The notes: a model not told the origin generated them from the sequence alone. A stretch of 34,918 nucleotides of DNA from Ignavibacteria bacterium (GCA_016873755.1 VGWB01000013.1:1-34918); one strand, 5' to 3'; counted from the first letter of the stretch, positions 1 to 34,918 are shown. Translations and numbers: made by a program.

Positions 1-226
1 TTACACTCTCAGCCTGTCGTGAAACGCGAGATACACCTGCTTCTCCTACGATAGACGCTCACGAACCGCCTTGCTTTTCGCTCCCCTCTTTGATAGATTG
101 GTTTCGGTTTTCCGGATGCTTTCTTCGGTTGTGCTCATGCCCGTAGCAGCAATTGGTTCGGCGTCAAGTGGACACGACCATTGATCACTCACCTCACGAG
201 CGGTTTCTCATCTTCGGAAAGTCATT
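1..226. other. Left edge, no gene recognised
   Basis: I see no convincing coding region, RNA gene or promoter here. The stretch should hold the first 20-30 codons of the decayed cyclodeaminase-family gene that follows, but no matching residues are visible in any frame. Confidence 0.5.
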
Positions 227-957
227 ATGCTGATGGAAAAGGTGTTTGCCGCGCTTGCACGGGGGGAGGCGGCGGTTCCCGAGAGAACAGTTCTGACGCT
301 AGAAAACACCGATAACTCGATCCTTTTCATGCCTGGACCCCTTGCGGACTCCGGCGGAATCGGAATAGAAGCTCTCAGTGTCTTTCCGTCAGACGCCGCG
401 AGAGGAATTCCCACGATCTGAGCGCAGATTCTGTTGTGCGACTTTGAGACCGGTGAGGCGAAAGCGATTCTGGAAGGGGGCTGCACCACGTCGCTCACGA
501 CAGCGACAACGGCAGCCGTCGCCACGAAATATCTGGCGCGCAAGGATGCTGAGAGTCTGGGTGTCTTTGGCGCCGGTGTGCAGGCGAGAAGCCAGATCAC
601 GGCGTGCCTGGAAGTCAGGACGCTGAAACGTATCACGATCCACAATCTGTACACGCATAAGGCCGCGGCTCTCGCGCAGCACGTTCAATCCTTGACAGGA
701 TCGACTTGTGAGTGCCTGGTGGCGAAGAGCGCTCGGGAACTTCCGTCCGCCTCCGACATCATCATAACCGCAACAACATCGCACACCCCTGTGTTCGAAG
801 GGCGTTCCTTGAAGGAAGGAACACACATCAATGCCATCGATTCCTTCAAGCGTCACGTTCGAGAAGTTGATGACGCGACAATACGACGCTCACGGATCTT
901 CGTCGACTCGTACCAGCACGCGCTTATAGAAGCGGGGGATCTGACCGCGATACACGT
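227..957 (+). pseudogene. Decayed ornithine cyclodeaminase / mu-crystallin family gene
   Basis: The reading frame shows the core of the ornithine cyclodeaminase / alanine dehydrogenase / mu-crystallin family. These are NAD(P)-dependent enzymes acting on amino or imino acids. Visible are an N-terminal piece (AALARGEAAVPERTV), the substrate-side segment, and the Rossmann motif LGVFGAGVQARSQI, followed by VDSYQHALIEAGDL. An in-frame TGA at 419-421 splits it: the frame continues as AQILLCDFETGEAKAIL directly after the stop. The usual N-terminal start region is missing, and homology fades after about position 957, where a C-terminal helix region is expected. The frame then stays open into the next gene by chance. 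An early stop and loss of both ends mean this is a pseudogene and not an active enzyme. Confidence 0.75.
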
Positions 958-1085
958 GGCCGGGCGTGGTCATTGTTCTGTTCGGCATTCCGGTGCACTT
1001 TGCTTCGAGAAAATTTTCCGGGATAAGGGCTTCCACGTCTTCTTCAACTTGATCGTCAAACACTATTCAAACGGTGGGAGAAACT

Positions 1086-2678
1086 ATGAACAGCATGATC
1101 AAAAGAGTCAGCGCCAGGAGAGCGCTCACGCGTTCCGTCCGGATGATGCTGGTGCTCTCCGTTCTTGGGTTAATGTGTGTCGAATACTATGCGCCTGCAA
1201 GCGAACCGAAACAGAGGGCGCGTATCAAAATCGATGTTGAGAGAAAGATCGGGGAGATCGATCCGAAGATCTATGGTAACTTCATCGAACACCTTGGCCG
1301 GTGTATCTACGGCGGAATCTATGATCCGGAATCCGAGCTGGCAGACGGTGACGGATTCCGAAAAGACGTGCTCGACGCCGCCAAGCAGCTCGGTGTCACG
1401 ATCCTTCGCTGGCCTGGGGGTAACTTTGCCTCAGGGTATCACTGGGAGGATGGTATCGGTCCGAAGGAGAAACGACCTAAACGAATCGATCTTGCATGGG
1501 GTGCCGTCGAAAGCAATGCCGTAGGGACAGACGAGTACATCAGGTTCTGCCGGAAGCTCGGGACGGAGCCGTACATCTGCGTCAACCTGGGAACGGGGAC
1601 CTGGGACGAGGCACGCAACTGGGTGGAGTACTGCAACCGGAAATCCGGCACCTATTACTCGGACCTTCGGATAAAGAACGGTTCACCCGAGCCGCACAAC
1701 GTGAAGTACTGGGCCCTCGGCAATGAGATGGACGGCGACTGGCAGATGGGCCACCGTAGCGCCGAGGATTACGGGAAGTTCGCGCTGGAGGCCGCGAAAC
1801 TAATGAAGTGGATAGACCGCGATATCAAGCTCATCGCATGCGGCTCCAGTCATTTCGGCGGGGACTGGGTTGAGTGGAATCGAACCGTCCTGCGTTACCT
1901 CAAAGACCATGCGGATTACATAGCGCTTCACACCTATCTCGGGAACCGCGACAGAGACTACTACAGGTTCCTCGGCTCGACGACAGACGTTGAGAAAAGG
2001 ATTAAGATCGTTGAAGGTCTGATCAACGAGACCATGACCAAGACCTCCCGCCAGACCCCGATCTACATTGCGTTCGACGAATGGAACGTCTGGTATCGCG
2101 CATGGATAGACAAGCAGCTGGAAGAGACGTACACTCTCGAGGACGCGCTCGTCGTTGCGCAGTTTCTCAACTGCTTCGTGAGAAACGCGCACGTCGTCAA
2201 GATTGCCAACATGGCGCAGCTGGTCAACGTCATCGCTCCGATCCGGGCCGACAAGAGCGGTATGTGGCTGCAAACCATCTACTACCCACTTCAACTCTTC
2301 GCGACCCACTGTCAAGGTTCATCCCTCGATGCCCTTGTGTCGTGCGACAGGTATGAAGCCGGGCGCTTCAAGGATGTCCCTTATCTCGATGTCTCGTGCG
2401 CACACGATCCTGCAAGCGGCAGCATCGTCATCAATGTAGTGAACAGGCACCGCGATGAAGCGATAGAGACGGACATCATCAGCCAGGCGGGTAGGGTCGC
2501 GGACAAAGCCATGGTGTTCGAAGTCAATGGCTCGGATCCGAGCGTGGAAAACAGTGCTTCGGCTCAGGCGGTGAAATCAATTCAGAAACAGGTCGACGTC
2601 GGGGGAAAACAGCAGTTCGCGTATTCCTTCCCACCCCATTCCTTCACGGTTATCAAAGTGAAGATGAAAATGGACTGA
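1086..2678 (+). CDS. Exported alpha-L-arabinofuranosidase, GH51
   Basis: This is a retaining alpha-L-arabinofuranosidase that releases terminal arabinose from arabinan or arabinoxylan. About 530 residues. A basic N-terminus and hydrophobic stretch (MMLVLSVLGLMCV) form a signal peptide. The GH51 barrel starts near residue 40 (KIYGNFIEHLGRCIYGGIY). The acid/base is Glu214 in WALGNEMDG and the nucleophile is Glu332 in IAFDEWNVW, both intact. A C-terminal beta domain follows (VINVVNRHRDEAIETDI), so the gene is full length. The ATG at 1086 is chosen because GGGAG lies 5 bases upstream; a GTG at 1074 would add four residues and overlap that site. It ends 3 bases before the M1 peptidase, so the two are probably co-transcribed. 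The family call is firm; the exact substrate is inferred from the neighbouring ara genes and GH127. Confidence 0.93.
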   Translation: MNSMIKRVSARRALTRSVRMMLVLSVLGLMCVEYYAPASEPKQRARIKIDVERKIGEIDPKIYGNFIEHLGRCIYGGIYDPESELADGDGFRKDVLDAAKQLGVTILRWPGGNFASGYHWEDGIGPKEKRPKRIDLAWGAVESNAVGTDEYIRFCRKLGTEPYICVNLGTGTWDEARNWVEYCNRKSGTYYSDLRIKNGSPEPHNVKYWALGNEMDGDWQMGHRSAEDYGKFALEAAKLMKWIDRDIKLIACGSSHFGGDWVEWNRTVLRYLKDHADYIALHTYLGNRDRDYYRFLGSTTDVEKRIKIVEGLINETMTKTSRQTPIYIAFDEWNVWYRAWIDKQLEETYTLEDALVVAQFLNCFVRNAHVVKIANMAQLVNVIAPIRADKSGMWLQTIYYPLQLFATHCQGSSLDALVSCDRYEAGRFKDVPYLDVSCAHDPASGSIVINVVNRHRDEAIETDIISQAGRVADKAMVFEVNGSDPSVENSASAQAVKSIQKQVDVGGKQQFAYSFPPHSFTVIKVKMKMD

Positions 2679-2681
2679 CAC

Positions 2682-4415
2682 ATGAATAATCTCCCACACA
2701 GTTCCCATCAAGAACTGCCCTGGCGAATCATCCGCCTGGCTGTTCTCCTGTCAGTTCTCACTGTGCAATCTGGATGGGCACAAACTATGCAGGACCAGCG
2801 CGAGCCCCAGCTCACGAGGGCTGATACGCTTCGAGGGATGCTCACGCCACTGCGGACATGCTACGATATCACGTACTACCACCTCGACGTCCGGATCGAT
2901 CCGGCAGCACAGTTCCTGAAGGGCTCGAACACGATCTTCTTCACTGCTGCGGATGATTTCGACAGGTTGCAGGTCGACCTTTTCAGCAATATGAAGATCG
3001 AAAGGATTGTCCTCGACCGGGACATGGCAGCAACGTTCACACGAGAACTCAACGCGGTGTTCGTTAAGCTCCCGGAACAAGTTCCCAAGGGGTCACGGCA
3101 TTCGCTGCGAATCGAGTACTCCGGCAACCCGATTGTCGCAAGGAGGCCTCCGTGGGACGGTGGTTTCACGTGGGAACGCGACAAAGCGGGAAATCCGTGG
3201 GTCGTCGTGACGTGTCAGGGAACAGGAGCCAGTCTCTGGTGGCCAAACAAAGATCATCAGGCAGATGAACCTGACAGTATGCTCGTCAGCATCACGGTAC
3301 CGCCCGGTCTGGAGGACATCTCCAACGGGCGCCTGCGAGCCCGCACGGTGCTGCCCGACGGCTGGACGAGGTTCGACTGGTTCGTGAGCTATCCCATCAA
3401 CAACTACAACGTTACGGTGAACATCGGCAAGTATGCCCATTTTCGCGAGTTCTACGTCAGCGGTGATACTCTGATACTCGATTACTATGTTATGCCTGAG
3501 AATCTCGAGAAGGCCAAAGTCACCTTCCGGCAAGTGAAGCCGATGATGGAGTGCTATGAGCGCTTCTTTGGGAAGTATCCGTTCTCCAAGGACGGTTACA
3601 AGCTAGTTGAGTGCCCCCACACGGGTATGGAGCATCAGAGTGCTGTCGCGTACGGCAACAGGTACCTCGGAGGATACCGCGGCCGGACCTGGTCGGAGGC
3701 GGGTTTGAAGTTCGATTTCATCATTCTCCACGAGAGCGCACACGAGTGGTGGGGGAACAGCGTCACCTCGAAAGACATCGCCGATATGTGGATCCACGAA
3801 AGCTTCGGGGCTTACGCCGAGGCGCTCTTTGTCGAGTGTCAATACGGCCGCGAGGAGTCGCTGAAATACATCAACGGGAAGAAGCCGAATGTCCTGAATG
3901 ACCGCCCGATCATCGGTGTCTACGACGTGCACAAGCGAGGCTCGGGAGACATGTACGATAAGGGGCAGTTGGTGCTCAACACGCTCCGCAGCGCCATCGA
4001 CGATGATCCACTCTGGTTCTCCATCCTTCGTGGCCTGGCAGAGACCTTCAAGTACCAGACGATCACCGCCGAGGATATCTTCACTTACATCAATAGAAGG
4101 ACAGGAAGAGATCTGAACTATTTCTTCGACCAATATCTGAAGAACACACAGATCCCACAGTTGGTCGTCGAGACATCGAAGAAAGGAGATCGCGTGCAGG
4201 CGCGGTTTCGATGGCAGGCAGATGTCAAGCATTTCCGCATGCCGATCAAGGTGACGACGGCACCGAGCACATACGAGTTCATCAACCCGACGACCGACTG
4301 GCAAACGATCGAACTTCATGGGCTGAAACCTGAGGATTTCCGCATCGCCGAAGATCTCTTCCTGGTGAACCTCAGACTCCGCTGGAGTTATCTCGATCCG
4401 GCTCTTCCTGATTGA
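2682..4415 (+). CDS. Exported M1-family zinc aminopeptidase
   Basis: A zinc metallopeptidase of family M1, 577 residues, with an N-terminal signal peptide (LAVLLSVLTVQSGWAQ). Residues about 55-270 form the saddle-like N-terminal beta domain. The catalytic domain holds the exopeptidase motif as TGMEHQ (instead of GAMEN) and the zinc site HESAH at 350-354 with the third ligand Glu373 in WIHESFGAYAE, exactly the HExxHx18E spacing. The large C-terminal helical domain of the roughly 850-residue members is absent, as in many FCB-group short forms. The start follows the GH51 stop by 3 bases. Placement between an arabinosidase and the arabinose transporter suggests joint attack on glycoproteins, but that role is inference. 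Peptide specificity cannot be read from sequence. Confidence 0.9.
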   Translation: MNNLPHSSHQELPWRIIRLAVLLSVLTVQSGWAQTMQDQREPQLTRADTLRGMLTPLRTCYDITYYHLDVRIDPAAQFLKGSNTIFFTAADDFDRLQVDLFSNMKIERIVLDRDMAATFTRELNAVFVKLPEQVPKGSRHSLRIEYSGNPIVARRPPWDGGFTWERDKAGNPWVVVTCQGTGASLWWPNKDHQADEPDSMLVSITVPPGLEDISNGRLRARTVLPDGWTRFDWFVSYPINNYNVTVNIGKYAHFREFYVSGDTLILDYYVMPENLEKAKVTFRQVKPMMECYERFFGKYPFSKDGYKLVECPHTGMEHQSAVAYGNRYLGGYRGRTWSEAGLKFDFIILHESAHEWWGNSVTSKDIADMWIHESFGAYAEALFVECQYGREESLKYINGKKPNVLNDRPIIGVYDVHKRGSGDMYDKGQLVLNTLRSAIDDDPLWFSILRGLAETFKYQTITAEDIFTYINRRTGRDLNYFFDQYLKNTQIPQLVVETSKKGDRVQARFRWQADVKHFRMPIKVTTAPSTYEFINPTTDWQTIELHGLKPEDFRIAEDLFLVNLRLRWSYLDPALPD

Positions 4416-4700
4416 ACAACAGGATGTGTATGCGATGCCGAGCCGTTCCATTTGCGGAACGAAGGAGCGGATCGGCGCTTGACGTGTTCCCGCGCCGGTT
4501 TTCTGCTTGATTTTGCGGGTATGTCGACGCATCTTTGATCGGTCTTTGCGTCCATTGCTCAATGCAATCCCCACACCGGACAATTCAGACACCCATCTCT
4601 GTTCTACTCGGTTACGTCAGAGCTTCTCTCCGCTGCTGGTGTGACAGAGGCATTCGTCTGACGGGAATCGTTACCGAATAACCTGCTGGAAGGAATACAT

Positions 4701-6455
4701 ATGAGTGTACTCCATACACTGGACTGGCTGGTCATCCTCGGGTATTTCGGCATCATCCTTGCACTAGCGTGGTGGGCGATCAAAAGACAACAACGAACCT
4801 CGGACGGATACTTCCTGGCAGGCCGCAATCTCGGGTGGTTCGTTGTCGGGGCGTCCATTTTTGCCTCCAACATCGGCTCCGAACACCTCGTTGGATTAGC
4901 GGGCTCCGGGGCCACAGATGGGGTCGCCATGGCCCATTACGAACTCCATGCTTGGTGCCTTCTCGTTCTGGGATGGATCATGGTTCCGTTCTACATACGC
5001 TCAAGAGTCTTCACGATGCCCGAGTTCCTCGAGAGGCGATTTTCTCCAACGGCAAGGACTGTTCTTTCAGCAATTTCCCTGGTCGCGTATGTCCTGACGA
5101 AAATCGCGGTGGGTGTATTTGCCGGCGGTGTGGTGTTCGCTGTCTTGCTCCCCGATGTCAACTTGTTCGGCATGGATAGCTTCTGGGTCGGCTCCATCCT
5201 CGTCATTGTCGTTACCGGGCTCTACACAGTGCTCGGTGGAATGAGAGCAGTCGCCTATACGGAAGCTCTTCAAACCATCGTCCTGATCACCGGCTCAGCT
5301 CTCGTGACGGTGTTTGGCCTGAACGCATTGGGTGGTTGGTCTGAACTCCGTGCAATCGCCGGTTCCGAGATGTTCAATCTCTGGAAGCCGCTCGTCCCGG
5401 CTGGCATCGAGGGAACCTGGGCGCCGGTCAAGGAGGCGGGCAGAATGGCATGGTACTTCAATGACAACTATCCGTGGCTGGGCATGCTCTTCTGTGCTCC
5501 GATCATCGGGCTCTGGTATTGGTGCACTGATCAATACATCGTTCAGCGAGCACTATCTGCCCCCAACGAGACACAAGCGCGACGCGGTTCCATATCGGCG
5601 TCGTTCTTCAAGCTACTGCCCGTGTTCATCTTTATTATTCCAGGGATCATCTGCTACGCGCTCGCAGTAAGCGGCAAAGTGCCGGCCTTGCAGCAGCAAC
5701 TGATCGGTCCCGATGGACAGATCATTCGGGACAACGCGCAGCAAGCTTTTCCCCTGATGGTGGCGAATGTGCTCCCGATCGGTGTTCGCGGAATCGTTGT
5801 TGCGGGTCTACTGGCGGCACTCATGAGTTCGCTGGCGGGCGTATTCAATGCCTGCTCGACACTGTTCACGATCGATTTCTACTCGCGGATCAAGAAAAAT
5901 GTAACCCAGGAAAGACTGGTATGGGTTGGAAGGGTCGCGACCACCGTCATGGTCTTGATCGGACTGATGTGGCTTCCGGTTATCCGCGGCGGGAAGGGCT
6001 TGTATGACTACCTGCAGGGAGTGCAGGCGTATCTGGCGCCGCCAATTTTCGTTGTATTCTTCCTTGGAGTCTTCCACAAACGCCTGAACGCGAAAGGTTG
6101 CCTTGCCGCCCTCTATACAGGTTTTATTCTGGGTTTGCTCCGGCTCGCCATCGACACCCCAGTGAAGATGATCGAGGATTTTGAATACACCGAGGGCACG
6201 TTCCTTTGGATTATGAATAACGTTTTCTTTCAGTACTACAGTCTCTTCATCTTCGTCGTCTGCACGGTGGTCATGGTTGGAGTCAGCTACCTCACTGACG
6301 CGCCGGCATACGACAAAATTACCGGGTTGACGTACGGAACGGTGACGGAAGAGCACAAGAAGGGGTCAAGAGCCAGCTGGAACAGGTGGGACGTCATCTC
6401 GTCTGCAACCGTTTTGCTGCTGATCCTTGCGGCATATTTGTACTTCGTCGGTTGA
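4701..6455 (+). CDS. Sodium:solute symporter (SGLT-like), probable arabinose importer
   Basis: An integral membrane protein of the SSS family, 584 residues with about 13-14 hydrophobic segments. It imports a sugar with Na+. Family features include DGYFLAGRNLGWFVVGASI with SNIGSEHLVGLAGSG in the first helices, the loop TMPEFLERRF, and VVAGLLAALMSSLAGVFN near the middle, as in vertebrate SGLT and bacterial vSGLT. A clear GGAAGGA lies just upstream of the ATG. The 285 bases before it carry no recognised gene or promoter. The gene is followed after 37 bases by ribulokinase, so L-arabinose is the likely substrate. That is a context inference; galactose or other monosaccharides remain possible. Confidence 0.88.
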   Translation: MSVLHTLDWLVILGYFGIILALAWWAIKRQQRTSDGYFLAGRNLGWFVVGASIFASNIGSEHLVGLAGSGATDGVAMAHYELHAWCLLVLGWIMVPFYIRSRVFTMPEFLERRFSPTARTVLSAISLVAYVLTKIAVGVFAGGVVFAVLLPDVNLFGMDSFWVGSILVIVVTGLYTVLGGMRAVAYTEALQTIVLITGSALVTVFGLNALGGWSELRAIAGSEMFNLWKPLVPAGIEGTWAPVKEAGRMAWYFNDNYPWLGMLFCAPIIGLWYWCTDQYIVQRALSAPNETQARRGSISASFFKLLPVFIFIIPGIICYALAVSGKVPALQQQLIGPDGQIIRDNAQQAFPLMVANVLPIGVRGIVVAGLLAALMSSLAGVFNACSTLFTIDFYSRIKKNVTQERLVWVGRVATTVMVLIGLMWLPVIRGGKGLYDYLQGVQAYLAPPIFVVFFLGVFHKRLNAKGCLAALYTGFILGLLRLAIDTPVKMIEDFEYTEGTFLWIMNNVFFQYYSLFIFVVCTVVMVGVSYLTDAPAYDKITGLTYGTVTEEHKKGSRASWNRWDVISSATVLLLILAAYLYFVG

Positions 6456-6492
6456 TGCTGAAGCGCTGCCCGTACCAGAAAAGGCATGAACA

Positions 6493-8187
6493 ATGCAGAA
6501 TGAACAGTTTGTGATCGGCGTTGATTTCGGAACGGACTCTGTCCGCTCAGTTATTGTACGTGCCGCTGACGGGAGTGAAATCTCGGGCTCTGTGTTCTCC
6601 TTTCCTCGCTGGACAGAAGGGAAGTACTGCGACCCTGTGATAAATCAGTTCCGCCAACATCCCTTGGATCACATTGAGGGACTGGAGGTGACGATCCGCG
6701 AGGCGCTGCGATCTGCGCCGAAAGGGATCGCCGAGGACATCCTCGGTCTCTCCGTTGATACGACGGGGTCTACACCGGTCGCGGTCAATCGGCAGGGGAT
6801 GCCGCTGTCGTTGACTCCAGGATTTGAAGAGAATCCGAATGCGATGTTCATTCTGTGGAAAGACCATACTGCGGTGAAGGAGGCGGAGGAAATCAACCGG
6901 CTCGCCCATACGTGGGGTGGAATCGACTTCACCAAGTACGAAGGTGGTGTATATTCCTCCGAATGGTTCTGGGCAAAACTCCTTCACGTGCTGCGCGAGG
7001 ATCCCGCGGTCCGCGACGCGGCCTTCTCCTGGGTTGAAAATTGCGACTGGATCCCTGCACTTCTCACGGGCAACACCGACCCTCTCGTTTTGAAGCGCAG
7101 CCGGTGCGCTGCAGGGCACAAGGCGATGTGGCACCCATCGTTCGACGGGCTACCATCAGAGGAATTCCTCGTCAAGCTCGATCCGCTTCTGAAAGGTTTG
7201 CGGGATCGACTGTATAAAGACACCTACACGAGTGATGCGGTTGTGGGTACGCTTGCTGCCGAGTGGGCTTCCCGTTTCGGACTTACGACCAGGGTGAAGG
7301 TCGGTGTCGGCGCGTTCGACGCTCACATGGGAGCGGTTGGCGGCGAAATCCGGCCCTACCACATGACGAAGATCATGGGAACATCGACGTGCGATATGCT
7401 GGTGGTTCCGCAAACCGAGCTTGGGGACAAGACAGTCAGAGGCATATGCGGGCAGGTGGATGGATCGATCATTCCCGGCATGATCGGCCTTGAAGCAGGC
7501 CAGTCGGCGTTCGGTGATGTCTATGCGTGGTTCAAGGATATCTTGATGTGGCCGCTTGAGATTATCGTTGCCAGGAGCCCGCTTCTGACGCCGCAGGTGC
7601 GGGATGCTCTACTGGCAGACGCGTCGGACAGGCTGATTGCCGAGCTTTCCCGAGAGGCGGAGCAGATTCCCCTGGATGTCTCCGGGGGACTCGCGCTTGA
7701 CTGGATGAATGGGAGGAGAACACCGGACGCGAATCAGATGCTCAAGGGGGCCATCACGGGACTCAGTCTCGGAAGCGATGCGCCCCGGATCTTTCGCGCC
7801 CTGGTTGAGGCGACCGCCTTCGGCGCGAAGAAGATTGTGGAAAGGTTCCGATCTGAGGGGGTACGGATTGACGGCGTCATCGCACTCGGCGGCGTCGCGA
7901 GGAAATCTACCTTCATCATGCAGGTAGTTGCGGATGTGCTAAATGCATCCATCGTGGTCCCGCGCTCCGAGCAAACCTGCGCCCTGGGGGCATCGATGTT
8001 TGCTGCGACCGTCGCCGGCATCTACCCGACCGTCGAAGAAGCGAAGAAAGCAATGGGCAGCGGCTTCGACATCGAGTATCGCCCGAATGCAGAGAACGCA
8101 AAGAAGTATGAGTATCTGTATCAGCGTTACTGCCGGTTGGGTGACTTCATCGAACAGGAGATCACGACTCAGAGGAGCAAGGCATGA
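6493..8187 (+). CDS. araB: L-ribulokinase
   Basis: Cytoplasmic FGGY-family kinase that phosphorylates L-ribulose to L-ribulose 5-phosphate in arabinose catabolism. It has 564 residues, the usual AraB length. The phosphate-binding start GVDFGTDSVRSVIV is typical of AraB rather than of xylulose or glycerol kinases. The long AraB insert (YCDPVINQFRQHPLDHIEGL) is present. The catalytic Asp is Asp276 in GVGAFDAHMGAVGG, and the second ATPase domain has ALGGVARKSTFIMQVVAD. The last four bases overlap the araD start (ATGA), which implies translational coupling. Nothing looks damaged. Confidence 0.95.
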   Translation: MQNEQFVIGVDFGTDSVRSVIVRAADGSEISGSVFSFPRWTEGKYCDPVINQFRQHPLDHIEGLEVTIREALRSAPKGIAEDILGLSVDTTGSTPVAVNRQGMPLSLTPGFEENPNAMFILWKDHTAVKEAEEINRLAHTWGGIDFTKYEGGVYSSEWFWAKLLHVLREDPAVRDAAFSWVENCDWIPALLTGNTDPLVLKRSRCAAGHKAMWHPSFDGLPSEEFLVKLDPLLKGLRDRLYKDTYTSDAVVGTLAAEWASRFGLTTRVKVGVGAFDAHMGAVGGEIRPYHMTKIMGTSTCDMLVVPQTELGDKTVRGICGQVDGSIIPGMIGLEAGQSAFGDVYAWFKDILMWPLEIIVARSPLLTPQVRDALLADASDRLIAELSREAEQIPLDVSGGLALDWMNGRRTPDANQMLKGAITGLSLGSDAPRIFRALVEATAFGAKKIVERFRSEGVRIDGVIALGGVARKSTFIMQVVADVLNASIVVPRSEQTCALGASMFAATVAGIYPTVEEAKKAMGSGFDIEYRPNAENAKKYEYLYQRYCRLGDFIEQEITTQRSKA

Positions 8188-8885
8188 ATACCTTTGGAGA
8201 CCTCAAAGAGCAGGCGTGGGAGAGCAATCTGGAGCTCCATCGTCTGGGTCTCGTCGTTCAGACCTTTGGCAACGTCAGCGCTTTTGATCCCGCTCAGGGT
8301 GTCTTTGCGATCAAACCGAGCGGCGTGCTGTACGAAAAGCTGCTCGTGGACGACATGGTGGTGCTCGATCTCCAGCTCAACGTGGTCGAGGGAAAGCTGA
8401 AGCCATCATCCGATACGAAGACTCACGCTGTGCTCTACAGGAATTTCCCTGAGATCGGCGGGATCGCGCACACGCATTCACCGTACGCCGTCGCCTGGGC
8501 ACAGGCGATGAAACCGATCCCGATCCTTGGAACGACACACGCTGACTTCCTTGCGATGGATATCCCTTGCACTGAGGTCATGAGCGATGAGATGATCAAG
8601 GGAGATTACGAAGAAGAAACGGGAAATCTCATCGTCAGGCGTTTTGCCGATCTCTCCTACAAGGAGACCGAGATGGTGCTCGTTGCGAACCACGGACCGT
8701 TCACGTGGGGCAGCACAACGGCAAGAGCGGTTGAGAATAGCCACATGCTTGAAGAGATCGCGAAGATGGCGCTGCTGACCCTTCAGGTAGATCCAAACAC
8801 TCCGAAGCTGACGGGGCCGCTCGTCGACAAGCATTACGAGCGAAAACATGGCGCGCAGGCATACTATGGGCAAAAGGACAATTAG
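8184..8885 (+). CDS. araD: L-ribulose-5-phosphate 4-epimerase
   Basis: Class II aldolase-fold zinc enzyme that converts L-ribulose 5-phosphate to D-xylulose 5-phosphate, feeding the pentose phosphate pathway. It has 233 residues, as expected. Family motifs are GNVSAFDP, IKPSGVLYEKL, and the metal-binding HTHSPYAVAWAQ (His96, His98), with the third ligand His170 in ANHGPFTWG. The C-terminal KHYERKHGAQAYYGQ is typical of AraD rather than of fuculose aldolase. It starts inside the araB stop codon, and the isomerase follows 11 bases later, so these three form a tight operon. Confidence 0.95.
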   Translation: MNTFGDLKEQAWESNLELHRLGLVVQTFGNVSAFDPAQGVFAIKPSGVLYEKLLVDDMVVLDLQLNVVEGKLKPSSDTKTHAVLYRNFPEIGGIAHTHSPYAVAWAQAMKPIPILGTTHADFLAMDIPCTEVMSDEMIKGDYEEETGNLIVRRFADLSYKETEMVLVANHGPFTWGSTTARAVENSHMLEEIAKMALLTLQVDPNTPKLTGPLVDKHYERKHGAQAYYGQKDN

Positions 8886-8896
8886 GAGACGGAGCG

Positions 8897-10375
8897 ATGG
8901 AAAATGTGCCGAGTATTACGATGGGTATTCTGGCAGTAAGCCGGGATTGCTTCCCGAGTGAGCTGTCGAGCAAACGAAGAACGATGGTCGTTGAGGAGTG
9001 CAAGAAGCAGCAGGTTGCTGTTGCCGAGCTTGAGACCATTATCGAACGCGATGCAGACATCGCCAAGGCCCTGGATGAGATCCGCTCGAAGAAGGTCAAT
9101 GCACTCGTTCTCTATTTGGGTAACTTTGGTCCGGAGGGCCCAACCACTCTGCTCGCGAAGAAGTTCGACGGGCCGGTGATGTTGGTCGCAGCCGCCGAGG
9201 AATCCGGCAAGGATCTGTTCGGCGGGAGAGGGGACGCGTACTGCGGCTTGCTCAGTGCATCGTACAATGTGGGATTGAGGAGTCTGAACGTCTACGTTCC
9301 ACGCGAACCCGTCGGCTCGCCCGCCGAGGTTGCCGGAATGATTGCCGAGTTCCATCCGATCGCCAGGGTCGTGATAGGTGCACGGCACCTGAAGATATTC
9401 ACCTTCGGCCCCAGGCCGTACGACTTCCTCACATGCCACGCGCCCATCAAGCCGTTGTTCGATATGGGCATCGAGATCATGGAGAACAGCGAGCTGGATA
9501 TGTACGATATCTTCCTCTCAGCCAAGGATGATCCTCGTATCCCCAAGGTGGCGGACGAGATGTCGAAAGAGCTCAGTCGCGGGAATACGTACCCGGAGCT
9601 GCTCCGCAAGCTCGCACAATTCGAAATCGCGCTGCTGGATTTCAAGAACAAACACCTCGGCGCGTCGAAGTATGCTGTCTTCGCCAACAAGTGCTGGCCG
9701 GCGTTTGAAAAGTACTTTGGGTTTGTCCCTTGTTTCATCAATTCTAGACTTGCCACGCGCGGCATCCCGATCTCCTGCGAAGCGGATATCTACGGCGCGC
9801 TGAGCGAATACATGGCCACCTGCGCGACCGGTCTGCCTGCCACACTGCTCGATATCAACAATACTGTCCCCAAAGACATCTTCAACGAGGCGAAACGTGA
9901 GGTAAAGGACTATCGTCCAAAAGAGCTTTTCATGGGATTCCACTGCGGCAACACATCTTCCTCCTGCGTTGTCTCGGGGAGTATGAAATACCAGCTTATT
10001 ATGCATCGGTTGATGGAGCCCGGAAAGGACCCGAACATCACGCGCGGGACGCTGGAGGGGCAGATTCGTCCGGGCGACACCACGATCTTCAGACTCCAAT
10101 CTACCCCCGAAGCCGACCTTCGTGCTTATGTCGCAGAGGGAGAGATCCTCAATGTCGATCCGAAGTCCTTCGGATGTATCGCTGTATTTGCCATTCGCGA
10201 AATGGAGCGATTCTACCGCCACGTTTTGATCGAGAAGAGATTCCCCCATCATACTGCAGTAGGGTTCGCCCACAGCGGACGGAGTTTGTGGGAAGCGACA
10301 AAGCTCCTTGGGGTGAAAGATCTTTCGTTCAACCGCCCGGCGGGAAATTTGTACGCCGACGAGCATCCATTTTAG
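8897..10375 (+). CDS. FucI-like sugar isomerase, probable L-arabinose isomerase
   Basis: A 492-residue protein of the L-fucose / L-arabinose isomerase superfamily. It would convert L-arabinose to L-ribulose, the step missing in this operon. It is not canonical AraA. The N-terminal part (MGILAVSRDCFPSEL) and the catalytic part resemble the FucI branch. Glu295 in CEADIYGAL and Asp319 in LLDINN are 24 residues apart, the same spacing as the Mn-binding Glu337 and Asp361 of E. coli FucI. The third ligand is probably one of the His in PHHTAVGFAH (residues 451-459). FMGFHCGNTSSSC is also conserved-looking. GGAG precedes the ATG. The position directly after araB-araD is the main reason for the arabinose assignment; L-fucose or D-arabinose isomerase would be the alternatives. 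Confidence 0.8.
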   Translation: MENVPSITMGILAVSRDCFPSELSSKRRTMVVEECKKQQVAVAELETIIERDADIAKALDEIRSKKVNALVLYLGNFGPEGPTTLLAKKFDGPVMLVAAAEESGKDLFGGRGDAYCGLLSASYNVGLRSLNVYVPREPVGSPAEVAGMIAEFHPIARVVIGARHLKIFTFGPRPYDFLTCHAPIKPLFDMGIEIMENSELDMYDIFLSAKDDPRIPKVADEMSKELSRGNTYPELLRKLAQFEIALLDFKNKHLGASKYAVFANKCWPAFEKYFGFVPCFINSRLATRGIPISCEADIYGALSEYMATCATGLPATLLDINNTVPKDIFNEAKREVKDYRPKELFMGFHCGNTSSSCVVSGSMKYQLIMHRLMEPGKDPNITRGTLEGQIRPGDTTIFRLQSTPEADLRAYVAEGEILNVDPKSFGCIAVFAIREMERFYRHVLIEKRFPHHTAVGFAHSGRSLWEATKLLGVKDLSFNRPAGNLYADEHPF

Positions 10376-10404
10376 AGGGGTGCTGAAGAACTCCATCTTA
10401 TGTC

Positions 10405-10501
10405 ACACCCGCGAAAGCGGGTGTCCAGGACTAAGCCTTTTCTGGATTCTCCCGACGCAAGGCGTGGGGAGTTCGCTCGGCCGCCTGTCTGCCTCAGGCG
10501 G
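10405..10501. repeat. Intergenic element with two perfect hairpins
   Basis: Between the isomerase and the GH127 gene lie two perfect stems. The first pairs 10405-10412 (ACACCCGC) with 10417-10424 (GCGGGTGT) around a GAAA tetraloop. The second pairs 10481-10487 (CCGCCTG) with 10495-10501 (CAGGCGG). Neither is followed by a T-run, so they do not look like intrinsic terminators. The first resembles widespread short palindromic intergenic repeats with a GCGAAAGC core. Function is unknown; they could protect the upstream mRNA end or separate the two transcription units. Confidence 0.55.
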
Positions 10502-10605
10502 AGAACAACATTGCAGGATCTAGCAGCATCCTGCCAAGAGGCTGTCAGCAGCTGACCGGAGGCCTGCAACTATTGCCTACACAGATGCTTCTAAAGGATA
10601 CGTCA

Positions 10606-12972
10606 ATGAGGGAAAACGCAAGACTTCCGGGGTCACTGACTTTGCGAGTGAACCTTGTTGTGGCCCTCTTGTTCACTGGTTCCTACATATCGTTAGCTGG
10701 TGGGACGCGTGTGAAAAACTCGGAAGACAAACCTGTTGTTCAGCGGGTTCATGCGTTCGACCTGAAACAGGTTCGTTTGCTGAACGGACCCTTGAAGCAG
10801 GCGACGGAAAGAAATCAGAAGTACCTCCGCGGGCTCGAGCTCGATCGCTTGCTCCATAATTTCAGGGTGACGGCCGGCCTGCCGTCAAGCGCTGAGCCGC
10901 TCGGAGGGTGGGAGAGCCCGACGACCGAGCTACGTGGTCACTTCGTTGGACACTTCCTCACGGCGTGTGCTCTGATGTATGCAAGCTTTGACGATCACGT
11001 GCTGAAAGCCAAGGGAGATACTGTTGTCGCTGAGCTGGCGAAATGTCAACACGCGCTCGGTAGCGGCTATTTGAGCGGATATCCGGAAGAGTTCATTGAC
11101 CGCGTCGAGACGGGACAGCGAGTATGGGCGCCATGGTATACGCTCCACAAGATCTATGCTGGCTTGCTGGACATGTATCTGCTCACAGGAAATAAACAGG
11201 CGCTGGAGGTTGTCAAGTCGATGGCCGACTGGGCGAAGAGACGAACGGACCGGCTTGACGACGAAGCAATGCAGCGGATGCTCAAGGTCGAATTCGGTGG
11301 GATGAGCGAGGTGCTCTTCAACCTGTACGCAACTACCGGGGATCCTAACCATATGGCTCTCGCCCGCCGGTTTGAGAAGCGTGAATTCCTCGATCCACTG
11401 GCCGATCACGTGGACAAACTCAGAGGTCTCCACGTCAACACGCACATACCACAGGTGATCGGTGCAGCGCGAGGATATGAGATCACGGGCGAGCCGACCG
11501 ACAGGAAAATCGCGCTGTATTTCTGGGCGCAGATCGCAAACGCCCGCTCGTATGCAACCGGCGGGACAAGTTGGGGGGAAGTTTGGGGAGGTGATCCGTA
11601 CCACCTTGCCACACAGCTCGGGACGTCAAACCAGGAAAGCTGCACGTCGTACAACATGCTCAGGCTCACCTCGTACCTCTTCTCATGGGAACCCGATCCG
11701 GCATATGCGGACTACTACGAGTTGCTGTTTCTGAACGGCATTCTCCCCACGCAGAATCCCGGCGACGGCATGTTGATGTACTATCTGCCGCTTGGCTCGG
11801 GATGGTACAAGACCTTCGGGACGGGGCGCAACTCGTTCTGGTGCTGTACCGGCACCGGTGTAGAATCGTTTGCCAGGCTCGGGAGCGATATCTACTATCA
11901 CGACGAGAGCAACCTCTACGTCAATCTCTTCATACCATCTGAAGTCCGGTGGATTGAAAAGGACGTAAAACTTCGCCAGACGACCGATTTTCCTCGGAAA
12001 GCTCGGACTCAACTGCTTGTTCAAACCGGAAAGCCTGTCGTCTTCTCGCTGAATGTCCGGATCCCAAAATGGAGTGCGACCGGAGCGCGCGTGCTCATCA
12101 ACGGTCGCGAGATCGGAGCGACCTCGAGCCCGGGAAGCTTCCTAATGCTCAAGCGCACGTGGAAGAACGGCGATCGCGTCGATGTTGAATACGCTATGGA
12201 CCTGCACCTGAAGCCCCTGCCGGATAACCCCAGGATTGCCGCGATCATGTACGGCCCGCTCGTGCTCGCCGGCAGACTCGGTTCGGAGGGCCTCACGGAC
12301 AGCCTCGCCCACGGCTTCTACGGCCCCTCCAGTGAGCCGGTCCTGACCCCCTGCCTTATTGTGGAAGATCCAAACGTGAAGTCCTGGGTCACACCGGTCA
12401 GCGGAAAGCCATTGACGTTTCGCACAAGGGGTGTCGGCGTACCCCGCGACGTCGAGTTGAGCCCGATCCATGAGCTCTTCGATGAGTGCTATGCTGTCTA
12501 CTGGACGATCTACAGGAAGAAGGAATGGGATGAGGCGAAGAAACGAAGCGAGATGTCGATCGGTCAGACGGTTGACGCTGTTGTGATGGGCGACTCCGTT
12601 TCAGCCAAAGCCCACAACATGGTAGGTTCCGGCACAGAAACTGGAAGCGATGCAGGGAGGAGTTGGATCCGCACGCAGAACTGGATGGAGTACTCACTGA
12701 AGGTCCTCGTGGATCGTCCTGTGCTCTTCGGATGCACGTGGCTGAAGGGTGATACTGCGCGGGCGTATACCATTCGTATCGACGGTGTAAGGCTCTCGAT
12801 CGTACCTGAGGTCACCGAATTACCCGATGGTTTCGTGGAAGAGCGCTACGAGCTTCCGCTCGCTGTCACCTTCGGCAGGCACACGGTGACGGTCACATTC
12901 GAGAGCCACCGGGGGGTGCTGGGGAGGAAGCTTCTCGGTTGTTCTATTGTCGGGTCGGCGCGCGAGAGGTGA
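10606..12972 (+). CDS. Exported beta-L-arabinofuranosidase, GH127
   Basis: A GH127 (DUF1680) enzyme that removes beta-L-arabinofuranose, the linkage found on hydroxyproline-rich plant glycoproteins and some pectin side chains. About 788 residues. A signal-like N-terminus (VNLVVALLFTGSYISLAGG) precedes the (alpha/alpha)6 barrel. The cysteine-zinc catalytic site is present: Glu344 and Cys346 in NQESCTSYN and Cys413-Cys414 in FWCCTGTG, with Glu325 in WGEVW as the likely acid/base. These correspond to Glu338, Cys340, Cys417/418 and Glu322 of HypBA1. Extra C-terminal beta regions follow. The ATG at 10606 has AAAGGA 7 bases upstream and gives a clean signal peptide; TTG at 10573 and ATG at 10585 do not. 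It is separated from the isomerase by the hairpin element. Confidence 0.9.
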   Translation: MRENARLPGSLTLRVNLVVALLFTGSYISLAGGTRVKNSEDKPVVQRVHAFDLKQVRLLNGPLKQATERNQKYLRGLELDRLLHNFRVTAGLPSSAEPLGGWESPTTELRGHFVGHFLTACALMYASFDDHVLKAKGDTVVAELAKCQHALGSGYLSGYPEEFIDRVETGQRVWAPWYTLHKIYAGLLDMYLLTGNKQALEVVKSMADWAKRRTDRLDDEAMQRMLKVEFGGMSEVLFNLYATTGDPNHMALARRFEKREFLDPLADHVDKLRGLHVNTHIPQVIGAARGYEITGEPTDRKIALYFWAQIANARSYATGGTSWGEVWGGDPYHLATQLGTSNQESCTSYNMLRLTSYLFSWEPDPAYADYYELLFLNGILPTQNPGDGMLMYYLPLGSGWYKTFGTGRNSFWCCTGTGVESFARLGSDIYYHDESNLYVNLFIPSEVRWIEKDVKLRQTTDFPRKARTQLLVQTGKPVVFSLNVRIPKWSATGARVLINGREIGATSSPGSFLMLKRTWKNGDRVDVEYAMDLHLKPLPDNPRIAAIMYGPLVLAGRLGSEGLTDSLAHGFYGPSSEPVLTPCLIVEDPNVKSWVTPVSGKPLTFRTRGVGVPRDVELSPIHELFDECYAVYWTIYRKKEWDEAKKRSEMSIGQTVDAVVMGDSVSAKAHNMVGSGTETGSDAGRSWIRTQNWMEYSLKVLVDRPVLFGCTWLKGDTARAYTIRIDGVRLSIVPEVTELPDGFVEERYELPLAVTFGRHTVTVTFESHRGVLGRKLLGCSIVGSARER

Positions 12973-13217
12973 CTGGTGCACGTCGCCAAGGGCAATCCTG
13001 TACTCTTGCCCCCAGGGCTGTCCAGAATGCCCGACCGACTGAGCAGTCGTTTGGGCTGACAGGGAACCGAGTGTGCTCAAACTTGTAGAAAGATTCATGA
13101 TTTGTTCCGACATTTGACGGGGTCAGTGGCGAGTCCACTTGCCCAGCCGGAATCGCTTCGGGGCAATCCAGCTCGTATCTAGGTCAGTAGTCCGCAGACT
13201 CCGTTGGAGAAATCGAC

Positions 13218-13685
13218 ATGATCAACGCTGATCTCAACACGATCGAGGGGCGTGTCTACCCCGCGCGGCGAAAAACGCAAAATCTTGTGGGCGGCGCATC
13301 TCCAATACAGGCGAGGAGCTTTTGCCTGGGGTATGTCACGCTTGAGCCGCGCGGCGGCCAGGTCCCATGGCACAATCAGGAGCAGGAGGAAGTCTACTTT
13401 GTCCTTGAAGGAACAGGAGAAATGTGTCTTGGAGACGAGCGCCGGACCATGTCTGCAGGGCAGGTCGTTTACATTCCTCCTAACGTGTTCCATCAATTGA
13501 CGAATATCGGGGAGACGCCTCTGCGGATGATCTATTGCTACGGTCCCGCCGGAGACGTGGCGCACTGGCGGCAGGAGCTTGATGGGACATTGCCTCGCGC
13601 AGGGATCGAAGCCCCGCCACTGCCGCAAGGAGCTTCACCTCAGCATCACAAGAAACCGGAGACCCACCAAAATCAATCATCTTGA
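13218..13685 (+). CDS. Small cupin-domain protein
   Basis: A 155-residue single-domain cupin with no signal peptide. The first cupin motif is WHNQEQEEVYFVLEGTG (His52, Glu56/57) and the second is PPNVFHQLTN (His92), so a metal site is likely, though the usual HxH of motif 1 is reduced to one His. The last 35 residues are low-complexity and polar, probably disordered. GGAGA lies 7 bases before the ATG. Its stop overlaps the possible TTG start of the oxidoreductase downstream, which suggests a pair working together on a sugar or sugar acid. Such cupins can be isomerases, lyases or sensors; the specific activity cannot be assigned. Confidence 0.8.
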   Translation: MINADLNTIEGRVYPARRKTQNLVGGASPIQARSFCLGYVTLEPRGGQVPWHNQEQEEVYFVLEGTGEMCLGDERRTMSAGQVVYIPPNVFHQLTNIGETPLRMIYCYGPAGDVAHWRQELDGTLPRAGIEAPPLPQGASPQHHKKPETHQNQSS

Positions 13686-13705
13686 CGTCCTCTCTGAACG
13701 ACTCT

Positions 13706-14866
13706 ATGGAAAAAACCCGAGTGCGTAATGTGGGTGTTATTATGAATGGCGTGACAGGTCGCATGGGAATGCGCCAGCACCTCGTTCGATCCATCCTGGC
13801 CATCCGTGAGGAGGGAGGTGTGAAGACGAAGTCGGGAGAACGCGTCGTGCCTGACCCGATACTCGTCGGAAGGAGTGAAGCCAGGCTAAAAGATCTGGCA
13901 GCGGAGCACCAGGTGGCGAAATTCTCGACGGAATTGGACACGTGCCTCGCGGATCCACACTATACGATCTACTTTGATTCGCAGGCGACGAACCAACGCG
14001 CCGAGAGCCTGACTAGGGCCATACAGGCAGGAAAGGCAGTGTATTGCGAGAAACCCGTTGCCTCGAACCTCGACGAGGCTTTGATGTTGTGCCGACTTGC
14101 GGCGAGTGCGGGTGTGAAAAACGGAGTCGTTCAAGATAAGTTGTGGCTGCCTGGTATCCTGAAACTGAAAAGTCTCATCGAGTCGAAATTCTTCGGGAAG
14201 ATACTCTCCGTACGCGGCGAATTCGGATACTGGATCTTTGACGGGTCGGTGCAGCCAGGTCAACGACCTTCATGGAACTATCGCAAGGAGGATGGGGGCG
14301 GTATTATCACGGACATGTTTTGCCACTGGCGTTACCTGATCGACGACCTCTTCGGGAACCTCAGAGCGCTCTCCTGTTTGGGCGCGACACACGTCGGCAG
14401 CCGGATCGACGAACAGGGGAGGACGTATCGTTGCACGGCTGATGATGCAGCGTATGCGACGCTCGTCTGTGACACCGGCGTCATTTGCCAGATCAATTCC
14501 TCCTGGTCTGTCCGGGTACGCCGCGATGATCTTCTCACGCTTCAGGTCGACGGAACAGCCGGCTCCGCCGTCGCCGGCCTCCAGCGATGCTATGTCCAGC
14601 AGGCATCGGAAACCCCGGCGCTCGTCTGGAATCCAGACATCGAGAATCCCTTCGACTACTACGGTGGTTGGCAGGAGGTGCCGTCGGCTGTGCCCTACCC
14701 GAATGCGTTCAAAGCTCAGTGGGAGTTGTTCTTGAAGCACGTTGTCGAGGACGAACCGTTTCCATGGTCTTTTCGCGAAGGTGCCAAAGGAATTCAACTG
14801 GCCGAACTTGCCCAGCGAAGCTGGTCGGACCGGCGATGGGTTGACGTTCCCGAGTTGAAGATCTGA
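13706..14866 (+). CDS. Gfo/Idh/MocA-family oxidoreductase
   Basis: An NAD(P)-dependent sugar or polyol dehydrogenase of the Gfo/Idh/MocA family, about 386 residues. The N-terminal nucleotide-binding motif is NVGVIMNGVTGRMG, and the family motif EKP sits at residues 115-117 (GKAVYCEKPVAS). The C-terminal alpha/beta substrate domain is complete. I prefer ATG 13706, which places the Rossmann strand at the usual distance from the start. TTG 13682 would overlap the cupin stop by 4 bases and add eight residues; neither start has a good ribosome site. It is the last gene of the arabinose block and is followed by a terminator. The substrate is unknown; a pentose-derived product is a guess from context. 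Confidence 0.85.
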   Translation: MEKTRVRNVGVIMNGVTGRMGMRQHLVRSILAIREEGGVKTKSGERVVPDPILVGRSEARLKDLAAEHQVAKFSTELDTCLADPHYTIYFDSQATNQRAESLTRAIQAGKAVYCEKPVASNLDEALMLCRLAASAGVKNGVVQDKLWLPGILKLKSLIESKFFGKILSVRGEFGYWIFDGSVQPGQRPSWNYRKEDGGGIITDMFCHWRYLIDDLFGNLRALSCLGATHVGSRIDEQGRTYRCTADDAAYATLVCDTGVICQINSSWSVRVRRDDLLTLQVDGTAGSAVAGLQRCYVQQASETPALVWNPDIENPFDYYGGWQEVPSAVPYPNAFKAQWELFLKHVVEDEPFPWSFREGAKGIQLAELAQRSWSDRRWVDVPELKI

Positions 14867-14926
14867 CCCGGAATGATCATCTGTCACCTGTCACTGACGC
14901 CCGTTACAACGTAGTTCTCCACTGAG

Positions 14927-14946
14927 CCCGGCTCAAGCCGGGTTTT
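14927..14946 (+). terminator. Rho-independent terminator after the arabinose block
   Basis: A 6-bp G/C stem (CCCGGC at 14927-14932, GCCGGG at 14937-14942) with a TCAA loop is followed directly by TTTT. It lies 60 bases after the oxidoreductase stop and would end the + strand transcript before the convergent minus-strand gene. Confidence 0.75.
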
Positions 14947-15030
14947 CTGTTCGTGGACCTGTCTGGACGAATTGTATGTCGAGAGAGTGTAGTACGAGAA
15001 CAGTCCCGCCGACTGTCGGATTGTTCCACA

Positions 15031-16287
15031 TCACGGCGTGAGAACGACTTGACGCCTGCCGCTGTCGCCTTTCCTGCGCAGGTCAAAGAACAACAATACG
15101 AGCACAGGCAGATACTCGAGCAGTAGCACGAGTGGATAGTCCTTCCAGACGCCATGAAGCTGGTACGTGACGAACGTAATGGACGTGAGACTCGCCGTGC
15201 CGGCGAGCGCAAGTCCGCTTGAAATCGGCGCGAGTGGTAACAGAACGATCAGCCATCCCATATACCACGGATGTGCAACAGGAGAACAGAGAAGGAGGAG
15301 GAGAACTGCCAGCACGGCCTTTTCGTGCAGCGGCCTTTTCGTCAGGTAAAGGATAAACAGAACTATCGCCAGGCCAGCGAAACACCAGAGGCGAGTCGTC
15401 TGGTTGTCCGAAAACAGGGGAAAGAGTACACTGAAAAGGGCACCGTTGAAGAACCAATGCTTTGAAAAGGTAGTGAGAGCTTCGAAAGGATTAGCACTCA
15501 CGGCGTACGGAATGAAGGGGATGAGGAGCACCGCAACCGGCAGAACAGCCACCCTAGCTTTGTTGAAGAAACCGCGTTCGTGAAGAAACAGGATCGGCAA
15601 AATGACGAGTGCGACGGGCTTGATGAGCAACGAGAGTCCGACGAGTAGAAGTGAGAGAGTCGCTTTCTTCTTGCAGTAAAGAAGCAGACCGAAGATGAGG
15701 AACGGAAATCCAAATGCGTCGACGTGAGCGTCGAGAGAAAACTGAAGGATAACGAGCGGATTGGCAGCGTAGAGTAACACCCGCAGTGGTGAATCGGAGA
15801 GCTCGCGCATGAGCAACAGAAGACCGATGAGTGTTGCTGCCTCGGCAAGAAGGATGAGAAGCTGAAATCCCCAGGCGTTCTCTCCGCTGAGATTGTAGCC
15901 GAGGTACGAGATCCACTGGCTCAGCGGGAAATAGATCGTCTTCATCTCCGGGTGGTTTACCAGCGAAGGGAGCCGCGTCGTATGGAGGTCACCGAGTGCT
16001 TCGTCATTCGGCGCATAAAGATAGGGATTGATTCCTGCCGCCTGCACACGGCCATCCCACATGTATCGATAGACGTCGTCTGAGCCAAGCGGCTCCGTCC
16101 CCAAAAAACTCGCACGAGCGAGAAAAAGAATCACAAGCAGCGGAAGGATTCCCTGCGGTGAGACCTCGGGCTTGAGTGACTGCTGGCAGATGACCCAATA
16201 CAGAATTGATGAGGAAATGAATATCGCGGCGTAGGCGATGATCGGAGTAATGGGGATGCAGTGCAACGACAGGAGCATCACCGCCAA
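15031..16287 (-). CDS. GT-C fold membrane glycosyltransferase
   Basis: A polytopic membrane protein of about 418 residues with roughly 11-12 hydrophobic segments. It resembles the GT-C class of polyprenyl-phosphate-sugar-dependent mannosyl or hexosyl transferases. The first periplasmic loop has the diagnostic acidic motif GSDDVYRYMWDGRV (Asp70, Asp71) followed by AAGINPYLYAP. Later loops keep HPEMKTIYFPLSQW and CSPVAHPWYMGW. The start is uncertain: the TTG at 16287 and an ATG at 16278 both lack ribosome sites, and the frame stays open with hydrophobic residues up to 16384. The acceptor is unknown; an envelope glycan or lipid-linked sugar is likely from the family. Confidence 0.8.
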   Translation of the reverse strand: MAVMLLSLHCIPITPIIAYAAIFISSSILYWVICQQSLKPEVSPQGILPLLVILFLARASFLGTEPLGSDDVYRYMWDGRVQAAGINPYLYAPNDEALGDLHTTRLPSLVNHPEMKTIYFPLSQWISYLGYNLSGENAWGFQLLILLAEAATLIGLLLLMRELSDSPLRVLLYAANPLVILQFSLDAHVDAFGFPFLIFGLLLYCKKKATLSLLLVGLSLLIKPVALVILPILFLHERGFFNKARVAVLPVAVLLIPFIPYAVSANPFEALTTFSKHWFFNGALFSVLFPLFSDNQTTRLWCFAGLAIVLFILYLTKRPLHEKAVLAVLLLLLCSPVAHPWYMGWLIVLLPLAPISSGLALAGTASLTSITFVTYQLHGVWKDYPLVLLLEYLPVLVLLFFDLRRKGDSGRRQVVLTP

Positions 16288-16498
16288 AACCGCAACAAGC
16301 GGAAGGAGTCGATGTGTCAGGTGGAGTTTCAGGAGAATTTGGAAATGCAGTTCGAGAAAACCTACTATCCAGACGTCAGGATATCAGTCCTGGATGAGGA
16401 CGAGTCGATGCTCTTCCTTCAGGAATTTGCCCCTTTGGATCTAGAATTTCACCTTTTACGCTCTTGCCTCTCCACGAAGGTGTGCTGCGCGTTTGCTG

Positions 16499-17860
16499 TC
16501 ATTTTCTCGATGCAACGTATGAACCGGCGCCGATCTTTTGCATGTTCATGGCGTGCTCGCGGATGATCCCGAGAGTTGACGCGTCCGAAACGAAAACTGA
16601 GTTTTGTCCCTGCGGTTCTTGCGGCGGATCGCCGACGAACGGATCACCTCTCTTCCACATTCCATCCGGATGTTGAGCGGATCCCTCGCCTCCCCAGGCC
16701 CAGAAGTTCGACCCTGCGATCGGTGCCCCGGCACGCGCAGAATCCTCAAGTGTCCGAAAAATAAACCGGTAGAACCTGTCCCGTGCCTTCGTCGGAGTTC
16801 CTGGAAGGATCTCTCCGTTATCCCGCCCCAGGCCGAATTCCTCCATCACCACCGGCTTCCCGATCAATCGTGCCAATGCGATGTGCTGGTTGATGTATGC
16901 AGTTGACTTTTTTTCCGTTGGCGACAACGTTTCCTCCCATCGTTTCGGATCGAACCACCCCCAATTGAAAGGCCAGAGATGGAAATTGAGGTAGTCCACG
17001 TGTGGGGTTTGAAACGCTTTGACGTAGAACTCTTCGGATTGTAGCGTTCCAATGGTACCTTCACTCCCCGCGCTCACCAAGTGGTTGGTGTCGAGCGAAT
17101 GGATGAACATCGCGGTTTGGTCAATCCAGCGATAGAACGCCGGAAGATTCTTCCTTCCTTGCTCGTCGACGCGGCCCGGTCTCGGTTCATTGGCTAGCTG
17201 CCAGGACATGATAGTCGGATCCTCCGTATACAACCGGCCATTGACAGAGTTCCTTCGGGTAACGATCGTACGGACGTACTCTTTGTGCAATTCCACGGCT
17301 CTTGGATTCGAGTAAAATGCGGCTGAGAAATCCATGAAGGCGCCCCAGCCCTGAGTTGAATCTTCCGGATCGACAGGGCGCTCCCCCGCCCAGACGTTAT
17401 ACTGGACCATACCCCCTGACCATTCCCAGTAGTTCCCGAGGTATAGCACGGCGTGCATGTCCCGCCTCGCCATTTCTGCGAGAAGGTAGTCGAGGCCTTG
17501 AAGAAGCGAATCATCCACGACGCCAGGAGCGCTTTGGATTGCCGGCTTCACGGAGCGGCGTATGTACGATTCCTCCGACGCTGCGAGCACTCGAAGATTC
17601 CCTATACCGTGAGCCTTCAGCGAATCGAGTTCCCGGAGAAGCCGCGGGCGGTCACCCGTCGAGCCGGGAGAGCCCAAGTAACAGCCGTACCACATATTCG
17701 TGCCAGCAAAGTAGTACGGCCTGCCGTTGTGGATGAACTGTGTTCCCCTGATCTTGATAAAATCCTCGCGTTCCCGGAAGAGGGAAATCAGAGAACACGA
17801 AGGGAGGAGAAGCGAAACGGCGGCGACTGTTACCAGAATCAGTCTCGATGACATTCTCAT
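16499..17860 (-). CDS. GH5-family lipoprotein, probable beta-mannanase
   Basis: A 453-residue glycoside hydrolase of clan A, closest in appearance to GH5 subfamily 7 endo-beta-1,4-mannanases. The N-terminus is a lipoprotein signal with lipobox LLLPSC (Cys22), so it is anchored to a membrane. The domain opens with IRGTQFIHNGRPYYFAGTN. Acid/base Glu225 lies in WQLANEPRPG and the nucleophile Glu341 in PVVMEEFGLGRD. NFHLWPFNWGWF and GSNFWAWGGEG supply the usual aromatic cleft residues. It would cut mannan or glucomannan at the cell surface, which fits the hemicellulose theme of the left side, although it lies on the other strand in its own unit. Confidence 0.87.
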   Translation of the reverse strand: MRMSSRLILVTVAAVSLLLPSCSLISLFREREDFIKIRGTQFIHNGRPYYFAGTNMWYGCYLGSPGSTGDRPRLLRELDSLKAHGIGNLRVLAASEESYIRRSVKPAIQSAPGVVDDSLLQGLDYLLAEMARRDMHAVLYLGNYWEWSGGMVQYNVWAGERPVDPEDSTQGWGAFMDFSAAFYSNPRAVELHKEYVRTIVTRRNSVNGRLYTEDPTIMSWQLANEPRPGRVDEQGRKNLPAFYRWIDQTAMFIHSLDTNHLVSAGSEGTIGTLQSEEFYVKAFQTPHVDYLNFHLWPFNWGWFDPKRWEETLSPTEKKSTAYINQHIALARLIGKPVVMEEFGLGRDNGEILPGTPTKARDRFYRFIFRTLEDSARAGAPIAGSNFWAWGGEGSAQHPDGMWKRGDPFVGDPPQEPQGQNSVFVSDASTLGIIREHAMNMQKIGAGSYVASRK

Positions 17861-17972
17861 TGACTCACATCCTTGCTGTTGTTGAACTCCTGGTCGGCTT
17901 GCTCTCCCTGGAGTGCCCCGGCAATATCCGCATTATTCACGAACGATTCCAGAGAAGGCGAAACTGTTCATT

Positions 17973-18036
17973 GACATTCTCTGCAACCTTCCGAAGGTTC
18001 CACCGACATTCTGTACGACTTTCGGAAGGTTCACAC
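17973..18036. repeat. Two-unit 32-bp tandem repeat with palindromic core
   Basis: Two adjacent 32-base units (17973-18004 and 18005-18036) both start with GACATTCT. The first has the perfect palindrome AACCTTCCGAAGGTT; the second has a diverged form (ACTTTCGGAAGGTTC). The second unit supplies the stop codon and abuts the break point of the SDR fragment. Only two copies exist, with no spacers, so this is not a CRISPR array. Confidence 0.75.
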
Positions 18037-18186
18037 GCTACGAACGCCATATGTTTCAACTGTTCTTCGATGCGGGTCATCAGGCATCACGAAGATCCTG
18101 ATCGATTCCCTCCCGTACCTGGCAACGAGAAGAGGGAGCAAGACTGAGCCAACGAACCCGGTTGCACCGGTGAGCAGTATCTTCAT
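18031..18186 (-). pseudogene. 5' fragment of an NAD-dependent epimerase/SDR gene
   Basis: On the minus strand an ATG at 18186 opens 51 codons that begin MKILLTGATGFVGSVLLPLL and continue through IFVMPDDPHRRTVETYG before a stop inside the 32-bp repeat. This is a close copy of the first 50 or so codons of the complete SDR gene ending at 29785 (MRILLTGATGFVGSV..., VFVMPDDPFRRTIDAYD). The similarity is obvious at DNA level and extends a few bases upstream of the ATG. The Rossmann glycine motif is intact but everything after it is lost, so it cannot be an enzyme. It marks a recombination end point. Confidence 0.85.
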
Positions 18187-18364
18187 GAGGTAGGCCTTCC
18201 GAATGAAACTTCGCGTTCGATGGTCACAATATAGGCCAGATTAATATCAGTCGAAAGAAGCCAAAGGGTGTGCAAAGTGCGCCTGACGTGAACAACTCCT
18301 GCCAGCATCGCGGCGCAAGGCCTCATTATCCGGCGTTGTCGTTGTCATCCGGGTGCCAGAAACA
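18187..18364. other. Relic zone without recognisable gene
   Basis: Between the SDR fragment and the LacI fragment I see no motif or promoter. It probably contains decayed sequence from one or both. The 150 bases after the LacI fragment (18507-18656) likewise hold nothing recognisable apart from the ribosome site of the next gene. Confidence 0.4.
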
Positions 18365-18506
18365 CCAGGAGCGGAGCGAAATCGGCAAGAAGGCAGCAGA
18401 GATCCTTATTCGGAACATCGAATCATCGACACTCTTGCCACCCGAGCATGTCGTCCTCGACACGGAGTTCATCGTCAGAGAATCATCGAGGATCTTGAAC
18501 GCCTGA
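18365..18506 (+). pseudogene. 3' fragment of a LacI-family regulator
   Basis: The frame reads SEIGKKAAEILIRNIES, then LPPEHVVLDTEFIVRESS and a stop. That is the C-terminal signature of LacI/GalR-type repressors (GxxAAelLi ... vLptelivReS). The DNA-binding domain and most of the ligand domain are absent, and upstream residues fade into unrelated sequence. It is a relic, perhaps of the regulator that once controlled nearby sugar genes. Confidence 0.65.
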
Positions 18507-18656
18507 TGAGAGGCGCAAGGGAGGCTTGCTCGGGCAAGAACGATGAGGCTCATCTGCTCCTTCGCAGTTCCTCAGTCATTGATGTCCCCGCCAAGCGCAT
18601 CACGCCCGGTATCTCTCGGCGGCACTCTCTATAGTATGCGTTAGGGAGGTAGGTGA

Positions 18657-19529
18657 ATGAGCATCCCTGGGCTGATGATCATCGGTGAATCGATCAACGA
18701 CTCTGTGCCGTCTACGCATGCTCTGTTCGAAGAGAACAACATAGACGGGATTGTCGCGTTGGCCAGATCGCAAGCCGAAAAAGGCGCGGCCTATATCGAT
18801 GTCAATGTCGGACCCCGAACGCCGGCATTCATGGCGGATGTGGTCAAGAGAATTCAAAAGCATGTTTTGCTCCCCCTCTCGATTGACACCCCTGATCCTG
18901 AGATCGCGGCTGCAGGGTTGGAAGCATACGATTCTGAACGTGCGGAGAAACGGGAGCCGATTCTGAACTCAATCTCTGAAGCGCGCGTGGAGATGTTCGA
19001 TCTCTACGCCCGCCAACCGTTCATTCCCATTCTGCTTATTACTGAGGGGATGGATGCGTCCGGTGAAGTGATAATGAGCAGAACGGCTGAACAGAACCTT
19101 GCGACAGCAGAGTCGCTGGTGAGTCTAGCCCGGAGCCGAATTGATGGCATCGCCAACGACCAGATCATTCTCGATCCTGGGATCATGCCCATTGGAAGTG
19201 ATTCAAAAGGGGATCTCAGGCGGCTCATGCGTGCGATGGCTCTGATTCATGAAGACAATGATCTCGCCGGCATCAACATGTCGGTCGGATTGAGCAACTT
19301 CACAACGATGTTGCCTTCGAAGAGGGCAGACGGTTCACCGCTGAAGGCGCCGCTCGAAAGCGCATTTCTCACGATGTCGATGCCGATGGGATTGAATACG
19401 ATCATCGGTTCAGTAAACCGGAAATACTCACTCCTGCCAGATGATCATCCGGCGATGCAATGTCTGAGAGATGTGCTGAAGCTGGAGGGGGTTGACGCTG
19501 TGATGAGAGTAATGATGTATTTCACGTAA
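18657..19529 (+). CDS. Methyltetrahydrofolate methyltransferase-like protein (AcsE/MetH folate domain)
   Basis: A 290-residue TIM-barrel protein of the pterin-binding (DHPS-like) family. It is most like the methyl-H4folate:corrinoid methyltransferase AcsE and the folate domain of MetH. These move a methyl group between H4folate and a B12 protein. Visible motifs are IIGESIN, YIDVNVGP, LSIDTPDP, ILNSISEAR, IILDPGIMPIG and NMSVGLSNFTTMLP, all in the expected order. A strong GGGAGG precedes the ATG. Downstream genes encode a MetV-type protein, MetF and a corrinoid protein, the set of partners needed for methyl transfer. In this context the likely reaction is methyl-corrinoid plus H4folate giving methyl-H4folate, or the reverse; direction is inference. 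Confidence 0.85.
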   Translation: MSIPGLMIIGESINDSVPSTHALFEENNIDGIVALARSQAEKGAAYIDVNVGPRTPAFMADVVKRIQKHVLLPLSIDTPDPEIAAAGLEAYDSERAEKREPILNSISEARVEMFDLYARQPFIPILLITEGMDASGEVIMSRTAEQNLATAESLVSLARSRIDGIANDQIILDPGIMPIGSDSKGDLRRLMRAMALIHEDNDLAGINMSVGLSNFTTMLPSKRADGSPLKAPLESAFLTMSMPMGLNTIIGSVNRKYSLLPDDHPAMQCLRDVLKLEGVDAVMRVMMYFT

Positions 19530-19596
19530 GTCACCAGCGACGGCACACCCATGGACACCAGATGAAGCGAAACTGAGACGACAAAAGGAAATAGCC

Positions 19597-20025
19597 TTGT
19601 TGAGAGACATTGCCACGGTGAACAAGCCTCCTCTGGGTGCGAACGAACGAAGACTCCCACGTCTTGTGCGCTTCTTCGAAGATATCGTGAAGGTGCCGTT
19701 ATTTCGCTGCCAACGTTGCGGTGAGTGCATCCTCTCCTCGACGGCCTTCATTTGTTCTCAGAATTGTCCGAAACGGATGCGCAATGGTCCGTGTGGGGGA
19801 ACGCGTGACGACGGTTCGTGTGAGGTGTACCCCGACCGCGCGTGCGTGTGGTACAAGATCTATGTTCGATCAAGACTGCTGAATCGAGTCAGCTTGTTGT
19901 ACAGATTCAACAGGATCCACAACTGGAACCTGGAAGGCACCTCATCGTGGCTAAACGTCCTCAGGAAGCGGATTGAGTCGCCGATCTGGTTTGTGCGTGA
20001 TGACCAACGAGACATGAGGCCGTGA
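19597..20025 (+). CDS. MetV-type zinc/Fe-S protein (MTHFR C-terminal domain family)
   Basis: A 142-residue cysteine-rich protein with the PF12225-type motif set: CQRCGEC (Cys38, 41, 44), CSQNCPK (Cys53, 57), RNGPCGG (Cys66), CEV (Cys75) and CVWYK (Cys83). In acetogens the homologous MetV partners MetF in methylene-H4folate reductase and helps link it to ferredoxin or other electron carriers. The start is a TTG with AAGGAA 6 bases upstream; no ATG fits. It lies 6 bases before MetF, so the two are surely co-expressed. The N-terminal 30 residues and basic C-terminus look ordinary for the family. Confidence 0.85.
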   Translation: MLRDIATVNKPPLGANERRLPRLVRFFEDIVKVPLFRCQRCGECILSSTAFICSQNCPKRMRNGPCGGTRDDGSCEVYPDRACVWYKIYVRSRLLNRVSLLYRFNRIHNWNLEGTSSWLNVLRKRIESPIWFVRDDQRDMRP

Positions 20026-20031
20026 TCGCAG

Positions 20032-20928
20032 ATGACGTTGAAGGAAAAGATCGAGTCGAATCGCTTCATCGTCTGTGGAGACATCGGGCCGCCACAGAGC
20101 TGCGACGGTGATGTCGTACGAGAGAAGGCGAGGCATTTCAAGGGCTACGTCGACGCGGTGAATATCACCGACAACCAGACGGCGATCGTCCGCTTGTCGA
20201 GCATCGCCTCGGCAAAGATCCTGTTGGACGAAGGGGTCGAGCCCATCATGCAGATGACATGCCGAGACCGCAACCGTTTGGCGATCCAGAGCGATCTGCT
20301 CGGTGCCGCAGCGTTGGACATCCTGAATGTGCTCTGCCTGACCGGCGACCATCAGAAATTCGGCGATCAACCCGAGGCCAAAGGCGTGTTCGACCTGGAT
20401 TCGATCCAACTCATCGCTACCGTCTCTCAAATGAACAGGGGATTCCTGCTTTCCGGATATGAAATGAAGAAAGCGCCGAGATTTCTGATCGGTGCGGCAG
20501 CGAATCCGTTCGCTCAACCGTTCGATATGCGCATCATTCGGCTGCAGAAGAAGATTGAAGCAGGCGCACAGTTTATTCAGACGCAGCCGGTCTTTGACCT
20601 GGTAAGCTTCACGCGGTGGATGGAACGAGTGGTCGCTTTGGGCCTTCACGAAAGAACGGCCATCCTCGCCGGAGTCATGCCGGTGAAGTCACCAAAGACC
20701 TTCCTTTGGATGAAAGAGGAAGTACCCGGCGTAAAGATCAAGGACGAATATGTTGAGAGAATGAGGCTTGCGCGCGATCCGGAGGAGGAGGGCGTCAGGA
20801 TGGCGGTTGAGATCATTCAGGCGCTCAGAGGTGTGAAAGGTGTTCGCGGGATCCATCTGATGCCGGTATTGTGGGAGAGTATCACGCCTGCGGTCATCAG
20901 GGAAGCGGGGTTGAAGGAGAGGGGATAG
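20032..20928 (+). CDS. metF: Methylenetetrahydrofolate reductase
   Basis: A 298-residue TIM-barrel flavoprotein interconverting methylene- and methyl-H4folate. Family features are VCGDIGPPQSCDGD near the start, VNITDNQ, IMQMTCRDRNRLAIQSDLLGA, VLCLTGDH, FLIGAAANPF and AGAQFIQTQPVFD. The divergent, acetogen-like start (IGPP in place of EFFPP) goes with dependence on the MetV partner encoded just upstream. With the flanking methyltransferase and corrinoid protein it would either oxidise incoming methyl groups to methylene-H4folate or supply methyl groups. It is followed by a repeat-like gap before the corrinoid gene. Confidence 0.9.
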   Translation: MTLKEKIESNRFIVCGDIGPPQSCDGDVVREKARHFKGYVDAVNITDNQTAIVRLSSIASAKILLDEGVEPIMQMTCRDRNRLAIQSDLLGAAALDILNVLCLTGDHQKFGDQPEAKGVFDLDSIQLIATVSQMNRGFLLSGYEMKKAPRFLIGAAANPFAQPFDMRIIRLQKKIEAGAQFIQTQPVFDLVSFTRWMERVVALGLHERTAILAGVMPVKSPKTFLWMKEEVPGVKIKDEYVERMRLARDPEEEGVRMAVEIIQALRGVKGVRGIHLMPVLWESITPAVIREAGLKERG

Positions 20929-20954
20929 TGCTGGTCTCGCACGTTGGAGTCTTC

Positions 20955-21046
20955 AACGCAAAGGCGCAGAGTGCGCGGAGAATCACGGAGTGAAATGGTG
21001 AAATCCTCTGCGGTGCTCCGCGTTTTCCACGTCTTCGCCTTGAGAA
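20955..21046. repeat. Interlaced inverted-repeat element
   Basis: Three short segments reappear as reverse complements in the same gap: AAGGCG (20961-20966) with CGCCTT near 21036-21041, CGCAGAG with CTCTGCG, and CGCGGAG with CTCCGCG. The order means the second and third pairs cross rather than nest. It looks like the GC-rich intergenic repeats found in many copies in some genomes. It separates metF from the corrinoid gene, so it may affect relative expression. Confidence 0.5.
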
Positions 21047-21089
21047 CTAGAAGTGGATTGATCTGAGAACGAAACTTCGGAGAATGGTC

Positions 21090-21764
21090 ATGCAGGAAAT
21101 CATTGAGAGGATCGCCATGTGCATTGCTCGAGGCAAAGTCTCTAGATCATCCTGGTTCCCACCTCATATGAAAGACCAGGACGGCGCGGACGAAATTGCT
21201 GCTGAAGCGTTGAGGAACGGCGTTCAACCGGGTGTCCTCCTGGAGGGCTGCATGCTTGGGATGGATAGAATCGGGAAGGAGTTGGGTGAGAACAGAGCGT
21301 TTGTGACCAATCTGATCATCTCCGCCGAGGCCATGAACGCCGTTATGAAACACATCAAACCATTCCTGGAATCGGGTGAGGTGAAGAGCAAAGGAACCTT
21401 TGTCATTGGGACTGTCTCGGGACACGTGCATGATATCGGCAAGAATCTCGTATCGATGATTATCAGAGGCGGCGGATTCGAAGTGATCGATCTCGGTGTG
21501 GATGTGCCAACGAAGAAATTTCTTGACGCGATTTCCCAACACCCGGCGTCTTTCGTCGGCCTATCTGCCTTGCTGACGACGACCATGCGCAACATGCAAA
21601 ACAGCCTCAAAGCCATCAAGCAAGCTCATCCTAACATAAAGGTATTGGTCGGTGGCGCTCCTCTCACACAAGATTTTTGCACTCGCATAGGCGCTGATTT
21701 CTACTCACCCAACCCGCATGAGGCGGTGGAGTATCTGAATAAGCACGTCTCAGGGACTCCCTGA
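21090..21764 (+). CDS. Corrinoid (B12-binding) methyl carrier protein
   Basis: A 224-residue two-domain corrinoid protein of the MtaC/MtbC/MttC type: a helical cap (residues about 30-90, LEGCMLGMDRIGKELG) and a Rossmann B12 domain. The cobalt-binding loop reads GTVSGHVHDIGKN. His114 is the cobalt ligand, but His112 replaces the Asp of the normal DxHxxG motif. LGVDVPTKKFLDAI, VGLSALLTTTM and VLVGGAPLTQDF complete the fold. The ATG at 21090 has GGAGA 6 bases upstream; ATG 21084 lies too close to it. It is the expected methyl shuttle for the methyltransferase and MetF upstream. No cognate substrate methyltransferase (MtaB/MttB type) is visible nearby. Confidence 0.87.
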   Translation: MQEIIERIAMCIARGKVSRSSWFPPHMKDQDGADEIAAEALRNGVQPGVLLEGCMLGMDRIGKELGENRAFVTNLIISAEAMNAVMKHIKPFLESGEVKSKGTFVIGTVSGHVHDIGKNLVSMIIRGGGFEVIDLGVDVPTKKFLDAISQHPASFVGLSALLTTTMRNMQNSLKAIKQAHPNIKVLVGGAPLTQDFCTRIGADFYSPNPHEAVEYLNKHVSGTP

Positions 21765-22331
21765 AAACCACGGGGGTACTCCTTCTCTCCGAGGCGAGTC
21801 TGCAATCAGGCCTGTCTGACCAACCATCGCTGCTGTCAGGAATCAGAAGACGTACTGATCATTCTGAGCTGCTGTGGCTTTCGGTGGAGAAATTGCAGGC
21901 CTGCTGCGACAAAGCACGAGGGACCCACCGCGCTCAGATGATACAACTCTTGATGCACCCATAGCCGTTCCACCGCTGCTTGGACCACTCAAAAGGACAG
22001 CGGCACCACAGGCTTGTGAAGAACATGCGGATCAATAATCTCTGACCAGCTTTTCCGCTGAAATCGTTTGCGCCGCTATCTGGTCAACCCGTGTCCCGGC
22101 GCTCGCAGTATGGTAGCCATCACGAGGTCAGCAAGGTAGCACAGTGCGGTTGGACCACGCAGATACACCCGGGCCAACGATGCCCGCGCAAGAATAGCAC
22201 GGTGGATTACAAAAAACGATGCGTGCGGGACCTCTACGAACCTCTTCTTGTTACCGTCGCTTGCGGTAAGCGACGCTCCCGAAGCTCTCTGCGGAACCAT
22301 TTTGTCCCTGTCGCGGTTGTAGAGTACAAAC
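21765..22331. other. Long gap without recognised gene
   Basis: No coding frame with a family motif is visible. A 74-codon minus-strand frame (22076-22300) and an 85-codon plus frame (22091-22348) overlap each other and match nothing I know; both are probably chance. Confidence 0.45.
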
Positions 22332-22347
22332 CAGACTATTTAGTCTG
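22332..22347. promoter_or_regulatory. Palindromic candidate operator upstream of hemerythrin
   Basis: CAGACTA-TT-TAGTCTG is a perfect 7-bp inverted repeat, 56 bases before a small exported ORF and 216 bases before the hemerythrin gene. The GACT-N4-AGTC core resembles operators of IscR/Rrf2-family redox or NO sensors (E. coli IscR type 1 sites have GACT-N5-AGTC). That link is an inference; a short transcript hairpin is the alternative. Confidence 0.4.
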
Positions 22348-22402
22348 AAAACCATTACGGCTATCCACTTGTGAACACTTCGAACAGTTGGGAGGACGAG
22401 AA

Positions 22403-22531
22403 ATGAGAAATCTATTGCTGAAGGCCACGCTGGGCAGCTTACTGTTCTTCGTGATCGTACCGTTCACGGCAGGTGGTCATTGCGATACAATGCACGGAGC
22501 GGCCGTGAAAGCCGCATCAGACATGGGATAG
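22403..22531 (+). CDS. Short exported HCD-motif protein, probably truncated
   Basis: A 42-codon frame with a strong GGGAGG site 8 bases upstream. It encodes a hydrophobic signal segment (LLFFVIVPFTAGG) and then HCDTMHGAAVKAA before TAG. The HCDT-DGPVV-like start of the mature part resembles the N-terminus of DUF6448-type periplasmic proteins, which are about 100 residues longer. So it looks like the beginning of such a gene cut short by a stop, though a short secreted peptide cannot be excluded. It ends 31 bases before the hemerythrin gene and may share its transcript. Confidence 0.55.
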   Translation: MRNLLLKATLGSLLFFVIVPFTAGGHCDTMHGAAVKAASDMG

Positions 22532-22562
22532 TCGATTAAAATAAAAGAAAGGGAGAATTGCT

Positions 22563-23105
22563 ATGAAACCGACAGAAGACCTTGTACACGATCACACCGT
22601 GATCCTTCACATGCTCAGCGGAGCTGAAAGGCTGGTGCAGTCAATTCGATCAACTCGCACCGTTGATGTCACGAAGGTCGAACAGGTGATCGACTTTTCA
22701 AGACAATTCACCGACCGTTGCCATCACTCCAAAGAAGAGAAATGTCTCTTCGTGCGATTGCAGGAGCGTGGCTTGCCAGCCGATCAAGGGCCGATTGCCG
22801 TCATGCTCCACGAACATCGCGTCGGAAGGGAACTGATCAGGGGAATCGAATCTGCTCTGAAAGAGCATCAAACGGGGAACCAGAAAGCCATCGACTCCTT
22901 GACTGAGACCTTGCAGAGGTACATCGACCTACTCAGAGCTCACATTGCTAAGGAGAACAACGTGCTCTTTCCCATGAGTGATCGCTTCCTTACGGCCGAT
23001 GACCAGAAGTCACTCGAGGATTCCTTCAAGCACATCGAAGAACACGAAGTCGGCAAGGACGTCCACGAGAAGTATCACCGGATGGCACATGAAATTGCGG
23101 AGTGA
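22563..23105 (+). CDS. Hemerythrin-domain protein
   Basis: A 180-residue four-helix hemerythrin (HHE) protein that binds a non-haem di-iron centre and senses or handles O2 or NO. The metal ligand set is visible: His in VHDHTVILHML, His and Glu in CHHSKEEKCLF, His in LHEHRVGREL, and HIAKENNVLFPMSDRF near the C-terminus, followed by FKHIEEHEVGKD. No signal peptide, so it is cytoplasmic. GGGAGA lies upstream of the ATG. The upstream palindrome could be its operator. Such proteins often accompany Fe-S repair or nitrosative-stress functions. Confidence 0.88.
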   Translation: MKPTEDLVHDHTVILHMLSGAERLVQSIRSTRTVDVTKVEQVIDFSRQFTDRCHHSKEEKCLFVRLQERGLPADQGPIAVMLHEHRVGRELIRGIESALKEHQTGNQKAIDSLTETLQRYIDLLRAHIAKENNVLFPMSDRFLTADDQKSLEDSFKHIEEHEVGKDVHEKYHRMAHEIAE

Positions 23106-23445
23106 CACACGCATTTGACCGAAGAAAGCCCCCGTGGCGTCCAGCGCCATCAGGCCTCCCCCGCCGGAGGTTCAGATCAACCTGACAGCCGGGGGAAGCA
23201 ACCCCCGTCTAAAAGGACGTAAGAGTTAGATTCTCCGTCTAGGGCCGATCCTCTCTCGCTCCGCACACAGTGCTCGCGGTGGCACGTGCTGACTGTACCA
23301 GCTGTCGCTCTAACTCTCCGTCGCGGGAGCTGGTGGGAGGTGACCCCGAGAAATCAGTCGGGGTGAGCTGTGCGCGTCCCTCCTCCTGTTGGTCTCGAAG
23401 TCTGCGTAAAGGGGCACGCCCGGTTGTCTCCGGCTGCGTGTCAGC
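23106..23445. other. GC-rich gap with competing hairpins
   Basis: No gene seen. CGGGGG at 23190-23195 can pair with CCCCCG at 23129-23134, 23158-23163 or 23202-23207, and TGGCG/CGCCA form another stem near 23135-23149. Further on, ACCCCGA (23343-23349) pairs with TCGGGGT (23358-23364). None has a T-run. A structured RNA or simply a barrier between convergent genes is possible. Confidence 0.4.
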
Positions 23446-24333
23446 CTAGATCAACGCCCCCTCTTTCCATCCCAGCCTCACGATCTCAATCTTGTTCAAA
23501 TCCGCAACGCCGATCCCGTGCTTTCGCTCCGCTGCAGCGATGTGTGTCACCGGCGGACGCATCGGTGACTCCTCCTTGAAATACTCCTTCCGCCGTGCTT
23601 CGATAATCTTCAGTCCGACTGCATCCACCGCAACCGGATCTGTTCCCACAATCATCCCTTTGTACAGCCATGTATGCTCTTTGTCAAAGTGATGCGGCCC
23701 CGTGCAGTGAAACTGCGGGGTGAGCATCAGCAGGACGTTCAACCGTGTCTTCCCATGCACGTGAGGGAGCTTCCACAGTGCCCCGAGGTTTACGCATGAA
23801 TCCGAGTGATAATCGGGAGGGCTCTGCGTGAACATGATATAGTTCTTCAGGCATCCACCGACTCCGGACCAGTTGTGGGCGCGCATCGGGCGGACGTTGA
23901 TCAGAGCGGTGGCTTGAGTGAAAACGGGATTGAAAAGGACCCCGCGATCATCAATCCCGATGTTCTTCTCCTGCACTCCTGCAGCAACGAGCCGGGATTT
24001 CATGGTCTGCTCGAGGTCTTGCGGCGTGCGGAGGTATCGCCAGACATTTGTCTTGATGCCGACGATGTCTGACGGATTCACCATCTTCTTCCAGGCGTCG
24101 CCGGGTGTCTTGACGTCGAACAGCACGGTCACCGCCTCGTCGATCATCTCATCGATGATCTGCTTGTTGAGCTTCCAATCAGCGTCGACCACGTTGCGGT
24201 GCCGGGTGAGAACCACCTTCGCCTCTTTCTTTACGGCTTGCCGGCCAAGGAACGGCATACCGGCACTCCCAACGACGGCTGCAGCAGCAGTCGTCCGGAG
24301 AAAATCTCTTCGGGTCATTGTGGATTCGCTCAT
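23446..24333 (-). CDS. Tat-exported DUF362-domain protein
   Basis: A 295-residue protein with a twin-arginine signal at its start (TRRDFLRTTAAAAVVG), so it is exported folded, probably with a cofactor. The remainder matches the DUF362 family in its typical stretches: PSDIVGIKTNVW, INVRPMRAHNWSGVGGCLKN, HGKTRLNVLLMLTP and GTDPVAVDAVGLKIIE. DUF362 proteins have no settled function; some are fused to ferredoxin domains, but no Cys cluster is seen here. Its ATG overlaps the stop of the upstream DUF6599 gene by 4 bases, so the two are translationally coupled. Confidence 0.8.
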   Translation of the reverse strand: MSESTMTRRDFLRTTAAAAVVGSAGMPFLGRQAVKKEAKVVLTRHRNVVDADWKLNKQIIDEMIDEAVTVLFDVKTPGDAWKKMVNPSDIVGIKTNVWRYLRTPQDLEQTMKSRLVAAGVQEKNIGIDDRGVLFNPVFTQATALINVRPMRAHNWSGVGGCLKNYIMFTQSPPDYHSDSCVNLGALWKLPHVHGKTRLNVLLMLTPQFHCTGPHHFDKEHTWLYKGMIVGTDPVAVDAVGLKIIEARRKEYFKEESPMRPPVTHIAAAERKHGIGVADLNKIEIVRLGWKEGALI

Positions 24334-25205
24334 GGCAGTTTCCTCCGAACTGATTCGAGGAGAGCTCGCGCTCCTGATTGAGTTCGAGCGTCAAAAACAA
24401 CCGCTATACATGCGCCTTGCCTGATGGCAGCTGTCCACCTCTTGTTCTCCGTCTTCACCGCTCCTGTCTCTCCCGCATCGGGCATGTAATGCGCGGTAAA
24501 TGTGGCATACGCAGTGACGGCCTCTGCGACATTGGGATACTGAATGAGGAGAAGGTGACTCTTGTCGCCGGTGATGCGGACGAGCACCGCATGCGTCTTC
24601 TCGTTCAGCGATAGGAGATTCGCACTGGCAAGATAAAAATGGATATTCAGAATCTCGTGGCGGTAGAAGTAGCGGAGCGTCGCCGGTAGATATTTACCTT
24701 TCGGAAGCAGATCGAGGATCCCTGGTTTTGCGCCTTCTTCTCTGATCGCATCTGCGATGTGTCTGCCGAGTGCAAGCACCGCCTTGGTGGCCTCATCGTT
24801 CTCATGATCGATCATCACGCAGACGAAGAAGCGCCCCTTCCAGAATGTCAGCAGGCCATTCTTATATTCCGCCTCCTGCCCGATCCTTCGCATTGGTGCT
24901 CTTCCCTGCATATTGGAGTACGCTCCAAATGCGTTGCGGGGGAGTCCCATATCGAAAATCTCAACGAGGATCTCTTCCTGGTTGGGCCGGGCGTACCGTT
25001 GAACAAGGAGACGTCTAGATCCGTAAGCGAGGTACACCTCGCCGGCGCCGTCCATATAATCGAAGATCTCCGCACCTGTATAGAAGCGGACGGCCTCAGA
25101 AACAGCCCACTGACCGATTGTCGGCGGAACAAGGCTCTGCATGGCGGATTGCCTGAGCGTATCTGGCTGAGTCATAGCAAGCAAGAAGAACGCGATTAGT
25201 GGCAT
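24330..25205 (-). CDS. DUF6599-type exported protein
   Basis: A 291-residue protein starting with a short hydrophobic segment (LIAFFLLAMTQPDTLRQ) that is a weak signal peptide. The core FYTGAEIFDYMDGAGEVYLAYG followed by VEIFDMGLPRNAFGAYS matches the DUF6599 family, of unknown function. It is found beside DUF362 genes in several environmental genomes, to my knowledge. No ribosome site precedes the ATG and no promoter was recognised in the 480-base gap upstream. Coupled to the DUF362 gene, it probably acts with it outside the cytoplasm. Confidence 0.7.
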   Translation of the reverse strand: MPLIAFFLLAMTQPDTLRQSAMQSLVPPTIGQWAVSEAVRFYTGAEIFDYMDGAGEVYLAYGSRRLLVQRYARPNQEEILVEIFDMGLPRNAFGAYSNMQGRAPMRRIGQEAEYKNGLLTFWKGRFFVCVMIDHENDEATKAVLALGRHIADAIREEGAKPGILDLLPKGKYLPATLRYFYRHEILNIHFYLASANLLSLNEKTHAVLVRITGDKSHLLLIQYPNVAEAVTAYATFTAHYMPDAGETGAVKTENKRWTAAIRQGACIAVVFDARTQSGARALLESVRRKLP

Positions 25206-25348
25206 TGTCAGAATGGTCGAGTTTACCGTAATGATAGCATATTCTCAGGTGAAAAACCCACCCGTCCGGTCGGAACCGTGGCATTCCCCGGCTGTTGCCA
25301 TACAGATTCTCATTGTTGCCACAATGTTTTGAAGCCGTAAAAGTCCAG
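25206..25348. other. Divergent gap before the kinase-type promoter
   Basis: This should hold the promoter of the minus-strand DUF6599-DUF362 pair, but no clear TTTG...TAnnTTTG match is seen on that strand. No gene is visible. Confidence 0.4.
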
Positions 25349-25379
25349 TTGCGTTTGAGTGCAGGCTGGGTTAGCTTTG
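25349..25379 (+). promoter_or_regulatory. Bacteroidota-type promoter, copy 1
   Basis: TTG (25349-25351), 20 bases, then TAGCTTTG (25372-25379). This matches the -33 TTTG / -7 TAnnTTTG pattern. The same octamer with the same spacing lies before the kinase gene and before the activase. Confidence 0.6.
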
Positions 25380-25438
25380 TACGTCGAAATCCGTCCTCTT
25401 CCGCACCGCAACTGTCCCGAATTATGCCCGAGGAGGTG

Positions 25439-25555
25439 ATGATCGTGGCGACCAAACCGCACGTTGAACACACCAGGCACGTCTTTCGCTTCCGGAAGTG
25501 TACAAACAAGGGACGGGGGATGAATTCGCCGAGAAGGGATCAAACTCGAAAATAG
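25439..25555 (+). pseudogene. Relic of a kinase start, or a small ORF
   Basis: A 38-codon frame starts after GAGGAGG with MIVATKPHVEH. The leader before it aligns with the leader of the kinase gene (GCACC..CAACTGTCCCGA against GCGCAAGTCCCGA), and MIVATKPH echoes MIGATISH. The distance from TAGCTTTG to the ATG is 59 bases here and 58 in the kinase. So this looks like a diverged copy of the kinase promoter and first codons. The rest of the peptide is basic and matches nothing. Confidence 0.45.
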
Positions 25556-25686
25556 CAGTCAATGGTTTTTGTCCTGCTTTTCGATTCTGCTCAATGCGGT
25601 TTTCTCAGATGCCGAATGAGCGGATTGTGCTTTAGGTAGCATCGGATCAAAACAACTCAAAATGTGGAACAGACAATGGAGGCATT

Positions 25687-26982
25687 ATGTGGAACAGACG
25701 TGATTTCCTTCGGGGCTGCGTGGCTGGTGTCGGCGTGCTGACCGGCACGGGTGAGAACGTTCTCGCACGGATTCTCGCGGCGGGACGCGACACGGCGCAT
25801 CTGAGCCCCGAACAGCTTGCTGACGACGAGGACTTCTGGTTCGAAGTCCAGCAGGCGTTCACCGAAGACCGCAATATCATCAACTTGAACAACGGCACCA
25901 TCCAGAACGGCCTTCGCATCGTCCAGGACGCGGTACGGCGGCACAGCGAATTTTCAGGCAACGCCGCATGGCACTCGATGGCCATCTTGGCGAGAGAAAT
26001 CGAGAGCTGCCGGCGGCGGCTGGCATCCCACCTGGGTTGCGATCCCGAAGAGCTCGTTATCTGCCGCGGCGGAACGGAGGCTGGCCAGATCCCGATCATG
26101 GGACTCGACTTGAAGCGCGGTGATGAGGTGGTCATCACGAACCAAGACTACCCGCGGCTGATCAGTTCGTGGAAACAGCGTGAGAAGCGCGATGGCATTG
26201 TGCTCAAGATCGTCCCGCTTCCTGCCCCGCCCGTGCCGCTCGACAAGTTCTATCAACTTGTGGAGCAACAGGTGACTCCACGGACGAAGCTGATCCACGT
26301 CTGTCACATGACGCATTGGACGGGCCAGATGGCGCCAATGCGCAGGATCGCGGACATGGCGCACCCGAAAGGCATCGAAGTGCTCGTCGATGGTGCGCAC
26401 GGCTTTATGCACGTGCCGTTCAAGCTCGCGGACTTAGGGTGCGACTATTACACGGCGAGCTTGCACAAGTGGCTGATGGCGCCGCCCGGGAACGGCTTCG
26501 TGCGGATTCCGAAGGACCGGATCTCGAAGGTGTGGCCGTTAACGCCGCCATGGTCAGACGACCCGAATAACATCCGCCGCTTCGAAGACGTAGGGACGCG
26601 CACGCCGTCGAACCGTGTTGCCATCGCCGAGGCGATCACATTCAACGAAGGGATCGGCATCGAGAGGAAATCGGCGCGCATCCGGTACCTCAAAGAGCGC
26701 TGGGCCAACCGGCTCCGCACCCTCTCGCGGGTGCGATTCTACTCGAGCTCGGAACCCGCCGAATCCTGTGGGGTAGCCACCTTCGGCATTGAGGGAATGG
26801 ACATGGCGAAGCTTGCCGGGCATCTGCTCGACAAGTGGGGTATCGTCGTATCGCCGATGAAGCACCCTGATGGATTGATCGACGGAATTCGGATCGTAGT
26901 GAATGTGTCGCTCTCAGCGAGGGAAATCGACTACTTCGCTGACGTCATGGAGGGCATCATCAAGAAGGGCTCGCTCATGTGA
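25687..26982 (+). CDS. Tat-exported class V aminotransferase-fold PLP enzyme
   Basis: A 431-residue PLP protein of the aminotransferase class V / isopenicillin-N-epimerase-like group. It carries a Tat signal (MWNRRDFLRGCVAG), unusual for a PLP enzyme because the cofactor must be loaded before export. INLNNGTIQNGLR near residue 60, CRGGTEAGQIPI (cofactor phosphate loop), VDGAHGFMHVPF with Asp235, and the Schiff-base Lys261 in YTASLHKWLMAPPGNGF are all intact. GGAGG precedes the ATG. A 13-base copy of the gene start (ATGTGGAACAGAC) lies 25 bases upstream. The substrate is unknown; amino acid racemase, desulfurase-like or epimerase activity are candidates. Confidence 0.88.
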   Translation: MWNRRDFLRGCVAGVGVLTGTGENVLARILAAGRDTAHLSPEQLADDEDFWFEVQQAFTEDRNIINLNNGTIQNGLRIVQDAVRRHSEFSGNAAWHSMAILAREIESCRRRLASHLGCDPEELVICRGGTEAGQIPIMGLDLKRGDEVVITNQDYPRLISSWKQREKRDGIVLKIVPLPAPPVPLDKFYQLVEQQVTPRTKLIHVCHMTHWTGQMAPMRRIADMAHPKGIEVLVDGAHGFMHVPFKLADLGCDYYTASLHKWLMAPPGNGFVRIPKDRISKVWPLTPPWSDDPNNIRRFEDVGTRTPSNRVAIAEAITFNEGIGIERKSARIRYLKERWANRLRTLSRVRFYSSSEPAESCGVATFGIEGMDMAKLAGHLLDKWGIVVSPMKHPDGLIDGIRIVVNVSLSAREIDYFADVMEGIIKKGSLM

Positions 26983-27280
26983 GCTTGTGAGCGTTGAGAT
27001 GACTTTGTTTGGCGATCACTAGAGCCAAAGGCTCCTTCCCGAACCCTGCCCCGACTACTTCCCCGCCTGTCCCGCTCAAGGCAAAATTGCCAAAGGGCGG
27101 GATGCCGTACAGCGGCAAACGACACAGTCGGGCAGAATTGCCTCAGCGCAGTCACATGGGCAGATGGTTCAGAAATCCCCAATCTAAAACCTGTCCTCTG
27201 CCAAAGGATAGGTTGACCCAAATGTGTCCTTGATAAAATGACACACAGCAATCCCAGGCAAGGTCCACGCAGTCATAGGT
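26983..27280. other. Gap upstream of the truncated ATPase
   Basis: No gene. TGTGTC (27223-27228) and GACACA (27240-27245) form a short inverted repeat just where ATPase homology breaks off, possibly the trace of an insertion or excision. Confidence 0.35.
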
Positions 27281-28504
27281 ATGCGTCGCGCCGGCAAAAC
27301 AACGTTCCTTCATCAACTGCGATCTGAGCGGCACAAACTCCATCCTCCCGAGAGGGCCGTCTACATAAGCTTCGATGATGACCGGCTGATGGACTTGCCA
27401 GCGGGACAACTGAGCCAACTCCTCGAGGAATATTATCGCCGATATCCTGAGCTTCGTGGCAAAGAGACGGTCTTCTGGTATCTCGATGAGATTCAACTGG
27501 TCAACGGCTGGGAACGGTTCGTCCGCAGGGTGCTTGATTCCGAACGGGTTGAGGTGGCTGTGTCCGGCTCATCTGCCCGGCTTCTCAGTCGGGAAATCCA
27601 CACCTCACTGCGCGGCCGCAGTGTGGAAACTGTCATCCGGCCTTTCAGCTTTCGGGAATTCCTGCGGCATCGCGGTGAAGAGCCAGCAATGTCCGTTGAA
27701 CGGTTGACAGCGAATGAGCGCTCTCTCATCGAAAAGCGTTTTCGTGAATATCTGCAGGAAGGTGGATTTCCAGAAGCTCAGGGGCTTCCGGGAAGCTCGC
27801 GGACAGAACTTCTGCAGGGCTACGTAGACACTGTGCTCTTCCGCGATATTTTGGAACGGTATCGTATCACCCAAGTGTCTGCGCTACGATGGCTTGTGCG
27901 ACAGTGTCTGCGCAATCCCGCTGGTGCGATAAGCGTGCATCGACTGTACAAAGACCTGAGATCCCAAGGCCATGGTGTGTCGAAGGACGCGCTCCACGCA
28001 ATGTTTGCGCATCTCTCGGACGCTTTTCTTATCAGCGCTGTGCCGCTCTCCACTGACTCGGAACGGAAACGGAACTCCAATCCGCGCAAGATCTATCCTG
28101 TCGACCCGGCGTTGATCCACGCGTTCGATGTCACCGGCCGTGCGAACGAAGGCCACGCGTTGGAAACTGTCGTGCTGGGCGAACTCGAGAGACGGAAAGC
28201 GGAAGTCGGATACGTGAAGTCCACTTCCGGATTCGAAGTAGACTTCCACGCGCGTTTCCTGGATGGCAAAGATGAGCTGATTCAAGTGTGCGCCGATCTC
28301 TCTTCTGCGCAGATACGAGAGAGAGAGCTCAGGGCCTTGCGGGAAGCGTCGCATGAACACCCGCGAGCCCTCAAACGAGTGCTCTTGTTGGACCACGAGC
28401 AGGCGATACAAATGCAGCAGCTCGAGGTCAGTGTCCAGACTGTATATGAGTGGCTGAAGAGATTTTTATCATTTTTCTTTCCCCAAAGGGTGATCGTGGC
28501 ATGA
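27281..28504 (+). pseudogene. 5'-truncated AAA ATPase with DUF4143 domain
   Basis: A long frame of the AAA_14/DUF4143 ATPase family, common in mobile and defence-like regions but of unclear role. It starts exactly in the Walker A loop (MRRAGKTTFL). The family strand before it is still readable upstream (IPGKVHAVIG), but an in-frame TGA at 27239-27241 cuts it off, so the usual 40-60 N-terminal residues are missing. Walker B is FWYLDEIQ (Asp69). SGSSARLL and RPFSFREFL follow, then the DUF4143 nuclease-like part with STSGFEVDFHA. The C-terminus runs on into the IS4 remnant, overlapping its ATG by 4 bases. Without a complete P-loop strand it is probably inactive. Confidence 0.7.
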
Positions 28505-28770
28505 ATATTGGCAGAACCGTCTTCTCGCAGTTGATGGACTTTATTCCCGTGCACGAGTTCCGGTCCATCGTCAAGCGCCACCATGGCGAGCATCGCTTCC
28601 GAAGCTTCTCATGTTGGGAACAGTTTCTCTGCATGGCGTTCGCACAACTGACCTATCGCGAGAGTCTGCGCGACATCGAGACGTGCCTTCGTTCACCGGG
28701 AAGCAAGCTCTACCACTGCGGCATTCGTTCTCGCATTGCTCGCTCAACACTCGCTGATGCCAACCGCTTT
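28501..28770 (+). mobile_element. IS4-family transposase remnant (DUF4372 N-terminus)
   Basis: About 90 codons from ATG 28501 encode the N-terminal DUF4372 domain of an IS4-group transposase: GRTVFSQLMDFIP, FRSFSCWEQFLCMAFAQLTY, RESLRDIETCLRS, LYHCGIRS and RSTLADAN. Homology stops after DANR, where the complete transposase would continue with the DDE catalytic domain. The sequence then changes to the 3' end of the minus-strand SDR gene. The DDE domain and the right end of the element are gone, so it cannot move itself. Confidence 0.85.
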
Positions 28771-29785
28771 AAGCCGGGCACTCAGGCAGGAAGGCGCGTT
28801 CAAAGTAGCGACACGAGTCCGCGATCGTGCTCTCAAAAGGAGTGTAGGTGAGGGAAAACGCATCCATGCTCTTCTTATTGGAGTAGTAGACATGCCATCC
28901 GCTCAGCCTCCCGTACGCAAAGGAGATGAGGGGCCGATTTTCTGAAAGAAAGCTCGCAAGCTCCATTATCCCGCCTGCAATCGAGAGAATCATTCCCGGA
29001 ATCTTGATCGGCCAGACGTGTGAACGCTTGCCGGCATAGGCCGCAATTGTCTCGATGACTTTCGCGTATTCCACGTTCGCCCCCGCGACTAGGTAGATGC
29101 CTGTGATATCTGTTCGATCGACGGCTGACCTGATAGCTGCGCAGACGTCGCGAACATCGACTATTCCAAGACCTCCGGCAAAAGAGCCGAAGAGGAACCC
29201 CCGGTAGATTCTGTCGTAGATTTGATTATGCGGCGTTGAGATGTTCGGATCCCCGGGCCCCATGATGGAAGCCGGACAGAGAATAACGGCGTGAAGCCCA
29301 TCGTCGCGCATGGCCTTCCGTACAATTTCGTGACCACAGCGCTTGGACTGCATGTAATGAAAGGAGGACGGCCAGTTAAAGGGTGTTTCTTCGGTGGCGA
29401 GCATCTGACGCTTCTTGTGGAAGCCGACTGCGCCTACGGAGGAAATATGGATCAATCTCTTGACGTTGAAGCGAAGGCAAGCTTGGACGATATTCTCAAC
29501 GCCCTGAACGTTCACACTGTAAAGACGCTCTTTGTCTCTTCTCCAATAGGAGATCAGACCAGCCAGATGAATAACGACATCGCTGCCGTCTACCGCGCGG
29601 AAGATGTCGTCGCGACACTCAACGTGTCCCTCTACAACACGAAGGTCATATGCGTCGATAGTTCTTCGAAACGGGTCATCAGGCATCACGAAGACTGTGA
29701 TCGATTCCTTCCCGTATTTGGCAACGAGCAGAGGAAGCAGGACTGAGCCAACGAACCCAGTCGCACCGGTAAGAAGTATCCTCAT
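28769..29785 (-). CDS. NAD-dependent epimerase/dehydratase (extended SDR)
   Basis: A 338-residue extended short-chain dehydrogenase, in the style of 3-beta-HSD, dihydroflavonol reductase or nucleotide-sugar epimerases. The cofactor motif is LLTGATGFVGSVLLPLL, followed by VIHLAGLISY, the active-site Ser in HISSVGAVG, and Tyr144/Lys148 in HYMQSK. LGIVDVRDVCAAI is typical. The C-terminus is short and its stop codon lies right at the junction with the IS4 remnant, so the last residues may have been lost or changed. Its first 50 codons are duplicated at 18031-18186. Substrate unknown; it stands alone on the minus strand. Confidence 0.85.
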   Translation of the reverse strand: MRILLTGATGFVGSVLLPLLVAKYGKESITVFVMPDDPFRRTIDAYDLRVVEGHVECRDDIFRAVDGSDVVIHLAGLISYWRRDKERLYSVNVQGVENIVQACLRFNVKRLIHISSVGAVGFHKKRQMLATEETPFNWPSSFHYMQSKRCGHEIVRKAMRDDGLHAVILCPASIMGPGDPNISTPHNQIYDRIYRGFLFGSFAGGLGIVDVRDVCAAIRSAVDRTDITGIYLVAGANVEYAKVIETIAAYAGKRSHVWPIKIPGMILSIAGGIMELASFLSENRPLISFAYGRLSGWHVYYSNKKSMDAFSLTYTPFESTIADSCRYFERAFLPECPA

Positions 29786-30017
29786 GAGCGGGTATTCCGA
29801 TTACCTTTCCGTACCAATCTTCAGCGATCTGTGCCTCCAATATACGCGAGATCGGTGTCACCCAAAAGCGGAGGAAGAGGAAAAGCTGAATGCTTACCCA
29901 CAACCTGCTACGGAAACGTCCTCCTTGGTGCGATCAGGCGGCGGTTCCAATCTTGGACCCAAAATCGTCAAGCGTGCTGCCTTACCCCTCCAGCAGTGGG
30001 ACAGAAAGTTTGGCGCA
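29786..30017. other. Gap between SDR and kinase genes
   Basis: No gene is recognised. The kinase promoter begins at 30018; no promoter for the minus-strand SDR gene was recognised. Confidence 0.4.
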
Positions 30018-30049
30018 TTTGCCTTTCAACCTGAACTGAAGTAGCTTTG
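30018..30049 (+). promoter_or_regulatory. Bacteroidota-type promoter of the kinase gene, copy 2
   Basis: TTTG (30018-30021), 20 bases, TAGCTTTG (30042-30049), then 58 bases to the ATG with GAAGGAG as ribosome site. The spacing and the TAnnTTTG octamer fit the FCB primary sigma factor consensus. Confidence 0.65.
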
Positions 30050-30107
30050 TGTCGTAGAATCTACCTGCCGTTAGCGCAAGTCCCGATACTCACCGAAGGA
30101 GATCACT

Positions 30108-32345
30108 ATGATTGGGGCAACAATCTCTCACTATAAGATTCTTGAGAAACTCGGTGGCGGAGGCATGGGCATCGTTTATAAAGCCGAAGACACCCGCCTC
30201 AAGCGCACGGTCGCCCTGAAATTCCTCCCACCTGATCTCACCCGTGACCCCGAAGCCAAAGAACGTTTCGCCCACGAAGCCCAGGCTGCCTCCGCGCTCG
30301 ATCATCCCAACATCTGCAACATCCATGACATTGGCGACACGGATGACGGGCAGTTCTTCATCGTTATGGCCTGTTACGAGGGAGAAAGCCTCAAGGAACG
30401 GCTCCAGCGAGGATCGCTTGGGATTGATGAAGCTCTCGAGATTGCCGGTCAGGTGGCTTCCGGGCTTTCGAAGGCGCACGAGAAGGGCATTGCTCACCGC
30501 GACATCAAACCGGCAAACATCATGCTCACGAGCGATGGCGGAGCGAAGATTCTAGATTTTGGTCTGGCCAAACTCGCGGGACGCGCCCGGCTCACCAAGA
30601 CAGGAACAACCGTTGGCACCATCGCCTACATGTCGCCGGAGCAGGCCCGCGGCGAGGAGGTTGATGGAAGGACAGATATTTGGTCGTTGGGGGTGGTTCT
30701 CTACGAGATGATGACTGGCCGGCTGCCGTTCGAAAGCGATTATGACCAGGCGATGATCTATTCCATTCTCAATGAACAACCGAAGCCGCTGAAAAGTGTA
30801 CGGCCGGATGTTCCGGCCGAATTGGAGGAGGTGGTGAGGAAGGCTCTGCAGAAAGATTTTCGGGGACGCTTTCAGCTTATGGACGAGTTGCTCACGGATC
30901 TTCGTGCTGTGAAGAAACACCTTGAGGCCAAGAGCAGCAAACTCCATCACGACGCGAGGATGTCTTTGCCTTCGATCGCTGTCCTCCCTTTTGTCAACAT
31001 GAGCGCGGATCCGGAGAATGAATACTTCAGCGACGGCCTGGCCGAAGAGATTATCAACGCGCTGACGCGGATTCCCGGGCTCCGGGTGATCGCCCGGACG
31101 TCCTCGTTCATGGTGGGGCGCTTGGGGCTCGACGTCCGGGAGGCCGGAGCACGGCTCGGTGTCGAGAGCATCCTCGAAGGGAGTGTGCGCCGGGCGGGCT
31201 CCCGGGTGCGGGTGACGGCGCAGCTCGTCTCGACGCGCGACGGCTCCCACCTGTGGAGCGAGCGCTACGACCGCGAGCTGACCGACCTGCTGGCCCTCGA
31301 GGATGACGTGGCGGCGGCCATCGCCGAACACCTACGGGGCGAGTTGGGCCGGGCAGGGGGAGAGCGAAGGCGCCAGGCGGTCAACCACGAGGCCTACGTG
31401 AGCTTCCTCGAAGGGCGGCACCACTTCGCGAGGGGAACGCCCGAGGCCTTGATGAAAGCAACGGTGTGCTACCAACGCGCGACCGAACAGGACCCTGGCT
31501 TCGCACTGGCGTACGACTCGCTCGCGGAGCTGCACTGGTTTCTGGGGTTTTTTGGCAACGTGCCCCCGCGCGATGCATTCTCCAGGAGCACTTGGTACGC
31601 TCTGCGGGCGCTGGAGCTGGACGACACACTGGCCGAGACCCACGCCCTGCTGGGCATGCTCCGCAAGGAGCTCGACTACAACTGGCCCGAGGTTGACCGC
31701 GAGTGCCATCGGGCCCTGGAGCTGAACCGCGAATCGCCGCTGGTGCGCCTGCGGTACGCAATCAGCGGACTTATGCCGCACGGTCGGGTCGTCGAAGCGA
31801 TAGGCGAGCTCGACGCCGTCGTACGGGTCGACCCGCTGTCGATCCCCAGTCGCTGGTGGCTCGCCGTGATGTTGTACTTCTCGCGGCAGCTGGAACGTAT
31901 GGCCGAGGAGGGCCAGCAAATCATTGCGCTCGATCCCAACCACTTCCTTGGTCACTGGGTTGTCGGTATGCAGCGGGACGCGATTGCCGCCGGTGCCAAG
32001 GCGGTAGCCGCCCTAGAGAAGGCGCACGAATTGTCGGGCGGGAGCCCATTCACCATGGGCTTCCTAGCCTACGCCTGCGGGCGCGCGGGACGACCAGACG
32101 ACGCCCGCCGTCTGATTGAGAGCGCGCGCGCAATCGCAGCGAAAGCCTACGTTCCCCCGTCGACCTTCGCGCTCGGTCACGTCGGTCTGGATCAGTGGGA
32201 CGCCGCCTTCGACTGGTGGAACCGGGCGATCGAGGTTCGCGACCCGCTCGTCATGCCGGTGAAGAGCTACCCGTTCTTCGACCCGGTACGCGGTGACGCG
32301 CGTTACCAGGAGATGCTGCGCCTCATGAACCTTTCCGAGGGCTAA
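30108..32345 (+). CDS. Serine/threonine protein kinase with FlgO-like and TPR regions
   Basis: A 745-residue cytoplasmic signalling protein. Residues 10-275 are a bacterial Hanks-type kinase: glycine loop LGGGGMGIVYKAED, Lys38 in VALKFL, catalytic HRDIKPAN (Asp132), DFGLAK (Asp150) and GTIAYMSPEQ. Residues about 288-430 match the FlgO/adenylate-cyclase-associated domain (SIAVLPFVNMSADPENEYF, SDGLAEEIINALTRIPGL, RVRVTAQLVSTRDGSHLW). Tetratricopeptide-like helices run to the end. No transmembrane segment. From about 31060 the DNA is much more GC-rich: 43 of 60 bases at 31081-31140 and 46 of 60 at 31201-31260, against 27 of 60 at 30121-30180 and 32 of 60 at 30901-30960. The gene therefore looks like a fusion of a native kinase with a foreign sensor part. 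The target is unknown. Confidence 0.9.
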   Translation: MIGATISHYKILEKLGGGGMGIVYKAEDTRLKRTVALKFLPPDLTRDPEAKERFAHEAQAASALDHPNICNIHDIGDTDDGQFFIVMACYEGESLKERLQRGSLGIDEALEIAGQVASGLSKAHEKGIAHRDIKPANIMLTSDGGAKILDFGLAKLAGRARLTKTGTTVGTIAYMSPEQARGEEVDGRTDIWSLGVVLYEMMTGRLPFESDYDQAMIYSILNEQPKPLKSVRPDVPAELEEVVRKALQKDFRGRFQLMDELLTDLRAVKKHLEAKSSKLHHDARMSLPSIAVLPFVNMSADPENEYFSDGLAEEIINALTRIPGLRVIARTSSFMVGRLGLDVREAGARLGVESILEGSVRRAGSRVRVTAQLVSTRDGSHLWSERYDRELTDLLALEDDVAAAIAEHLRGELGRAGGERRRQAVNHEAYVSFLEGRHHFARGTPEALMKATVCYQRATEQDPGFALAYDSLAELHWFLGFFGNVPPRDAFSRSTWYALRALELDDTLAETHALLGMLRKELDYNWPEVDRECHRALELNRESPLVRLRYAISGLMPHGRVVEAIGELDAVVRVDPLSIPSRWWLAVMLYFSRQLERMAEEGQQIIALDPNHFLGHWVVGMQRDAIAAGAKAVAALEKAHELSGGSPFTMGFLAYACGRAGRPDDARRLIESARAIAAKAYVPPSTFALGHVGLDQWDAAFDWWNRAIEVRDPLVMPVKSYPFFDPVRGDARYQEMLRLMNLSEG

Positions 32346-32698
32346 GCGAAGACCGACAAACGCGCGCCTGTGATGCTGCGGAAGTAGTTGCGCCTACTGA
32401 TTGCTAACCTCTAGGCTATGCTTCACCTTTCAATCGGCAATCGAAAATTGAAAATTTTCCACTCCCGCCAAACAACGGCGGGATGCTCAAAGTTTCAACC
32501 ACTCACTGAGAAGCGTTCGTGGGAAACTTTGGCAGTAGCCCCAAAGGGAACCTTGTGCACCCAGTACAATTGCTGGTGGTTACTGAACTGCAGTTATCAT
32601 AGCAGCCCAAAGGAATCCCTCGTTTCCAACCACTTTCAGAAAAGGGCCAAAAACCGAGCTATTTCGATAGCCGCGTTCTACCTAGGGGGCGAGATCAT
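32346..32698. other. Gap after the kinase gene
   Basis: No gene. TCCCGCC (32463-32469) and GGCGGGA (32477-32483) form a hairpin 120 bases after the kinase stop, preceded by an A/T-rich stretch; no T-run follows, so terminator function is doubtful. Confidence 0.4.
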
Positions 32699-32884
32699 TC
32701 ATGTTAGGAGATAGTAGGTGTCATCCTCGATGGTGAAGTAGAAACGCCAGTCGCGGGTGACCCGCGCTTGCCAAATTCCTCGTGCCTCGTCATATTTCTC
32801 TGCCCCCAAGGAAGGGTGACGGAGATTTGCCAGCAGGAGAGGAACCCGACGGTCGAATGCAGCTTGGATTGCAGCCGGGGCCTG
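32699..32884 (-). pseudogene. C-terminal fragment of a RelE-type toxin
   Basis: On the minus strand, codons from about 32878 down to the TGA at 32699 encode AAIQAAFDRRVPLLLANL, then RHPSL, KYDEARGIWQARVTRDWRF and YFTIEDDTYYLL. This is the C-terminal two thirds of a RelE/ParE-fold mRNA interferase. The N-terminal part and start codon are missing: an in-frame stop lies just upstream at 32894-32896. It joins directly to the antitoxin fragment, so the toxin is dead. Confidence 0.75.
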
Positions 32885-32984
32885 CCCGTAGCTCTAGGTA
32901 GTCACCGGCACGGAGGTAAAGTTCGTCGTGAATCTTTTTCGGAATGGCTACCTGACGGCTTGCACCGATTTTGACAGCGGCCAT
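32880..32984 (-). pseudogene. N-terminal fragment of an AbrB/MazE-type antitoxin
   Basis: An ATG at 32984 with AAGGAG upstream opens MAAVKIGASRQVAIPKK then IHDELYLRAGDYLELRAG, the swapped-hairpin DNA-binding start of AbrB/SpoVT-type antitoxins. After about 35 codons the homology ends and the sequence continues as the toxin C-terminus in another frame. The antitoxin C-terminal tail and toxin N-terminus were deleted together, leaving a collapsed pair. Confidence 0.75.
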
Positions 32985-33004
32985 AACGTGTTCTCCTTCG
33001 CACA

Positions 33005-33036
33005 TTTGCCTTTGAGTCTGAACTGCCGTAGCTTTG
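33005..33036 (+). promoter_or_regulatory. Bacteroidota-type promoter, copy 3, ahead of the activase
   Basis: TTTG (33005-33008), 20 bases, TAGCTTTG (33029-33036). It is the same box arrangement as the kinase promoter, and the bases between are largely the same (CCTTT, CTGAACTG). Confidence 0.65.
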
Positions 33037-33120
33037 TACCGCTAGATTTGCCCGCCGACACTGTGGAAACACCATAGCCGTCATTTCTCCCGGTCTCGAT
33101 TCCCACCGGAGGAGGTCACT

Positions 33121-33195
33121 ATGGTCGGGGCAACAATCTCACATTACAAGATTCTTGAGAAGCTGGGTAGTGGAGGCAGGAGCCGCCTCCAGTAG
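33121..33195 (+). pseudogene. Kinase 5' remnant: 24-codon leader ending in a hairpin
   Basis: ATG 33121, after GGAGGAGG, encodes MVGATISHYKILEKLGSGG, the first 19 codons of the kinase family, and then stops at TAG 33193-33195. The end is a 7-bp hairpin: TGGAGGC (33171-33177) with GCCTCCA (33185-33191). The activase ribosome site follows 13 bases after the stop. It is a captured promoter and leader, possibly translated as a leader peptide. Confidence 0.75.
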
Positions 33196-33218
33196 CTGAA
33201 ATTCGTGCAGGAGTGACC

Positions 33219-34918
33219 GTGAAGATATGTGTTGGTATTGATGTCGGCTCAGTAGCAGTGAAACTCGCTGCCTGCGGGAGGACGGACGAGCCATTGGGTG
33301 CTGTTCCAACCCCTGGAAATGCCAGTGGGATGTTCTACTTTGTACAGGATCACACAATCCCGCTGTTGCTTTCACACAGCCTTCGGACTCGAGGTGAGCC
33401 TGTTGAAGCTGCGCGCAGGCTCCTTGACGAATTCCGCAACACATTTGACCATTTCGAAATCGTTGGCCTGTGTGTCACAGGAAGCGGAGGAAAAGCGCTC
33501 AGCGCGGCTCTCGACGTTCCGTTTGAGAACAGCTTCAAAGCAATCGCTCAAGCAGCGGCCACACTCTGGACCGACGTTCGGACAGTTCTTGAGCTCGGCG
33601 GCGAGACTGCCCGTTATGTGAGAATTGAGGTGAATGATCAACACCTTGTTCGCATTGTGGACTATGAGAAAAACGGCGATTGTGCTGCCGGGACGGGTGC
33701 CTTCATCGAGCAACAGGCGGCGAGGTTGAAATACTCCCTTGAGGAAGTCGGCGAAGCGGTGCTTCAGGCAGAGAAGGCGGCACTAATCGCGGGCCGATGT
33801 TCAGTCTTTGCCAAGACCGATATGGTCCACGCGCAGCAGAAGGGATACAACCCGCCGGCGATTCTGCGGGGCCTCTGCGAGGCCGTCGTGCGCAATTTCA
33901 AGAGCAGTGTCTGCAAAGGTAAGCAGATCCTGCCAAAGGTTCTCTTCGCGGGCGGCTTGGCGTTGAACAGGGGTGTTGTCCAAGCCGTCAGGCAGATCTT
34001 TGAACTTGATCGTGAATCGCTCATCATTCCGCCATTCCCGGCATCCATGGGCGCAATCGGGTGTGCGCTCATCGAACGAAATCGGCAAGCGGCTCGCAAT
34101 GTCGAAATCGTTCCAGAAATACAGATCAACGCCGCCCCACGAGGCCCATACGCGGTGAACACAGCGAAGCCCGTGAACGCAGGCCGTTTGCCTACTCTGT
34201 CGACTGATCATGTCTCGTTCCTGCGTGATCGCGTCGTCCCGTATTCGTTCGAAGGCAAGGCCCTGCCCGTTGATGTCTACCTCGGAATCGATGTGGGGTC
34301 AGTGAGCACAAACCTCGTCCTTGTCGATGACGACGACAATATCATCAAAGAAATTTACGTGCGGACAGACGGAAGACCTATTGAAGTTGTGAACCGAGGG
34401 CTGCGAGACATCGAAGAGGAGCTTGGATCCCGCATACGAGTCTGTGCGACTGGAACGACAGGGTCGGGACGCGAGTTGATCGGCGCACTTGTCAGCGCGG
34501 ACACCATCAACGATGAGATTACAGCGCACAAGACCGGAGCGCTCTACATCAGTGAGCGCTTGCAGGAGCAGAAGGTGGACACAATCTTCGAGATTGGCGG
34601 GCAGGATTCGAAATTCATCAGCATTGAGGATGGTGTGGTGGTGGACTTTTCGATGAACGAGGCGTGTGCGGCCGGGACAGGCTCATTTCTCGAGGAACAG
34701 GCTGAGCGCCTTGGCATCAGCATCGTGAAGGAATTCTCTGCACTGGCTTTTGCATCAGCAGCACCTGTTCAGTTCGGTGAACGATGCACGGTATTCATCG
34801 AAAGTGACATCAACACGCACATTCAGCAAGGGACTGACAAGGCAGATATCGTTGCCGGTCTGGCGTATTCGATCGCGCTGAACTATCTCAACCGAGTTGT
34901 CCGTGGCCGGAAGATCGG
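33219..34918 (+). CDS. Acyl-CoA dehydratase activase, double-ASKHA type (partial, runs off right edge)
   Basis: A 566-codon open frame with no stop in the window. It contains two tandem BadF/BadG/HgdC-type ATPase domains, which hydrolyse ATP to push a low-potential electron onto 2-hydroxyacyl-CoA dehydratases or benzoyl-CoA reductases. Domain one starts with VGIDVGSVAVK; its cluster cysteines are Cys155 (GDCAAGTGAF) and Cys194 (GRCSVFAKTD), 39 apart as in HgdC. Domain two starts at about residue 355 (LGIDVGSVSTN), with Cys483 (EACAAGTGSF) and Cys523 (GERCTVF). The start is GTG with AGGAG 5 bases upstream. The long family members (about 1400 residues) carry DUF2229 and dehydratase-like parts further on, beyond this window. 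Its expression may depend on the captured kinase promoter. Confidence 0.88.
   Translation, partial: MKICVGIDVGSVAVKLAACGRTDEPLGAVPTPGNASGMFYFVQDHTIPLLLSHSLRTRGEPVEAARRLLDEFRNTFDHFEIVGLCVTGSGGKALSAALDVPFENSFKAIAQAAATLWTDVRTVLELGGETARYVRIEVNDQHLVRIVDYEKNGDCAAGTGAFIEQQAARLKYSLEEVGEAVLQAEKAALIAGRCSVFAKTDMVHAQQKGYNPPAILRGLCEAVVRNFKSSVCKGKQILPKVLFAGGLALNRGVVQAVRQIFELDRESLIIPPFPASMGAIGCALIERNRQAARNVEIVPEIQINAAPRGPYAVNTAKPVNAGRLPTLSTDHVSFLRDRVVPYSFEGKALPVDVYLGIDVGSVSTNLVLVDDDDNIIKEIYVRTDGRPIEVVNRGLRDIEEELGSRIRVCATGTTGSGRELIGALVSADTINDEITAHKTGALYISERLQEQKVDTIFEIGGQDSKFISIEDGVVVDFSMNEACAAGTGSFLEEQAERLGISIVKEFSALAFASAAPVQFGERCTVFIESDINTHIQQGTDKADIVAGLAYSIALNYLNRVVRGRKI

Follow-up and report, generated by a model that had tools for sequence, protein, structure and literature searches.

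Four neighbouring genes for a methyl-H4folate:corrinoid methyltransferase, MetV, MetF and a corrinoid protein probably form a downstream arm shared by the dispersed parts of a three-component corrinoid methyltransferase system; the bacterium has no Wood-Ljungdahl pathway for carbon fixation. The genes lie in a stretch of 34,918 nucleotides from an Ignavibacteria bacterium (GCA_016873755.1 VGWB01000013.1:1-34918), hereafter the window. The proposal builds on gene content, conservation, the single copies of the MT II and activase genes, the absence of acetyl-CoA synthase (ACS) and formate-H4folate ligase (FTHFS), and co-occurrence across genomes. From these we infer the direction of flow, the pairs of methyltransferases and corrinoid proteins that dock with each other, and the substrates.

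The cassette and its relatives

An earlier note on this DNA had reported that the four genes stand together, and they do, all on the + strand and all assigned to families by Pfam and NCBIfam. The first encodes MeTr, a stand-alone MT II of 290 aa (18657-19529; Pterin_bind, 1.9e-14). It is followed by MetV (19597-20025; 142 aa, TTG start; DUF5981, the MTHFR partner; Pfam PF12225, 5.5e-26), by MetF, the catalytic subunit of methylene-H4folate reductase (20032-20928; 298 aa; PF02219, 1.4e-33), and by a stand-alone corrinoid protein, the methyl carrier, of 226 aa with both expected Pfam domains (21084-21764; B12-binding, 7.9e-26; B12-binding_2, 1.5e-10). In NCBIfam, where the cassette proteins score under the cut-offs so that the family level is secure but the exact subtype is not, MeTr matches the corrinoid/Fe-S methyltransferase model PRK07535 (6.9e-32) far ahead of the MetH model (5.8e-10 only), and the top match of the corrinoid protein is MtgC_2, a glycine-betaine corrinoid protein. 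Four residues of MeTr, D77, N104, D173 and N214, are invariant across six orthologues, and we take them to be folate-site residues by comparison with AcsE/MeTr. A PDB search gives 4o0q/4o1e/4o1f as the nearest solved relatives of MeTr, which are H4F and CH3-H4F complexes as cited in PMC13222342, and the chains 1y80, 7xcn_M and 4jgi as those of the corrinoid protein; components of the O-demethylase type are among these relatives.

The genes are separated by 67 bp (MeTr-MetV), 6 bp (MetV-MetF) and 155 bp (MetF-corrinoid). The reading frame of MetV stays open upstream to 19516, and its real start may lie further upstream than the annotated TTG, because the orthologues have about 150 aa. The widest gap (20929-21083) holds a short imperfect inverted repeat and no terminator-like site on the + strand, the pattern scan there being at background level. 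Promoter and terminator pattern scans gave nothing exceeding background, and an Rfam search across the window gave zero matches. The left flank of the cassette is an L-arabinose/arabinan cluster, with an alpha-L-arabinofuranosidase, an SSF symporter, an FGGY kinase, a class II aldolase, a fucose-isomerase-like protein and GH127.

When 294 genomes of the class were searched, close orthologues of MeTr (68-79% identity) turned up in the same family only. Four genomes of one neighbouring genus (G246, G208, G174 and G255) have the identical four-gene order, with 77-79% identity for MeTr and 75-78% for the corrinoid protein. The MetF orthologues are 75-84% identical, those of MetV, at the same position, 65-74%, and the gap before the corrinoid gene ranges in relatives from an overlap up to 136 bp. 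Reduced versions also exist: G212 and G181 keep MeTr-MetV-MetF, with neither the corrinoid gene nor the activase RACo, while G264 keeps MetV-MetF and a truncated, frame-broken MeTr pseudogene. A scan of GTDB representatives returned 181 relatives of MeTr, the best 80 of which come from MAGs labelled Ignavibacteria, KSB1, Calditrichota, Neomarinimicrobiota, Aminicenantes, Planctomycetes, Verrucomicrobia, Hydrogenedentes and a few Bacillota. Around these 80 genes we counted corrinoid proteins at 34, FTHFS at 33, UroD at 16, homocysteine methyltransferases at 16 and MttB at 1, with MetV, MetF or MetVF beside about half, all counts being lower bounds since many contigs stop close to the gene. Outside the genus the cassette can be joined to substrate enzymes, in the orders MeTr-MetV-MetF-Corr-UroD (L046), UroD-MeTr (L047 and L061), UroD-Corr-MetVF-MeTr-FTHFS (L100) and, in a Verrucomicrobia MAG, MttB-Corr-MetVF-MeTr (L103). 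The grouping is thus not due to chance, since the four genomes of the neighbouring genus, and also MAGs from several further lineages, keep the same gene order.

One residue of the cassette is unusual. The corrinoid protein of the window reads GHVHDIG where GDxHDIG is usual, i.e. HxHxxG for DxHxxG, and it alone has this His, as 44 of the 45 corrinoid proteins compared have Asp. This could be a real change or a single-base assembly error in the MAG. One might take the unique motif as a sign of decay of the cassette in this strain, with a corrinoid protein inactivated by the loss of Asp and MetVF kept for ordinary reductase duty, and the MeTr pseudogene of G264 shows that decay does occur in the family. 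But none of the four reading frames is broken and all are well conserved, and a one-base difference in a MAG could equally be an assembly error, so that we regard decay as very unlikely.

Methyltransferases and activase elsewhere in the genome

Among the window proteins scanned there is no CODH/ACS and no MtaB or MttB, as the earlier note had it. Its picture of a missing substrate methyltransferase fails at the scale of the genome, where searches of single families found both MtaB and MttB and about a dozen UroD proteins. The genome is a MAG of 376 contigs, estimated as 96.9% complete with 2.48% contamination, and single contigs could be misassigned, but relatives also have the rhamnose/RACo, methanol and MttB genes. 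Contig C34 carries a complete UroD-MtaC-MtaB methanol locus, in which MtaB (534 bits) directly follows genes for UroD and an MtaC-like corrinoid protein. One MttB-family gene lies on C29 (279 bits); it has no in-frame stop, i.e. it is non-pyrrolysine, and its nearest structures are those of glycine betaine methyltransferase (9yce/2qne). There are 13 UroD-family matches, one of them HemE-like, which leaves about 12 others. A second locus with UroD and corrinoid genes, on C208, has the order corrinoid-activation-domain-ribokinase-lyxose isomerase-UroD. A corrinoid activase of the RamA type, which the earlier note had thought worth seeking together with MttB/MtaB-like genes, is also present: a single RACo/RamA-type gene with Fer2, middle and ASKHA domains lies on C21, within what looks like an operon that also holds genes for rhamnulokinase, rhamnose isomerase, UroD, GH78, GH3, a permease and another UroD. 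This order is kept in G208, G246 and G174, except for GH3 and the last UroD gene. The window MeTr is the sole stand-alone methyl-H4folate methyltransferase of the genome, the other PRK07535-type match being a domain of MetH, and there are two further stand-alone corrinoid proteins besides that of the window.

These genes tend to occur together. In a set of 35 genomes, those with RACo have 2-21 UroD matches and the 20 without it have 0-6 (Mann-Whitney p=3e-5, a value that overstates the evidence as the genomes are related and not independent). In the five genomes where the cassette is complete, the UroD matches number 13-20, and each of these genomes has one RACo and one MtaB. G264, with its broken MeTr, has one UroD match and no stand-alone corrinoid protein, RACo or MtaB, as one would predict were MeTr of no use in the absence of donors. 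We had also considered that all genomes with such methyltransferases depend on MeTr, and dropped the idea: two genomes from other families of the order, G013 and G096, lack a stand-alone MeTr while having RACo, MtaB and, respectively, 21 and 12 UroD matches, so MeTr is not strictly required for these enzymes.

We read in context nine of the 12 UroD proteins that are not HemE-like. The UroD genes of the genome have rhamnose, GH3, GH38 and sugar-transport genes as neighbours, a synteny that is partial in relatives. Among 55 neighbours of UroD genes, the 25 most frequent of 70 Pfam families include GH3, GH78, RhaA, FGGY, SSF, ROK, PfkB, GH38 and sugar-binding/permease families, whereas no carbohydrate-use family is among the top 25 of 111 for a control of 69 proteins, taken from nine stretches of this genome that were picked arbitrarily; the test is coarse, with RhaA counted twice (one gene across two stretches) and only the top 25 families compared. 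The His-Cys-Cys zinc site, which PMC10418091 associates with S-methyltransferases, deviates in seven of the nine proteins and is kept in two. Such deviation is compatible with oxygen substrates, a reading that hinges on the alignment of distant sequences. A PDB search with one UroD protein (C21c) gave no match. Because the UroD genes sit among sugar genes, O-methyl sugars or glycosides are candidate donors. One might speculate that the dispersed UroD proteins depend on corrinoid to O-demethylate methylated sugars or methoxylated glycosides, that each is encoded together with the catabolic genes for its sugar, and that the methyl groups from all of them drain into the one folate cassette. This is a possibility that we hold tentatively and consider rather doubtful as a whole. 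Under such a reading, the RhaK-RhaA-UroD-GH78-RACo locus would exemplify the use of O-methyl-rhamnose. If true, this would be an oxygen-independent counterpart of oxidative methyl-sugar demethylation. A literature search, with most subscription journals outside its range, found no report of methyl-sugar demethylation by corrinoid/UroD enzymes.

From methyl groups to folate

In the scheme that we propose, MtaB (with methanol), the MttB homologue and the UroD-type enzymes encoded elsewhere would methylate Co(I), on the corrinoid protein of the window or on the two other stand-alone ones. MeTr would then move the methyl group from the corrinoid protein to H4folate, MetF and MetV would oxidise CH3-H4folate to CH2=H4folate, and this could enter serine, purine and thymidylate synthesis or be oxidised further. 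The sole RACo/RamA-type enzyme, from the rhamnose locus, would re-reduce inactivated Co(II), and the UroD-MtaC-MtaB locus presumably borrows the window MeTr. The scheme takes as its model MtoABCD and the Desulfitobacterium hafniense system, with methylation of Co(I), transfer by MT II to H4folate and rescue of Co(II) by the activase. Some points speak against the scheme: in this genome no substrate enzyme lies beside the cassette, so that coupling between them is a matter of inference; G212 and G181 have MeTr-MetV-MetF but not RACo; G013 and G096 do without a stand-alone MeTr; and the corrinoid protein of the window has its unusual His. The presence of FTHFS after MeTr in many other phyla is consistent with an onward run to formate with a gain of ATP. 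Here the C1 units probably feed biosynthesis or another oxidation route, because the genome lacks FTHFS.

Neither a Wood-Ljungdahl pathway nor the lack of a methionine synthase explains the cassette. Family searches of the genome found no acetyl-CoA synthase (CdhC/ACS), and FTHFS is absent both here and from 32 of 34 relatives, i.e. from 33 of the 35 genomes examined. A complete Wood-Ljungdahl pathway, which the earlier note had named as fatal to its own reading, was thus not found. MeTr, MetV and MetF do belong to the parts of that pathway, but ACS and FTHFS are missing from a nearly complete genome and in place of the two-subunit CFeSP the carrier is a corrinoid protein of one chain, similar to MtaC/MtgC; we therefore reject the methyl branch of an acetogenic pathway as highly improbable. 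MetH is encoded at full length (1185 aa), with its homocysteine, pterin, B12 and activation domains, and the genome also has an HMT-MetF fusion. These genes already cover the need for which a split methionine synthase would exist, in which MetF would make CH3-H4folate, MeTr would use it to methylate the corrinoid protein, and a homocysteine methyltransferase encoded separately would yield methionine. Such an arrangement, offered as an option by the earlier note, gains some appeal from the correspondence of MeTr and the corrinoid protein to the folate and B12 modules of MetH, from the stand-alone S-methyl_trans gene at C35, and from the homocysteine-methyltransferase-like genes found both near MeTr in the 16 of the best 80 loci mentioned above and in type B clusters of relatives (L037-L041). 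Yet neither the cassette nor its close orthologues have a homocysteine module and MeTr fits the corrinoid/Fe-S model much better than MetH, which makes the arrangement unlikely.

The cassette might instead be dedicated to quaternary amines through the MttB homologue. The MtgC_2 match of the corrinoid protein, the non-pyrrolysine MttB with its glycine betaine methyltransferase relatives and the MttB-bearing operon of L103 all point this way. But two of the genomes with the full cassette (G174 and G255) have no MttB, which led us to drop the idea that the cassette serves MttB alone, and in L046, L047 and L061 the neighbour is UroD; we think exclusive service to quaternary amines improbable. The shared downstream arm remains our preferred explanation, and a drain of methyl groups from outside donors into H4folate, as the earlier note had suggested, is the most likely function judging from the sequences. 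Plant methoxyls, its candidate donor, are plausible, as is methanol. The host, a plant-polymer-degrading sediment bacterium, probably takes methyl groups off methanol and further methylated compounds and transfers them to folate. The membership of the system in the bacterial corrinoid methyltransferase world, with an unusual dispersed layout, a folate hub and no acetogenesis, is well supported.

Relation to known systems

In anoxic soils and sediments, methyl ethers and methanol derived from plant polymers make up a large store of C1 units. Polymer degraders other than acetogens, if equipped with a shared folate hub, could use methyl groups without Wood-Ljungdahl, in competition with methylotrophic methanogens. 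The sugar link, if true, would also assign to many UroD-family proteins of glycan loci a function that experiments could check.

The three-component O-demethylases (Moorella MtvABC, Acetobacterium Odm/Vdm, Desulfitobacterium hafniense, archaeal MtoABCD; PMC8630106, PMC3727330) have an equal parts list: a UroD-superfamily methyltransferase, a single-chain corrinoid protein, a pterin-binding MT II and a RACo-type activase. Yet they are compact operons of acetogens, organohalide respirers and methanogens, whereas here MT II and the carrier stand with MetVF, the rest is scattered and there is no ACS. The chloromethane system CdmBCA (PMC13222342) also resembles ours in its UroD-superfamily MT I, its corrinoid protein and its MT II, modelled on 4O1E/4O1F, but it is a compact operon of an acetogen and acts on a haloalkane. 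The MtaBC methanol system is represented by the complete UroD-MtaC-MtaB locus of this genome and its relatives, although on another contig than the cassette and with no MT II gene beside it on the stretch read. From the MttB superfamily (MtgB, MtpB, MtcB, MtyB) the genome has its non-pyrrolysine homologue and the cassette an MtgC-like corrinoid protein, but no corrinoid gene was seen beside MttB. Type 1 mlp clusters (PMC10418091) likewise combine UroD-type methyltransferases with a corrinoid protein and a Ram/RACE activase, often with no adjacent H4folate methyltransferase. They have the His-Cys-Cys zinc site and a sulfur/selenium context, and we rejected assignment to them on the zinc-site residues and on context, mostly sugar loci. 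MetH has folate and B12 modules homologous to those of the cassette, but it is separate and complete in this genome and the cassette lacks homocysteine and activation modules.

Many such methyltransferases were already known in non-acetogen bacteria: mtxB methyltransferase genes occur in about 1,700 MAGs from 19 bacterial phyla in one peatland (PMC10805028). The cassette suggests where the methyl groups of such enzymes might go. The biochemistry is hence of a known kind, and what is new is the layout, with the MT II-MetVF-carrier hub itself and UroD enzymes placed in glycan loci, and the possible substrates.

Candidate substrate-enzyme loci outside the cassette

Several loci elsewhere in the genome carry candidate substrate methyltransferases. 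On contig C21, a single run (L007:773-11073 and L011:3824-8479) combines genes for rhamnose breakdown with GH78, GH3, three UroD genes (UroD being a candidate substrate methyltransferase) and the corrinoid reductive activase RACo. This RACo is the only one in the genome, and most of the run is syntenic in G208, G246 and G174, of the neighbouring genus. Sugar genes also occupy the window itself, in an L-arabinose/arabinan utilisation cluster (1074-14866; arabinofuranosidase, GH127, SSF, FGGY kinase, aldolase and a fucose-isomerase-like gene).

A complete methanol methyltransferase locus, UroD-MtaC-MtaB, lies on C34 (L155:9628-12839) and is kept in several relatives. A 600-800 aa protein family recurs near UroD genes (L155:12852-15245, L156:6353-8182 and, outside the genus, L061:700-2877), with 39-43% identity and no Pfam match in the members scanned. 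C208 encodes a second corrinoid protein, at 51% to that of the window. Grouped with it are genes for a ribokinase, a lyxose isomerase, UroD and a methionine-synthase-activation-like protein that stands alone (L158:1814-6035), together possibly a self-contained methyl-sugar module using a different activase. On C29, an MttB homologue adjoins an amino-acid permease, with a histidine-ammonia-lyase-like gene upstream (L006:6678-12255); a connection to a trimethylated histidine derivative would be a guess.

The corrinoid protein of the window

The B12 motif of this protein (21084-21764) reads GHVHDIG, and its first position is Asp in the 44 other corrinoid proteins compared. A single base would be enough to explain this, whether as an error or a real variant.

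MeTr among relatives and beyond

Four relatives' loci (L037, L038, L039 and L041) form a separate kind of cluster, type B, with UroD, corrinoid protein, a MetVF fusion, MeTr (identity about 33%) and RACo, the latter adjoined by a 420-aa protein without Pfam match; three of the four include a homocysteine methyltransferase gene. In G264, MeTr is a pseudogene (L036:8495-9014) with a large deletion and frame breaks, adjoining intact MetV-MetF. Stand-alone MeTr is absent from G013 (C46) and G096, which have 21 and 12 UroD matches respectively, both with RACo and MtaB.

Formate-H4folate ligase lies directly 3' of MeTr in L071, L080, L083, L085, L099 and other loci. MAGs with this gene order belong to Planctomycetes, Verrucomicrobia and Bacillota, and the adjacency suggests that their methyl groups are oxidised to formate.
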